DNA of 64,000 nt, taken from NCBI RefSeq assembly GCF_003663825.1, contig NZ_RCCC01000001.1, forward strand, positions 442,501 to 506,500, in the 5' to 3' direction. A model generated the notes under the pieces. The model was not told where the DNA came from. It saw only the letters and a list, made by a program, of their open reading frames with translations, and did no database searches. The stretch is from Acidovorax sp. 106. Its GTDB lineage: Bacteria; Pseudomonadota; Gammaproteobacteria; Burkholderiales; Burkholderiaceae_C. Positions 1-64,000 of this stretch are shown piece by piece (the stretch's first letter is position 1; each line of letters begins with the position of its first letter). The position numbers and the translations under genes are program-made.

Positions 1-100
1 CGCCCACGCTTATCGGCTGTATATTTTTAATGAACCGGATCACAAATCAACCGAAGTTTTCTTTGCTTTCCCGACTTAGCTGCAATCAGCTGAGCCTCGA
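1..100 (-). promoter_or_regulatory. rRNA operon leader (5' part only)
   Basis: Read on the minus strand this stretch runs away from two strong promoters. It ends in a segment (about 1-40) that includes TTCATTAAAAAT and CAGCCGATAAGCGTGGGCG, resembling the leader just upstream of 16S rRNA in related bacteria (E. coli has an analogous TGTGTGGGCACT). The 22-39 part may be the boxA-like antitermination site. The rRNA genes themselves would lie to the left of the window, so this rests on promoter quality and leader resemblance. Confidence 0.7.
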
Positions 101-130
101 ATTCTAGCACAGTTTTTAAAGTCCTGTCAA
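101..130 (-). promoter_or_regulatory. rRNA operon promoter, proximal
   Basis: On the minus strand there is a perfect -35 TTGACA (125-130), an 18-bp spacer and a -10 TAGAAT (101-106). The spacer contains TTAAAAACTGT, which is shared with the second promoter 100 bp upstream. Strong sigma-70 elements followed by an rRNA-type leader point to the start-proximal promoter of an rRNA operon. Confidence 0.8.
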
Positions 131-200
131 ACTTTGGGGTCTTTGCAGTTTGCAGCAATTACTCTTTTCAGAACAACTACTGCATTTAGCGCAGCCTTAA

Positions 201-230
201 ATTGTACAACAGTTTTTAACCCGCCGACAA
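201..230 (-). promoter_or_regulatory. rRNA operon promoter, distal
   Basis: Minus-strand -35 TTGTCG (225-230), 18-bp spacer, -10 TACAAT (201-206). The spacer carries the same TTAAAAACTGT segment as the promoter at 101-130, and the two are exactly 100 bp apart, so they look like a duplicated promoter pair feeding the same transcript. Confidence 0.7.
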
Positions 231-254
231 CAAAAACCTAACTTTCTGCAACCC

Positions 255-294
255 CTTCGCTACCCCAACAATCTAAACCGTCTCAGTAGCGAAG
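255..294 (-). other. inverted repeat between phosphoribosyltransferase gene and rRNA promoters
   Basis: CTTCGCTAC at 255-263 pairs perfectly with GTAGCGAAG at 286-294 around a 22-base loop. No T-run follows, so it is not a canonical terminator. A TATGAT-like -10 (301-306, minus strand) lies immediately upstream but lacks a good -35. Function unknown. Confidence 0.4.
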
Positions 295-329
295 CCCTCG
301 ATCATAGCACTACTTTGGCCCCCCAAACC

Positions 330-857
330 TCAAAGCTTCCACTTTTCCAACAGTCTATCGGGTCCCAAACTGTCGTAGCCCTCAAAAGGCTGATGTATCC
401 AGGGGTTTGAGGGCAAGAACTCAACCGAATAGTCAGGAGTGAAAGAAGACACTCCCTTTGTCCAAATCACAGCACTACGAAGCTCTGTGATTGGCGCATA
501 GTTTGTTCTCAACATATCAAGCACCGCCCTGAGCGTGTGACCCGAATCGGCCAAGTCATCCACCAACAGCACTCGCCCAGCAATTTCACCTTTGGGTGTC
601 GTGATGAAGCGCGCGATGTCCAAATGACCTTGAACAGTGCCCGCTTCAGCTCGGTATGAACTCGTGGACATGATCGCCAGCGGCTTCGAGAAAATTCGAC
701 TGAGAATGTCTCCAGGCCTCAAACCACCTCGTGCCAAACAAAGAATCGTGTCAAATTCCCAGCCAGATTGATGCACCTTGAGTGCCAATTTTTCAATCAG
801 ACTATGGTACTCATCGTAGCTTACGTATAGGTGCTTGCCATCTTCTGTCAGCATCAT
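330..857 (-). CDS. phosphoribosyltransferase (purine salvage type)
   Basis: A 175-residue type I phosphoribosyltransferase. The PRPP-binding signature VLLVDDLADSGHT is at residues 96-108, and an N-terminal LARGGLRPGD segment (41-50) is typical of xanthine/guanine/hypoxanthine enzymes. It would make a purine nucleotide from base plus PRPP in the cytosol; the exact base cannot be read from sequence. It starts 13 bases after purA, so the two are probably co-transcribed, which fits purine metabolism. Two ATG codons stand in tandem (857 and 854). GGAG sits 4 bases before the first and 7 before the second, so 854 may be the true start. Confidence 0.85.
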   Translation of the reverse strand: MMLTEDGKHLYVSYDEYHSLIEKLALKVHQSGWEFDTILCLARGGLRPGDILSRIFSKPLAIMSTSSYRAEAGTVQGHLDIARFITTPKGEIAGRVLLVDDLADSGHTLRAVLDMLRTNYAPITELRSAVIWTKGVSSFTPDYSVEFLPSNPWIHQPFEGYDSLGPDRLLEKWKL

Positions 858-870
858 CTTGCTCCAAGCG

Positions 871-2259
<1,389 letters not shown>

Positions 2260-2274
2260 TCAATTTTCAAAATC

Positions 2275-3423
2275 TTAGATTGCACGAACAGTCCAACGAC
2301 CGGAAATTTCAACCAACTCTCGGTCAAAGTTGAATTCATCAGCATCACTCTCATGCCCTGGTAGTACACAGACAACAGTTTCACCCTGACTGCGCAATGC
2401 GATAACCGCCTGTTTGACGGCCACACAATCCACCCAAGGAGCGCGTATTGCTGTCTGAAGAGATCTAGCAGGAACGACGCCCACAATCTGCTTGATATCC
2501 AGACTGAAGCCCGCAGCAGGTCGGTTACGCCCAAACGCAGCACCGACCTCGTCATATCGGCCACCGCGGGCCATAGCGTCAGGGGCGCCTGGAGCGAACA
2601 CAGCGAAACGAACGCCGCTGTAATACGAATATCCACGCAAGTCCGCCAAGTCGAAGGTAACGGTCTGATCGCTGAATGCCGAAGCCAAACGCTTCAACTC
2701 ATCAACCAAGTCAGCAACCCCCGGGAAGCAACCCAACACGCGCTGGGCCTTATCTAAAACCGACGCATCGCCAAAAAGTCCCGGCAGGGCCATGAGCCCA
2801 TCCCGGCTTGCCTTTGGAAAGGATTCCGAAAGATGGTCAATTTCCGTCAAGTCCTTGCGAGCCAATGCTCCATGCAAATCTCGCAATACAGACGGACTTA
2901 CTGGCAAGCCTGCAAGCAGACAACGAACGATACGAACATCTGCAAGATCAATCGTCATTTTGGCAATGCCAGCCCGATGCAAGCACTCAACAGCCAGAGT
3001 CAAAGCCTCAATATCAGCCTCCAGCCCTGCATGGCCATAAATTTCAGCTCCAAACTGGAGCGGCTCTCTCGTCGCATGCGGCTTATCGGGTCGCGTATGC
3101 AAAACGGGCCCGCAGTAACAAAGCCGAGTCACGCCTGGGCGATTGAGCAGATGGGCGTCAATCCGTGCCACCTGTTGTGTGGTGTCAGCACGCAAACCCA
3201 TAGAGCGGCCAGACAACTGATCGACCAACTTGAACGTTTGCAAACTCAATGCTTCACCCGCACCCGTTAACAAAGAATCCAAGTGTTCCAACATGGGCGG
3301 AATGACCAATTCGTACCCATAGCTGCGCGCAGTATCGAGCATGCCTCGGCGCAACTCTTCGATGTGTCGAGCCTCTGAGGGCAGAACATCGGCAACGTGA
3401 TCCGGGAGGATCCAAGCGGACAT
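2275..3423 (-). CDS. hisZ: ATP phosphoribosyltransferase regulatory subunit HisZ
   Basis: 382 residues related to class II histidyl-tRNA synthetase catalytic domains but without tRNA-synthetase function. In species with a short HisG it forms the hetero-octameric first enzyme of histidine synthesis. Seen here are [15 protein letters not shown] (motif 2-like region) and a late [12 protein letters not shown] block, and there is no C-terminal anticodon-binding domain, unlike the true HisS at 10745. Location between hflC and purA is the standard place. ATG start at 3423. The 140 bp to hflC hold no further gene; the small DUF2065 gene often found here is absent. Confidence 0.93.
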
Positions 3424-3563
3424 GTAGAAAGAGGGATGCTGTTAAAACCGCAATTCTACCGGGTGAGCGAACAACGGCCAGCAATCCCTACAGGTTCATG
3501 CCAATCAACATGCAAAAACTTCAAACAGATCGACTCGGAAGAATCATGCGGTCACGCAAGCAA

Positions 3564-4469
3564 CTAGCGACGAGCCGAGGTACTGCCAGCACCCTGCCCA
3601 TCGCGAAAGACCCTGAAAAAATCTGATGTCGATGGATCCACAACAACCAGATCAGATTTCTTGCTCAAAGTCGCCTTATAGGCCTCCAAGCTACGATAAA
3701 AATGTGCAAACTGCGCATCGCGACCAAAAGCTTCAGCATAGATGCGAGCAGCCTCGGCATCCCCCTCACCCTTGGCTCTTTGAGCATCTCGATTTGCATT
3801 TGCAATCGCAACCTCGCGCTGACGATCCGCATCGGCGCGAATTTTTTCACCTTCAGCAGCACCTGTTGAGCGCAACTCGTTGGCAACCCGCTTACGCTCC
3901 GCCTCCATGCGACGGTACACAGATTCTGTGATAGCTTCCACATAATCGACCCGAGTGATGCGGACATCAACGACATCGACACCCCAAGGCTTTGCGCCAC
4001 GCACGGCACCCAACACCTCTCGCTTGACGTCTTCCATGACGGCTTCTCGCTTCAGAGAGAGGAGCTCCTTGACCGTGCGTTTATTGATTTCTTCCTGGAA
4101 AGCATTCCGAACAACGCGATTCAGTTGAGCGGCGCCAGCCTCCTCATCAAGACCGACATTGCGGATGTATTGGGCAGGTTCCGAAATGCGCCAGCGCACA
4201 TACCAATCAATCACGACCCGCTGCTTTTCGGCCGTAAGCATAGGCTCCGTGTCTTTGCTGTCCAGCGTCAGAAGCCGCTTGTCAATGTAAGAAACATTCT
4301 GAAAAGGCGGCGGTAACTTGAAGTTCAAACCGGGTTCGGTGATGACCTCTTTGATTTGTCCTAGCGCGTAAACGACGCCAAACTGGCGCTGATCGACCAC
4401 AAAGAACATAGAACTCATCAAGGCAAGCACAACCAAAAAAGTTGTAGCAATAAATCCAATTCGATTCAC
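3564..4469 (-). CDS. hflC: protease modulator HflC
   Basis: 301 residues with one N-terminal membrane segment (about 5-24) followed by a periplasmic SPFH/band-7 domain and a long charged coiled-coil tail. With HflK it forms the inner-membrane HflKC assembly around FtsH. The start is GTG (4469), supported by AGGAG six bases upstream; no nearer ATG fits. It lies 9 bases downstream of hflK and is clearly co-transcribed. Confidence 0.95.
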   Translation of the reverse strand: MNRIGFIATTFLVVLALMSSMFFVVDQRQFGVVYALGQIKEVITEPGLNFKLPPPFQNVSYIDKRLLTLDSKDTEPMLTAEKQRVVIDWYVRWRISEPAQYIRNVGLDEEAGAAQLNRVVRNAFQEEINKRTVKELLSLKREAVMEDVKREVLGAVRGAKPWGVDVVDVRITRVDYVEAITESVYRRMEAERKRVANELRSTGAAEGEKIRADADRQREVAIANANRDAQRAKGEGDAEAARIYAEAFGRDAQFAHFYRSLEAYKATLSKKSDLVVVDPSTSDFFRVFRDGQGAGSTSARR

Positions 4470-4478
4470 AAAACTCTC

Positions 4479-5813
4479 CTAGCGAACTTCGCGCTCACGG
4501 CTACGACCACTGTCACGCCCCCTGACGTCAACAGGCGCCGAGTTTGAAGAGGCTTGCGGAACAACGTTCCCCGAAGCGCCGGAAGCAGACTCAACCAAAG
4601 CAGCTCCCGGAGCCCCAGCAGCACTTTGCATGATTTTGTCCAAGGGCATATACAACAGGTTTGAACCTTGGCGAGACTCCACAATCACCTTGGTCACACT
4701 TCCATAAATTTGCTGCATCGCATCAAGATACATGCGATCCCGGGTGATCTGAGGCGCCTTTTGGTACTCCGTCAAAATCGAAGAAAACCGCTGCGCATCA
4801 CCTTGGGCTTGGGCAACGATTCTTGCCTTGTATGCAGAAGACTCTTCAGCAAGCCGAGACGCCGCACCAACCGCTCGCGGAATAACGTCATTGGCATAGG
4901 CCTGCGCTTCATTTTTTGCGCGTTCACGCTCTTGCCCCGCCTTCAAGACATCATCGAACGAGGCTTGTACCTGTTCAGGAGGCCGAACCCCACCCTGTTG
5001 CAAATTGATGCCGACAACCTCAACACCCACCTTATACCGATCCAGGATGGTCTGCATAAGTTGACGCACCCGAGGAGCGATCTGGTCTCGCTCCTCAGAT
5101 AACGCCGTATCCATTCGCATCTTGCCAACAACCTCACGCACCGCAGTTTCTGCAGCCTGGACTACAGCGTCAGAGGGATTTTTGCTCTCAAACAACCAAG
5201 CTCTGGCATCGCTCAATCGGTACTGCACAGCGAACTTGATTTCGACGATGTTTTCATCCTCGGTCAACATCGCTGATTCACGAAGCCCAGTACTCTTGAC
5301 AATCGAATCCCTGCCGACATCCGCAGAACGAATTTGAGTCACGAACACCAGCTCATGGCGCTCGATTGGATAGGGCAATCGCCAGTTGAAACCAGCCCCT
5401 ACAGTTGATTTGTACTTTCCAAACTGGGTGATGACGGCCTGCTGACCTTCTTTAACGATAAAAAACCCCGAGGCCATCCACACCGCCAAGGCAATCCCCC
5501 CAATCAGGGCGATGCCAACACCCGCATTGCGCATGTCAGGCTGCCCACCTTTAGGAGCCCCGCCACCGGAGCCTCCACCAAAGAGGCCACTCAACTTGCG
5601 GTTGAGATCTCGCCAGAGTTCATCCAGGTCGGAGGAATGCCCGCCGCCTGCCGCCTGGCCACGGTCTCTTGGACTGGGTGTCTTGTCCCCGGGTTGGCGA
5701 ACTTCATCTGGCTTATCTTCGCCCCGCCCCCATCGAGGGTCGTTCAAATTAAAAACCCCTGATGCCAACCTCTGCAACGCAGCTAAGCGCGAATCGCGAT
5801 TTTGAAAATTCAT
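4479..5813 (-). CDS. hflK: FtsH protease activity modulator HflK
   Basis: 444 residues. The N-terminus has the family NDPRWGRGE motif and a Gly-rich stretch, then one membrane segment (about 100-120) and an SPFH/band-7 domain. The C-terminal tail is Ser/Ala/Gly-rich. Partner of HflC in controlling FtsH. ATG at 5813 is preferred because MNFQNRDSR matches the family start and AAGAGA stands about 8 bases upstream. The frame stays open to a TTG at 5870 overlapping the hflX stop, which is less likely. Confidence 0.94.
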   Translation of the reverse strand: MNFQNRDSRLAALQRLASGVFNLNDPRWGRGEDKPDEVRQPGDKTPSPRDRGQAAGGGHSSDLDELWRDLNRKLSGLFGGGSGGGAPKGGQPDMRNAGVGIALIGGIALAVWMASGFFIVKEGQQAVITQFGKYKSTVGAGFNWRLPYPIERHELVFVTQIRSADVGRDSIVKSTGLRESAMLTEDENIVEIKFAVQYRLSDARAWLFESKNPSDAVVQAAETAVREVVGKMRMDTALSEERDQIAPRVRQLMQTILDRYKVGVEVVGINLQQGGVRPPEQVQASFDDVLKAGQERERAKNEAQAYANDVIPRAVGAASRLAEESSAYKARIVAQAQGDAQRFSSILTEYQKAPQITRDRMYLDAMQQIYGSVTKVIVESRQGSNLLYMPLDKIMQSAAGAPGAALVESASGASGNVVPQASSNSAPVDVRGRDSGRSREREVR

Positions 5814-5866
5814 GCGCAAAATCTCTTGGTCTCTATAGGTAACGATCAGAACAGCATTGTGCCCAA

Positions 5867-7027
5867 TCAAGCCGAAAGCTCTGAAAATTCAGCCCCATCA
5901 GCTGGGGACATCTCTGCGGCTTCACGCGAAACGATCTCAGAGAGTATTTCCCTCAGCGCACCGACACCCATCCCCGTCAAGGCACTTACAAAAACCCGCG
6001 TGCACAAAATGCCATTCAAGTCGTAAGTATCTTTTGACACAAGAGGATGAGACGGCTCAGCCAAAGCATCAGACTTGTTGAATACTAAAATCTGAGGAAT
6101 TCGGTCCGCGCCAATTTCGGTCAACACACGCTGCACTTGCTGAATTTGCTCTGGAAAAGCAGGGTTGGCCGCATCCACAACATGGAGCAACAAATCAGCA
6201 TCCACAGCCTCTTGCAAGGTAGCCTGAAACGCATCGACAAGTCCGTGCGGAAGATCACGAATGAATCCAACCGTATCAGACAAAGAGATTGAGCGGCCAG
6301 CGTCAGCAAGGTACAGCTGCCGCGTTGTGGTGTCCAAGGTCGCAAACAGCTGATCAGCAGCATAGGCACGCGCCTTGACCAAGGCATTGAACAAAGTCGA
6401 TTTGCCTGCATTCGTGTAACCAACCAGTGAGATAGTGAACGCGTCACGCCGCTCACGCTGCTTGCGCTGCGTAGAACGCTGGCGCTTGACCTTGAGCAAC
6501 CGCTCCTTGGTCCGCTTGATAGCATCACCAATCATGCGCCGGTCGAGTTCAATCTGCGTTTCCCCAGGGCCTCCACGCGTACCGATACCACCGCGCTGCC
6601 GCTCCAAGTGGGACCACCTGCGCACTAAACGCGTACTCAAATACTGCAGTTTGGCAAGTTCCACCTGCAACTTGCCTTCGTGACTGCGGGCACGTTGCGC
6701 AAAAATCTCCAGAATGAGCAGAGTACGGTCGTTGACAGGAAGCTCCAGGTGCCGCTCAAGGTTGCGCTGCTGCGCAGGACTTAGAGACTGGTCAAAGAGT
6801 ACCTCGACGGCGCCGTGCATTTGCGCCAGCATTCTGATCTCATCAGCCTTGCCACTACCAACGAACAAGGCGGCATCCGGAGCCCTGCGCTTGCAGGTCA
6901 CGCGCGCAACAGGGTTCAACCCCGCCGTTTGAGCAAGCAAACCTAACTCTTCCAGCGCAGCATCAAAATGAGGAAGCCCCATATCAACACCAACCAAGAT
7001 GACTGGGGGTGTCGTTTGGGGCTTCAT
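5867..7027 (-). CDS. hflX: ribosome-associated GTPase HflX
   Basis: 386 residues. N-terminal HflX domain with the Gly-rich GGIGTRGGPGETQIE (146-160) and a helical linker, then a GTPase domain with G1 GYTNAGKS (203-210), G3 DTVG (251-254) and G4 NKSD. The family splits stalled or hibernating 70S ribosomes. The hfq-hflX-hflK-hflC order is a classic conserved block. ATG start at 7027. Confidence 0.96.
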   Translation of the reverse strand: MKPQTTPPVILVGVDMGLPHFDAALEELGLLAQTAGLNPVARVTCKRRAPDAALFVGSGKADEIRMLAQMHGAVEVLFDQSLSPAQQRNLERHLELPVNDRTLLILEIFAQRARSHEGKLQVELAKLQYLSTRLVRRWSHLERQRGGIGTRGGPGETQIELDRRMIGDAIKRTKERLLKVKRQRSTQRKQRERRDAFTISLVGYTNAGKSTLFNALVKARAYAADQLFATLDTTTRQLYLADAGRSISLSDTVGFIRDLPHGLVDAFQATLQEAVDADLLLHVVDAANPAFPEQIQQVQRVLTEIGADRIPQILVFNKSDALAEPSHPLVSKDTYDLNGILCTRVFVSALTGMGVGALREILSEIVSREAAEMSPADGAEFSELSA

Positions 7028-7103
7028 TGTGCAGACCTCGGCACGCTCTTAATGAGATATGCCACAAGCAAAAGAGAGTTTAGCGCAGTGATGAGTGTGA
7101 GGC

Positions 7104-7355
7104 CTAAGCACCAGCGTCCGTGTCCGATGACTCTGCGGTCGAAAAACTCACAGCACGCCCAGGAACGATCGTGGAGATAGCGTGCTTGTAGACCATCTGG
7201 GTGACAGTGTTACGCAGCAAAACGACGTACTGATCAAAAGACTCAATTTGACCTTGTAACTTGATTCCATTCACCAAGTAAATGGACACTGGAACGTGTT
7301 CACGCCGCAGTGCATTCAGGAATGGATCTTGAAGAAGTTGACCTTTATTGCTCAC
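7104..7355 (-). CDS. hfq: RNA chaperone Hfq
   Basis: 83 residues with Sm1 and Sm2 strands, including the invariant YKHAIS in Sm2 and an N-terminal QDPFLNALR, so the hexamer sRNA-binding faces should be intact. It promotes sRNA-mRNA pairing. The start is taken as GTG at 7355 because translation then begins SNKGQLLQ as in orthologues and GGAG lies seven bases upstream; the frame is open further to 7397 without family resemblance. Short acidic C-terminal tail (SSDTDAGA). Lies between der and hflX. Confidence 0.96.
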
Positions 7356-7511
7356 GATATGCTCCGTGTTCAAAATGTTGTTGTAAAGCAGCACCATACC
7401 ACACCAAGGATAGCTGCCAGGTGAAATGATGCATTGCCCTTTGGGCTCGACGGATAGTCAACCCGCCGAACCATTGGTTCAAGCGCTTTTCAAACCAACT
7501 AAGCCGCCAAG

Positions 7512-8858
7512 CTACGAGCTCTCGCCGTCCTTGAAGGGATTGTGAGACGTTTTCATCTCGATTCTCAGTGGCGTACCGACCAGTTCAAACTCTTTGCGAA
7601 AACGACCTTCCAGAAACCGCTTATACGCCGCCGTCACATGTTCCAGTGAGTTACCGTGGATCACGATCACCGGTGGGTTCATACCACCCTGGTGGGCATA
7701 ACGCAGCTTGGGCCTGAACATGCCTGATCGCTGAGGGCTTTGAAACTGCACGGCCTCCAACAGCAACCTCGTCAAGACAGGCGTAGGCATTTTGCAGTTT
7801 GCTGCCTTGTGGGCCTGCGCAATGGATGTCCACAACGGACCAAGGCCCTGCCTCTTCTTCGCAGAGATGTAGTGCAAAGATGCAAATTTCAAAAATGACA
7901 GCCGAGACTCGATAGAACGCTCAAGCAGTTGACGCTGGTAATCATCCACAGCATCCCATTTGTTCACGGCTATCACAACAGCCCGCCCACTCTCAAGAAT
8001 GTACCCAGCGATGTGAGCATCTTGATCTGTCACTCCCTGGGTCGCATCCAAGAGCAGCAAGACGACGTTGGAGGACTCAATCGCCTGCAGGGTCTTGACC
8101 ACTGAAAATTTTTCGATCGCCTCAAAGACCTGCCCCTTGCGTCGCAAGCCCGCCGTATCAATCAACTCAAATTTTTGACCATTTTTCTCAAACGGCACAG
8201 AAATCGCGTCTCGCGTGGTGCCCGGCATGTCAAAAGCGACCAAGCGCTCCTCACCCAGCCAAGTATTGATCAGCGTCGATTTCCCGACATTAGGCCGCCC
8301 TGCTACCGCCAGCTTGATGACATCAGAGGGAGTTTCCGAAACTGCCTCATCATCAAGGTCGGGAATGTTGAGAAGAGCAAACGCGGCATCGAAGATGCCG
8401 CGAATCCCTTGGCCATGGGCCGCAGATGCAGGGACCACAGCCCCCAAACCCAACTCATAGAACTCTGCAAGCTGAACCCCCTCCACCATACCTTCGGCCT
8501 TGTTAGCCACAAGCAGGCAGGGCTTACTCAGGCGTCGCAGGTATTTGGCAATGTCATGGTCTTGTGCGGAAACACCAGCGCGAGCATCCACGATGAACAA
8601 AACCACATCAGCTTCGGCAACCGCTTGCTGGGTCTGTTTGGCCATCTCGCGGTAAATTCCCGCAGAAGCATCTGGCTCGAATCCACCAGTGTCCACCACG
8701 ATGTACTCGTGCTTGCCCTGCCGCCCATTGCCATAGTGACGATCACGCGTGAGACCCGCAAAATCAGCAACGATGGCGTCCCGCGATTTGGTTAAACGGT
8801 TGAAAAGTGTTGACTTCCCAACATTTGGGCGCCCGACAAGGGCAATAACTGGCTTCAT
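7512..8858 (-). CDS. der: ribosome biogenesis GTPase Der (EngA)
   Basis: 448 residues with two tandem GTPase domains, the hallmark of the family: G1 GRPNVGKS at 9-16 and again at 187-194, DTGG at 56-59, NKAE at 119-122 and NKWD in the second domain, then a C-terminal KH-like domain. Needed for 50S assembly. Preceded by bamB at 17 bases spacing, so probably one transcript. ATG start at 8858. Confidence 0.97.
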
Positions 8859-8874
8859 TCAATACCTATCACTA

Positions 8875-10044
8875 TCAATCTGGACGGAAGCCGTACACGC
8901 CGCCACTTCGCGTTACAACAACCAAAGTATCTGCAGCAACCACTGGGGCCGCAACCATGCCTGAGGAATCAGTCATGACGCGATTCAAAGGAGCACCATC
9001 GGCGCGCGACAAAAAGTGGATCCAGCCGGACTCATCACCCAAGACCACAGACCGCCCCAAGACCAAGGGTGCTGTCAACTTTCGCAACCTGAGTCGATCA
9101 GAAGACCACAAGCGTGTTCCATCATCGCGGCGCCAAGCAATCACATGTCCATTGCTCTCAGTCCCATAGATGGCTTCAGAGTCCCCGTGAACACCTTCAG
9201 AGCCACTGGCCTGCAGAGACCAAACAACATTGGCCCGATCTCGGACCACATTCACACAGCCCACAGAGGCTTGGAATGCACGTACACAAACCGAATCCCC
9301 CACACGGCTGACGCGCCCCACCAACTCTACCAAACGCTCAACGTCATTGATTCCACGTGGACTGGCCAAGGGAACCTCCCAACGGACCGTCCCGGTGTCA
9401 GGGTTCAATCCGACCAGCCGACCTGACATACCAACTACCAAGGTATCACCCACAGCAGCTATCACGCCACCTTGCCGTAAGACCAAGGCTTCGCCTCCGG
9501 ACCGTGCCTGGTTCCAGAGCTTTCGCCCCGTATTCAAATCAAACGCGGAAACCGAACGATCTGCGGCCAAGACGAATACGCGGCCACCAGCAACCAAAGG
9601 TGCCGTAAATACCTGCGAAGCAAGACTTTGACGCCACGCCTCTTTACCCTGGTCCAGCACGATCAGAGCGTTGGATCGAGAGACCACAGCCGTATATCGA
9701 GCGTCACTACCAACGCCTGCCGACAAAGGCTCCCCAAGACTTGCACGCCACAAATCACCACCGGTTCGGGCATCAATCGCAACCAGCCCCCCTTCGGACG
9801 AAGCAATCGTCACCCGATAGTCCTGAACACGGACATCCAACGCTGCGCCTGACGAAGCGCCAACCTTGGAACTCCAAGCCTGACGGACACCCAGAACCGG
9901 GATGTTTTCCCCTAAATCAGGGGCGACAGCTTTGCTTCCACCCCACATGGAGCAGCCGCTCAAAGCGATTGCGATCACCAGAGGAGCAACTCGCGTACAC
10001 CATCTGGACGGACGAAGTGAAGATATGGAAGCTATTGATTTCAT
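8875..10044 (-). CDS. bamB: outer membrane assembly lipoprotein BamB
   Basis: 389 residues. Lipoprotein signal with lipobox LSGC (Cys31), then repeated PQQ-like beta-propeller blades (motifs such as GGLVAIDARTGGDLW and VSAFDLNTGRKLW). Scaffold lipoprotein of the BAM complex on the periplasmic face of the outer membrane. Its ATG overlaps the yfgM TGA (ATGA at 10041-10044), indicating translational coupling. Confidence 0.93.
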   Translation of the reverse strand: MKSIASISSLRPSRWCTRVAPLVIAIALSGCSMWGGSKAVAPDLGENIPVLGVRQAWSSKVGASSGAALDVRVQDYRVTIASSEGGLVAIDARTGGDLWRASLGEPLSAGVGSDARYTAVVSRSNALIVLDQGKEAWRQSLASQVFTAPLVAGGRVFVLAADRSVSAFDLNTGRKLWNQARSGGEALVLRQGGVIAAVGDTLVVGMSGRLVGLNPDTGTVRWEVPLASPRGINDVERLVELVGRVSRVGDSVCVRAFQASVGCVNVVRDRANVVWSLQASGSEGVHGDSEAIYGTESNGHVIAWRRDDGTRLWSSDRLRLRKLTAPLVLGRSVVLGDESGWIHFLSRADGAPLNRVMTDSSGMVAAPVVAADTLVVVTRSGGVYGFRPD

Positions 10045-10727
10045 TTCTTTACATCCGGCGAAGCAACCGCACCAGAGGACGTGCTTTGAGGATCGACACC
10101 CAGCCCATTCAGTTTGACTTCAACCATGCGCCGGTATTCAATGGTTTCATCCAGTGCCTTGTAGGCCCGACCGTACTCAACCACAGCATCTGACCGCCGA
10201 TCAAGCAACATCAGAACATCACCTTTGCGGTCGGCTGCGATGCCCTCAAACTCAGGTGGAAAACTACCCTGCAATTGCTGCAAAGCCGCATCAAACTGCT
10301 TTTGCTCCATCAGCACACTGGACAACCGCAGCTTGGCAATGGCCTTGTACCCTGCGTCCGTAGATTGCTCGGCCACCCAGCCAAGCGCGGATTTAGCAGC
10401 ATCCAGGTCGCCAGCTTCCTGCATCGTCTTTGCCAAAGCAAAACCCGCCATATCGGCCTGTGGCGTACCAGAGTACTTCGCCTTGATATCGGTAAACGCC
10501 TGCTCCACGCGTGATTGATCTTTTGCTTGAGCGGCAACCTCCACGGCATCCAACAAAGCAGCCGCTTGAGAGGCTTGTCGATTTTGCCAATATTGGTACC
10601 CATTCCACGCCGCCAGCCCCCCCATCACCACCAGCAAGACTGCCGAAATAGGTGTACCCCAGGTATTCCAGAAATGCTTGAGCTGATCAAGCTGTTCTTG
10701 TTCTTCCAGATCTAAGTGATTTGCCAT
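10041..10727 (-). CDS. YfgM-like tetratricopeptide membrane protein
   Basis: 228 residues. Short cytosolic N-terminus (MANHLDLEEQEQLDQLKHFW), one membrane segment (about 25-45), then TPR-like helices in the periplasm. The family associates with SecYEG and periplasmic chaperones. The hisS-yfgM-bamB-der order matches E. coli and most betaproteobacteria, which supports the assignment despite low sequence conservation. Confidence 0.85.
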   Translation of the reverse strand: MANHLDLEEQEQLDQLKHFWNTWGTPISAVLLVVMGGLAAWNGYQYWQNRQASQAAALLDAVEVAAQAKDQSRVEQAFTDIKAKYSGTPQADMAGFALAKTMQEAGDLDAAKSALGWVAEQSTDAGYKAIAKLRLSSVLMEQKQFDAALQQLQGSFPPEFEGIAADRKGDVLMLLDRRSDAVVEYGRAYKALDETIEYRRMVEVKLNGLGVDPQSTSSGAVASPDVKK

Positions 10728-10744
10728 GAATGCTTTACGTCAGT

Positions 10745-12076
10745 TCAGTTGGTTGGGCGCGATTGTAGGTTGCCAGCCCAAAGAGAAACGGTTTCCAATG
10801 ATTGCTCGACCTGGGCCCCCACCCCATCGCGAAGTGACTTGATGGATACGACGCCACGCGTTAGCTCTTCATCACCAAAAACGAGCGCATACGCAGCGCC
10901 ACTGCCATCGGCCCGCTTGAATTGCGATTTCATGCTACCCATCGAGCCATCAGCAGATGCCGATGCGTGCATCTGAATAGAGAGACCCAAAGCACGGAGT
11001 TGCTCTATCGTCCTCATTGCCACAGGGAGGGACGAGATACTGGGAACCACGGCATACACATCGGGAGCTAGTGAAATAAAGGCCTTTTCCTGCTCTTTCA
11101 ACAACTCCAACACACGCTCAACCCCTAAAGCCCAGCCTACGGCTGGTGCGGCCTTCCCGCCCACTTGCTCCATCAAATAGTCATAGCGCCCGCCACCACA
11201 GATAGTGCCCTGAGACCCAAGCTGGTCCGTCACAAACTCAAAAACAGTGAGGTTGTAATAGTCCATGCCACGGACCAGCCTCGGATTGAGGGTCCATGCC
11301 ACACCATTCGCATCCAAAATCGCCTTGACCCTGTCAAAGTGGGCCAGTGACTCTGGACCCAAGAAATCGATCAATCTCGGCGCCGCATTCACAATGGCCT
11401 GCAGCCCTGGGTTCTTAGTGTCCAGGATGCGCAGCGGATTGCTATGGAGTCGGCGACGGGCCTCTTCGTCAAGGGATTCGCGGTGTTGCTCCAAGTACGC
11501 AATCAACGCGGCCCGGTGGGCTTGCCGCTCCTGAGGCTGACCCAAGCTATTCAACTCCAGACGCACGCCTTGCAGCCCCAGCTCGCGCCACAAAGAATTG
11601 GCCAGAAGTATCAGCTCCGCATCCACCTCTGCCCCTGGAAAGCCAAGCGCTTCGGCACCGATCTGGTGAAACTGGCGATACCTTCCGCGCTGCGGCCGTT
11701 CGTGGCGAAACATAGGCCCCATGTAATAAAGCCGTTTCCCACCGTCGTAGAGCATTGAATTTTCAGAGACAGCCCGAACAACGCCAGCAGTGGCTTCTGG
11801 GCGCAAGCTCAAATGCTCACCGTTGAGACGATCTTCAAACGAATACATCTCTTTTTCCACGATATCCGTCACCTCGCCCAAGCCGCGCACAAATAACGCC
11901 GTCGGCTCCACAATGGGAGTGCGAATATTGCGGTAGGAGTAGCGATCCATCAGCGCGCGAACCTTACCCTCCAGCCACTCCCAACGGGCGGAGTCTGGGG
12001 GCAAGATATCGTTCATCCCCTTCACCGAGGTCACTTTTTCCGCCTTTGAAGCGGTTACGACTTTGTCTGTGCTCAC
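10745..12076 (-). CDS. hisS: histidyl-tRNA synthetase
   Basis: 443 residues, class II aminoacyl-tRNA synthetase. Visible are LRPEAT (91-96), motif 2 [16 protein letters not shown] (123-138), the HisA-type motif [14 protein letters not shown], motif 3 [12 protein letters not shown] and a C-terminal anticodon-binding domain. The open frame begins at GTG (12076) with a weak ribosome site; the family match begins around KGMNDILP at residues 19-26, so the N-terminal ten residues are uncertain. Confidence 0.96.
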
Positions 12077-12143
12077 AGCTTTGCTTTTCTAAAAATCTGA
12101 AATTCCAAGGGTGCGAAAAAACGCTCACCTCATCGAGAGATGA

Positions 12144-13421
12144 CTAGGCAGCACCCACGCCGCCGAATCGGCGTTCAATGTAGCTTTCAACGATCTGGTG
12201 GAATTCGGCGGCAATGTTCTCGCCACGCAAAGTCAGGGCCTTTTCTCCATCGATAAACACAGGGGCCGCAGGCGACTCACCCGTGCCAGGCAAACTGATA
12301 CCGATATCCGCGTGCTTGCTCTCCCCAGGCCCATTCACGATGCAGCCCATGACAGCTACACGCAGTCCCTCAACGCCGGGGTACTTGACACGCCACACCG
12401 GCATCTGTGAGCGCAAGAAGTCATCAATCTGCTTGGCAAGCTCTTGAAAGGTCGTGCTGGTGGTTCTCCCACAGCCAGGGCAAGCCGTCACACTAGGGAC
12501 AAATACGCGCAAACCCAGGGCCTGCAAAATCTCGGAAGCAACCACGACTTCCTGATTCCGAGACTCACCAGGCTGGGGCGTCAGGGACACGCGAATCGTG
12601 TCGCCTATCCCTTCTTGCAAAAGCACCGAAAGAGCTGCAGCAGACGCCACAGTGCCTTTGGTTCCCATACCTGCCTCTGTCAGCCCCAGGTGCAATGCGT
12701 AGTCACACCGGCGAGCCAACTCACGGTACACACCGATGAGGTCCTGCACACCGCTCACCTTGCACGACAAAATGATCTGGTTGCCGTCCATCCCCATTTC
12801 CTCTGCGCGGTGCGCAGATTCAATGGCCGAGGAAATGAGCGCCTCGTACATAACTTGACGGGCATCCCAAGGCTGGCTACGGCGGCTATTCACATCCATC
12901 AAACTCGCCAGTAGCTCCTGATCCAGACTCCCCCAGTTGACGCCGATGCGAATAGGCTTATTCCAACGCATCGCAGCTTCAATCATCTGACCAAACTGGC
13001 GATCACGCTTCTCACCCTTGCCTACATTTCCAGGGTTGATCCGGTACTTAGACAAAGCCTCTGCGCAAGCAGGAAACTGCGTGAGGAGTGTGTGCCCGTT
13101 GTAGTGAAAATCACCAACAAGCGGAACGTTCTCACCCATACGATCCAGTTGCTCACGAATGTACGGAACGGCCGCTGCGGCTTCGGGCGTGTTGACCGTG
13201 ATACGTACAAACTCAGAGCCAGCCTGGGCAAGCTCTTTGACTTGAATCGCGGTGCCGATAGCGTCGACGGTATCAGTGTTGGTCATCGACTGGACGCGTA
13301 CCAAAGCGCCACCACCCACCGTGACGACACGATCACCCCAAACAACTCGCGCTTGGCGAGATTTACGCACCGCAGGAGATACCAACGGAATGGGGCCAGA
13401 AACGTTTGTGAAGTTGCTCAC
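12144..13421 (-). CDS. ispG: 4-hydroxy-3-methylbut-2-en-1-yl diphosphate synthase IspG
   Basis: 425 residues. Penultimate enzyme of the MEP isoprenoid pathway, a 4Fe-4S protein reducing methylerythritol cyclodiphosphate. TIM-barrel N-terminal part, then cluster ligands Cys314 and Cys317 (CPGCGRT) and Cys360 ([10 protein letters not shown]). Start GTG at 13421, overlapping the rodZ TAG by one base and with GAGG about eight bases upstream, so coupled to rodZ. Confidence 0.96.
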
Positions 13422-14332
13422 TATTTCACCTCGAAGCGCGCGACGTTCTCACGCGACACAGCATTCAGCTCCAGGGGCTTGCCACGAACAAAGACGTCGG
13501 TCACATCGGCACGCCCCACAACCACGCTCAAGGGCAAAACCCCCGACACTGGTGCGGCGTCGCCTGACGCTAACTTTTTCTCGAAAACCACGCGCCCTGT
13601 TGCATCACGCACTTGAACCCAAGAGTCCCCACGCGCGCGCAACATCAACAATGCAGCAGACGTATCAGCGATCGCAGGCAACGCAGCAGAAGCGGGTTGA
13701 GCGACGGCAGGAGAAGGGGCTACGGGCACTAAGGCAGCCGTACTGCTGGCAGCAGGCGCTGGCTCTGCAGCCACCGGCGGCTGAACAACGGCAACGATCT
13801 CCTCAGTCTTTGAAGCCGACGCCTCTTGGCCCGAGGTGGGAACAGCTGCGCTCCCCACCAAGGAGAGTGGTCTGGAATTCCAAGGCTGAAAGCCAGCAGG
13901 CCAATAAAAAACGGCAGCAGCTCCAATCAAAAGCACGAACACACCGAACATCAACCACGACGAATGCCTCGAACCACCGTTGGAAACAAAAGTCTTGCCT
14001 GCCACACTTTTCACGGGTGTGTTGATATCGGATCGCTCAGGAATCAAGCGCGGATTTTTTGACTGAGGCAGAAGAGACAAGACTTGCGCAGGATCCAGCT
14101 TGAGTGTCCGGCATACACTGGAAGCCAAAGCCCGCATAAATACGGTATCGGGGAGCAACTCAAGCCGATTGGACTCCAACGCTTCCAGCTTACTGACAGG
14201 CACCTTCAGAGCCACTGCCAACGCCTCAATGTGGACACCCGCAGCTTCACGGGCACTGCGCAAAATTTCACCCGCAGTGGGCTGAGTTGCACCGTCTTGA
14301 GCCGATGCCAGGGCAACCGTGGACTCACTCAT
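13421..14332 (-). CDS. RodZ-like cytoskeletal helix-turn-helix membrane protein
   Basis: 303 residues. N-terminal HTH_25 domain ([19 protein letters not shown]...), Ser/Lys linker, one membrane segment ([19 protein letters not shown]), an Ala/Pro-rich periplasmic linker and a C-terminal DUF4115 beta domain ([19 protein letters not shown]). RodZ links MreB to the cell-wall elongation machinery. ATG at 14332 with GGAG six bases upstream is preferred over GTG at 14356. The start lies a few bases inside the pilW 3' end. Conserved position between pilW and ispG. Confidence 0.9.
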
Positions 14333-15158
14333 TGAAGGCTCCACGCTGGTACGCACCCATTTCAGCAGACTCTGGAAAGCGCTTACGCAGTTGGTCAGCC
14401 AACTGAAGCATTGCTACGTTGTCGCCCAGCGCCTTCTCGACCTTAATTCCCAACCAAAGGGACTCGGAGTTGGCCATGCCGCTGTTGTTCAATCGCCGAA
14501 TGTAAAACTGCGCACGCGTCAGTTCTTGGCGGCGAAACAGCAGCGAAGCAAGGTGATAACTCACCACCGGATTAGCGGCATCCAGTTGGTATGACTTGAG
14601 CAAGGACTGCTCGGCATCCTCTAACTTTCCAGAACTCGACTGGCACAGCCCCTTGCCCATCAAGGTTTTGCTTCTGGCTACGTAAGCAGGGTTCGCCAAC
14701 GCTCTATCGAACTGCTGATCTGCTTCTGCATACTTTCTTTGCTGACAAAGCAACCAGCCATAGTTGTGCAGCAGATTCGAGTCCGTAGAACGCATGGAAA
14801 TCGCACGACGGAAGCTGTCCTCCGCTTGGGCTACATCATTCAACTGCATGTAAATCAACCCACGCATATTGAGGGCATCTACATAGGTGGGATCGGTTGC
14901 GAGTGCCTGCTTGACCTCATCCAACGCGACGCTGGCCTGTCCGTTCTCAAAATACTTGGCCGCCAACTCAAGCCGGATGCGGGCACGCCGACGCACCTCT
15001 GACTCGTCAGAAGGCGTCACCACACTGGAATTGGTGTCAGAGGCCTGCACACCACCATTTGTCGCGCAACCAGGAAGCAGAAAACCCGTGCTTGCTACAC
15101 CCAATACCCAAAGCGCCCCACGGCAATAGATTCGAATACGCCCAACCAATCTCACCAT
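14325..15158 (-). CDS. pilW: type IV pilus biogenesis lipoprotein PilW/PilF
   Basis: 277 residues. Lipoprotein signal with lipobox LPGC, then at least four TPR units (AKYFENGQASVALDEVKQAL, YVDALNMRGLIYMQLND and so on). In Neisseria and Pseudomonas it is the pilotin for secretin PilQ. Conserved place between rlmN and rodZ. ATG start at 15158. No other pilus genes are in the window. Confidence 0.9.
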   Translation of the reverse strand: MVRLVGRIRIYCRGALWVLGVASTGFLLPGCATNGGVQASDTNSSVVTPSDESEVRRRARIRLELAAKYFENGQASVALDEVKQALATDPTYVDALNMRGLIYMQLNDVAQAEDSFRRAISMRSTDSNLLHNYGWLLCQQRKYAEADQQFDRALANPAYVARSKTLMGKGLCQSSSGKLEDAEQSLLKSYQLDAANPVVSYHLASLLFRRQELTRAQFYIRRLNNSGMANSESLWLGIKVEKALGDNVAMLQLADQLRKRFPESAEMGAYQRGAFNE

Positions 15159-15184
15159 ACAACGCCCCTCTTTGTGTCAGTGAA

Positions 15185-16306
15185 TCAAGCTATCGGCTTC
15201 AGCACAATGGTGCGTTGTTTAGCCATGCGCTCTGCGGCGCGCGTTCTGTCCTTAACATCTCCAGCCAACTGCCCGCAAGCCGCATCGATATCATCACCGC
15301 GCGTTTTGCGAACTGTCGTGACAATACCCGCATCGCTGAGCAATTTGGCAAAAGCGAGCACCTGATTCTGCGGCGATCGCATCAAACCCGATGCCGGAAA
15401 TGGATTAAATGGAATCAGATTGAACTTGCATCGAACACCGCGACCACGCGCGGGTTGAACCAGCTCAATCAACTGCCGTGCATGCTCAGCTTGGTCATTG
15501 ACGCCATCCAGCATGCAATATTCGAAGGTGATGAAATCACGTGGAGCATGCTCCAAATAACGCTGACAGGCATCCAGCAATTCATGGATGGGATATTTGC
15601 GATTGAGCGGGACCAAGTTGTCACGCAGGGCATCATTCGGGGCATGCAGCGAAACCGCCAGCGCCACAGGGCAGTCTTGGGCCAACCGATCCATCATCGG
15701 AACAACGCCTGATGTAGAAACCGTCACCCGCCGCCTGGACAGCCCATACCCATGGTCGTCCAGCATGACGCGCAAAGCCGGAACCAACGCAGAGTAGTTC
15801 TGCAAGGGCTCACCCATGCCCATCATCACAACATTGGAAATCACCCGGTCAGAGGTATTCAACCGGGCACGCAGCGCATGCTCGGCAAACCACAGTTGCG
15901 CAACGATCTCACCCGAAGTGAGATTGCGACTGAAACCTTGGTGACCCGTGGAGCAAAAGCGACACCCCACGGCACAACCTGCCTGGGATGAAATGCACAA
16001 GGTGCCTCGATCATCCTCGGGGATAAAGACCGACTCCACCGCGTTTCCATCGCCCACGTCAAAAAGCCATTTGACGGTGCCATCCGCAGACACATGCTCA
16101 CTGATGACGGGTAACGCTTCGATGTGCGCGCAGCCTTTGAGCTTTTCTCTCAATGCCTTGGCCAAATCGCTCATGGCATCGAAATCGCTGGCCCCGCGCT
16201 GGTGAATCCAACGAAATAACTGGGTCGCGCGAAAACGCTTTTCGCCCAATCGCTCACAGAAAGCGATCAGCGCATCCAGGTCAAATTCAAGGAGGTTGGT
16301 GGTCAT
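15185..16306 (-). CDS. rlmN: 23S rRNA A2503 / tRNA A37 methyltransferase RlmN
   Basis: 373 residues, radical-SAM dual-specificity RNA methyltransferase. Radical SAM cysteines Cys111, Cys115, Cys118 (CAVGCRFC) and the C-terminal catalytic Cys in DAACGQL are present. ATG at 16306 is chosen from MTTNLLEFD and AAGG eight bases upstream; an upstream in-frame ATG at 16375 lacks family similarity. Followed by pilW after 26 bases. Confidence 0.96.
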
Positions 16307-16393
16307 TGCGGCAGCCTTGCGCGAGACCGCTCGCAGCTGTCCCCATGGCACATACACCCCACACAGGTGGGACAAGTCATGGGGACCGCCATC

Positions 16394-16819
16394 TCAGCGG
16401 GAGTAAATGTTCAGGCCAGGGAAGAAGAAGGCAACTTCCACTTGCGCTGTTTCAGGAGCATCAGAACCGTGCACGGCGTTGGCATCGATGCTGTCTGCAA
16501 AGTCAGCGCGGATCGTGCCAGCGTCAGCCTTCTTAGGATCGGTAGCGCCCATCAGCTCGCGGTTCTTCAGGATGGCGTTTTCACCTTCCAGAGCCTGGAT
16601 CATCACAGGACCGGAAATCATGAAGTCCACCAGATCTTTGAAGAAAGGACGTGCCTTGTGCACAGCATAGAACTGCTCGGCTTCCAGGCGCGACAGGTGG
16701 GCCATACGGGCAGCCACCACCTTGAGGCCGGCAGCCTCAAAACGGGCGTAGATCTGGCCGATCACGTTCTTGGCCACTGCGTCAGGCTTGATGATGGAGA
16801 GAGTGCGTTCGATAGCCAT
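16394..16819 (-). CDS. ndk: nucleoside diphosphate kinase
   Basis: 141 residues, normal length. Catalytic His117 in NAVHGSD and the N-terminal [12 protein letters not shown] are intact. Balances NTP pools through a phosphohistidine intermediate. First gene of the long minus-strand array that runs down to the rRNA promoters. ATG start at 16819. Confidence 0.97.
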
Positions 16820-16897
16820 GTTGATATTCCTGAATAAATGTTACTGAAATTCTTTTGCCTAGCAGACAAAACCCTCGATTCTAACCGTGCTGCGCGA

Positions 16898-18319
16898 TCA
16901 AGAGCGACCACGGCCGCGTCGAGCGCCCCCCCCACCCGGGGCGCGTTGCGCCTGGCGTTGACGGGAGAGGCTGTCGGACCCGATGTATCCCACCGACGTT
17001 TTCATCGGGTCGGGCTGGGCTCCGCCACGCTGGCGATCACCTGCCGAGCCCGCACCACCATCATCACGACGGCGCGAACGTTGCCCGCCAAAGGCACCCA
17101 CAGCACCTCGGTCGTTGCGGCGGGCTGGCGCACCCGGGCTACCACTTTTGCCACGGGGGTTCGCTCCTGCACGCCGCTGCGCACCCGCATCACCATCACG
17201 GTCAGGCGCTGCATCGCTGCCCTCGCCTGCGGCGCGCAACAGCGAGCGGATATCGGAATCATCCAACTCCATCCAGGCACCGCGCTTGAGCCCTCGGGGC
17301 AACATCATGGCGCCATATCGGATGCGAATCAGACGACTGACGGCATGCCCGACCGACTCAAGCATGCGGCGCACTTCCCGATTGCGCCCCTCAGAGATCG
17401 TGACCCGATACCAGCAGTTTGATCCCTCACCGCCACCGTCTTCAATGGAGCCGAAGGAGGCCATGCCATCGTCTAGGCGCACGCCATCGAGCAGCCGTTG
17501 CTTCTCTTCGTTGCTGAGCGCCCCCAAGACACGCACAGCGTACTCGCGCTCCAGCCCGAACCGGGGGTGCATCAACTTGTTGGCCAACTCTCCGGAGCTG
17601 GTAAACAGCAACAAGCCCTCGGTGTTCAAATCCAAGCGCCCCACAGACTGCCACTTGCCATTTTGGAGTCGGGGTAATTTGCGAAACACCGTGGGCCGGT
17701 TTTGCGGATCGTCGTGGGTCACCACCTCGCCGACGGGCTTGTGGTACGCGATCACCCTGGGTGGCGGCGGGTCAATGCGATAGCGAATGGGTTTGCCGTT
17801 GACCTTGACTTGGTCGCCGTACTGGATGCGCTGACCCACGTGGGCGGGCTCGTTGTTGACAGAGATCCGCCCCTCCAGAATCAATTGCTCCATCTCAAGG
17901 CGCGACCCCAAACCCGCCTGGGCCAAGACCTTGTGCAACTTGGGGGTTTCCACCTGCGGCAACAGCACCCGCTTGGCTGGCAGGGCATCGCCTTCGGCAT
18001 CCTCATCGTCAAACCGGCCCGACACCACATCAGAGAACTGATAACCCTGCGCAGCACCTGCAGAGGACTGAGGCTTGGCACCGGGACGCCCCCCACGGGA
18101 CTTAACGGACGGAGACTCGGGTGCGGAATTTTCTGGCACAGCGTCAACCACTAGTGGCTCCACAGCAGCGCCAACATCATCTGCCAAGTCCGCCGCAGAG
18201 GATGCTGGTTTTTTGGTTGCGGCACGCTTGCGTGGAGCCCGTGCTGCAGGTGCAGCATCGTCTTGGACAAGTGGCTCGCGCGGAAGGTCTTCCGCATTCA
18301 CTGGAGTCGAATCATTCAT
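16898..18319 (-). CDS. rluB: 23S rRNA pseudouridine(2605) synthase RluB
   Basis: 473 residues. S4 RNA-binding domain after a 130-residue disordered Lys/Ala/Pro-rich leader, then an RsuA-type catalytic domain with [14 protein letters not shown], whose Asp is catalytic. The tail of about 110 residues is Arg/Gly-rich and ends in RRGRGRS, probably an RNA-contact tail. Both extensions are longer than in E. coli. ATG at 18319 overlaps the scpB stop by eight bases and has AGGA upstream; another in-frame ATG lies at 18349. Confidence 0.92.
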
Positions 18320-19052
18320 GTGGGGTTCCTGTAATGCCATCACTGGCATCTACCTGGTCATTGCGGAGCGTGTCCTCCGCCATTTCAAACAAATCACCGC
18401 CCAAAGCACCACCCGCCCCCCCAGCCTGTGCTGACGGCACATCGGCTGCAGCCTCTAGCGGAGTCAAGTCGCTCCCGCCACCTTCTTGTACACCTGTGGA
18501 CTGGGCCGCTGCCATCGCCTCCAGCACATTGGCGTGGGACGAAGGATCGTCCAACACCGGCAGTTGGTCCAGCGATGAAAGCCCCAGGTCATCCAAAAAC
18601 TGCCGGGTCGTTGCAAACAATGCAGGACGACCCACCGTTTCCCGGTGACCAATCACCTCCACCCACCCTCGGTCTTCCAGTTGCTTGATGATCAGACTGT
18701 TCACGGTCACCCCGCGAATGTCTTCAATATCCCCCCGGGTGACCGGCTGGCGGTACGCAATGATGGCCAAAGTTTCCAGCGTGGCGCGGGTATACCGGGG
18801 CGGCTTTTCAGGGTGCAGGCGGTCCAGATACTCGCGCATCTCAGGCTTGCTCTGAAAGCGCCAACCTGTCGCCACTTGCACCAGTTCCACACCACGAGGT
18901 TCCCAATCCCGCTGCAGGTCTTGCAGCAGCATTTTCAGCGTGTCTGAGCCCAGGGCATCATTGAACAATACCCTCAGCTCACGCAAAGGCACGGGCTGAG
19001 GAGCACAGATCAGGGCAGTCTCTAGGACCCGCTTGGCATCCACCGTATTCAT
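18312..19052 (-). CDS. scpB: segregation and condensation protein ScpB
   Basis: 246 residues. Two winged-helix domains (about 1-170) with the family block [25 protein letters not shown], then an acidic Ala/Gly-rich tail. Subunit of the SMC-ScpAB chromosome condensin. Pairing with rluB is widespread. ATG at 19052. Confidence 0.95.
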
Positions 19053-19200
19053 GGTTCAGCGATTCCGGAAAATGGCCCTCGCAACAGGAAGGGCTCACCG
19101 ATAGCAGGGATTGGTCAAAGGGCGCTGAAAGCGCGGTCGGTATACGACAGGGCCCGGCGGGATTCCGTCTTCGGGCATTCTCAGGCCTCACGGCCCATTG

Positions 19201-20310
19201 CTACGGATTGTAGCTCAGCCCCCAATCGGACAGCGCCAAGCGCATATCCGCAGGCACGGGCGCCTCAAGCACCAAGTCATCACCTGTGACTGGATGCCTG
19301 AAGGCCAGACGGTAGGCATGCAACGCCTGCCTTTGTATTGCCCCCACGGGAGAGCCGCCATACAACGAGTCCCCCACCAGCGCATGCCCCAGCGAGGCCA
19401 TGTGAACGCGAATCTGGTGCGTGCGCCCCGTGTGCAAGGTGCATTCAACCCAGCACCCCTGCCCACAAGACTGCAGCAGGCGAATATCAGTGCGCGCCGC
19501 CTTGCCTGCATGGGTAGAGAGATCCACCACCGCCATGCGCAGCCGATTGCGAGGATCACGCCCTATTGGTGCATTCACCGCACGCTGAGCATTCCCGGCC
19601 CAGGGCTTGTGCGCCAAGGCAAGGTACTTGCGGCTGACGTCGCGGGCCGCAATCATGGTCACCAGCGCATCCATCGTTGACCGATCACGCGCCACCACCA
19701 TCAGGCCACTCGTGTCCTTGTCGAGTCTGTGCACAATGCCCGCACGGGGCACCAAAGCAGCCCGCTCATCACGCCCCAAAAGGCCATTGAGCAAGGTACC
19801 ACTCCAATTGCCAGGCGCCGGGTGCACCACCAAACCCGAAGGCTTGTTGATCACCAGCAGATGGGGGTCCTCGTACACCACATCAATGGGCATGGACTCT
19901 GGACGAAACGCCTGGCTTTGCAGCGTAGGGCGCATTTCCAGCACCACCGCATCACCGGCCTTGACGCGGGTTGACGGCTTGGGCACCACCCGGCCATTGA
20001 CCGCCACCAACCCCTGCCCCAGCAGTTGCTGCAAATAGCTGCGTGAAAACTCAGGCACCAACTCTGCCAGAGCGCGATCCAGGCGCTCACCGTGCTGCGA
20101 CACAGGCACAGACATGGTCCGCAACTCAGACTCTGCGGCAATGCCATCGGCCAGCTCGCCCTCCAAACCATCCTCTGCCACGGCCTGGATCAAGCCCTGG
20201 GCCCCATCTTCGGATTCAGGCTGCGCGAGGGGCGATGCTGCGTTTGCGCCCTCCAAAACGCTCAAAGGGGCTTTCGCCCCTTTGAATGCCACAGACTTGG
20301 CCACGCTCAA
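19201..20310 (-). CDS. rluD: 23S rRNA pseudouridine(1911/1915/1917) synthase RluD
   Basis: 369 residues as the longest frame. S4 domain (about 70-130) followed by the RluA-type catalytic domain with GIVHRLDKDTSGLMVVAR. The frame begins with TTG (20310) overlapping the nlpD TGA, but no Shine-Dalgarno is visible. The first 65 residues are acidic and unlike E. coli RluD; an ATG at 20115 (MSVPVSQHGERLDRAL) would give a standard-length protein. The start is therefore unsettled, the function is not. Confidence 0.9.
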   Translation of the reverse strand: MSVAKSVAFKGAKAPLSVLEGANAASPLAQPESEDGAQGLIQAVAEDGLEGELADGIAAESELRTMSVPVSQHGERLDRALAELVPEFSRSYLQQLLGQGLVAVNGRVVPKPSTRVKAGDAVVLEMRPTLQSQAFRPESMPIDVVYEDPHLLVINKPSGLVVHPAPGNWSGTLLNGLLGRDERAALVPRAGIVHRLDKDTSGLMVVARDRSTMDALVTMIAARDVSRKYLALAHKPWAGNAQRAVNAPIGRDPRNRLRMAVVDLSTHAGKAARTDIRLLQSCGQGCWVECTLHTGRTHQIRVHMASLGHALVGDSLYGGSPVGAIQRQALHAYRLAFRHPVTGDDLVLEAPVPADMRLALSDWGLSYNP

Positions 20311-21245
20311 CGGGCCGCCAAGTAGCGCGCCGGGTCTACCGGCTTGCCCTGACGGCGAATTTCAAAATGCAACTTCACCCGGTCTGCATCCGTGTTGCCC
20401 ATCTCGGCAATCTTCTGACCGCGCCGCACCGCCTGGTCCTCCTTGACGAGCAAGGTCTGGTTGTGGGCGTACGCTGTCAAGAACGTGTTGTTGTGCTTAA
20501 GGATGATCAGGTTGCCATAGCCACGCAAACCAGCCCCCGAATACACCACGCGGCCGTCTGCTGCAGCCAGCACAGCATCTCCAGCCTTGCCTGCGATGTC
20601 ATAGCCCTTGTTGCGGGCTTCGTCAAACCCCGCCAACAAAGCGCCGGATGCGGGCCAGATGAAAGCCACATCGTCCTCGACCGCACCCGCAGGAGGTGCT
20701 GCCGGTGCAGGGGCTGCAGCAGGCGTTGGCGTTGCAACGGCCACAACGGGCGCTGCCCCAGAGGCAGGCGTCTTGGGAGCACTGGATGCACTGGCCGCAG
20801 CGGCTGGCGTCACAGACGACGATGTGACGGGGCGCGTCACCACGCCGGTGTCGGACGAGACGGCCGCAGAGGCGGCTGGCGCGGGAGCAGGCACTGAGGC
20901 ACTCACTCGCAACACCTGCCCGACCTCGATCAGGTTGGGGTTCTCCAGATTGTTCCAGCGGGCAATGTCTTTCCAGCCCTGGCCGTTTTCCAAGCCGATG
21001 CGGATCAGGGTATCCCCAGGCTTGACGGTGTAGTAGCCCGGTTTGCCGGCATTTTCAGCGCCAGGCAACGGCTTGATGGGGGTTGCCACCACCACACCAG
21101 GCTGAGAGCTGGAGACAGACGCGTTGTTAGAAGACGTCCCCCGATCTTCCACTGGGGCCTTGCTCAGCCGGGTGCCGCAGCCGGACAGCAGAACCCCCGC
21201 CATCGCCACAGAAAACCCAACGACAAGACCACGCGATACGAACAT
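20307..21245 (-). CDS. nlpD: murein hydrolase activator NlpD
   Basis: 312-residue outer-membrane lipoprotein. Lipobox LLSGC (Cys23), LysM domain (71-114), Ala/Pro/Thr-rich linker, C-terminal M23/LytM domain. As in E. coli NlpD the LytM active site looks degenerate (GYDIAG where hydrolases carry a zinc-binding His), which suggests an amidase activator, not an enzyme. ATG at 21245 with AAGGGA seven bases upstream; a TTG at 21251 is in frame. Unlike many proteobacteria it is followed by rluD and not rpoS. Confidence 0.93.
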   Translation of the reverse strand: MFVSRGLVVGFSVAMAGVLLSGCGTRLSKAPVEDRGTSSNNASVSSSQPGVVVATPIKPLPGAENAGKPGYYTVKPGDTLIRIGLENGQGWKDIARWNNLENPNLIEVGQVLRVSASVPAPAPAASAAVSSDTGVVTRPVTSSSVTPAAAASASSAPKTPASGAAPVVAVATPTPAAAPAPAAPPAGAVEDDVAFIWPASGALLAGFDEARNKGYDIAGKAGDAVLAAADGRVVYSGAGLRGYGNLIILKHNNTFLTAYAHNQTLLVKEDQAVRRGQKIAEMGNTDADRVKLHFEIRRQGKPVDPARYLAAR

Positions 21246-21257
21246 AAGCAATTCCCT

Positions 21258-22034
21258 TCAGGCAATCCCCGATTTTAGAGGGACAAAATGAACCGGTTCG
21301 AGCACGTTTTGTTTCAAACCGTGCACCGTTTTGTCGATTACGAGCAACATTTGCTGACCACCGGCCACCGCCATAGGGGCCACCAAGCGCCCCCCCACGG
21401 CCAATTGGTCGCACCAGGCCTGCGGTACCGAGTCGCCACCCGCCGCCGCAATGATGGCGGCGTAAGGGGCGCCCTTGGCATATCCAAGCATTCCATCGCC
21501 AAACAGCAAATGCACATTAGGCAAGCGAAAGGGGCGCAAATTGTCACGGGCTTTTTCATGCAGATTGCGCACGCGCTCCAGCGTGTAGACCTCGCGGGCC
21601 AGCAGGCTCAGCACCGCCGCCTGGTAGCCACAGCCCGTGCCAATTTCCAGAACACGCCCCATCCCACCCGCACGCGCACCCTCAGCACCCAGAAGCAACT
21701 CGCACATGCGGGCGACGATGCTGGGCTTGGAGATGGTCTGCCCCATGCCGATGGGCAAACTGGTGTCTTCGTAGGCTTGGTTACCCAGGGCGCTGTCGAC
21801 AAAGCGATGGCGCTCCACAGCCCCCATGGCCTGCAGAACCTGGGGGGAAGAGACACCTGCGGCTGCGAGCTTTTGCACCATGCGGGCACGCACCGCCGCA
21901 GAATCCAGCCCCGTGCCCACGGCCGTCGGCACCGCCACCCGGCCCACCACGGGCAAAGCCGGGGCCGGGGGCTTGGCCGCCGGGGCATTGGACGCCCCCG
22001 GTAATTTGGCGGGAAAACCTGGGCGCCGCTGCAT
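21258..22034 (-). CDS. pcm: protein-L-isoaspartate O-methyltransferase
   Basis: 258 residues. Repairs isoaspartyl residues with SAM. The SAM motif VLEIGTGCGYQAAVLS and upstream GQTISKP are typical. The first 50 residues are Ala/Pro-rich and extra to E. coli Pcm. ATG at 22034 overlaps the surE stop by one base, so surE-pcm are coupled, the standard pair before nlpD. Confidence 0.94.
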   Translation of the reverse strand: MQRRPGFPAKLPGASNAPAAKPPAPALPVVGRVAVPTAVGTGLDSAAVRARMVQKLAAAGVSSPQVLQAMGAVERHRFVDSALGNQAYEDTSLPIGMGQTISKPSIVARMCELLLGAEGARAGGMGRVLEIGTGCGYQAAVLSLLAREVYTLERVRNLHEKARDNLRPFRLPNVHLLFGDGMLGYAKGAPYAAIIAAAGGDSVPQAWCDQLAVGGRLVAPMAVAGGQQMLLVIDKTVHGLKQNVLEPVHFVPLKSGIA

Positions 22035-22837
22035 CAGTGCCCGCCTCCGCCAGCAGCACCGACAGCCTGCATACGGGCGGCGGTTTGCGCCCAATACCCC
22101 AGATAATCGTGGTCTGTCAGGTCAACCTTCAGGGGCGTCATCGACACATGGCCCTGCGCCGTGGCATGGAAGTCCGTGCCCTCGGCATCGTCCTTGGCCG
22201 GCCCCGCGCCGCCGATCCAGTACATCACCTCGCCCCTAGGGCTTTCCTGCGTGATGACCCGCTCTGCAGCATGGCGACGCCCCAGGCGGCACAGCTTCAG
22301 AGGCTTGAGCGCTTGCAGCGGCATGTTGGGAATATTGACATTCAGCAGCCAAGGCGATGCCGCCGAAGACGCCACAGGGGCCACCAAATTGCTGTGCAGC
22401 AACTGCGCCACGATCTCACGCGCCTTGGCGGCTGCGGCGTCAATCTCGCCCCAACCCTTGTCCACCTGTGAAAAAGCGATGGCCGGAATACCGAACAGAT
22501 AGCCCTCCATCGCCGCCCCCACGGTGCCCGAGTAAATGGTGTCGTCGCCCATGTTGGCGCCGTTGTTGATGCCCGACACCACCAGATCGGGCCGATAACC
22601 CAGCAACCCCGTGAGCGCGATGTGCACGCAATCTGCGGGGGTGCCATTCACGTAGCGGAACCCGTTGGCCGCCTGGTGCACGTACAGGGGGGAATGCAGG
22701 GTCAGCGCGTTCGACTTGGCACTGTTGTTGTGCTCCGGGGCCACCACCTCAACGTCTGCCAGAGACTTGAGCGCCTCGTACAACGCCACAATTCCGGGCG
22801 CCTGGTAACCGTCGTCGTTGGAGATGAGAATTTTCAT
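22034..22837 (-). CDS. surE: 5'/3'-nucleotidase SurE
   Basis: 267 residues. Stationary-phase survival nucleotidase with N-terminal [12 protein letters not shown] (metal-binding Asp8-Asp9) and the [23 protein letters not shown] block. ATG at 22837 matches the family start [10 protein letters not shown]; the frame is open upstream to 23329 without similarity, so the upstream part is not counted. Confidence 0.95.
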
Positions 22838-23080
22838 GGGGTACGGGTGCTGATTGCAGCGCATTGTAGGAGGGGTGCCCAAGAATGCCCCAAGTGGACA
22901 TTCGCTGCTTTGGCGATACAGATCAACCTGGGCCCAACCATCCTGGCCACGAAGCGACCCAGACCCATGCCAGCGCCTGCCGAGGGTCTTTGCGACCGGC
23001 TCCCGGGGGTCGCTCGTGGGACATCGACCCACCCCGGCCCCACCTATCATCCGCGCCCATAACGACCCAAGGAGACATCC

Positions 23081-24058
23081 ATGCACGCCTGGCTTTGCAC
23101 CAACCCCACTGGCGTAGACGCGCTGGCCTGGACAGAACTGCCCACGCCCACCCCCAAAGCGGGCGAGGTGCTCATCGAGATCAAGGCAGCCAGCCTGAAC
23201 TTCCCCGACCTGCTGATTGTGCAGAACAAATACCAGATGAAGCCACCGCTGCCGTTTGTACCGGGCTCTGAGTACGCGGGCACCGTAGTGGCCGTGGGCG
23301 ATGGCGTCAAGCACCTGCAGGTGGGGCAAAGCGTGGCCTGCCTCTCAGGCACCGGGGGCTTTGGCACCCACACCCTGGCGCCTGCGGCGCTGTGCATGCC
23401 GCTGCCCGCAGGATTTCCGGCGGTGGACGCTGCGGCCTTCATCATGATTTACGCCACCTCGCACCACGCCTTGGTAGACCGAGCCCAGCTCAAGGCAGGC
23501 GAAACCGTACTGGTGCTGGGCGCCGCCGGGGGCGTGGGCACCGCTGCCATCCAGATTGCCAAAGCCATGGGCGCCCGGGTGATTGCGGCCGCCTCCAGCG
23601 ATGAAAAGTGCGCGCTGTGCACCTCCATCGGAGCAGACGCCACCATCAACTACAGCAAAGAGAACCTGCGCGATGCCATCAAAGCGCTGACCGATGGCAA
23701 AGGCCCCGACGTGATCTATGACCCCGTGGGGGGCGACTTTGCCGAGCCCGCCTTCCGCTCCATCGCTTGGCGGGGCCGCTACCTGGTGGTGGGGTTTGCC
23801 TCGGGCCCCATCCCGGCACTGCCGTTCAACCTGGCCCTGCTCAAAGGGGCCTCCATCGTGGGTGTGTTCTGGGGCGACTTTGCCAAGCGGGAGCCCCAGG
23901 CCAATGCCGCCATGATGGCCGAGCTGGCCCAGTGGTATGGGCAGGGCAAGATCAAACCCGTGATTGACCGCACCATGCCCATGGCCGAGTTGCCCCAGGC
24001 TTACGCCCACATGGGCTCGCGGGGCGTCATGGGCAAGCTGGTCATGGTGAACGACTGA
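23081..24058 (+). CDS. NADPH:quinone oxidoreductase family protein (MDR superfamily)
   Basis: 325 residues, zinc-free medium-chain reductase. GroES-like N-terminal domain with [13 protein letters not shown], then a Rossmann domain with [21 protein letters not shown] (NADPH binding). Closest in style to quinone oxidoreductase Qor or an acryloyl/crotonyl reductase; the substrate cannot be told. AAGGAGACATCC precedes the ATG at 23081. First plus-strand gene, divergent from surE. Confidence 0.88.
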
Positions 24059-24193
24059 CCGCCCGTGGTGCCGGCGGCCACGCCCCAGCCAGGGGCGTGC
24101 AGACGCCCCAAAGGCCACCAAAAGGCCACCGCGCCGCAGCAGGGCTGTGTCACACTCAGGCACCCTCGCTGTCCTTGATACTGGTGTTCGCAC

Positions 24194-25723
24194 ATGGCAG
24201 ACCGTCAACCTTACGAAATCGCGCGCGAAACGCTCAAACAACTGGCCACCCGCCGGCTGGCTCCCACGCCAGACAACTACTTGGCCATTTACGACGAGAT
24301 TGCAGGCACCCGCAGCAGCCAGCCCTTTCCTGATGCCCAGTTGAGCAGCATCCAGCGCCTGCTGCCGGCCCAAACACCGCCCCAAAAGCGGCTGCTCACC
24401 CAATTTGAGAGGGCCATCGCCACCAAAGACTGGTCGGCCCTGCAAAGCGTGCTGGTGGGCTACGCCAACCTGGGGCTGAGCCCCGTGGCTGCGGCACCCG
24501 TCGCCGCGCCAGAGGGAGCAGCCAGCGGCGTGCTGCCCCCCGACTTTGCCGAGCTGCTGGCCCGCCTCATCGACAACACCCTGCCCGCCCTGGGCGAAGA
24601 CGATGCACGCGTGCACGACATGGCCGGGCAGCTCACCGGCTTTTTGCGCGAGCCTGCGCCGCCACTGTCCACCGTGCAACTCATGCTGGGCAACTTCACC
24701 TACCGCCTGTCGTTCGCCACCGAAGACCAAGCCGCCATCCGCGCCAGCCTGCTGCAATTGCTGCACATGGTGTTTGAGAACATTGCCGTGCTCAGCGTGG
24801 ACGACCGCTGGCTGCGAGGGCAGGCCGAGGCGCTGATGGCGGCCTCGACTCCGCCGCTCACGCTGCGCCGCCTGGACGACGTGCAACTGCGCCTGAAGGA
24901 CGTGATCTTCAAGCAAACCGAAGCCAAGGCCCGCACGGCCGAGGCTCAGGAGCAGATGAAGGACCTGCTGGCCACCTTCATCGAGCGCCTCGCGCAGATG
25001 ACGGCCTCCAGCACCACCTACCACGACACCATGGAGCGCTGCGCCGACTTGATCGGCAAGGCCAACAACCTCCAGGAAATCGCTCCGGTGCTCGAAGAGG
25101 TCATGACCGCCACCCGCGCCATGGCCCTGGACACCAAACTCACCCACACCGAGCTGCAAGAACTGCGCGAGCGCACCGACGCCAAGCACGCCGAAGTAGC
25201 CAAGCTGCAGCAAGAGCTGGACCGCGCCAGCGCCCAGGCACGGCACGACCCGCTGACCGGCACCCTCAACCGCAAAGGGCTGGACGAGGCCATGGAGCGC
25301 GAGGTGGCACGTGCCCGCCGCATGGGCAACCCCCTGTGTGTGGCGCTGCTGGACATCGACAACTTCAAGAACATCAACGACCGACTGGGCCACACCGTGG
25401 GCGACGCGGCTTTGGTGCACCTGGCGCAAGTCACCCGCGAAGTGATGCGCCCCCAGGATCTGCTGGCCCGCTACGGCGGCGAGGAATTCGTGCTGCTGCT
25501 GCCCGACACCAACGTGGACAGCGGCGTGGCCGCCATGACGCGGCTGCAACGCGAGCTGACCACGCGCTTTTTCTTGCAGGGCAGCGAAAAGATCCTCATC
25601 ACCTTCAGCGCGGGCGTGGCACAACTGCACGACAGTGAAACCAGCGTGGACGCCCTCAAGCGGGCCGACCAGAGCATGTACCTGGCCAAGCGCTCGGGCA
25701 AAAACCGGGTGATGGCCGCGTGA
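24194..25723 (+). CDS. diguanylate cyclase with GGDEF domain
   Basis: 509 residues. The C-terminal GGDEF domain (about 350-509) carries GGEEF and the inhibitory I-site RPQD five residues before it, so it should make cyclic di-GMP and be product-inhibited. The first 330 residues are helical, with a coiled coil just before the GGDEF domain (LRERTDAKHAEVAKLQQEL), and show no membrane segment or known sensor, so the signal is unknown and probably cytosolic. Confidence 0.9.
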   Translation: MADRQPYEIARETLKQLATRRLAPTPDNYLAIYDEIAGTRSSQPFPDAQLSSIQRLLPAQTPPQKRLLTQFERAIATKDWSALQSVLVGYANLGLSPVAAAPVAAPEGAASGVLPPDFAELLARLIDNTLPALGEDDARVHDMAGQLTGFLREPAPPLSTVQLMLGNFTYRLSFATEDQAAIRASLLQLLHMVFENIAVLSVDDRWLRGQAEALMAASTPPLTLRRLDDVQLRLKDVIFKQTEAKARTAEAQEQMKDLLATFIERLAQMTASSTTYHDTMERCADLIGKANNLQEIAPVLEEVMTATRAMALDTKLTHTELQELRERTDAKHAEVAKLQQELDRASAQARHDPLTGTLNRKGLDEAMEREVARARRMGNPLCVALLDIDNFKNINDRLGHTVGDAALVHLAQVTREVMRPQDLLARYGGEEFVLLLPDTNVDSGVAAMTRLQRELTTRFFLQGSEKILITFSAGVAQLHDSETSVDALKRADQSMYLAKRSGKNRVMAA

Positions 25724-25726
25724 CCC

Positions 25727-25820
25727 CAAGGCCCCCTGAGTCGCCTGCGGCGCCTTCCCCCACCGGGGGACGCCGCCAGCGCGGCGGGGCGGCCCTTGCG
25801 CGGCGGCTGCGCGCCTCGGC
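25727..25820. repeat. GC-rich intergenic repeat downstream of the diguanylate cyclase gene
   Basis: The stretch CCCCCTGAGTCGCCTGCGGC, then CTTCCCCCACCGGGGGACG, then GCGGCGGGGCGGCCC resembles an intergenic sequence I recall as frequent in Comamonadaceae. It contains a CCCCC/GGGGG hairpin and further GC palindromes. Only one copy is in this window, so its repeat nature here rests on recollection. Confidence 0.45.
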
Positions 25821-25910
25821 CGCGCGATTTTGAAGCGCCGCGGACTGCAACCACCGCCCTGAAGCTGCAAACGGAGTCAGCAAGGGAACAACACAGCCCC
25901 GGAGCCTGCC

Positions 25911-27497
25911 ATGCCCCCCAAGCAGAGACGACTCTTTTTGCAGCGCGCCGCCCTCGCCGCAGCCGCCACCACCCTGCCCCGCTGGGCCTGGGTGCAAACC
26001 GCGCACCTGGCGGACGACCCCTTTGCCCTAGGGGTGGCCAGTGGCGACCCGACCCCTGATGGCGTGGTGCTGTGGACGCGCCTCATCGCCCCGCCCGGCC
26101 AGCCCCTGCCCGAGCAAACGGTGCACTGGGAAGTCGCCCACGACGAGGGCTTTCAACGCCTCGTGCAAAAAGGCCAGGCCACCGCCAGCCCTGAGCGGGG
26201 CCACAGCGTGCATGTGGAGGTGCAAGGACTGGAGCCCGCCCGGTGGTACCACTACCGTTTTTTGCTGGGGCAGGCCACCAGCGCCACCGGGCGCACCCGC
26301 ACCGCACCGGCGGCTGACGCCCTGGTGGCCAGGCTGCGCGTGGCCTTTGCCTCGTGCCAGCGGTGGGAGCATGGCCACTACGCCGCCTGGCGCCACCTGT
26401 GCGCCGATCAGCCGGAGCTGGTGCTCTTTTTGGGCGACTACATCTACGAATACGCCACGCCCAAAAACACCGATGGGCTGGCACGCACCCACAGCCTGCG
26501 CCACGCCACCACGCTGACCGACTACCGCGACCGTTACGCACTGCACAAAAGCGACCCGGCCCTGCAAGCCGCCCACGCCGCCTGCCCCTGGGCCGTGACC
26601 TGGGACGACCACGAGGTGCAAAACGACTACGCGGGCGGCCGCAACGGCCAGGGCGATGAGGGTGATGCCAGAGCCTTCCTGGTGCAGCGTTCCGCCGCAT
26701 GGCAGGCGTTCTACGAAAACATGCCCTTGCGCGCCAGCAGCCTGGTCGATGCGCAGTTTGGGCAGTTTGGACAACTGCAGGTGTACCGCCGCCTGCGCTG
26801 GGGGCGACTGGCCCAGCTGCACCTGCTGGACGACCGCCAATACCGCGCCCTGCAAGCCTGCCGCAAACCGGGTGCCAGCAACGCAGGCACCGTGCGCCCA
26901 GGCGACTGCGCCGAGCTGGCCAACCCCGCTCGCAGCCTGCTAGGCCCTGCGCAAGAGCAATGGCTGGACACCGGCCTGGCCGCAGACGCCCAAAGCGACC
27001 GCACCCGCTGGAGCGTGCTGGCCCAGCAAACCCTGTTCTCGCCGCGCCACTACCCCAGCGGCCAGGTCGCCACCGATGGGTGGGACGGCTACCCCGCAGC
27101 GCGCGAGCGCCTGCTGCAATCGGTGCAACGCCACCGGCCGCGCAACACCGTGCTGCTGGGCGGCGACATCCACCAGAACTATGTGTGCAATGTGCATGCC
27201 CCTGGCGCGGGCGCCAGCGGTGGCAGCCTGCCGGTGCTGGCCAGCGAGTTCTGCGGCACCTCCATCAGCTCACGCTCTGGCACCACGCAAGACAAGGTGG
27301 ACGCCATCGCCCGCCACAACCCCCATGTGCTGCTGGCCCGTTGCGAACAACGTGGCTACGGCCTGGCCGACATCACCCCCACGCGCTGGACCACCACCTT
27401 GCGCGTGCTGGACAACCCGATGGACGCGGCCAGCACCGCCAGCACCCAGGCCCGCTTTGTGGTGGAAGACCGCAAGCCGGGGCCTGTGGCGGCGTAG
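25911..27497 (+). CDS. phoD: alkaline phosphatase D (PhoD family), Tat-exported
   Basis: 528 residues. Tat signal RRLFLQ at 6-11 with a short hydrophobic stretch, a PhoD N-terminal domain (FALGVASGDPTPDGVVLWTRL), then the metallophosphatase core with FLGDYIYEY, TWDDHEVQNDY and LLGGDIHQNYV metal-ligand blocks. Calcium/iron-dependent phosphodiester and monoester hydrolysis in the periplasm is typical. GGAG lies six bases before the ATG. No Pho box was recognised. Confidence 0.92.
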   Translation: MPPKQRRLFLQRAALAAAATTLPRWAWVQTAHLADDPFALGVASGDPTPDGVVLWTRLIAPPGQPLPEQTVHWEVAHDEGFQRLVQKGQATASPERGHSVHVEVQGLEPARWYHYRFLLGQATSATGRTRTAPAADALVARLRVAFASCQRWEHGHYAAWRHLCADQPELVLFLGDYIYEYATPKNTDGLARTHSLRHATTLTDYRDRYALHKSDPALQAAHAACPWAVTWDDHEVQNDYAGGRNGQGDEGDARAFLVQRSAAWQAFYENMPLRASSLVDAQFGQFGQLQVYRRLRWGRLAQLHLLDDRQYRALQACRKPGASNAGTVRPGDCAELANPARSLLGPAQEQWLDTGLAADAQSDRTRWSVLAQQTLFSPRHYPSGQVATDGWDGYPAARERLLQSVQRHRPRNTVLLGGDIHQNYVCNVHAPGAGASGGSLPVLASEFCGTSISSRSGTTQDKVDAIARHNPHVLLARCEQRGYGLADITPTRWTTTLRVLDNPMDAASTASTQARFVVEDRKPGPVAA

Positions 27498-27523
27498 GCC
27501 TGCGGTGCCAGATGGCTGCAAAT

Positions 27524-27577
27524 GCTATCAAATGAATAGCTTCTAGCGCTTATCAATCAAGCGCTAGGGGCCAAAAT
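27524..27577 (+). repeat. double-hairpin intergenic element, copy 1
   Basis: Hairpin one is GCTAT-7-ATAGC (27524-27540). Hairpin two is a perfect 9-bp stem CTAGCGCTT (27543-27551) / AAGCGCTAG (27559-27567), followed by GGGCCAAAA. This is the best-preserved of six copies and serves as the reference orientation. Confidence 0.85.
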
Positions 27578-27673
27578 CATTGAAACCTCAGCCCCTCTCA
27601 GCCTGCCCCAACGCTGGTGCCAGACGATTGCGACGCTTCAGCAAGGCGCTGCTGCGCAATTTTTAACAAAAAG

Positions 27674-27722
27674 AGGGTTTAGCGCCCATCAAATAAGCGC
27701 GAGCAGCTATCAAAAAATGAGC
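27674..27722 (-). repeat. double-hairpin intergenic element, copy 2
   Basis: On the minus strand it reads GCTCATTTTTTGATAGCT, then GCTCGCGCTTATTTGATGG, then GCGCTAAACCC, aligning with copy 1. The left arm of hairpin one is GCTCA, as in copy 4. Orientation is opposite to copy 1. Confidence 0.7.
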
Positions 27723-27831
27723 AATCATGGCAAGATTGCCCGCTCTGGAGAACCTGCCAACGATCTCGCAAGAGGTCGTGACCCGGTTCTTGCCGCCTTG
27801 CGGCCCCTCCACCCTGTTGCCCCGCACCACC

Positions 27832-28269
27832 ATGCACACCACGCCCCGCCGCTGTCCGACCCTGTCCCTACCTTCCCGCCCTGCATTGCGCACCGCCTGC
27901 CTGGCGGCCACGCTGTGGGCGCTGGCGGGCTACAGCGCAGCAGGCAGCCTGCCAGCAGCCGCCAAGGCCGAGGTCAACACCCTGCTCACCCGGCTGCAAA
28001 CGTCTGGCTGCGAATTCAACCGCAATGGCTCTTGGTACACAGGGGCCGAGGCCAAGGCGCATTTGCTCAAAAAGCTGGATTACCTGGACGGCAAGAACGC
28101 GGTGCAAACCACCGAGCAGTTCATTGAGCTGGGGGCCTCGTCCAGCAGCGCCAGCGGCAAGGCCTACCAGGTGCGCTGCGCCGGGGCGGCGGCGGTGGAC
28201 GCCGGGCCCTGGCTCAAGGGCGAGCTCAAAGCCTTGCGCTCAGGCGCTGCGGCGCCTGCGGCCAAGTAA
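27832..28269 (+). CDS. small exported protein, DUF5329-like
   Basis: 145 residues from ATG 27832. A signal peptide (ALRTACLAATLWALAGYSAAG) is followed by a compact domain with a helix KAEVNTLLTRLQTSGCEFNRNGSWYTGAEAKAHLLKKLDYL and two cysteines (in SGCEFNR and QVRCAG) that could form a disulfide in the periplasm. It resembles DUF5329 proteins, whose function is unknown. The frame is open upstream to 27727, but that part is not signal-like. Confidence 0.7.
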   Translation: MHTTPRRCPTLSLPSRPALRTACLAATLWALAGYSAAGSLPAAAKAEVNTLLTRLQTSGCEFNRNGSWYTGAEAKAHLLKKLDYLDGKNAVQTTEQFIELGASSSSASGKAYQVRCAGAAAVDAGPWLKGELKALRSGAAAPAAK

Positions 28270-28279
28270 GCCCCGCCCC

Positions 28280-29926
28280 TCACACATCAATCGCGCTGGC
28301 CGACCCAGCCTGCTTGCGCAGCTCAAACTTCTGAATCTTGCCCGTGCTGGTCTTGGGCAGCTCGCCAAACACCACGGCGCGGGGCACCTTGAAGCCAGCC
28401 AGGTGCTTCTTGCAGTGGGCCACGATGTCTTCGGGGGTGGCGGTGGCCCCAGCCTTCAGCTCCACAAAGGCGCAGGGGGTTTCGCCCCACTTGGCGTCGG
28501 GCTTGGCCACCACGGCGGCGGCCAGCACGTCGGGGTGGCGGTAGAGCACATCTTCGACCTCGATGGACGAGATGTTCTCGCCGCCCGAGATGATGATGTC
28601 TTTGCTGCGGTCCTTGATCTTGATGTAGCCATCGGGATACTGCACGGCCAGGTCGCCGCTATGGAACCAGCCGCCGCGAAAGGCGTCTTCGGTGGCCTTG
28701 AGGTTCTTCAGGTAGCCCTTCATGGCGATGTTGCCCCGGAACATGATCTCGCCCATGGTCTCGCCGTCGTGCGGCACGGGCTGCAGGGTTTCAGGGTCCA
28801 GCACGCGCACATCGCGCTGCAGGTGGTAGCGCACGCCCTGGCGGGCGTTGAGGCGGGCGCGCTCGCCAATATCCAAAGCATCCCACGCCTCGTGCTTGGC
28901 GCACACGGTGGCCGGGCCATACACCTCGGTCAGGCCGTACACGTGGGTCAAATCGAACCCCATCTTCTCCATGCCCTCGATCATCGAGGCCGGAGGGGCA
29001 GCGCCCGCCACCATGGCCTTGACGCCTGCGGGCACGCCCACCTTCATCGCATCGGGGGCGTTGACCAGCAAGCCGTGCACGATGGGCGCGCCACAGTAGT
29101 GCGTAACGCCGTGGTGGCGAATGGCGTCAAAGATCGCCTGTGCTTCCACGCGGCGCAGGCACACATTGACGCCCGCGCGCGCCGCAATCGTCCACGGAAA
29201 GCACCAGCCGTTGCAGTGGAACATGGGCAGCGTCCACAAGTACACGGCGTGCTTGGGCATGTCCCACTCCAGCACATTGCTGATGGCATTGGTGGCCGCG
29301 CCCCGGTGGTGGTAGACCACGCCTTTGGGGTTGCCGGTGGTGCCGCTGGTGTAGTTCAGGGCAATGGCATCCCACTCGTCGCCGGGCAGCTCCCAGGCAA
29401 ACTGCGCGTCACCACTGGCCACAAAGGCTTCGTAGTCTGGGCCCGGCAAGGTCTGGGCTGGCGCGCCGTACAGGTCGTCATGCACCTGCACCACCAGCAG
29501 CGGGGCGGTGGACTGGCGCAGCGCCAGGGCCTTGGCCAGGGTGGCGGTGAACTCCGGGTCCACGATCACGGCCCGGGCCTCGCCGTGGTCCAGCATGAAG
29601 GCGATGGTCTCGGGGTCCAGCCGGGTGTTCAGGGCATTGAGCACGGCCCCGGCCATCGGCACGCCAAAGTGGGCCTCGACCATGGGCGGGGTGTTGGGCA
29701 GCATCACCGCCACGGTGTCGTTTTTGCCGATGCCGCTGCGCTGCAAGGCGCTGGCCAGCTGGCGGCAGCGGGCGTAGGTCTGCCCCCAGGTCTGGCGCTG
29801 CGCACCGTGCACGATGGCCAGGCGGTCGGGGTAGACCTCAGCCGCCCGCTCCAGAAAGCCCAACGGGGACAGGGGCGCAAAGTTGGCCGGGTTGCGCGGC
29901 AGGTGCTGGTCGTACGCAGAGGTCAT
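28280..29926 (-). CDS. acyl-CoA synthetase (AMP-binding)
   Basis: 548 residues of the ANL superfamily. ATP-binding YTSGTTGNPKGVVYHHRG, the hinge region IKIKDRSKDIIISGGENIS, and the C-terminal catalytic lysine motif KTSTGKIQKFELR. It activates a carboxylate to its CoA thioester. The N-terminal RNPANFAPLSPLGFLERAA is shared by medium-chain (AlkK-like) and methylmercaptopropionate (DmdB-like) ligases, so the substrate is open. ATG at 29926 with AAGGA eight bases upstream is chosen; ATG 29935 is possible. Divergent from dnaG. Confidence 0.9.
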   Translation of the reverse strand: MTSAYDQHLPRNPANFAPLSPLGFLERAAEVYPDRLAIVHGAQRQTWGQTYARCRQLASALQRSGIGKNDTVAVMLPNTPPMVEAHFGVPMAGAVLNALNTRLDPETIAFMLDHGEARAVIVDPEFTATLAKALALRQSTAPLLVVQVHDDLYGAPAQTLPGPDYEAFVASGDAQFAWELPGDEWDAIALNYTSGTTGNPKGVVYHHRGAATNAISNVLEWDMPKHAVYLWTLPMFHCNGWCFPWTIAARAGVNVCLRRVEAQAIFDAIRHHGVTHYCGAPIVHGLLVNAPDAMKVGVPAGVKAMVAGAAPPASMIEGMEKMGFDLTHVYGLTEVYGPATVCAKHEAWDALDIGERARLNARQGVRYHLQRDVRVLDPETLQPVPHDGETMGEIMFRGNIAMKGYLKNLKATEDAFRGGWFHSGDLAVQYPDGYIKIKDRSKDIIISGGENISSIEVEDVLYRHPDVLAAAVVAKPDAKWGETPCAFVELKAGATATPEDIVAHCKKHLAGFKVPRAVVFGELPKTSTGKIQKFELRKQAGSASAIDV

Positions 29927-30041
29927 CACATCCATCCTTGGGCAAAAAACAGGTAATTTCCCATTACAGCCCCCCGGGCTGACAGCGCGCTGAAAGCGCC
30001 CTGGCCGCAATTTACGGCGACCCGCCCGGGAAGCACCACGC

Positions 30042-32105
30042 ATGGGCGAAAATACCCCCGTGTCCATCCCCCAGTCGTTCATCCAAGAGTTGCTCTCGCG
30101 CGTCGACGTGGTCGATATCGTGGGCCGCTACGTGCAGCTCAAAAAAGGCGGCGCCAACTTCATGGGGCTGTGCCCCTTTCACGGGGAAAAATCGCCCTCG
30201 TTCAGTGTCAGCCCCTCCAAGCAGTTCTACCACTGCTTTGGCTGCGGCAAGAACGGCAACGCCATCAGCTTCTTGATGGACCATGCGGGCATGGGCTTCA
30301 TCGAGGCAGTAAACGACCTCGCCCAAAGCGTGGGCCTGCAGGTGCCTGACGACGACATCTCCCCCCAGGAGCGCGAGCGCGCCGCTGCCGCCCGGCAAAA
30401 GCAGGCCACGCTGACCGATGTGCTGGAAAAAGCCGCCGACGCCTACCGCCGCCACCTGCGCGAGTCGCAGCGCGCCATTGGCTACTTCAAGGGCCGGGGC
30501 GTGTCGGGCCATGTGGCCAAGCAATATGGCCTGGGCTACGCGCCCGAGGGCTGGCGCAGCCTGGCCAGCGTGTTCCCGGCGTACGACGACCCGCTGCTCG
30601 AAGAAAGTGGCCTGGTCATCGTCAACGATGAAGACGGCGGCAAACGCTACGACCGCTTCCGCGACCGGGTGATGTTCCCGATCCGCAACGTCAAAGGCGA
30701 GTGCATTGGTTTTGGCGGGCGGGTGCTGGGCGACGACAAACCCAAGTACCTGAACTCGCCCGAAACCCCGGTCTTCCACAAAGGGCGCGAGCTGTACGGC
30801 CTGTTTGAGGCCCGCACGCCCATCCGCGAGGCGGGCTACGCGCTAGTGACCGAAGGCTACATGGACGTGGTGGCGCTGGCGCAGCTGGGCTTTCCGAACG
30901 CCGTGGCCACGCTGGGCACGGCCTGCACGCCCGAGCATGTGCAAAAGCTGCTGCGCTTTACCGACGCGGTGGTCTTCAGCTTTGACGGCGACGCCGCCGG
31001 GCGCCGCGCCGCGCGCAAGGCGCTCGATGGTGCCCTGCCCCACGCCACCGATACGCGCAGCATCAAGTTCTTGTTTTTGCCTGCCGAGCACGACCCCGAC
31101 AGCTACGTGCGGGAGCACGGCACAGACGCCTTTGCCCGCTGCATTGCCGAGGCCATGCCGCTGAGCCGCTTTCTGGTCGAAGCCGCCAGCGATGGCTGCG
31201 ACCTGGCCACGGCCGAGGGCCGCGCCCACATGGCCAGCAACGCCCGCCCCCTGTGGGCCAGCCTGCCCGACGGCGTGCTGCGCCGCCAGTTGCTCAGCGA
31301 GCTGGCCCAGCTCACCCAGTTGCCCGCCAACGACCTGGCCGACCTGTGGAGCCAGGCATCGGCGCAAGACCACCACCGCCGCCAAGGCCCCAGCGCGGGC
31401 GCGCAAGGGCACAGCGCACCAGCCCATTTGCCGTACCACTCGCCCGACGAGCCGCCCTGGGGCGGGCCACCCGATGGCGCCGAACCTTGGCATGGCGCCC
31501 CGGATGCGGGCTATGAGGCAAGCTATGGCGCACCCCAAGGCCAGGGCGGCGGCGCCAAGCCTCCGTTTCGCAAAAGCGGGGATTGGAAGGGCAAGGGCGA
31601 CTGGAAAGGCAAAGGCAACTGGAAGAAGCGCGACGACAGCCCCTGGCCGCCCCAGCCCCGCCTGCCCAACACCCCCATGGCCAGCCGGGTGGACCATGCG
31701 GCGCGGCTGCTGCTGTCGCACATGGCGTTTTTGGAGCACCTGGCGCCAGACGACCACACGGCCCTGTGCGCCCTTCCCGCGCCCCACGGCCCGCTGTTTG
31801 CCTGGCTGGAGGCGCAATTCATGGAGCACGGCCCCCTGGCCTGGGCGGTGCTGCGCGAGAGCCTGCGTGGCCACGAATGCGAAACGCTGGCCGTGAAAGT
31901 GATGACCGGCGCCCATGCCCAAACCGAAGGCGACGTGGCCGAGCTGCGGGCCGAGCTGAGCGATCTGCTGACGCGCATTCAGCTGGAGCAGATCAAGGAA
32001 CAGCTGAGCGCGGCCAGCGCCAGCGGCGACCTGGCCCTGTGGCGCGAGCTGGATGCGCGCTCGCGCACGCTCAAAGCCGCGCTGGAGCCTGCGGCGCCCA
32101 AATAA
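30042..32105 (+). CDS. dnaG: DNA primase DnaG
   Basis: 687 residues, longer than E. coli's 581. CHC2 zinc finger (Cys44, His47, Cys65, Cys68), RNA polymerase core with TOPRIM motifs VTEGYMDVVAL and FDGDAAGRRAA, and a C-terminal DnaB-binding helical domain. Between core and C-terminal domain lies a low-complexity linker (about residues 436-550), rich in Gly/Pro/His and ending in repeated WKGKG units, that accounts for the extra length. Makes RNA primers at the fork. Precedes rpoD as in the macromolecular synthesis operon; rpsU is not adjacent here. Confidence 0.97.
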   Translation: MGENTPVSIPQSFIQELLSRVDVVDIVGRYVQLKKGGANFMGLCPFHGEKSPSFSVSPSKQFYHCFGCGKNGNAISFLMDHAGMGFIEAVNDLAQSVGLQVPDDDISPQERERAAAARQKQATLTDVLEKAADAYRRHLRESQRAIGYFKGRGVSGHVAKQYGLGYAPEGWRSLASVFPAYDDPLLEESGLVIVNDEDGGKRYDRFRDRVMFPIRNVKGECIGFGGRVLGDDKPKYLNSPETPVFHKGRELYGLFEARTPIREAGYALVTEGYMDVVALAQLGFPNAVATLGTACTPEHVQKLLRFTDAVVFSFDGDAAGRRAARKALDGALPHATDTRSIKFLFLPAEHDPDSYVREHGTDAFARCIAEAMPLSRFLVEAASDGCDLATAEGRAHMASNARPLWASLPDGVLRRQLLSELAQLTQLPANDLADLWSQASAQDHHRRQGPSAGAQGHSAPAHLPYHSPDEPPWGGPPDGAEPWHGAPDAGYEASYGAPQGQGGGAKPPFRKSGDWKGKGDWKGKGNWKKRDDSPWPPQPRLPNTPMASRVDHAARLLLSHMAFLEHLAPDDHTALCALPAPHGPLFAWLEAQFMEHGPLAWAVLRESLRGHECETLAVKVMTGAHAQTEGDVAELRAELSDLLTRIQLEQIKEQLSAASASGDLALWRELDARSRTLKAALEPAAPK

Positions 32106-32508
32106 CGCTCAAGTCACGCCCAATTGGCGCCAGGGCCCAGCGGCGTGGCAGCGCGCAAGCCACCGTCCGCGCGCCAAAACCAAAAAGCCACAAAAGCCAC
32201 ACTGCGGGCCCCAACGGTTGAGAATTTCAGCGTAAGTCCTTGAAAAAGGGGCCCGCTGGTATAATGTAGGGTTTTTCGGCAAGAGCGACAGCAGCACCTC
32301 CGAGCCGGGCCACCGTGACACGCGCGCACATCAGCGCAGATCAGCCCACTTATCGCAAGGACTGCACACCAAATGTTCGCCCAGACATCTTGCCAATGAG
32401 GGCCTCCCCTCCAAGCGCCTGAGCTTTTGCGCTCATGCGTTGCCACCCGCGCCGGGATCTGTGGCGTTTGCGTTTTCTTTGTGTCCGTTTTTGATTCTGA
32501 GGTTTTTC
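32106..32508 (+). promoter_or_regulatory. dnaG-rpoD intergenic region and long rpoD leader
   Basis: 403 bp without a convincing gene. It holds an extended -10 promoter (32257-32265), giving an rpoD mRNA with an untranslated leader of about 235 bases. A tiny frame (ATG 32373 to TGA 32399, eight codons) follows AAGGA at a loose 11-base spacing; I do not call it a gene. Confidence 0.5.
32240..32265 (+). promoter_or_regulatory. rpoD promoter with extended -10
   Basis: TGGTATAAT: a perfect -10 TATAAT at 32260-32265 preceded by the TGn extension at 32257-32259. The best -35-like TTGAAA (32240-32245) is only 14 bp away, so the extended -10 probably carries recognition. It lets rpoD be transcribed apart from dnaG. 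Confidence 0.7.
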
Positions 32509-34863
<2,355 letters not shown>

Positions 34864-34920
34864 AGCGCTGCACAGGGACCGTCCGCCAGCCGGGTGGCCC
34901 TGCCCCAGTCCCTGGGCTCA

Positions 34921-34955
34921 AGCCCGCCGCCTTTGAACAGGCTGGCGGGCTTTTT
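34921..34955 (+). terminator. rho-independent terminator of rpoD
   Basis: AGCCCGCC (34921-34928) pairs with GGCGGGCT (34944-34951), followed by TTTT. It is located 58 bases after the rpoD stop. Confidence 0.85.
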
Positions 34956-34983
34956 CATTGGAGGGGCGATTGATGAGAGAAAT

Positions 34984-35032
34984 AGCCCCTAGCGCAATCC
35001 AGATAAGCGCTAGAAGCTATATTTTTAATAGC
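34984..35032 (-). repeat. double-hairpin intergenic element, copy 3
   Basis: Minus strand: GCTATTAAAAATATAGC, then TTCTAGCGCTTATCTGGATT, then GCGCTAGGGGCT. Both hairpins are kept (GCTAT/ATAGC and CTAGCGC/GCGCTAG). It lies in the convergent gap between rpoD and the flavoprotein gene. Confidence 0.85.
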
Positions 35033-35083
35033 AAATTGCCATATGAGGCCACTGCGCCTGCGCTGAGGGCCTGCTCAACCCCC

Positions 35084-36484
35084 TTAATACACGTCGCGCC
35101 GGTAGCGCCCTTCGCGCAGTAAGTGGTCCAGTGCGTCTGCCCCCAAAATCTGGCGCAGTGCGCTGTCCACTGCCTGGGCCATGCCCTGCAGGCTGCCGCA
35201 CACGTACACCGCCGCGCCTTGCGCCACCCAGGCGCGCACGGTCTCGGCCTCGGCCGCCAGCAGGTGCTGCACGTACACGCGGGTGGGCTGGTCGCGCGAG
35301 AAGGCCACATCCAGCCGCTGCAGGGTGCCTTGCCGGCGCCAGCCTTCCAGCTCGGCCTGGTGGTGAAAGTCGTACGCGGCATTGCGCTCGCCAAACAGCA
35401 GCCAGTTGGGCCCGGCCCCCACGGCCGCCCGGGCGCGCAGGTGGGCGCGCAGCCCGGCCAGGCCGGTGCCGTTGCCAATCAAAATCAAGGGGCGCCGGGC
35501 ATTGCCCTCCAGCCGGAAGTTGCTGTGCGCACGCAGCCGCAGGGGTATGGCCGCGCCCACAGCAGCACCCTGCGTGAGCCAGCCCGAGGCCACGCCGAGC
35601 GAGCCATCGCCACGCACCGCCTGGCGCACCAGCAGATGGATGCTGCCGTCGCTGGCGATAGAGGCCACCGAATACTCGCGTGGGTGATCGGGGTCTTGCG
35701 GGGTGCGCACCTGCACCAGGTCGCCCGACTCCCACACCCCGGCCGTGCCTGCCAGGCCTGAGGGGGGCGCTAGTTCAAGGTGAAACACCGCCCCGCCTGC
35801 GCTGCCGGGGTTCAGGTGCGTGCGCCGGGCCAGCACCCAGTTGGCAAACTCGGGCGCCTGCCAGGCGGGCATATCGCTGACATGGGCCACCTGCCCCAGG
35901 TGGTGCTGCCACTGCTGCAGCGCCTCTACATCGCCGTTGTCCATCTCCACGGTGTCAAACAGGCGGGTAGCGCCGCAGCGTTGCAGCCAGGCATCTACCT
36001 GGCGCCCAAAGCCGCAAAAGTGGGTGTACTGCCGGTCGCCCAGCGCCAGCAGGCCGTAGCGCAAGTGCGCCAGCTGCGGTGCGCTGGCCAGGATGTGGCT
36101 GGCAAAGGCGGCGGCGTGGTCGGGCGGGTCGCCCTCGCCGCAAGTGCTGACCACCCACAGCGCGAACTGGGCCTGGGCCAGCGCCTCGGGGGTGAGCTGG
36201 TCCACGGGGCACAGTTGCACGGGCTCTCCGGCAGCGTGCAGCAGCCGGGCGGTTTCCTCTGCCAGCTCTTGGGCCTGGCCAGTCTGGCTGGCGTACACCA
36301 CCAGCAGGGCATGGAGCCCCTCGCGTGCAGCAGCCAGTGACGCGGCTTGTGCCTGGGCTGCCCGCAGCTTGCGGCGCTCGCGCCACCAAACGGCTGCGCA
36401 CAGGACGGCATACAGGGCCACCAGGCCTGCGGCGGCCATCCAGCGCGCAGCGCCCACCATCGCCATTTCACCCAAGAGCCCCAT
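35084..36484 (-). CDS. membrane-anchored flavodoxin/NADPH reductase (sulfite reductase flavoprotein-like)
   Basis: 466 residues. One N-terminal membrane segment (about 14-34), a flavodoxin domain (60-185; YASQTGQAQELAEETA, STCGEGDP, LALGDRQYTHFCGFG), FAD-binding REYS (269-272) and a NADPH domain with GNGTGLAG (337-344) and a CGSLQGMA block. This is the CysJ/cytochrome P450 reductase architecture tethered to the inner membrane, with domains predicted cytosolic. Last gene of the Fur-box cluster; it would feed electrons from NADPH to the membrane partner. Start ATG 36484, 17 bases after apbE; ATG 36466 possible. Confidence 0.85.
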   Translation of the reverse strand: MGLLGEMAMVGAARWMAAAGLVALYAVLCAAVWWRERRKLRAAQAQAASLAAAREGLHALLVVYASQTGQAQELAEETARLLHAAGEPVQLCPVDQLTPEALAQAQFALWVVSTCGEGDPPDHAAAFASHILASAPQLAHLRYGLLALGDRQYTHFCGFGRQVDAWLQRCGATRLFDTVEMDNGDVEALQQWQHHLGQVAHVSDMPAWQAPEFANWVLARRTHLNPGSAGGAVFHLELAPPSGLAGTAGVWESGDLVQVRTPQDPDHPREYSVASIASDGSIHLLVRQAVRGDGSLGVASGWLTQGAAVGAAIPLRLRAHSNFRLEGNARRPLILIGNGTGLAGLRAHLRARAAVGAGPNWLLFGERNAAYDFHHQAELEGWRRQGTLQRLDVAFSRDQPTRVYVQHLLAAEAETVRAWVAQGAAVYVCGSLQGMAQAVDSALRQILGADALDHLLREGRYRRDVY

Positions 36485-36501
36485 GGGGTTTTCCCAAAAA
36501 A

Positions 36502-37668
36502 TCAACCCACCCGAGCGGGCAGGTCCAGCTGTTCCAAAGCGGCACTGGTGTGCACCACCAGCCCCGCATCCGTGTGCTCGCACAGCAGTGCGGCAATGCC
36601 ATGGTGCTGTGCAAAGGCCAGCCCCTCGTGCGGCCCCAGCACCGTGAGCACGGTGGCCAGGGCATCGGCCTGCATGCATTCAGCATGCAGCACCGTGACG
36701 CTGCTGAGCCGGTGCAGCACCGGCTCGCCGGTGCGCGGGTCCAGCGTGTGCGAGTAGCGGCGCCCGCCCAGGTCAAACGCGTGCCAGTGGTCCCCCGAGG
36801 TGGCCACGGCCATGTCGCGCAGCGGAAGTACGCGGGGCGCACGGGAGGCAGGGGTGCGCTGGCGTGAGCTGGCCGCATAGGCCCCGCCCACGCCATCGAT
36901 CACGCCTGCGATCTGCACCCGCCAGGGCAGGCCATCGGGGCGCAGGCCGCTGGCGCGCAGCTCGCCGCCCACCTCCACCAAAAAATCGGTAAACCCCAGG
37001 CGCTGCAGGGTGCGCGCCACCAGGTCCACCCCAAAGCCTTTGGCAATGCCGCTCAAATCCAGCTGCGCACCGCCGGGCTGCAGCACGCGGCGCTCGGCCG
37101 CGCTCAGTTGCAGCCGCTCAAAGCCCACACGGGCCCGGGCAGCCTGCAACCGCTGCGGGTGGGGCAACTGGGCACGGTGGTCTGCCAAAGGGTTGGCACG
37201 CGGGCCAAAGCCCCAGGCATCCACCAGCGGGCCCACGGTGGGGTCCCACGCGCCCTGGCTGGCACGCGACCAGTGCAGCGCACACGCCATCACTTCCATG
37301 AACTCGGGCGATATCACCTGCCACACGCCCGCCTCCGCGCGGTTGAAGCGGCTGATTTCCGAGTCAGCCTCCCAGTGGCTCATCTGCTGCACCACGGTGT
37401 CCAGCGCCTGCTGCACCGCAGTCTGCACGGGCTGTAGCGGCGCAAACCCCGGGTTGCCCAGGCGCACCGACCAGGTGGTGCCCATGGTGGCGCCCGCCAG
37501 GGTGTGCAGCGCGGCCGGATCGCGCGCGCGCAGCACTGGGGCCGGGCCGGTGGCGTAGCCAGCGGCTGCAGGGGCCAAAGGCGCGGCGGGCAAACCACCG
37601 GGCTGGCAACCGGCCCCATAGCGCACGCGGATGCGCGGGGTCTGGGGCGTGGTGTGCTGGGCGTACAA
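36502..37668 (-). CDS. apbE: FAD:protein FMN transferase (ApbE)
   Basis: 388 residues in the longest frame. ApbE core from MGTTWSVRL (62) with DLSGIAKGF (204-212), the VGGELRASG block, SGDH (291-294), HTLDPRTG (307-314) and DALATVLTVLG. The family transfers FMN from FAD onto Thr/Ser of target proteins outside the cytosol. The first codon is TTG, no ATG lies before residue 62, and residues 1-61 contain no hydrophobic signal; family-like sequence (ALHTLAGATMGTTW) begins before residue 62, so the true start is upstream and uncertain. The likely client is the neighbouring DUF2271 protein. Confidence 0.85.
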   Translation of the reverse strand: MYAQHTTPQTPRIRVRYGAGCQPGGLPAAPLAPAAAGYATGPAPVLRARDPAALHTLAGATMGTTWSVRLGNPGFAPLQPVQTAVQQALDTVVQQMSHWEADSEISRFNRAEAGVWQVISPEFMEVMACALHWSRASQGAWDPTVGPLVDAWGFGPRANPLADHRAQLPHPQRLQAARARVGFERLQLSAAERRVLQPGGAQLDLSGIAKGFGVDLVARTLQRLGFTDFLVEVGGELRASGLRPDGLPWRVQIAGVIDGVGGAYAASSRQRTPASRAPRVLPLRDMAVATSGDHWHAFDLGGRRYSHTLDPRTGEPVLHRLSSVTVLHAECMQADALATVLTVLGPHEGLAFAQHHGIAALLCEHTDAGLVVHTSAALEQLDLPARVG

Positions 37669-37682
37669 GGTGTGCGTCGCGC

Positions 37683-38510
37683 TCAGGGCAACACTTCCAG
37701 GGTGCCGACGTACGACAGGCGGCGCTCCTTGGCCTGGGGCACCGAGGTCTTGTCGTCCTTCACATCGGCATCCACCCAGTACATGCCAGCCGCTGGCCAG
37801 GTGATGCTGAACTGGCCTTTCGCATCGGTCGTGGCCTTGATCTCGCCGAGCTTGTCGCGGTAGCGCGAGCTGCCCGCTACCAAGGCCACCTCCACGCCGA
37901 CTGCGGGCTTGCCATCCACATGGAAGGCAAAGGTGGCTTTTTCGCCCTGGGCCAGGTCGTTGGGGTGCGTCACGGGCACCAGCTCCAGCCCCTTACCGCT
38001 GGCCTTGACGGCGCTGGGTTTGCCCACGGTCACATAGGTTTCCACCCGCCCGGCGGATTGGATGACCTTCAAGTCTTGCGCATCGGCAGGCACTTCGGCA
38101 GCAAACTTTTCGGGGGTGCCACGCCAGCGCTTGGGCTGCCCGGCCTTGTCCTTGTAGGTGGCCATCAGGCCGCCGTTGAGCACCGCCAGGCGGTAGGTGC
38201 CGGGCTGGGTCAGGTTCAGGTCAAACACGCTGCGCAACTTGCCTTTGTGGGCGTTTTCAGGGGCCAGCGTGGAACCGTCGGGCGCCGTCACCACCAGGTT
38301 GTCCAAACCCAGCGGCACGTGGTTGAAGAAGAACAGGTCGTTGGACACCGCAGCGTCCACGGTGATCCATTCCGCTTTGGACAACACGGTGCTCGAAGGC
38401 AGCAACCACACGTTATGGGCCTGGGCGGCCGACGCGGCACCCAGCAACAACGCCACACCAGCGGCCAAATGCGCCAACCGGGCGCGTGCAGGAACAGGAA
38501 ATTTCATCAA
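37683..38510 (-). CDS. periplasmic DUF4198 protein
   Basis: 275 residues. Clear signal peptide ending AQA (29-31), so the mature protein would begin HNVWLLP. Beta-rich DUF4198 domain, a family related to nickel/cobalt-uptake periplasmic domains, with a C-terminal immunoglobulin-like part (TTDAKGQFSITWPAAGMYWVDADV). Likely a metal-handling or structural partner in the periplasm. Middle gene of the Fur-box cluster. Start ATG 38510 or 38507. Confidence 0.8.
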   Translation of the reverse strand: MMKFPVPARARLAHLAAGVALLLGAASAAQAHNVWLLPSSTVLSKAEWITVDAAVSNDLFFFNHVPLGLDNLVVTAPDGSTLAPENAHKGKLRSVFDLNLTQPGTYRLAVLNGGLMATYKDKAGQPKRWRGTPEKFAAEVPADAQDLKVIQSAGRVETYVTVGKPSAVKASGKGLELVPVTHPNDLAQGEKATFAFHVDGKPAVGVEVALVAGSSRYRDKLGEIKATTDAKGQFSITWPAAGMYWVDADVKDDKTSVPQAKERRLSYVGTLEVLP

Positions 38511-38564
38511 TGACTCCAGTTGAGCGAAGAGAACGAATCAAAAAAGGGGATGTGCCGGAGCGGC

Positions 38565-39101
38565 TCAGGGCTTCAGCTCTAGGGTGATCTCGCCGAGCTC
38601 GCTGCTGCCTGCTGCGCGCAGTTGCTGCGCCTTGGCCGCAGGCCAGGTGAAGGGCACCGACACCACCTCGCGCCCGCCCACCTCGCGGGCGGCTTCCACC
38701 ACCAGCTTGTAGTTGCCTGCGGGCAAGGCGGCCAGCGGGTTCTTGCCTTCAGTAAATTGCAGCTGGTGCTTGCCTGCGGGGCGTGTGGGGCTGGTCACGC
38801 CGTCGATGGGCATCTCCAGATCGCGCCCGGCGCGGCGCCACCACTGGCGCATATCCTTGAGCCACTTGGTGCCTGTGCCCTCGGCGTTCTTGAGCTTGAC
38901 GTCGTACCAGACCGACAGGGTGGACGCCACGGTGTTGTCCGCGCGCTCGAGCCACACGGCCACATAGGGGCGGTGGTACTCGGCCACGTCCAGGCGGGGG
39001 ATTTCCACCCCCACATTCAGCCCGGCTGCAAAGGCAGGGGCCCCAAGGCACGCGCCCAGGGCCACGGTGTAGCGCAGTTTGGATGGCGAGGGTTTCAGCA
39101 T
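38565..39101 (-). CDS. periplasmic DUF2271 protein, possible flavinylated redox carrier
   Basis: 178 residues. Signal peptide (TVALGACLGAPAFAA), then a single DUF2271 beta domain with WYDVKLKNAEGTGTKWLKDMRQWWRR. Residues 100-106 read DGVTSPT, resembling the D-x-x-(S/T)-(G/S/A)-x-(S/T) pattern of ApbE flavinylation sites. The adjacent apbE gene makes it the natural client. Function is not established; see findings. 24 bases separate it from the PepSY-like gene upstream. Confidence 0.8.
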   Translation of the reverse strand: MLKPSPSKLRYTVALGACLGAPAFAAGLNVGVEIPRLDVAEYHRPYVAVWLERADNTVASTLSVWYDVKLKNAEGTGTKWLKDMRQWWRRAGRDLEMPIDGVTSPTRPAGKHQLQFTEGKNPLAALPAGNYKLVVEAAREVGGREVVSVPFTWPAAKAQQLRAAGSSELGEITLELKP

Positions 39102-39125
39102 AGGCAGGCTTTCTTTCGTGAAAGT

Positions 39126-39758
39126 TCAGTGGATAAACAAGAGCGCCAGCAGCGCAGGCAGCACCAGGCCCAGCCCCACCATGGGCCAAGTCCAGGGGCG
39201 GTTGCCCGCGTGCATCTTCAAAATGAACAGGCCCGTGAAAGAGAACACCAGGCAGGCCACGGCAAATAGGTCGATGAACCAGTTCCAGGCTGCGCCGGTG
39301 TTGCGGCCCTTGTGCAGGTCATTGAGGTAGGCAATCCAGCCCCGGTCGGTGTTTTCGTACTCGGCCTCGCCGTCTTGCAGCCCCAGGCGCAGCCAGGCAT
39401 CTCCGCCGGGGCGCGGTAAGGAGACATAGACCTCGTCGTCGGCCCACTCGGCCTCGCGCCCGGCCAGCGAGACACCCCACTGCACGTGGGCCCATTGCGC
39501 CAGCTCGGGCGGCACGGCAGAGCGCTTACCCGCACTCTGGGCCCGCTCTGACAGCACCTGCTGCAACGCCTGCGGGGCCTGCGCCTGGGCCCGCACCACG
39601 CGGGGCTTGGATTCGATCTGCCCGGCATGGTTGAGCGTGATGCCCGTCACCGCAAACAACAGCATGCCCAGCAGGCACAGGGCCGAGCTAACCCAGTGCC
39701 ACTCGTGCAGGGTTTTGAGCCAGAAGGAGCGCCGCCGGTGGTCTTGTAACTTGGTCAT
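39126..39758 (-). CDS. PepSY-associated membrane protein
   Basis: 210 residues. Three membrane segments (about 24-42, 162-181, 191-208) around a periplasmic PepSY-like domain (55-150). Several histidines lie near the membrane faces (His18, His21, His44, His149, His183), a pattern seen in PepSY proteins proposed to carry heme or electrons. First gene after the Fur box, so it heads the operon with DUF2271, DUF4198, ApbE and flavoreductase. ATG 39758 chosen; an upstream frame to 39812 looks non-coding. Confidence 0.82.
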   Translation of the reverse strand: MTKLQDHRRRSFWLKTLHEWHWVSSALCLLGMLLFAVTGITLNHAGQIESKPRVVRAQAQAPQALQQVLSERAQSAGKRSAVPPELAQWAHVQWGVSLAGREAEWADDEVYVSLPRPGGDAWLRLGLQDGEAEYENTDRGWIAYLNDLHKGRNTGAAWNWFIDLFAVACLVFSFTGLFILKMHAGNRPWTWPMVGLGLVLPALLALLFIH

Positions 39759-40170
39759 GCCTGGGGGGAAAAGAGCGCCGGGCCACCCAAACCCACCCTG
39801 AGAATGCGCCACCCGAACCCGGCATTGTAATTTTCAAAATGACAATCATTCTCGTTTGCATGAACTTTACATAAACGAATTGCGGTATCTCCAATCCATC
39901 CGCCGCCACCGCAACAGGGATAACCCCTACAACCCAGACAGCAATTTGACAGCTTTGCAAGTCACGATTACATCCATTACAAAAACTTCCAGACGCGTGC
40001 CCGCTTTTCGGGCTGCATGACCTGGAGTGGAGCCCACCGCATCCCCACCCTGAGGCAAGGGGCACAAAAAAGCAGGGCCCACGGACACCCAACCGTTCGT
40101 TGTTCCATCGTTTGTTGTCTGGGTGCAGGCTGGGAGCCCGCACCTGCTTCAGCCCACTACCCAAGGTTCC
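39759..40170. promoter_or_regulatory. divergent intergenic region with Fur box
   Basis: 412 bp between the PepSY-like gene (left) and a Bug-type gene (right). It contains the Fur box at 39835-39853, a minus-strand -10-like TACAAT (39824-39829), and a plus-strand TTGACA (39946-39951) with only a weak -10 downstream. No gene seen. Confidence 0.6.
39835..39853 (-). promoter_or_regulatory. Fur box of the PepSY/DUF2271/DUF4198/ApbE operon
   Basis: CAAAATGACAATCATTCTC matches 15 of 19 positions of the consensus GATAATGATAATCATTATC. It sits 77 bases upstream of the first gene's ATG and next to a possible -10, so Fur with iron should repress the cluster. Confidence 0.8.
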
Positions 40171-41187
40171 ATGACCATGCAACGCAGACAGATCCTGGCG
40201 CGCAGCGCCGCAATGGCCGCCCTACTGACCCCGCTGGCACCTGCCGCCCTGGCCCAGGCCACCACACCGCGCCCCGGCGCGCCCGCCCCCAAGGCTGCCA
40301 AGGTGGCGGGCACGCTGCGCATCGTCATCCCGGCCAACCCCGGCGGCGGCTGGGACCAGACGGGCCGCGCCCTGGGCGCCGCCCTCAAGGCCGTGGGCGC
40401 TGCAGACCAGGTGGAGTTTGAGAACATTGGCGGCAAGGGCGGCACCATCGGCCTGGCCAAATACGCTGAGAAGTACGGCAACGACGCCAACACCCTGCTG
40501 ATGGGCGGCATGGTGATGGTGGGCGCTGTGGCCCTGCAAAAGCCCGCCGTGGACATGGGGCACATCCAGCCCATTGCCCGACTGACCAGCGACTACCTGG
40601 TCACAGCGGTGCCGGCATCCTCCCCCATCAAGAGCGGCAAGGACCTGGCCGACGCCATGCGCGGTGACCTGCCTGCCCTGCCCGTGGCCGGTGGCTCCGC
40701 CGGTGGCGTAGACCACATCTACGCTGGCGTGCTGGCGCGCGCGGCCAAGGCAAAACCTGAAGCCTTGGTGTACCGCCCCTTTGCCAGCGGCACCGAGGTG
40801 GTGGAGTCCCTGCTCAAAGGCGATGCTGCCGTGGGCATCTCGGGCTACAGCGAGTTCAGCGATGCCCTGGCAGCGGGCAAACTGCGGGCCATCGGCGTAT
40901 CGGCGCGGCGCAGTGCGTTTGGCATCCCGGCCTTCAAAGACCAGGGCATTGACGCCGTGATGGCCAACTGGCGCGGCGTGTTCACCGGCAAGGGCGTGAG
41001 CCCCGCCCGCACGGCCGAACTGCTGGCAGCGGTGGAGCAAGCCACCCACCACGAAAGCTGGCTGCAAACGCTCAAGCAAAACCGCTGGGAAGCCTCCTGG
41101 CTGGCTGGCAAGGACCTGACCGAGTTCATGGAACTGGACCTGACCACCGCACGCGTGATGGTGTACCTGCTCAAGCTCAAGGCCTGA
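40171..41187 (+). CDS. Bug/TctC-type periplasmic substrate-binding protein
   Basis: 338 residues. Signal peptide ending ALAQA, then the tripartite tricarboxylate transporter receptor fold (LRIVIPANPGGGWDQTGRALG, GGKGGTIGLAKYAE, VYRPFASGTEVVESLLKGD). Binds a carboxylate in the periplasm; no TctA/TctB membrane genes are nearby, so it is an orphan of the kind abundant in this family. AAGG four bases before the ATG at 40171. Confidence 0.88.
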   Translation: MTMQRRQILARSAAMAALLTPLAPAALAQATTPRPGAPAPKAAKVAGTLRIVIPANPGGGWDQTGRALGAALKAVGAADQVEFENIGGKGGTIGLAKYAEKYGNDANTLLMGGMVMVGAVALQKPAVDMGHIQPIARLTSDYLVTAVPASSPIKSGKDLADAMRGDLPALPVAGGSAGGVDHIYAGVLARAAKAKPEALVYRPFASGTEVVESLLKGDAAVGISGYSEFSDALAAGKLRAIGVSARRSAFGIPAFKDQGIDAVMANWRGVFTGKGVSPARTAELLAAVEQATHHESWLQTLKQNRWEASWLAGKDLTEFMELDLTTARVMVYLLKLKA

Positions 41188-41464
41188 GCCCACTCCCCAG
41201 CCCCCTGACTCAGCCCCCTGCGGGGCCTGGGTCAGCACAGCCCACCCGGCCGGTGTTGTAAGCCCCCCTCACCCACCACGCCCCCCGCACAGCCCCGCTT
41301 GCGGGGCGCCGCCGCCATCGGCACACTGGATTCACCCTGGGTGCCACTCTGGGCGCACTTTTGGATCGTTGCGCAGCCAGGCAGCAAGCGCCGCCCATGC
41401 CAGAGGGGGCCTGGAGCCACAGTGCATCCCATTTTTGAATCCGCCCTGACCTGCGAGGCTTTTT

Positions 41465-43039
41465 ATGAAAATGTCCCACTTCTCCATTGGTGCGCGCATG
41501 GCCGGAGCGCTTGGGCTGGTGCTGGCGCTGTTGATTGGTGCCGCACTCTTTGGCATTGCCGCGCTGTACAAAACCCTGGGCACCTACGACAGCACCGTGC
41601 TGCAACGCGTGGCGCAAGAGCGCGCCGTGAGCCGCATGGAAAGCGAGTTCAAAACCCAGGTGCTGGAGTGGAAGAACACCCTGCTGCGCGGCGAAGATGC
41701 CCGCAAGCGCGAGTTGCACTGGGGCGCCTTCCAGGCCAGCGAGAAACGCGTGGCCGAGGCCGCCCGTGCGCTGGAGCCCCAGCTGAGCGACCCGCAAGAA
41801 AAGGCCGCGCTGCAGAAGTTCACCGAAGCACACACGCAGATGGCCCAGGGCTACCGCAAGGGGTTTGACGTCTTCCAGTCCCTCGGGTTTGTGCCTTCCG
41901 CAGGCGATGCCGATGTGGCCGACATCGACCAGGGCCCGGCCAAGCTGCTCACTGCACTGAGCGAGCAAGTGGCCAGCAGCAGCGCAGCCATTGCACAAGA
42001 AGCCGCGCAGGACGCACGCCGCGCGCTCGTCAGCAGCCTGGTGGCGCTGGCGCTGGTCACGGGGCTGGGCGTGGTGGCCGGGCTGGTGCTCACCCGCTCG
42101 GTGGTGCGGCCGCTGCGCGAGGCGGTGGCTGTGGCGCACAAGGTGGCTGCGGGCGACCTGACGTCGACCATTGCACTGGAGGGCCAGGACGAGCCCGCCC
42201 GGCTGCTGCAGGCCCTCAAGGCCATGCAAGAGAACCTGGAGAACGTGGTGTCTGGCGTGCGCAGCAGCGCCGAGAGCGTGGCCAGCGCCAGCGCCGAAAT
42301 TGCCCAGGGCAACGCCGACCTGAGCATGCGCACGGAAGAGCAAGCCTCGTCCCTGGACGAGACCGCTTCGTCCATGCAGCAGCTGCAGCAAACCGTGCAG
42401 CAAAACGCCGCCAACGCCCAGCGCGCCAGCGAACTGGCGCGCAACGGCTCGGCCGTGGCCGAGCGCGGCGGCGCCGTGGTGGAGCAGATGGTGCAGGTGG
42501 TGCAAGGCATCCAGGAAAGCTCGCGCCGCATTGCCGACATCATTGGTGTGATCGACTCGATTGCTTTTCAGACCAACATCCTGGCGCTGAACGCTGCCGT
42601 GGAAGCCGCCCGAGCAGGCGAACAAGGCCGGGGCTTTGCGGTGGTGGCCAGCGAGGTGCGCAACCTGGCCACCCGCAGCGCCAGCGCGGCACAAGAGATC
42701 AAGACCCTGATCCAGGCCAGCGTGGAACGCGTGCAGGCAGGCTCAGACCTGGCCCAGAACGCCGGGGGCACCATGGCCGAGGTGGTCGCCTCCATTCGCG
42801 GGGTCAGTGAGCTGATGCAGGAAATCAGCCACGCCAGCAGCGACCAGACCAGCGACATGCTGCGCGTGACCCAGGCCATCGTGCGCATGGACGAAGCCAC
42901 CCAGCAAAACGCCGCGCTGGTAGAAGAAAGCGCGGCCGCCGCTGGCAGCCTGAGCGGCCAGGCCAGCGAGCTGGTGCAGGCCGTGGCGGTGTTCCGCGTG
43001 CGCCACCAGGGCTCGCACGCACCGGCCTTGTTGCGTTGA
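41465..43039 (+). CDS. methyl-accepting chemotaxis protein
   Basis: 524 residues. First membrane segment 10-34, a periplasmic four-helix-bundle type sensor (about 35-185), second membrane segment ([23 protein letters not shown]), HAMP domain, then the signalling hairpin with [37 protein letters not shown] split here as the conserved tip. Transmits ligand signals to CheA/CheW. No CheR-docking pentapeptide is evident at the C-terminus. Orphan locus; ligand unknown. Confidence 0.93.
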
Positions 43040-43082
43040 GAACCTGCTCTTGATTAGCTACTTGCCTCAGATACCACTCCAT

Positions 43083-43155
43083 CCGTTCGGGCTGAGCCCG
43101 TCGAAGCCAGGGCTTGCCGCGTGCGTGCAAAGCTTCGACAGGCAGCCCGAACGGG
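43083..43155. repeat. GTTCGGGC...GTCGAAG palindromic repeat
   Basis: CCGTTCGGGCTGAGCCCGTCGAAGCC (left arm 43083-43108, read in two overlapping parts) is mirrored by GCTTCGACAGGCAGCCCGAAC on the right, with about 20 bases between. This palindrome type is, from memory, widespread in proteobacterial intergenic regions. It sits between convergent genes and could act as a bidirectional terminator. Confidence 0.7.
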
Positions 43156-43233
43156 TAGGGACGAGAAAGCGTCTGAGGCAGGTCGCCCATCAGGAACATG
43201 TTCAAAGCGCCACGCCAAAGCACTGCGCCACTC

Positions 43234-43286
43234 GCTCACATATTCATAGCTGCCGGCGCTTTACTATCAAGCGCTAGCGGGCAAAA
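43234..43286 (+). repeat. double-hairpin intergenic element, copy 4
   Basis: GCTCACATATTCATAGCT, then GCCGGCGCTTTACTATC, then AAGCGCTAGCGGGCAAAA. Hairpin two keeps eight of nine pairs. It lies in the convergent gap between the chemoreceptor and Bug genes. Confidence 0.8.
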
Positions 43287-43302
43287 ACGTTGTAACCCCG
43301 CC

Positions 43303-44358
43303 TCAATCCACCTTCACGTTGGCGGCCTTGACCACCTGCGCCATGCGCGCCGCTTCGGTGCGGAAGAAGGCGGCAGCGGCATCGGGCGGGGTGAGCTTGA
43401 TGTCGTAGCCCTGGGCGATGAGGGCATCGCGCGCCTCGGGCATGTCCATGGCGGCCTTGAAGCCGTTGAACAGGCGGGCAAGCTCCGCCTTGGGCAGGCC
43501 GGTGGGCGCCACGGGGGCGATCCAGCCGTCCAGCTCATACGCAGGCAAACCTTGCTCTGCAATGGTGGGCACGCCGGGCAGCGAGGCCAGGCGCGTGGCC
43601 GTGGTCACGCCCAAGGCGCGCAGTGATCCCGACTTGATGTGCGCGGCCGCAGGCGCCACGGCCACCACCGCCAACTGCACCTGGCCACCCAGCACATCGT
43701 TCATTAGCGGGCCCATGCCCTTGTAGGGAATGTGCTGGATGGCGACCTTGGCCTGGTCCACGAACATGGCCGCCCCCAGGTGCAGGATGGTGCCGTTGCC
43801 CGACGAGCCGTAGTTGAGCACCCCAGGCTTGGACTTGGCGTAGGCGATCAGCTCCTGCACATTTTTGGCGGGCACCGACGGGTGGGCCACCAGCACAAAC
43901 GGCGTAGCGCCCAGGATGGTGATGGGCGCAATGTCGGCCAGCGAATCGAACGGGATGTTCTTGTACACGCTGGGGTTGACCACATGGTTGTTCGATACCA
44001 CCCCAATCACCGAGCCGTCCTTGGGCGCCCGCACGATCTGCGTGGTGCCGGTGATGCCGCCCGCGCCGGGCAGGTTTTCAATCACCACCGGCTGGCCCAA
44101 CGCCTTGGCCAGGCTGCTACTGATGGCGCGGATGGCGCCATCGGCCCCCGAGCCTGCAGACAGCGGCAGGATGATGCGCAATGGTTTGTCACCCAGGCTT
44201 TGCGCCCGCACCAGGCCCGGCAACGTGAGTGCCCCTGCCCCGAAGGCACTCGCCCCAAGCCACAGTGCTTGGCGGCGTGTGGGGAACGCCAGGGCACCGG
44301 AGGTTGCAAAGCGGTCGCTCAGACCTGCGGCCATGGCGTCGGGGAGCTGTGTTTTCAT
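43303..44358 (-). CDS. Bug/TctC-type periplasmic substrate-binding protein
   Basis: 351 residues. Tat-like or long Sec N-terminus (TRRQALWLGASAFGAGALTLPGLVRAQ), then the Bug fold (LRIILPLSAGSGADGAIRAISSSLAKALGQPVVIENLPGAGG). ATG 44358 with GGAGA seven bases upstream. It lies 87 bases downstream of the CoA-transferase gene and probably belongs to that cluster, capturing its carboxylate substrate; membrane partners are absent. Confidence 0.87.
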   Translation of the reverse strand: MKTQLPDAMAAGLSDRFATSGALAFPTRRQALWLGASAFGAGALTLPGLVRAQSLGDKPLRIILPLSAGSGADGAIRAISSSLAKALGQPVVIENLPGAGGITGTTQIVRAPKDGSVIGVVSNNHVVNPSVYKNIPFDSLADIAPITILGATPFVLVAHPSVPAKNVQELIAYAKSKPGVLNYGSSGNGTILHLGAAMFVDQAKVAIQHIPYKGMGPLMNDVLGGQVQLAVVAVAPAAAHIKSGSLRALGVTTATRLASLPGVPTIAEQGLPAYELDGWIAPVAPTGLPKAELARLFNGFKAAMDMPEARDALIAQGYDIKLTPPDAAAAFFRTEAARMAQVVKAANVKVD

Positions 44359-44445
44359 GGTGTTGTCTCCGTTGTTGTGCTTGATCACCTCGGGCCGCGC
44401 AGTCTGCCGCTGGGCTGGTCCGAGCCGGGAAAAGTCCAAGGCCCG

Positions 44446-45681
44446 TCAGGCCACCGCCCCTGCCTGCTGCAAGGCCTGCACCTGCTCTGCCGTGTAGCCC
44501 AGCTCTTGCATCAAGGCCACTGTGTGCTGGCCCAGCACCGGGGGCTGCAGGCGCACGCCCAGGCGCTGGCCGTCCATGGCCAACGGGAGCAGCGTGGTGC
44601 GGGCGGTTTGCCCGGCGCGCTCGCCGTCGGGCAAGGTGATATCGGCCAGGCCGCCAGTGGCGTTGAGGTGCGGGTCGTCCAGCAACTGCTCGGGCCGCGA
44701 AATGGGGGCAAACGGCAGGCCGTGCTTTTCAAAAATGGCGGCCAATTCCGCCGCGCTGTGGGCGGCCAGGCGCTGGCGCAGGTCGGGCATCAGCGTGGGG
44801 CGGGCGCGCACGCGGTCGTTGTTGGTGGCGAGTTGCGGGTGGGCCTTCAGGTCGGCATAGCCCATGGCGTCGCAGAAGGTGAGCCACTGCGCGTCGCTCA
44901 CGGCGGCCAGAAAGATCTGCTCGCCCTCTTTGACCGTGAACACGTCGTACAGCGCCCACGAAGAGATGCGGTCGGGCATGGGGGCGGCGGGCTTGCCGGT
45001 CACGGCGTACTGCATCATGTGCTGGCCGACCAGGAACACGTTGTTCTCGAACAAGGCCGAGTCCACCTCTTGCCCGCGCCCGGTGATGCCGCGCTGCATC
45101 AGCGCCGCCATGGCGCCAATCGCGCCAAACATGCCGCCCATGATGTCGTTGACGCTGCTGCCTGCGCGCAGCGGGTCGCCGGGGCGGCCCGTCATGTAGG
45201 CCAGGCCGCCCATCATCTGCACCACTTCATCCAGCGCGGTGCGGTGCTCGTAAGGCCCGGCCAGAAAGCCGGTGTGGTTCACGTAGATGAGCCGGGAGTT
45301 GAGCTGCGACAGCGCTGCGTAATCCAGGCCGTACTTGGTCATCACGCCGGGCTTGAAGTTTTGCGCCACCACGTCGGCCGATGCCGCCAGCTTGCGCGCT
45401 ACCTCCAGCCCGTCGGGGTTGCGCAGGTCCAGCGCGATGCTTTTCTTGTTGCGGTTGAACATGGGAAAGAAGCCTGCCCCGGCACCGAGCAGGTGGCGGG
45501 TGCGGTCGCCCTCCACCGGCTCGACCTTGATGACCTCGGCCCCCAGATCGCCCAGCACCATGCCGCAGGTGGGGCCCATGACCATGTGGGTGAACTCAAC
45601 GACCCGCAGACCCGCCAAGGGCAAGGGGCGCGTGGACGAGTTGGACGATTCGGACGGGGAAGAAGAGGTGGTACTTGTCAT
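44446..45681 (-). CDS. CaiB/BaiF family (type III) CoA-transferase
   Basis: 411 residues. Family III CoA-transferase fold with LRVVEFTHMVMGPTCGMVLGDLGAEVIKVEP and the catalytic Asp179 in SSVNDIMGG. Moves CoA from a donor thioester (often succinyl-CoA) to a carboxylate. Paired with a HMG-CoA-lyase-like gene 18 bases upstream, which suggests activation of a 3-hydroxy-3-methyl dicarboxylate such as 3-hydroxy-3-methylglutarate. Ser/Thr-rich N-terminal 18 residues. ATG 45681. Confidence 0.88.
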   Translation of the reverse strand: MTSTTSSSPSESSNSSTRPLPLAGLRVVEFTHMVMGPTCGMVLGDLGAEVIKVEPVEGDRTRHLLGAGAGFFPMFNRNKKSIALDLRNPDGLEVARKLAASADVVAQNFKPGVMTKYGLDYAALSQLNSRLIYVNHTGFLAGPYEHRTALDEVVQMMGGLAYMTGRPGDPLRAGSSVNDIMGGMFGAIGAMAALMQRGITGRGQEVDSALFENNVFLVGQHMMQYAVTGKPAAPMPDRISSWALYDVFTVKEGEQIFLAAVSDAQWLTFCDAMGYADLKAHPQLATNNDRVRARPTLMPDLRQRLAAHSAAELAAIFEKHGLPFAPISRPEQLLDDPHLNATGGLADITLPDGERAGQTARTTLLPLAMDGQRLGVRLQPPVLGQHTVALMQELGYTAEQVQALQQAGAVA

Positions 45682-45699
45682 GGGCGAACGATACAGAAA

Positions 45700-46671
45700 T
45701 CAAGCCGCTGCGGCGGCCAGTGTGGGCAGTGCGTGGCGGGGCAGGCCCGCCTGCCACAGCGCACCGTGCAGCACCTCGCCCGCCAGCCAGCCCGCCACCT
45801 GCTGGCGCAGCGCCAGCAGCGCAGGCACATCCACACCAGTGGCCACGCCCATGCGCTGCAGCATGTATTCCAGGTCTTCGGTGGTGACGTTGCCACTGGC
45901 GCCGGGCGCGTGAGGGCAGCCGCCAATGCCCGCCAGGCAGGCATCAAAGCGGGTGATGCCGGTTTGCCAGGCGGCGTAGGCATTGGCTAGGCCCATGCCG
46001 CGCGTGTCGTGAAAATGCGCGCAGGCCAGCCGGTCGCCCACCAGGGAGCGGGCCTTGGCAAACAGGCGCTGCACGCTGGCAGGGTCGGCAAAGCCCACGG
46101 TGTCCGCCAGGCTCACGCGGTCAGCGCCCGCATCGAGCAGGGCCTGCATCAGGCGCAGCACTTCGCTCTCGGCCACCTCGCCCTGCAGCGTGCAGCCAAA
46201 CGCCGTGCCCACGCCGCCTTCGATCAGCGTGGCGCTGCCTGCTGCATCGCGGGCAGCGCGGATGCGGGCCACCTCGGCCACTACCTCGTCGGGCGTCTTG
46301 CGCAGATTGGCCAGGCTGTGCGCGTGGCTGGCCGACAGGGGCACGACCATCAGGTGTGCGCCACATTCCAGCGCGCGCTCGGCCCCTTTCAGGTTGGGCA
46401 CCAGCACCGAGGCGCGCAGGCCCGGCAGCGTTTGCGCATGGGCCAACACCTCGGCCGTGTCGGCCAACTGGGGCAACAGGCGGGCGGGGACGAAGGAGCC
46501 CACCTCGATCTCGCGCTGCCCGACGGTGTAGGCAGCGTTCACCCACTCGATCTTCTGCGCCGTGGGCAGCACGCGGGCAATGCTTTGCAGGCCGTCACGC
46601 AGCCCCACTTCGCGAACGATGGCGCGGGCTGCGGGGGGCGGCAGGTCTGACGGGATCGGGAAAGTGCTCAC
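45700..46671 (-). CDS. hydroxymethylglutaryl-CoA lyase-like enzyme
   Basis: 323 residues, DRE-TIM family. Active-site REVGLRDGLQ near the N-terminus, metal ligands HFHDT, and the lyase signature GIGGCPHAPGASGNVTTEDL with its catalytic Cys. Cleaves HMG-CoA to acetoacetate and acetyl-CoA, or a related acyl-CoA such as citramalyl-CoA. GTG start at 46671 with AAAGAGA about six bases upstream; the frame is open to 46749 without similarity. Divergent from a LysR gene. Confidence 0.88.
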   Translation of the reverse strand: MSTFPIPSDLPPPAARAIVREVGLRDGLQSIARVLPTAQKIEWVNAAYTVGQREIEVGSFVPARLLPQLADTAEVLAHAQTLPGLRASVLVPNLKGAERALECGAHLMVVPLSASHAHSLANLRKTPDEVVAEVARIRAARDAAGSATLIEGGVGTAFGCTLQGEVAESEVLRLMQALLDAGADRVSLADTVGFADPASVQRLFAKARSLVGDRLACAHFHDTRGMGLANAYAAWQTGITRFDACLAGIGGCPHAPGASGNVTTEDLEYMLQRMGVATGVDVPALLALRQQVAGWLAGEVLHGALWQAGLPRHALPTLAAAAA

Positions 46672-46681
46672 GGGGTGTCTC

Positions 46682-46726
46682 TTTGGAATGAGTTTGGGGA
46701 TGATTCTAAAAATTCCAAAAAGAATC
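46682..46726. promoter_or_regulatory. putative LysR operator between divergent genes
   Basis: Two nested inverted repeats: TTTGGAAT (46682-46689) with ATTCCAAA (46712-46719), and GATTCT (46702-46707) with AGAATC (46721-46726). Location between the lyase operon and its LysR gene is where such regulators bind. Confidence 0.5.
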
Positions 46727-46791
46727 AGAAAATACATCTCGGAAGCCATAACATTCCCAAACGGAACATCACGCTACCCTGGAGACTTGCC

Positions 46792-47703
46792 ATGCGCGAT
46801 CTTGATTTGCAAACCCTGCGCCTGTTTGCCGCCGTGTGCGACCAGCGCAGCATTGCGCGGGTGGCCGAGCAGGAATCCATCGTGGGATCGGCCATCAGCA
46901 AGCGGCTGGCCCAGCTGGAAGACACGGTGGGCACGCCCCTGCTGCTGCGCAAGCGCCGGGGTGTGGTGCCCACCCCAGCGGGCGAAACGCTGCTGGAGCA
47001 CGCCCGCACCATGCTGGCCAGCGTGGGGCAGATCGAGCGTGACATGGCCGCGTATGCCACCGGCACCCGGGGCCATGTGCGCATGCTGGTCACGGCCTCG
47101 GTCATGGCGGAATCGCTGGCCGATGATGTGGCTGCGTTTTTGCAAGACCCTGCCCACCGCGACATCCAGATCAGCATGGAAGAGCGGGTGAGCCCGGACG
47201 TGGTGCAGGGCATTCGCGAGGGCAGCGCGTCCATCGGCATCTGCTGGGACGCGGCCGACCTGAGCGGCCTGCAAACGCGCAGCTACCGCAGCGACCACCT
47301 GGCCATCGTGGCCCATGCATCGCACCCTGTGGCACAACTGCCCACGGTGCGCTTTGCCGATGTGCTGGGCTACGAGTTTGTGAGCATGCCCGCGCTGAGC
47401 GCGGTGCAGGTGCTGCTGGCCCGCGCAGCGGCGGTGGAAGGCAAGACCTTGGCCCACCGGGTGCTGGTGTCCAACTTTGACGCGGCCTTGCGCGTGGTGC
47501 GGGCCAACTTGGCCATCAGCGTGGTGCCCCGCGAGGTGGCTGCGCCCTTTGCCAGCACGGCTCCAGTGCGCATCGTGCCGCTGAGCGATGCCTGGGCCCA
47601 ACGCCGCTTTGCGATTTGCTTCCGCGATGAGGTGGCCTTGTCTCCCGCCGCACAGTTACTGGTGCAGCACCTGGCCGCCCAGACACAAGCCATGACTGCG
47701 TAG
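46792..47703 (+). CDS. LysR-type transcriptional regulator
   Basis: 303 residues. N-terminal winged helix (LDLQTLRLFAAVCDQRSIARVAEQESIVGSAISKRLAQLE) and a C-terminal periplasmic-binding-like effector domain. ATG 46792 with GGAGA six bases upstream; the frame is open upstream to 46675 but lies in the operator region. Divergent orientation implies control of the lyase/CoA-transferase/Bug genes, probably with the pathway substrate or CoA ester as effector. Confidence 0.9.
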   Translation: MRDLDLQTLRLFAAVCDQRSIARVAEQESIVGSAISKRLAQLEDTVGTPLLLRKRRGVVPTPAGETLLEHARTMLASVGQIERDMAAYATGTRGHVRMLVTASVMAESLADDVAAFLQDPAHRDIQISMEERVSPDVVQGIREGSASIGICWDAADLSGLQTRSYRSDHLAIVAHASHPVAQLPTVRFADVLGYEFVSMPALSAVQVLLARAAAVEGKTLAHRVLVSNFDAALRVVRANLAISVVPREVAAPFASTAPVRIVPLSDAWAQRRFAICFRDEVALSPAAQLLVQHLAAQTQAMTA

Positions 47704-47870
47704 CCTGCGTGCCACACTTGAAAGGCCGCCGCGACCGCTTTGCCCCAGCAACAGCGCGTGCCAAAAAGCCGTTGCTGCACGGGCGAAAACCCCTGACAAA
47801 ACCCCGCTGGGCAGGCATAAAAACAAGGCCCAAAATCAAGGGTCTATCGCATATGCAGATTGCCTTTTGA

Positions 47871-47909
47871 GCTACCAAACTTGTAGCAAAATAGGTTCCG
47901 CGCTATAGT
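47871..47909 (+). promoter_or_regulatory. promoter of HxlR-like gene with overlapping inverted repeat
   Basis: TTGTAG (47881-47886), 17-bp spacer, TATAGT (47904-47909). A GCTAC-7-GTAGC palindrome (47871-47887) covers the -35, as expected for an autorepressor operator. Confidence 0.6.
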
Positions 47910-47984
47910 CGCAGCGCATTGGCAGGTGCACACGCACCCTGCTCCCAAATAACCGACCCAACACTCGCGCAAGGAGAAGCATCC

Positions 47985-48296
47985 ATGAGCTCCAAAGAAA
48001 ACGCCGCCATCCACCAGCTGTTTGAGCGGCTCGAATGCCGTTACGCGCTGCGCGTGCTGTGGGCCCTGCGGGACGGGCACCCCCAAACCTTCCGCCTGCT
48101 GCAAGACAGCGTGGGCGGCATCACCCCCAACACCTTGAACACCCGCATCAAAGAGCTGCGCGAAGCCGGCCTGCTGGACCACGGCAACGACGGCTACACC
48201 GTCACCGCCTCGGGTGCCGACCTGCTCAAGCGTCTGAACGATGTGCAAGCCTTTGCCACACGCTGGGTGGCAGGCCGCGCCAAGAAGCAGGCCTGA
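47985..48296 (+). CDS. HxlR-like winged-helix transcriptional regulator
   Basis: 103 residues, a single winged-helix domain (RYALRVLWALRDGHPQTFRLLQDSVGGITPNTLNTRIKELREAGLL) with one N-terminal cysteine (LECRY) in the area where HxlR-type sensors carry the redox or electrophile-reactive Cys. AAGGAG eight bases before the ATG at 47985. Target unknown; it may regulate itself and the following FKBP gene. Confidence 0.8.
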   Translation: MSSKENAAIHQLFERLECRYALRVLWALRDGHPQTFRLLQDSVGGITPNTLNTRIKELREAGLLDHGNDGYTVTASGADLLKRLNDVQAFATRWVAGRAKKQA

Positions 48297-48350
48297 ACCC
48301 GGCCCGCTGATGGCAGCGCCCCGGCGGCGCCAACATCAAGCAAAAACATC

Positions 48351-48396
48351 CCCTAAGGCTTGATAGACAAGCGCTACAAGCTATATTTTTAATAGC
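48351..48396 (-). repeat. double-hairpin intergenic element, copy 5
   Basis: Minus strand: GCTATTAAAAATATAGC, TTGTAGCGCTTGTCTATC, AAGCCTTAGGG. Hairpin one is perfect. The element ends five bases before the ribosome site (AGGA) of the FKBP gene, so it will be in its mRNA leader or promoter. Confidence 0.8.
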
Positions 48397-48409
48397 AAAA
48401 GGACATTCC

Positions 48410-48766
48410 ATGGCCCTCACCACCACCGCCTCTGGCCTGCAATACGAAGACACCACCGTGGGCGAAGGCGCCGAAGCCACCAAGGGCGCCAGCGTTTCGG
48501 TGCACTACACCGGCTGGCTGTACAAGGATGGCGAGCAAGGCGCCAAGTTCGACTCCAGCCGTGACCGCAATGACCCCTTCGAGTTCTCGCTGGGCGCTGG
48601 CATGGTCATCAAGGGCTGGGACGAAGGCGTGCAAGGCATGAAGATCGGCGGCCAACGCACGCTGATCATCCCCGCAGCCCTGGGCTACGGTGCACGCGGC
48701 GCAGGCGGCGTGATCCCCCCGAACGCCACACTGAAGTTTGATGTGGAACTGCTGAAGGTGCGCTGA
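48410..48766 (+). CDS. FKBP-type peptidyl-prolyl cis-trans isomerase
   Basis: 118 residues, a single FKBP domain without signal peptide (VSVHYTGWL, FDSSRDRNDPFEFSLGAGMVIKGWDEGVQGMKIGGQRTLIIPAALGYGARGAGGVIPPNATLKFDVELL). Active-site residues of the FK506-binding pocket are intact. Cytosolic foldase. Strong terminator follows. Confidence 0.95.
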   Translation: MALTTTASGLQYEDTTVGEGAEATKGASVSVHYTGWLYKDGEQGAKFDSSRDRNDPFEFSLGAGMVIKGWDEGVQGMKIGGQRTLIIPAALGYGARGAGGVIPPNATLKFDVELLKVR

Positions 48767-48800
48767 GCGCAGACGGCAACCGCCTCACTCCCCACAAATA

Positions 48801-48829
48801 AAAAGCCAACCAGATCGGTTGGCTTTTTT
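48801..48829. terminator. bidirectional rho-independent terminator
   Basis: AAAAGCCAACC (48801-48811), loop AGATC, GGTTGGCTTTT (48817-48827), with T-runs on both strands. Serves the FKBP gene and the convergent hypothetical gene. Confidence 0.9.
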
Positions 48830-48866
48830 CATGGGGAACCCGCTGGGTTGAAACGACGCAACCCCC

Positions 48867-49355
48867 TCACCCAAACAAGGCTTTGCGCAGAGGCTCGTAC
48901 TTGGCCTCCCCCACCGCTTCCTTGATCTTGGGGGCCAGTGCGGCAAGGTCTTCAAAGCTCGAAGCCGACTCCACCGCCAGGTTCAACCGAAAACCGCGCA
49001 GCCCCAGAGCGGCCGTCATGGCCGTGGCTACGGGGTAAGCATCTTTGTAACGTTGCTGTGACGGCCTGGCGGTCTCGCCCGACCCGCCCTCCGCAGGGGC
49101 TGCCGATGGCGCCGCAGCAGAGGCTGCAACCGCTGCGGCGGGCAGGGCCCCACCCCCCACGGGGGCCAGCAGGCCTTGCTCGATCATGGCTTGCACATCG
49201 TCCTGCGTAATGCCCATGGCGGCCGTGGCGGCCAGCACCTCGCCCAAAGTCCGCTTGCCATCAAACAGGATGAACGCCGAGCGCTGTCTGGACGTCAGCC
49301 CACCGTGCCGATCCTTCATTGCATCCTGACCTGCCTGCGTTTTGACGAGAACCAT
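48867..49355 (-). CDS. hypothetical protein with winged-helix-like N-terminus
   Basis: 162 residues, not recognised. Residues 15-70 (GLTSRQRSAFILFDGKRTLGEVLAATAAMGITQDDVQAMIEQGLL) look like a small helix-turn-helix or PilZ-effector-like module, then an Ala/Pro/Gly linker (75-100), then a helical C-terminus (AYPVATAMTAALGLRGFRLNLAVESA...). No signal peptide. AGGAGG is three bases before the ATG. Coding is supported by codon use, the ribosome site and the downstream terminator. Confidence 0.7.
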   Translation of the reverse strand: MVLVKTQAGQDAMKDRHGGLTSRQRSAFILFDGKRTLGEVLAATAAMGITQDDVQAMIEQGLLAPVGGGALPAAAVAASAAAPSAAPAEGGSGETARPSQQRYKDAYPVATAMTAALGLRGFRLNLAVESASSFEDLAALAPKIKEAVGEAKYEPLRKALFG

Positions 49356-49530
49356 GTGCCTCCTGGGTTTAAATCAGGCTGCACCGCTGAGCACAACCTG
49401 GGGCACAGCGTGGCACATTTGGTGACAATTGGGTATGGGGTTTATCCATAAGAATCTGTTCCCATTTGCCGAACGCCGTGCAGCGTCTGAACAGAAGCCG
49501 CATCGCTACCGCAGGTGCTGAGACAGGTTC

Positions 49531-51624
49531 TTAGATTTCGAGCCGCACCCCGGTGGGCACGGGCGCCGGGCGCGTGATGCGACTGACCACCGCCGCCGCA
49601 ACAAACCCCGCCGGCACCCCAAACACACCGGCCGAGATGGGCTGGATGCCAAACCACAGGCCGTTTGCCAGCAGCCATCCGGGCAGCGCACCGCGCACAG
49701 CGGGCACATGCGAGAGCAGGTAATACACCGCCACCCCCAAACCAAACAGCATGCCCGCCACCGCTCCCTTGCGGGTGGTACCGCGCCAGAAAATGCCCAG
49801 CACCATCACCGGCACAAAGGCCGACGCCGCCAGCGAAAACGATGCAGAGACCATGGTCAGAATTTCGGAGGGCTTGAGCGCCGCCACAAAGGCGGCCGAC
49901 AGCGCCACCGCCAGCAGCGTGAACTTGGTGAGAATCACCCGCTGCTCGGGCGATGCATCGCGTTTGGTGCCCCGGAAGTAGAGGTCGCGCACCAGTGCAT
50001 TGCTGATGGTGAGCAGCAGTCCATCGGCGGTGGACAGCGCCGCCGCCAACCCGCCCGCCGCCACCAAGCCCGACACCACATAGGGCAAGCCCCCCAGCTC
50101 TGGTGTGGCCAGCATGATGAGGTCCGCCCCCAGGCGGATTTCGCCAAACTGCACGATGCCGTCGCCGCTAACGTCCTCGATCGACAGCAGCGAGCTGTCC
50201 ACCCGCGCCCACTGGGCCATCCAGTTGGGCAGGGCCTCAAAGCTGCTGCCCACTAAGTTTTGCATGACCTCGAACTTCACCAACACCGCCAAGGCGGGCG
50301 CGCTCAAGTACAGCAGGGCAATGAAGAACAGCGACCACGCCACCGAGGCCCGTGCCCCCGCCACCGTGGGCGAGGTGTAGTAGCGGGTGAGCAAGTGCGG
50401 CAGCCCCGCCGTGCCCACCATCAGGCAGAACATCAGCGCCAGAAAGTTGCGGCGCGCCAGGACGTATTCGCGCTGCTCTTCGGGGGTGCCGTTGGGGTCG
50501 CCCGCGTAGGCCTGGCTGTGCAGCGGCAGGCCACCCAGGGGTTTGGCACGCTCGTAGTTCTCGTGCATTTCGCGGGTCCAGCGCTCGCGGGCACCCGCCA
50601 CATCGCGGGGCAAGGCCGCCAGCTCGCGGCTGGCCGAGACGATCAGGCCCACATCGGCGTTTTGGGCACGCAGCTGGTGGATGCGCTCGCGCCCCAGCTC
50701 GCGCTCGCGCTCCAGGGCGCCTTCCACATCCTGCAGCCGTGCTTCCAGGTCTTTGGCGCGGCGCAAGTAGGCTTGCACCACCTGGTGCTCGGACGGTGAA
50801 TCCAGCAGCTGCGCCTCCAGGTCCGCAATCTTGCCAATCTGCGCGCCATACACGGCGGGCGCCAACGGGTTGCCCAGTTGTTTGTAGGCCAGCCAGGACA
50901 CGGGAATCAAAAACGCCAGCAGCAGCACCACGTACTGCGCCACCTGCGTCCAGGTGATGGCGCGCATGCCACCCAGAAACGAGCACAGCAGCACGCCCCC
51001 CAGGCCCAGCATGATGCCGATCTCGAACTGCACCCCCGTGAGGCGCGAGGCGATGAGCCCCACACCGTAAATCTGTGCCACCACGTAGGTGAACGAGCAC
51101 AGCACCGCCGCCAGCGCCGCAATGATGCGCGGCCAGCGCCCGCCAAAGCGCACATGGAAAAAGTCGGGCACGGTGTACAGCCCCATGGCCCGCAAGTGCG
51201 GCGCAATCAGCATCGCGACCAGGCAAAAGCCGCCCGTCCAGCCCAGTAAATAAGCCAACCCGCCAGCCTGCCCCGAGGTGCCAGAAAACCCCTGCAGGTA
51301 CAGCGCCCCGGACAGGCTGATGAACGAGGCCGCGCTCATCCAGTCGGCCGCTGCGGCCATGCCGTTGTACATGGGCGGTATGCGCCGCCCGGCCACGTAG
51401 TACTCCTCCGAGTCGGACGTGCGCCCATACACACCGATGCCGGCGTACACCATCACGGTGAGAAAGAGAAAGATCGGCCCGATCCAGTGGCGCGACAGGC
51501 CCTGGCTCTCGGCCCAGGTCATGAGGGCCAAAAAGCCCAACACGCCCAGCACGTAGAGCAGAAAAAAACGGTGGGGGCGCAAAAAGGAAGGCACCCACCC
51601 ACCCGTAGAGCGGCGTTCAGACAC
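49531..51624 (-). CDS. sodium:solute symporter, VC_2705-type subfamily
   Basis: 697 residues, SSSF fold with about 13 membrane segments (YYVAGRRIPPMYNGMAAAADWMSAASFISLSG is the family core). Two extra-membrane insertions: a charged coiled coil (about residues 259-380) and a loop with an EF-hand-like DVSGDGIVQFGE (484-495). Likely imports acetate or another short carboxylate with Na+. GTG start at 51624 overlaps the DUF4212 stop, with GGAG seven bases upstream. Confidence 0.88.
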   Translation of the reverse strand: MSERRSTGGWVPSFLRPHRFFLLYVLGVLGFLALMTWAESQGLSRHWIGPIFLFLTVMVYAGIGVYGRTSDSEEYYVAGRRIPPMYNGMAAAADWMSAASFISLSGALYLQGFSGTSGQAGGLAYLLGWTGGFCLVAMLIAPHLRAMGLYTVPDFFHVRFGGRWPRIIAALAAVLCSFTYVVAQIYGVGLIASRLTGVQFEIGIMLGLGGVLLCSFLGGMRAITWTQVAQYVVLLLAFLIPVSWLAYKQLGNPLAPAVYGAQIGKIADLEAQLLDSPSEHQVVQAYLRRAKDLEARLQDVEGALERERELGRERIHQLRAQNADVGLIVSASRELAALPRDVAGARERWTREMHENYERAKPLGGLPLHSQAYAGDPNGTPEEQREYVLARRNFLALMFCLMVGTAGLPHLLTRYYTSPTVAGARASVAWSLFFIALLYLSAPALAVLVKFEVMQNLVGSSFEALPNWMAQWARVDSSLLSIEDVSGDGIVQFGEIRLGADLIMLATPELGGLPYVVSGLVAAGGLAAALSTADGLLLTISNALVRDLYFRGTKRDASPEQRVILTKFTLLAVALSAAFVAALKPSEILTMVSASFSLAASAFVPVMVLGIFWRGTTRKGAVAGMLFGLGVAVYYLLSHVPAVRGALPGWLLANGLWFGIQPISAGVFGVPAGFVAAAVVSRITRPAPVPTGVRLEI

Positions 51625-52024
51625 TGTGGCGCTCCGCCGCCGATGGGCTGGACGGCTGGGCGCCCGGTGCGTGAGAAGCCGCTGCAGCGCGTGCCGCCGC
51701 ATCCTGGCGTTCAAAACGGCTCATGGCCCAGGCATATACCACCACGATGCCAATGAACACCAGCACAGCACCCTGCGCGGCAATCCAGTAACCCAGGGGC
51801 CAGTCGCCCAGGGTGATTTGCTGCAAGTCGCGCGCAAAGTACGTGGCCACAAAAGACACCAGCACCCACACGCCCAGCAGCCCGGCCTTGAGCCACAGGT
51901 GGCGCACGTCGTGCAGGTCGGGCGGAAACGGCCCCGCCAGCTCAGGCTCGCGGGGCAGGTGCCGGGGGGAGTATCGGGGCGGGTGTTGGGGCCCGTGTGG
52001 GGGTGGGGGCATAGGGGCTCGCAT
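51617..52024 (-). CDS. DUF4212 small membrane subunit of symporter
   Basis: 135 residues. Pro/His-rich cytosolic N-terminus (1-35), two membrane segments (LLGVWVLVSFVATYFA and YWIAAQGAVLVFIGIVVVYAW) around the conserved RDLQQITLGDWPLGYW, and a disordered tail. DUF4212 proteins accompany VC_2705-type symporters and are probably small subunits. Eight-base overlap with the symporter gene shows coupling. Confidence 0.88.
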   Translation of the reverse strand: MRAPMPPPPHGPQHPPRYSPRHLPREPELAGPFPPDLHDVRHLWLKAGLLGVWVLVSFVATYFARDLQQITLGDWPLGYWIAAQGAVLVFIGIVVVYAWAMSRFERQDAAARAAAASHAPGAQPSSPSAAERHSV

Positions 52025-52081
52025 CGGTCAGCGTCTTTTCAGCCGTGCATGCCCCAAGTGCCCCGCCTCTGGCCTGGGCGA

Positions 52082-54472
52082 TCAGCCCGCCAGTTGCTGC
52101 CAGGTGGCGACCACGCTGTCAGGGTTCAGCGAGATGGACGAGATGCCTTCATTTGACAGCCACTGCGCAAAGTCAGGGTGGTCGCTGGGGCCCTGGCCGC
52201 AGATGCCGATGTACTTGCCCTGCGCCAGACAGGCCTTGATGGCCTGGTGGATCAGCGCCTGCACCGCAGGGTCGCGCTCATCAAAGTCGTGCGCCAGCAA
52301 CTCCAGGCCCGAGTCGCGGTCCAGGCCCAGGGTCAGCTGGGTCAGGTCGTTGGAGCCGATGGAGAAGCCGTCGAAGAACTCCAGGAAGCGCTCGGCCAGG
52401 ATGGCGTTGCTGGGCACCTCGCACATCATGATGACCTTGAGGTCGTCCTTGCCGCGTTGCAGGCCATGGGCGGCCAGCAGCTTGGTCACGCGCTCGGCCT
52501 GCCCCAGCGTGCGCACAAAAGGCACCATCACCTGCACGTTGGTCAGGCCCATGTCGTTGCGCACGCGCTTGAGCGCCTCGCACTCCATGGCAAAGGCTTC
52601 GCCAAAGTCAGCACTGATATAACGCGCTGCCCCCCGGAAACCCAGCATTGGGTTTTCTTCCTCAGGCTCGTAGCGGCTGCCGCCGATCAGCTTGCGGTAC
52701 TCGTTGGACTTGAAGTCCGACAGGCGCACGATGACGGGCTTGGGCCAGAAGGCGGCCGCAATGGTCGCCACGCCTTCGGCAACCTTGTCCACATAGAAAG
52801 CACGGGGCGATGCATGGCCACGGGCCACAGATTCGACGGCCTTCTTCAGGTCGGCATCGATCTGGGGGTAGTCCAGGATGGCCTTGGGGTGCACACCAAT
52901 GTTGTTGTTGATGATGAACTCCAGGCGCGCCAAGCCCACGCCTTCGTTGGGCAGCTGGGCAAAGTCAAACGCCAGCTGGGGGTTGCCCACGTTCATCATG
53001 ATCTTGGTCTTGATGGGGGGCATGGCGCCGCGCTGCACTTCGGTCACTTCGGTTTCGAGCAAGCCGTCGTAAATGTGGCCGGTATCGCCCTCGGCGCAAC
53101 TCACGGTGACCAGGGTGCCGTCCTTCAGGCGTTCGGTCGCATCGCCACAGCCCACCACAGCGGGGATGCCCAGCTCGCGCGCAATGATGGCGGCGTGGCA
53201 GGTGCGGCCGCCACGGTTGGTGACGATGGCGCTGGCGCGCTTCATCACGGGCTCCCAGTTGGGGTCGGTCATGTCGGTCACGAGCACGTCGCCGGGCTGG
53301 ACCTTGTCCATCTCCGAGATGTGGTGCACCAGGCGCACGGGGCCGGTGCCGATCTTCTGGCCAATGGCGCGGCCTTCTGCCAGCACGGCACCCTGGCCCT
53401 TGAGCTTGTAGCGCAACTCGGCCTTGTCGCCTTGTTGGCTCTTCACTGTCTCAGGCCGGGCCTGCAAGATGTAGAGCTGGCCGTCGGTGCCGTCTTTGCC
53501 CCATTCAATGTCCATGGGGCGACCGTAGTGCTGCTCGATCACCAGGGCGTAGTGGGCGAGTTGCTGCACATCGGCGTCGCTCAGCGAATAGCGGTTGCGC
53601 TGCTCAGTGGGCACGTCGATGGTCTTGACCAGCTTGCCAGTGGCAGCCTTTTCCTCGGGCGAGGAGAACACCATCTGGATCAGTTTGCTGCCCAGGTTGC
53701 GGCGGATCACGGCCTTTTTGCCAGCCTTGAGCATGGGCTTGTGCACGTAGAACTCGTCCGGGTTCACGGCACCTTGCACCACGGTTTCGCCCAGACCGAA
53801 GCTGCTGGTGATGAACACCACGTCTTCAAAGCCGGATTCGGTGTCGATGGTGAACATCACACCCGCTGCGCCCAGGTCCGAGCGCACCATGCGCTGCACG
53901 CCTGCGGACAGGGCCACCACATCGTGCGCAAAGCCCTTGTGCACGCGGTAGGAGATGGCGCGGTCGTTGTACAGCGACGCGAACACTTCCTTCATCTTGT
54001 GCAGCACATCTTCGATACCCACCACGTTGAGGAAGGTTTCTTGCTGGCCCGCGAACGAGGCATCGGGCAAGTCTTCCGCCGTGGCAGACGAGCGCACAGC
54101 GAACGATGCGCTGGGGTTGCCCGCGCTGAGTTTTGCGAATTCGTCGGCAATGGCCTTTTGCAGGTCGGCCGGGAACGGCTGGGCCTCGACCATGGCGCGG
54201 ATTTCAGCGCCGACCTGCGCCAGGGCGCGGACGTCTTCGGTGTCGAGGCTCGCCAGTTTGGCGCTGATCTTGTCGGCCAGGCCATCGTGGGCCAGGAACT
54301 GGCGGAAGGCATGGGCCGTGGTGGCAAAGCCGGTGGGCACTCGCACGCCCTGGGGCAGCTGCGAGATCATTTCGCCGAGGGAGGCGTTTTTGCCGCCTAC
54401 CGACTCGACATCGGTCATTCTCAGGTTTTCAAACGGTACGACCAGGGCGGTCGGGCTGAAAAGTGCAGACAT
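52082..54472 (-). CDS. ppsA: phosphoenolpyruvate synthase
   Basis: 796 residues. N-terminal ATP-binding domain ([16 protein letters not shown]), the phosphohistidine domain with [21 protein letters not shown] (catalytic His), and the C-terminal PEP-binding barrel with [17 protein letters not shown]. Converts pyruvate and ATP to PEP for gluconeogenesis. ATG at 54472 ([17 protein letters not shown]). Divergent from its regulator ppsR at 54754, the usual arrangement. Confidence 0.97.
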
Positions 54473-54753
54473 GGGAAAGCTCCAGAAGTTGAAACCGGGT
54501 CTGCATGCCTGGCCCCGGCGGGCATCAGGCAAGCGGCCATGCACAGGCTGCAGCTTTGTCGTTGTGGTTGTAGACCGACGGTGTGCATGGTGAGAATTTG
54601 GATAATTGCGGCGATTGTAGGCCCGAGCTTCTGGCAAAGGGCTGACACTGCCATACGACTGACGCAAACCGGGATGCAACGCCAGCCTCGCCTTGGGGCA
54701 AAGCGCTTGCCTGCGCCCTGTTTGGCGCCACTCATTTTTATCAAAGGGCCAAC

Positions 54754-55575
54754 ATGCACACCCGTACCGTATTTTTTGTGTCTGACGGCACTGGCATCAC
54801 TGCCGAAACCTTCGGCAACGCCATCCTGGCCCAGTTCGAGATGAAGCCGCGCCATGTGCGCCTGCCCTTCATCGACACCGTGGACAAGGCCCACCAGGCG
54901 GTGCGGCAAATCAACCACACCGGCGAGGTCGAGGGCAAAAAGCCCGTGGTCTTCACCACCCTGGTGAATATGGAGGTGCTGAGGGTCATCCAGGACGGCT
55001 GCAAGGGCATGCTGCTGGACATGTTTGGCACCTTCGTGAACCCGCTGGAAGAAGAGCTGGGCATCAAGTCCAACCACCGCATTGGGCGCTTTTCCGACGT
55101 GAGCCGCAGCAAGGAATACAACGACCGCATCGAGGCCATCAACTTCAGCCTGGCGCACGACGACGGCCAGAGCAACCGCGACCTGGCGGGCGCCGATGTG
55201 ATCCTGGTGGGCGTGAGCCGCAGCGGCAAGACCCCCACCAGCCTGTACCTGGCCATGCAATGCGGCCTCAAAGCCGCCAACTACCCGCTGATCCCCGAAG
55301 ACTTTGAGCGCCGCCAGTTGCCGCCCGCCCTGGTGCCGTTTCGCAGCAAAATTTTCGGGCTGACCATCAGCCCCGACCGCCTGGCCGAGATCCGCGCCGA
55401 GCGCCGCCCCAACTCCAAATACGCCAGCCTGGAAAACTGCCGCTCTGAAGTGGCCGAAGCCGAGTCCATGATGCGCCGCTCGGGCATCCGCTGGCTGTCC
55501 ACCACCACCAAGTCCATCGAAGAGATTGCCACCACCATCTTGCAGGAAGTGCGGCCTGAGCGGCTGGTGTATTGA
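54754..55575 (+). CDS. ppsR: PEP synthase regulatory kinase/pyrophosphorylase
   Basis: 273 residues, DUF299 family. P-loop [17 protein letters not shown] and N-terminal [17 protein letters not shown]. Phosphorylates PpsA with ADP and removes the phosphate with inorganic phosphate, switching PEP synthase off and on. Divergent from ppsA, so stoichiometry is set from a shared intergenic region. Confidence 0.95.
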
Positions 55576-55720
55576 AGCGGCAGCGCTTAATCTGGCTGCA
55601 TGGCTGCACGGGGATCTGGCACAAGACGGCAGATGCCTGAAGTGTCGGCGTCATGGCCTCGACGGCCTGACCATCTATCAAAGAACGCAGAACCAACCAC
55701 CACGGGGGAGAACCGGACCC

Positions 55721-56653
55721 ATGCTGAACTGTAAACACGTGCTGTGGGGCGCTATCGGCTTGCTGATTGCCCAGCCGCTGCTCATGCAGCACGCTCATGC
55801 GCAGCAAAGCCGCCAAGTGCCGGCCTACGACAAAGCCCAGACCCGAACGGTGCTTGACCGCAGCGTCTTCTATCTGCCGCAGTTTGGCGCGGTGTACCGT
55901 GACAAATTCACGGCACTGCTGTCGCGCCACCCCAATCTGCGCGGACTCGTCATTCACAACCATGGCTGCGGCGGCATGTGGGGCTGGGAAACCACAGTGG
56001 CACAGTTCTACTACCGCGAGGGCTTTGCTGTCATCACGCCAGAGTTCGTGACCCGCGAAGGCAACAAGCTGGGATGCCCTGGAGGAACGCCCGAGGAAAT
56101 GCTCAAGCGCGGCGGAGAGCGCGCACGCGAAGGCGTGTACACGGCGGTGAACCCGGCTCGACTTGATGCTCGGGGCGATGACATTGCGGAGGTCATCCGC
56201 TGGTTCAAGGCCTACTCGAACCTGCCCATCTTGCTGAGCGGCCACAGCGAAGGCTGCCGCACCACCTACCACTGGGATCGCGCCGATCCACAGGTCGTGG
56301 GTGGTATCTGTCACAAACAAAGCGTGAACCGACAGTACGAGCACCTGTGGAAGTGGGACACGCGGCTGCCCATGTGGTCTTCCATCGAAGACGAAGACCC
56401 CTGGGCCGGAGGCAGCAAGCAGCGGCCCGCCGTGGGGTTTCAGGAAAAGTTCAAGGACCATCCGGAAAACCTCACGGAGTTTCGCTACGCCGGCAACAGC
56501 CATGACCCGCTAGTACGGCCCGGCGAAGGGCAGAGCCTGCGCGAGTGGCTCAACAAGCAGGTCGCCATACCGGCACAGAAAACACAGAATGGCTTCAACT
56601 ACGAAGATGTGCTGCCGGCAGTGCAGGAGGCAGTGGGGCGATCGGCGCGCTGA
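55721..56653 (+). CDS. secreted alpha/beta hydrolase, function unknown
   Basis: 310 residues. Signal peptide (VLWGAIGLLIAQPLLMQHAHA) then a hydrolase fold with oxyanion-type HNHGCGGMWGWE (80-90) and nucleophile GHSEG (174-178, Ser176), as in dienelactone-hydrolase-like proteins. A terminal His is probably in GNSHDPLV. ATG 55721 with GGGGGAGA upstream; the frame runs upstream through ppsR without similarity. It may be a monocistron after ppsR; substrate not evident. Confidence 0.75.
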   Translation: MLNCKHVLWGAIGLLIAQPLLMQHAHAQQSRQVPAYDKAQTRTVLDRSVFYLPQFGAVYRDKFTALLSRHPNLRGLVIHNHGCGGMWGWETTVAQFYYREGFAVITPEFVTREGNKLGCPGGTPEEMLKRGGERAREGVYTAVNPARLDARGDDIAEVIRWFKAYSNLPILLSGHSEGCRTTYHWDRADPQVVGGICHKQSVNRQYEHLWKWDTRLPMWSSIEDEDPWAGGSKQRPAVGFQEKFKDHPENLTEFRYAGNSHDPLVRPGEGQSLREWLNKQVAIPAQKTQNGFNYEDVLPAVQEAVGRSAR

Positions 56654-56786
56654 AAGGGCTGCATCTGGATGCCAAAAATCGCCGAGACAGTGCCAGGTCT
56701 TGGCGATGGCCCACCGGCCCTCTTTCGCAGCGCCCCAAAGCCCACCGGGACAGAGAACAAAGGGCAATCCCGCCAAGAGACCATTT

Positions 56787-56838
56787 GCTATGTTTTATAT
56801 AGCACCTAGCACTTTACTATATTGCGCTAGCAGCCAAA
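56787..56838 (+). repeat. double-hairpin intergenic element, copy 6
   Basis: GCTATGTTTTATATAGC, ACCTAGCACTTTACTATA, TTGCGCTAGCAGCCAAAT. Hairpin one is perfect, hairpin two has two mismatches. Lies in the convergent gap between the secreted hydrolase and hmuV. Confidence 0.8.
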
Positions 56839-56873
56839 TAGCCCTCAAAGCTCATTCGCCGCATATCGTCGAT

Positions 56874-57731
56874 TCAGCTGTACAAAAGCAGTTGGCGCAC
56901 CCCATCGCCAGAGCGCACCTCGGTGCAGCCCACGCCCCACACACGGCCCACGGCTTCGGGCGTGACGACCTGGTCCACGGTGCCGAACTGCCCGCTGCCC
57001 TGAGTCAGCAGCACCGCGTCGTGCGCGTAGCGCAGGGCCAGGTTCAGGTCGTGCAACACCACCACCACGCCCACACCGTGCTGCACAGCCCAGTGGCGCA
57101 GCAGGCGCAAGGTTTGGTGCTGATGGGCCAGGTCCAGGGCTGCGGTAGGCTCGTCCAGCAGCAGCCAGCGGTGCGGCACATCTGGCAACGGCTCCCAGAT
57201 TTGCGCCAAAGCGCGCGCCAGGTGCGTGCGGGCGCGTTCGCCGCCTGAGAGGGTCGTGACGCTGCGCCCAGCCAGGTGCGCCACGCCCGTGGCCTGCATG
57301 GCAGCATCCACCACCAGTGCTTCATTGGCGCTGGGCTGGCGGCGGTGCGGGTAGCGGCCCATGTCCACCACCTCGCGCACCGTGAAGTCAAACGCCACGG
57401 CGGTGTCTTGCGGCATCACGGCGCGCCAGCGGGCGATGTGCTCCGGCGGGTGGGCCGTCATCGCCTTACCCTGCAGCAGCACCTGCCCGTGCGCGGGCTC
57501 GGCCAGCCCGGCCAGCAGCCCCAGCAGGGTGGACTTGCCCGCACCGTTGGGGCCCAGGATGGCCGCCACACGCCCGGGCACAAAGGCGCCGCTGACCCGC
57601 GCCAGCACTGGCTGCCCCGGCGGGGCCACGCCCACATCCAGGCATTGCAACCCGTGCCCAGCGCGGGCCAGCGGTGGCCGCTCGGCCGCCTCTCCTTCTC
57701 CCTCTGTCATTCCGTCGGGGTAGCGCCTCAC
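56874..57731 (-). CDS. hmuV: heme ABC transporter ATP-binding protein
   Basis: 285 residues. Walker A GPNGAGKST, signature LSGGERARTHLARAL, Walker B WLLLDEPTAALD. Energises heme import through HmuU. Start taken as GTG 57731, which overlaps the hmuU stop and has AAGGGG five bases upstream; ATG 57710 (MTEGEGEAAER) is the alternative. The open frame continues upstream inside hmuU in another frame and is not coding. Confidence 0.9.
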   Translation of the reverse strand: MRRYPDGMTEGEGEAAERPPLARAGHGLQCLDVGVAPPGQPVLARVSGAFVPGRVAAILGPNGAGKSTLLGLLAGLAEPAHGQVLLQGKAMTAHPPEHIARWRAVMPQDTAVAFDFTVREVVDMGRYPHRRQPSANEALVVDAAMQATGVAHLAGRSVTTLSGGERARTHLARALAQIWEPLPDVPHRWLLLDEPTAALDLAHQHQTLRLLRHWAVQHGVGVVVVLHDLNLALRYAHDAVLLTQGSGQFGTVDQVVTPEAVGRVWGVGCTEVRSGDGVRQLLLYS

Positions 57732-58855
57732 ACCCGCCCCTTGAATTGCCGCAGCATGAACAAAAACAACGGCGCACCCAGGGCCGCTGTGAGCACCCCC
57801 AGCGGCAGCTCGGCCGGTTTGACCGCCGTGCGTGCCACCGTGTCGGCCAGCAGCACCAGCGCTGCCCCCAGCAGGGCCGATGCGGGCAACACCACGCGGT
57901 GGTCTGGCCCCGCCAACAGGCGCACGCCGTGCGGGGCCACCAGGCCGATGAAACCGATCACCCCCGTGGCCGCTGTGACAGCACCCACCGCCAGCGCCGC
58001 CACGCCAATGGCCAGGCGCTTGGTCCACTCCACCGGCACGCCCAAGAGGCGCGCCTGCGCCTCGCCCAGCGCCAGGGCATTGAGTGGGCGGGCCAACCAG
58101 CCAGCACCTACCGCCGCCACGCACACGGCCAACGCCACCACCGACGCCGTACCCCAGCGCGCACCGCCCAGGCTCCCCATCAGCCACATCTGCAGGTTGC
58201 GCAACTGCTCATCGGTCGAGACAAAGCTCAGGTACCCCAGGCCCGCCATGGCCAGCGCATTGACCGCCACACCCGCCAGCAGCATGAGCCCCACGCGGGT
58301 TCCACTGGGCGACTGGGCCAGCGTGTAGATGGCGAGCGTGACCAGCAGGCAACCTGCAAAAGCTATACCGATCAGCGGCCAACTGCCCAAAGAGCGCGGC
58401 AGGCTGGGCCACCACAGGCCGCCCAGCACGATGGCTGCCGCCGCTGCCAATGCGGCGCCACTGCTCACCCCCACCAGACCGGGGTCGGCCAAAGGGTTGC
58501 GAAACAGCCCTTGCATCAACGCCCCGGCCAAGGCCAGCCCTGCGCCTGCGGCGGCGCCCAGCACCAGGCGCGGCAGACGGATGTGCATGAACACCAGGTG
58601 GCCCGAGCCCGCTGGCTCCGCACCGGTCAGCGCGCTCTGCACCACCTGCAGCAACTCTCGGGTGCTGAGTGCGTAGGCACCCTGGGTGCTGGCAATGCCA
58701 AGGGCAAGCAACGCCAAAGCCCCGGTCAGGCCCAGCACCCACCGGGCGGGCAAACGCCGCCGCCCCAGGGCTTGCAGGGCACGGCTGGCGCGGTGCCACC
58801 AGGGCAGACGGGCATCGAGGTCTGAGGCTGGCCTGGCAAAGGCCGTAGATGACAT
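57728..58855 (-). CDS. hmuU: heme ABC transporter permease
   Basis: 375 residues, FecCD family permease with about nine to ten membrane segments and blocks LRLPRLVLGAAAGAGLALAGALMQ and GFIGLVAPHGVRLLAGPDHR. Inner-membrane channel for heme. 21 bases after hmuT. ATG 58855. Confidence 0.92.
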   Translation of the reverse strand: MSSTAFARPASDLDARLPWWHRASRALQALGRRRLPARWVLGLTGALALLALGIASTQGAYALSTRELLQVVQSALTGAEPAGSGHLVFMHIRLPRLVLGAAAGAGLALAGALMQGLFRNPLADPGLVGVSSGAALAAAAAIVLGGLWWPSLPRSLGSWPLIGIAFAGCLLVTLAIYTLAQSPSGTRVGLMLLAGVAVNALAMAGLGYLSFVSTDEQLRNLQMWLMGSLGGARWGTASVVALAVCVAAVGAGWLARPLNALALGEAQARLLGVPVEWTKRLAIGVAALAVGAVTAATGVIGFIGLVAPHGVRLLAGPDHRVVLPASALLGAALVLLADTVARTAVKPAELPLGVLTAALGAPLFLFMLRQFKGRV

Positions 58856-58876
58856 GGAAGTCCCCGTCCGTGCGGA

Positions 58877-59794
58877 TCAGGCCACCAAGCCACGCATGCG
58901 CGTGTGCAGCGCTTGCACCACACCCGGCAGACGGGGCCCAAAGCCCAGCAGGTGGTTGGCCTCCATGGCCACCAGGGCTTTGCGGGCAAAGGCAGGGGTC
59001 AGCGCCAGCTCGGGCCGCTGCCAGAAGGCGCCCTCGCCGCCCATGGCCTCGATGCCCTGGGTGGTGTTGAGCAGCACGTCGGGCGCAGCTTCGGCCAGGG
59101 CTTCGGCTGTCCAGGGGCGGTAGCCTGCAAAGCCGGTGACGGCATTGACACCGCCCGCATAGCGGATGAGTGCATCGGCCGCCGTGCCCGTGCCCGCCAC
59201 CATGGGGCTGCCGCCGTGCGACAGGATGAACAGCGCGCGCGGCTTGCGCGGGGCTGCGGCCACCTGCTGCTGCACGCGCGCCCATTCGGCGTCCAGCCGC
59301 ACCAGCAGGGCCTGGGCGGCGCTCTCGCGCCCCACCACCTGGCCCACCACGGCCACCTTGCGCTGCACCTCGGCCCAGTTGTGACTGGCGGGCACCAACT
59401 CGATGCGCACACCGGCGCTGCGCACCTGGTCCAGCACCACGCGGGGCCCGGCCTCTTCGGTGCCCAGCAAGCAATCGGGCCGCAGCGAGAGCAGCCCTTC
59501 GGCCGAGAGCTGCCGCATGTAGCCCACTTTGGGCGTGCGCTGCGCGGCTTCGGGGAACAGGCTGGTCGTGTCCGTGCCCACCAGTTGGGCTTGCGCCCCT
59601 AGCAGGTACACCACTTCGGTCAGCGCGCCGCCCAGCACCACCAGGCGCTGCGCCGCACGCGCAGGGGTGGTCTGCGCCTGCGCGGCCAATGGCAAAGTCC
59701 ATGCCGACACACCCAATACGCCCATCGCGCCCAGCACGGCTCTGCGCGGCAATGAGCGGGCTGCAGAGCTGACGGTTTTCATCTCGTGCTTCAT
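58877..59794 (-). CDS. hmuT: heme ABC transporter periplasmic binding protein
   Basis: 305 residues. Twin-Arg-like or Sec signal (SLPRRAVLGAMGVLGVSAWTLPLAAQAQ), then a class III binding-protein fold with RLVVLGGALTEVVYLLGAQAQLVGTD. Delivers heme from the outer-membrane receptor to HmuUV. ATG 59794 overlaps the hmuS stop (ATGA); ATG 59782 is also possible. Confidence 0.9.
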   Translation of the reverse strand: MKHEMKTVSSAARSLPRRAVLGAMGVLGVSAWTLPLAAQAQTTPARAAQRLVVLGGALTEVVYLLGAQAQLVGTDTTSLFPEAAQRTPKVGYMRQLSAEGLLSLRPDCLLGTEEAGPRVVLDQVRSAGVRIELVPASHNWAEVQRKVAVVGQVVGRESAAQALLVRLDAEWARVQQQVAAAPRKPRALFILSHGGSPMVAGTGTAADALIRYAGGVNAVTGFAGYRPWTAEALAEAAPDVLLNTTQGIEAMGGEGAFWQRPELALTPAFARKALVAMEANHLLGFGPRLPGVVQALHTRMRGLVA

Positions 59795-60918
59795 GGCTGC
59801 AGCACCGGCATATCGACACGGGGCAAGCCCGCCACCAGGTCGCGCCAACCCATCAGCTCTGCTTGGCCGGGTTTGCGCTCGCCAAAGAACATGCACATCA
59901 ACTCACCGTCGTGGTCAAAGGCCTCTACCGAGGTCACCACGCCGTCGGCCGTGGGCTTCTCCACCGCCCACACGGCAGCGATGCAGTCCGTGCGCAGGTG
60001 CAGGTTGAATCCCGGGTCCAGCACATTGATCCAGCGGGCCTCGGCCGTGTCCATGGGGCGAATGGTGTGCACCGGACCGGTGTGGATCTGGATGCAGCCA
60101 CCGCTGCCCACAAACACCATGATGGGCAGGCCATCGCGCGCGGCGCGCTCCAGCAGCCAGGGCACGGCCTGGGCCTGCAGGCGCTGGGTGAACTGCCCCT
60201 CGACCAGCCGGAAGCTCTGCTGCCGCTCTGCGCCAAACTGGCGCAGCAGGCCAAAGAACTCGTGCGTGTCCTGCATGTCGCTCCAGGCCTGGCGCAGGCC
60301 CGGGGCGTCAATGTCGCCATCGGCCTGCACGGCGGGCTTAGGACCTGCGGGCTGGAACACATAGCCCGCACTGGGCTCGGCAAAGCGCGCCACCACGGCA
60401 TTCCACACCGCCAGGTCGGTCTGCTCGCGCACATAAATCTTGTGCACCGCATGGCCTTGCGCGTTGAAGAACTGCAGGCTTTGCGCGCTCGAGTGGCCAG
60501 GGCGGCCGGGCTCGGTCACGGCAAAGCCCGCGTGCCACTGCGCAAAGAACAGGCGCAGGTCAATGTCTGGCCCGAGCGCCAGCCCCACGGGCCCAGTGGC
60601 CGAGACGTTTTGGTACACGCCCGTCTTCTCGTGCACGGTGGATGCGTTGCGGGTCAGCGCCATCAGCGGGCCGCAGGCCTGCAGGGCTTGCAGCAATTCC
60701 AGCCAGGGCCCGCGCAAGGCCAGCGCTTTCAGCGCATAGGCATGCTCACCCGCATGGGCGGCCACCACGGCGCCCTCGGGCTGCTGCATGCGCTCGGCCG
60801 CATCGCGGGCGCGCAGGCCCTGGGCGCGCAGTTGGGCAAACTGCTCACGGATGGCGGGGGCCAGGGCTGAGACCGCTGGCGGCACGCAGTCCAAAGACGA
60901 AGACAGCACGGCACTCAT
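59791..60918 (-). CDS. hmuS: hemin-degrading factor / heme chaperone HmuS
   Basis: 375 residues with the two related HemS/ChuX half-domains (ALKALALRGPWLELLQAL and a second in VEGQFTQRLQAQAVPWLLERAARDGLPIMVFVGSGGCIQIHTGPV). Binds cytosolic heme after import, for storage or degradation. ATG 60918 overlaps the stop of the small upstream gene (ATGA), so it is translationally coupled to it. Confidence 0.9.
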   Translation of the reverse strand: MSAVLSSSLDCVPPAVSALAPAIREQFAQLRAQGLRARDAAERMQQPEGAVVAAHAGEHAYALKALALRGPWLELLQALQACGPLMALTRNASTVHEKTGVYQNVSATGPVGLALGPDIDLRLFFAQWHAGFAVTEPGRPGHSSAQSLQFFNAQGHAVHKIYVREQTDLAVWNAVVARFAEPSAGYVFQPAGPKPAVQADGDIDAPGLRQAWSDMQDTHEFFGLLRQFGAERQQSFRLVEGQFTQRLQAQAVPWLLERAARDGLPIMVFVGSGGCIQIHTGPVHTIRPMDTAEARWINVLDPGFNLHLRTDCIAAVWAVEKPTADGVVTSVEAFDHDGELMCMFFGERKPGQAELMGWRDLVAGLPRVDMPVLQP

Positions 60919-61259
60919 TGCACAGCCTCCGGTGCAGTCAGCCACAGCGCGCGGCGTTGCTCTGCCGCCGTCAGGGCTGCGCTGGCGTGCTCTTGCACGC
61001 CCTGCTGCTGCCAACGCGCCTGCAGGTTCCACAGCATGGTGCGAAAGTGCGGGCTCAACGCCTGGGCCTGAACCAAGGCCTCCAGGTTGGTGACGATCTT
61101 GCGGGCCATGGCCTCGCGGTGGCTATCGCAGCAGGCCTGCGCGTAGCCCGTCATCAGCGCCAGCGTGCCCGCCAGCAGGGCCTCCATGCACGGCATGCTG
61201 TATTCCTCGTCGTGGCTGGCCTCTGGGGTGGCGGTGTTGTCACCGGGGATGGTGCCCAT
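60915..61259 (-). CDS. uncharacterised small protein of the heme operon
   Basis: 114 residues, no known domain recognised. Mostly helical (CMEALLAGTLALMTGYAQACCDSHREAMARKIVTNLEALV), with a Cys-Cys-x-x-His and an upstream cysteine, possible heme or metal ligands. No signal peptide. AGGAGACCCCC precedes the ATG. Lies 45 bases after the TonB receptor and overlaps hmuS by four bases, so it is inside the operon and probably acts in heme handling. Confidence 0.75.
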   Translation of the reverse strand: MGTIPGDNTATPEASHDEEYSMPCMEALLAGTLALMTGYAQACCDSHREAMARKIVTNLEALVQAQALSPHFRTMLWNLQARWQQQGVQEHASAALTAAEQRRALWLTAPEAVQ

Positions 61260-61304
61260 GGGGGTCTCCTGGTTGGGGTGGACAGGGGTTGGAGGTGGCG
61301 TGCG

Positions 61305-63551
61305 TCAGAAGTCCGCCACCAGCGACACACGCACCGAGCGCCCTGGCTGGCTGTAGGCGTCGATGGTGCTGTTGCCAGCAGCCAGCCCGCGCACATCGGC
61401 CCAGCGCCAGTACTTCTTGTCGGTGAGGTTGTAGATGCCAGCATTCAGGCGCAGGTCCTTGCGGATGCGCCACTGGCCGCTCAGGTCGAGCAGGGTGTAG
61501 GCGGGCGTGAGGTATTGCGTGCTGCCCGCAGCGGTGTAGACGTCGTCCGCCTTCTTGGCAGCGCTGTGGGTGGCGTCCAGCCTTACATGCCAGGCGGCGG
61601 TGTCGTAGCGCACGCCAGCCGTCAGGCGCTGCGGCTCCACCGAGTTGACGGCGCGGCCCGTGTTGGTATCGCGCCCGCGCGCCTGGCCGTAGGCAAAGGG
61701 GGTGCTGACGCGGCCGCCCAGCCAATCGCCCCAGGCCATGTTGCCCTTGATTTCAAAGCCGTCGATCTTGACCCGACCGAGGTTGATGGACTGGAACACC
61801 AGCGGATTGCCTGGCGCACCGGTGCCGCTGACCTGCTGCAGGTCCTCAATGAAATCCTTGTAGCGACCGGTGAAGGCTGCGGCCTCAATGGACAAGGCCT
61901 GCAGACGCCCACGCGCACCCACCTCAAAGTTCTGGCTTTTCTCGGGGCGCAGATTGGGGTTGGGAATGCTCTTGTATCCCTGGGCCGTATTCTCAAAAAA
62001 TGCATTGACCTGCCCCGCATTGGGCGCACGGAAGCCCGCCGCATAGTTGCCATACAGGCTCCATGCCTCGTTGGCGCGGTAGAGCACGCCCAGCTTGGGC
62101 GATGTGGCGTGGCCCGAGAGAGACACGGCATTGGCAGCAAAGCCTGCCTGGTCGGCCTTGATGCGGAAGCTGTCAAAGCGCACGCCGGGTGTGATGCTCC
62201 AAGGCCCACGGATGAACTCGTCTTGCACGTACAGCGCAGCGCTGCTCTCGGTGGTGTCCGGGAAGCGCTTGAGCGGGAAGGTCTCGCCCGCTGGCGGCGT
62301 CACGCCGGTCTGCAGGTTCTCGACCTCTGCTCGCGTGTAATCCACGCCGTAGGTAAGCTTTTGCGCCCAAGCGTCTGCGCCCGAGCCCATGCGGATCAGC
62401 TTGCTGCCCTGCAAGTTGGCCTGCAGCGTGCGCTCGTCATAGGTCACGTCGCGCACACGGTCGGCAGCGGTGTTGCGGTCTTCGGTGATGTACTCGCGCG
62501 ACTGCGCGTCTTGGTAGCTGAGCACCGCCTTCACATCGTCGGCCCAGGCGGTGTTCACGCGCCAGTTGCCCTCCCACGTCGCGCGGCTGCGCTGCATGTC
62601 GGTGAACGAGGTAGAGCCCAGCACCGAGGTGCTGGTGAGCGGCGCCTTGCTGCGGGCGCTCAGCAGCTCGTAATCCGCCTTTTTGTCCACATGCTCCAGC
62701 GTGAACACATGGCGCTGGCCGCCACCGGGGGTGACCACCACCTTGCCCAGCACGGAAGCGTGCTTGTCCTTTTGCGGGTTGGGCAGCGTGCGGTCCACAT
62801 TGGCCGCACTGTTGGTGCCCATGTTTTCCAGCTCATTGGCGCGCCCCACGTTGGCGCTGATGAGCCACTGCACCGTGTCGTTGGCACGACCGGCCAGCGT
62901 GGCACCCAAGCGCTTGCCATCGTCGTCGCCGTCATACGCCGCACTCACCCGGCCGCCCAGGGTTTTGCCATCCTTCAAAAAGGCAGATGGGTCGGCCGTG
63001 ATGAAGTTGACCAGCCCGCCCATGCCGTCAGAGCCATACAGGGCCGGCGTAGCACCGCGCAGCACCTCGATCCGCTGCAGCAGACCCACGTCCACATAGT
63101 CGCGGCCAAAGGCGTTGGCGCTGAACACGTAGCTGCGCGGCAGGCGAATGCCGTCCACCAGCATCAGCACCCGATTGCCCTCCAGCCCGCGAATGTTGAA
63201 GCCCGCATTCTGGTCACGCCCCGTGGAGCCACTGGCCAGCGTGAAGCGCGCAGGCGAGCGCGGCACGGTGATGTTGGGCTGGTCGCGCGCCACGTCGCGC
63301 AGGTCGCGCACCTGGCCCTCTTCCAGCGCCTGGGCATTGATCACGTCAATGCGCATGGGCAGATCGTCAGGGTTTTGCTCGCTGCGCGTGCTGCTGATGA
63401 CCACCTCTTTGAGCAGCGGCGTGCCACCGGCCTGGGCCAGCAGCTCTTGGCCGTGCACTGCCGACAAGGACGCGACGGTGAGGGCCACCGCCAGCACGAC
63501 CGGCTTGAGGGGGAGCGAAGAACGAAAAAGGGATGCGTGAACGTGCGCCAA
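61305..63551 (-). CDS. TonB-dependent hemoglobin/heme receptor
   Basis: 748 residues. Signal peptide, TonB-box-like KEVVISSTRS, plug domain (GFNIRGLEGNRVLMLVDGIRLPRS, RIEVLRGATPALYGSDGMGG) and a 22-strand barrel. The heme-receptor motifs FRAPN and NPNLRPE are present, but no histidine stands between them, where many heme receptors have one. Ends in F as outer-membrane proteins do. TTG start at 63551 with GAGG six bases upstream. First gene of the heme operon, under a Fur box. Confidence 0.9.
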   Translation of the reverse strand: MAHVHASLFRSSLPLKPVVLAVALTVASLSAVHGQELLAQAGGTPLLKEVVISSTRSEQNPDDLPMRIDVINAQALEEGQVRDLRDVARDQPNITVPRSPARFTLASGSTGRDQNAGFNIRGLEGNRVLMLVDGIRLPRSYVFSANAFGRDYVDVGLLQRIEVLRGATPALYGSDGMGGLVNFITADPSAFLKDGKTLGGRVSAAYDGDDDGKRLGATLAGRANDTVQWLISANVGRANELENMGTNSAANVDRTLPNPQKDKHASVLGKVVVTPGGGQRHVFTLEHVDKKADYELLSARSKAPLTSTSVLGSTSFTDMQRSRATWEGNWRVNTAWADDVKAVLSYQDAQSREYITEDRNTAADRVRDVTYDERTLQANLQGSKLIRMGSGADAWAQKLTYGVDYTRAEVENLQTGVTPPAGETFPLKRFPDTTESSAALYVQDEFIRGPWSITPGVRFDSFRIKADQAGFAANAVSLSGHATSPKLGVLYRANEAWSLYGNYAAGFRAPNAGQVNAFFENTAQGYKSIPNPNLRPEKSQNFEVGARGRLQALSIEAAAFTGRYKDFIEDLQQVSGTGAPGNPLVFQSINLGRVKIDGFEIKGNMAWGDWLGGRVSTPFAYGQARGRDTNTGRAVNSVEPQRLTAGVRYDTAAWHVRLDATHSAAKKADDVYTAAGSTQYLTPAYTLLDLSGQWRIRKDLRLNAGIYNLTDKKYWRWADVRGLAAGNSTIDAYSQPGRSVRVSLVADF

Positions 63552-63652
63552 GGCGGGCCTCTTCCTGGGTCAAAAATGTGTGACAAGAAGCTGGCTCCGC
63601 GTGCGGGCCGTCCCGAGCGAGGGGAGGCTGTGCTGGCTGGCGTAGATGCAAT

Positions 63653-63682
63653 ATATTACATGAGAATGATTCTTAATAACAA
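63653..63682 (-). promoter_or_regulatory. heme operon promoter
   Basis: Minus strand -35 TTGTTA (63677-63682), 18-bp spacer, -10 TAATAT (63653-63658). The Fur box lies across the spacer. Confidence 0.65.
63662..63680 (-). promoter_or_regulatory. Fur box of the heme uptake operon
   Basis: Minus strand GTTATTAAGAATCATTCTC matches 14 of 19 consensus positions and overlaps the promoter core, so iron-bound Fur would block transcription of the receptor and hmuSTUV. Confidence 0.8.
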
Positions 63683-63701
63683 CTTTGTTTGACCGGGTAT
63701 C

Positions 63702-64000
63702 TCAAAAGCGTTGCCGGAGCTGCCCGGGAGTACTCCCGTAGCGGCGGCGAAAAGCGGTCACGAAGTTGGCTGCACTGCGGTAACCAGCCATGGCAGCAGC
63801 ACCAGCCACCGTGCACTCGCCCCGCTCCAGCGCATGGCGCGCCTTCTCGAAACGCCGCACGCGCAGGTATTCCATCACCGGCATCCCTCCCACCTTGGGG
63901 AAATGACGCTGCAAGTGGGCTGCACTCATGCCTGCGAGGCGGGCAATGTCCTGCAGCGAGAGCACATCAGCCGACCCACTGTCCAAAACATCGCACAACT
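63702..64000 (-). CDS. AraC-family regulator, C-terminal part (cut by window edge)
   Basis: About 99 residues seen: both AraC helix-turn-helix motifs (SLQDIARLAGMSAAHLQRHF and AAMAGYRSAANFVTAFRRRYG). The gene continues beyond 64000. Position just upstream of the TonB receptor, with the same orientation, suggests a PchR-like activator of the heme/iron genes, or a gene of another system such as Ada-like alkylation repair (CxxxxR-type AraC halves look similar). Too little is seen to decide. Confidence 0.75.
   Translation of the reverse strand, partial: LCDVLDSGSADVLSLQDIARLAGMSAAHLQRHFPKVGGMPVMEYLRVRRFEKARHALERGECTVAGAAAMAGYRSAANFVTAFRRRYGSTPGQLRQRF

Follow-up and report, generated by a model that had tools for sequence, protein, structure and literature searches.

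A candidate Fur-regulated PepSY/DUF2271/DUF4198/ApbE/reductase operon of Acidovorax sp. 106 with a leaderless ApbE and a non-canonical acceptor motif

Described PepSY-like systems and the Acidovorax operon

The class of "PepSY-like" flavinylation systems, in which the kind of system described here is placed, was set out by Meheust et al. (eLife 2021; PMC8238504), and the DUF2271 protein of another species is flavinylated by its ApbE according to the available part of the same paper. In Caulobacter, an operon with the gene order described below is bound by Fur, repressed by iron and strongly derepressed (PMC3751524), and its transposon mutants are less fit in EDTA (PMC12004947); DUF2271/DUF4198 genes of Alteromonas respond to iron (PMC7190382), and one DUF4198 relative is reported to bind nickel through its N-terminal histidine, as far as the accessible portions of these sources go. 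The statement of the first-pass annotation that no function had been defined for such genes is therefore out of date: publications on relatives cover control by Fur, fitness in EDTA and the flavinylation of DUF2271; at the same time, its redox idea is broadly supported, because the same kind of system is already in print.

In the 64-kb stretch of DNA analysed here (the window), the five-gene minus-strand cluster at 39758-35084 (-) proved to be real, all of its families being recovered by Pfam on the translated ORFs. It comprises genes for a PepSY_TM_like_2 membrane protein (39126-39758; E 1e-85), a DUF2271 protein with a Sec-type leader, which is the presumed FMN carrier (38565-39101; E 3e-52), a secreted DUF4198 protein (37683-38507; E 5e-56), an ApbE flavin transferase with a TTG start (36502-37668; E 3e-83) and a reductase (35084-36484; Flavodoxin_1 E 5e-28 and NAD_binding_1 E 4e-9, scanned as 35084-36511), all on the minus strand and separated, as calculated from the coordinates, by 24, 57, 14 and 17 bases. 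For the reductase, the ATG at 36484 is the probable start, the ORF listed to 36679 being overlong. The operon is flanked by DnaG and RpoD on one side and by a TctC-type protein on the other, with iron genes on neither flank, and no sigma-70-like promoter was seen in 34850-40200. Conservation of the five-gene order, proposed earlier as a check, was borne out: PepSY-DUF2271-DUF4198-ApbE-reductase was found in 75 of 80 named relatives and was the commonest order among 124 fetched loci and the window, the fetched and named sets overlapping in part (e.g., L090/L253, L096/L304, L131/L276).

A Fur-box-like operator, CAAAATGACAATCATTCTC, is located at 39835-39853 (+), 76 bases upstream of the PepSY ATG, and agrees at 15 of 19 positions with the classical Fur consensus. 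The Fur box previously placed at the head of the cluster is thus confirmed; neither strand of the 64-kb window carries another site of at least 15/19, and the best score in 60 dinucleotide shuffles of the 300-base upstream region was 12/19. A Fur homologue is present in the genome. Judged from its sequence, the operon is probably a Fur-regulated iron-starvation unit. Note that such a site is not general in relatives, as the upstream region outscored every one of its 60 shuffles at 24 of 79 loci when the classical consensus was used.

The acceptor motif and the cluster ApbE

The acceptor motif of the DUF2271 protein reads DGVTSPT (38784-38804 (-); residues 100-106, with Thr106 as the presumed FMN site), in place of the canonical Dxx[ST]GA[ST], and [ST]GA[ST] was found in none of the five window proteins; the first-pass annotation is to be amended on this point. 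The DUF4198, PepSY and reductase proteins were rejected as ApbE targets, since they are without Dxx[ST]xx[ST]. An explanation of TSPT as a single-genome oddity was also rejected, because it recurs alongside other non-GA forms, xPT or xSAT being found in many lineages with an adjoining ApbE; Caulobacter segnis (L326) combines TSPT with a leaderless ApbE, as in the window. Conservation of Asp100 and of the acceptor Thr over 79 loci is 97% or higher, and motif position 3 is Pro in 20 of 62 clusters with their own ApbE against 0 of 22 without ApbE.

The cluster ApbE matches PF02424 and retains the equivalents of the catalytic Ser, His and Asp (Ser291, His307 and Asp335). Its loop TSGDHWHAF (36775-36801 (-)) carries His294 at the Ser+3 position, where solved ApbEs have Tyr. 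This Ser+3 residue showed the strongest covariation with the DUF2271 motif outside the motif itself among 1249 columns of all five proteins in 129 clusters (phi 0.72, tree-corrected p 5e-5). Fusions, DUF2271 proteins below 150 bits and cluster ApbEs below 300 bits (e.g., the split gene of L190) were excluded from this set, and the 138 resulting pairs were reduced to 133 by collapsing at ≥97% identity and, for the tree, to the 129 that also have PepSY and DUF4198. The link holds separately in three lineage groups, which were assigned by hand from kinship labels and organism names and tabulated with all 138 pairs, duplicates included.

No export leader, whether signal peptide or lipobox, was recognisable in the window ApbE by a home-made rule, which followed the in-frame upstream codons back to the preceding stop or for at most 90 residues and, in its strict form, excluded Pro, Asn, Gln and charged residues from the core and used a cut-off of 1.7. 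Under the strict rule, leader-like cluster ApbEs were found in 2 of 59 type I and 3 of 78 named type I loci, two counts that are not independent because the fetched and named loci overlap, and in 1 of 31 loci of the second layout (L113), among which three have PepSY without DUF4198 (L156, L160, L196). The same rule gave 8 of 8 for ApbE-DUF2271 fusions and 28 of 46 for ApbEs without a neighbouring DUF2271, or 37 of 46 when the looser rule was applied, this control group including partial matches (e.g., L232 in two pieces, L250-L252). The looser rule gave 6 of 59 for type I ApbEs, four of the six having VLIPVAL-type N-termini (L085, L088, L119, L139) that were judged not to be leaders; the strict rule drops these N-termini but also loses controls, and both counts are reported for this comparison. 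The DUF2271 proteins were leader-like in 56 of 79 type I cases (strict rule).

The earlier suggestion that ApbE flavinylates an exported protein stands with regard to the substrate, DUF2271, which has a leader; however, the cluster ApbE has no recognisable one, and flavinylation in the periplasm therefore cannot simply be assumed. The leaderless ApbE would most likely attach FMN in the cytosol, the site of FAD, ahead of DUF2271 export, and we infer a dedicated enzyme of shifted specificity, the active-site loop of which has changed together with the acceptor motif. The fuller form of this proposal, in which the DUF2271 precursor is loaded before Sec with no need for FAD export and private motifs (TSPT, TQPT, TGPT and SSAT) are read by the Ser-adjacent loop, is put forward tentatively, at somewhat less than an even chance. 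In the literature searched, neither a leaderless cluster ApbE beside a leader-bearing DUF2271 nor the TSPT acceptor site and its covariation with the loop was found in print.

Flavinylation of DUF2271 in the periplasm, either by the cluster ApbE leaving the cell interior by an unrecognised route or by another exported ApbE, is regarded as unlikely. The other enzyme would here be the second ApbE of the genome, which lies in the nos region and begins with a Tat-like leader. Clusters lacking ApbE, which the first-pass annotation would have counted against its reading if found consistently, occur in part: of the 84 clusters that combine DUF2271 with PepSY or DUF4198, 22 had no ApbE in the fetched stretch. 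The genomes of these and of two further ApbE-less loci all (24 of 24) have one or more ApbE matches elsewhere, and 28 of the 30 such loci read are leader-like by the looser rule. However, the leaderless cluster ApbE was the only ApbE found in 18 of 32 hand-picked type I genomes (one of the 18, G158 with locus L085, would have a leader under the looser rule), and covariation of the motif with the loop of the cluster ApbE would be unexpected if another enzyme acted. Moreover, the Tat route for DUF2271 was rejected, as 3 of 56 scored type I leaders contain RR and none matches the Tat pattern.

The proposed electron relay and its metal

It is considered fairly probable that the five genes form an iron-starvation operon for a trans-envelope electron relay in which a cytosolic ApbE loads FMN onto DUF2271. 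The reductase has a single N-terminal membrane helix, a flavodoxin domain and a CysJ/P450-reductase-like FAD/NADPH domain, with the motifs PREYSVAS (35660-35683 (-)) and SRDQPTRVYVQ (35267-35299 (-)) and, by alignment to CysJ-like chains, NADPH-type residues. The fused PepSY-reductase of the second layout was rejected for the window, the reductase of which is single-helix and lacks a PepSY domain. In the PepSY protein, a putative heme electron carrier, three long helices are predicted; His21 and His149 are invariant and the C-terminal His210 is present in 90% of 79 loci, the window included. The sequences of the PepSY, DUF2271 and DUF4198 proteins gave no match below E 0.4 to solved structures, and the PepSY model gave no Foldseek match at E 0.001.

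The anchored reductase would draw electrons from cytosolic NADPH onto FAD and then FMN, the PepSY protein would carry them through the membrane via heme, and the secreted DUF2271 would hold them on FMN bound to Thr106 and use them to reduce periplasmic ferric iron or ferric chelates. The gene content, the Fur-like site, the catalytic residues, the missing ApbE leader, the non-canonical motif and the covariation are read directly from the sequences; we infer the heme and flavin loading, the direction of flow, the ferric acceptor and the compartment in which flavinylation takes place. The outward path from NADPH through FAD/FMN and heme to a periplasmic flavin, envisaged in the first-pass annotation, agrees with the accessible parts of PMC8238504, PMC3751524, PMC12004947 and PMC12537917. 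The DUF4198 protein may bind metal via its N-terminal histidine and handle the product or the substrate: its predicted mature N-terminus is His (codon 38415-38417 (-), following AQA, with cleavage judged by eye), and all 79 type I loci have His in this column. Its earlier assignment as a metal handler is in line with papers, as far as their available text goes, that deal either with this set of genes or with individual relatives.

A relay for a different metal or chelate, whose chief role would be the handling of nickel, zinc or copper by DUF4198 and not ferric reduction, is considered quite improbable: in Caulobacter the same operon is bound by Fur and responds to iron, the DUF2271/DUF4198 genes of Alteromonas are iron-responsive, and the window operon has the 15/19 Fur-like site. 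It is very unlikely that the acceptor site has decayed, leaving DUF2271 with no covalently bound flavin and metal reduction to the PepSY heme protein alone, as reported for VciB: TSPT does lack the GA of the motif, and single G to A or A to V changes roughly halve flavinylation of one tested substrate in the available part of PMC12052999, but Asp100 and the acceptor Thr are conserved, and the xPT or xSAT forms are common to many lineages beside ApbE, the loop of which changes with them.

Should cytosolic loading followed by export apply to a large class of periplasmic flavoproteins, Sec would have to cope with cargo that bears a bulky, covalently attached flavin. Through the covariation of motif and loop, the specificity of ApbE becomes directly accessible, and flavin-tagging pairs that work independently of one another could be obtained. 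Scans for [ST]GA[ST], like scans for exported ApbE, can miss systems like that of the window.

Comparison with known systems

The PepSY protein is related to the ferric-siderophore reductase FoxB (PDB 7abw) through PepSY_TM by Pfam (E 1e-10, partial profile), with conserved histidines in common. The window DUF4198 shares 16% identity with IsDUF4198 (PDB 9gcb), a fold match without sequence match or residue-level alignment, in which a counterpart of the second metal ligand, His18, could not be placed. It shares 17% with Zcp (PDB 9mhm and related entries), the entry title of which gives mutated histidines 29, 31 and 142; no paper linking Zcp and DUF4198 turned up in the literature search. The cytosolic Klebsiella ApbE acting on fumarate reductase (PMC12052999, available part) resembles the window ApbE in having no signal peptide, but its substrate is cytosolic, whereas the presumed substrate in the window, DUF2271, has a Sec-type leader.

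Among the features by which PepSY-like flavinylation systems are recognised, the window has a PF16357 or PF03929 protein in the cluster, a leader on DUF2271, although not on ApbE (either being sufficient), and a linked NAD(P)H-binding module, which is common but not obligatory. It shares with these systems the PepSY-like protein, DUF2271, DUF4198, ApbE, the NAD(P)H-binding module and the Fur iron link, and differs from them in the leaderless ApbE, the acceptor TSPT instead of [ST]GA[ST], and a one-helix reductase with no fused PepSY. The operon CC3059-3063 / CCNA_03155-03159 of Caulobacter crescentus, an alphaproteobacterial counterpart for which regulation and fitness were measured and which was compared here by families and order, has the same five families in the same order behind a Fur-bound promoter.

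Five-gene cluster of Acidovorax sp. 106 and its relatives

The five-gene cluster (39758 to 35084, minus strand) gave matches to PepSY_TM_like_2, DUF2271, DUF4198, ApbE and a reductase with flavodoxin and NAD-binding domains, with short intergenic gaps throughout. A Fur-like site located upstream of the cluster (39835-39853) is the sole site in the window that agrees with the Fur consensus at no fewer than 15 of the 19 positions; a second Fur-like site, GTTATTAAGAATCATTCTC (63662-63680, minus strand), carries 14/19. The host genome, a single contig of 4.88 Mb in which the window occupies positions 442501-506500, contains a Fur homologue and a FeoB_N match (E 1e-51). Between apbE and the reductase gene lies a terminator-like hairpin (36504-36525, minus strand; nine pairs followed by a T-rich run), listed first among the 11 terminator-like sites in 34850-40200, against 3.9 in shuffled sequence; this hairpin could reduce expression of the reductase relative to the four preceding genes. 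Elsewhere in the window, positions 1-16000 have a GC content of 51-57%, compared with 60-70% in the remainder, and are possibly an acquired stretch.

DUF2271 was searched in overlapping genome sets at the family (150 genomes, 30 above the Pfam cut-off), order (300 genomes, 36 above) and phylum (398 genomes, 65 above) levels. The 124 fetched stretches, together with the window, gave 125 loci, of which 79, including the window, were of type I, a class requiring PepSY, DUF4198 and a DUF2271 protein that scores above 150 bits. Within the stretch, ApbE was matched in 59 of these 79 loci and the reductase in 64, and the complete five-gene order was present in 75/80 named relatives, a second set overlapping the fetched loci. 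In the 24 genomes checked because their loci contained no ApbE, at least one ApbE match was found elsewhere (24/24). A second layout (31 ApbEs) places DUF2271 near ApbE and a reductase with more membrane helices, this set taking in three loci with PepSY but without DUF4198; in a third, ApbE is fused to DUF2271 (8 cases). The window PepSY protein (39126-39758, minus strand) ends in histidine (LLFIH), the residue at this column in 90% of the 79 loci, and this histidine is possibly a heme or metal ligand.

Leader state of ApbE and DUF2271

Leaders were read after following in-frame codons upstream towards the preceding stop. Under the strict rule (no Pro, Asn, Gln or charge in the core; cut-off 1.7), a leader-like start was present in only 2/59 type I, 3/78 named type I and 1/31 second-layout ApbEs, against 8/8 ApbE-DUF2271 fusions and 28/46 ApbEs located away from DUF2271 (37/46 under the looser rule). 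The DUF2271 proteins were leader-like in 56/79 type I loci under the strict rule and in 103/125 (cut-off 1.8) or 109/125 (cut-off 1.6) loci under the looser one, so the strict rule undercounts leaders. A single ApbE was found in 19 of 32 hand-picked type I genomes; in one of them, G207, it bears a leader, and in the other 18 the leaderless cluster ApbE is the sole one found. Judging by these predicted leaders, loading of DUF2271 may precede its export.

A short N-terminal segment, RVLIP, recurs ahead of the ApbE domain in many leaderless type I proteins (loci L097, L304 and L294 among them), and is replaced by RVRY or similar in the group of the window ApbE.

The Acidovorax genome encodes one DUF2271 protein, two ApbEs and one FMN_bind protein, the latter judged by eye to be NosR-like with the motif SGAT. 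The second ApbE has a Tat-like leader and is located alongside this protein in the nos region (positions 187-10898 of stretch L208), where NosR-like (DAISGAT), NosZ-, NosD-, NosF-, NosY- and NosL-like genes were recognized by eye.

Acceptor motif and the ApbE loop

The acceptor motif of the window DUF2271 reads DGVTSPT. Its Asp and acceptor Thr are conserved in at least 97% of the 79 loci; at the same time, the central GA is often replaced by SP, QP, GP or SA among the loci, the named relatives and 120 close homologues. Pro at motif position 3 occurred in 20/62 clusters with ApbE versus 0/22 without it (Fisher p 0.001, uncorrected for kinship).

When 1249 columns of all five proteins were scanned against the GA/non-GA state in 129 clusters, the best column outside the motif was ApbE Ser+3, three residues after the catalytic serine (phi 0.72), followed by its neighbour in ApbE (phi 0.61). 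Tyr occupied Ser+3 in 51/70 GA clusters versus 1/59 non-GA clusters. This association was matched in 0/20000 simulations on a tree from PepSY and DUF4198 (p 5e-5), with the same outcome for all 138 pairs on a tree from ApbE sequences stripped of the loop. Within these pairs, the association held separately in each lineage group: Tyr was found in 7/7 GA versus 1/9 non-GA clusters of the phylum-level group, 8/8 versus 0/23 of a mostly Lysobacterales group and 37/59 versus 1/32 of the remaining loci. The window ApbE has His at Ser+3. The link is not strict, since some GA clusters, many of them from Variovorax, lack this Tyr.

Relation to described systems

In the eLife 2021 study (PMC8238504), PepSY-like systems were defined (3220 clusters, 2833 having DUF2271 and 1500 DUF4198), one DUF2271 protein was demonstrated to be flavinylated at its [ST]GA[ST] site, and iron reduction was proposed; by that working definition, the window cluster is of the published kind. 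Other reports describe the Caulobacter version of this operon as bound by Fur and subject to derepression (BMC Genomics 2013, PMC3751524), reduced fitness of its mutants in EDTA (J Bacteriol 2025, PMC12004947), Ni binding through an N-terminal His in a DUF4198 protein (Nat Commun 2025, PMC12537917), and modelled membrane cytochromes, with the motif termed “[S/T]GA[S/T]-like” (mSystems 2024, PMC11334425). For the window cluster, the gene complement, the residues, the leader state and the motif-loop covariation are established from sequence; electron flow would presumably involve heme and flavin, with ferric iron as the acceptor. The cytosolic ApbEs named in the consulted part of a 2025 review (PMC12052999) have cytosolic or fused targets. 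In the open-access text available, no mention was found of a leaderless ApbE in such clusters or of the motif-loop covariation. Two features set the window cluster apart from the textbook picture: the place where flavin is likely to be attached, and its acceptor code.
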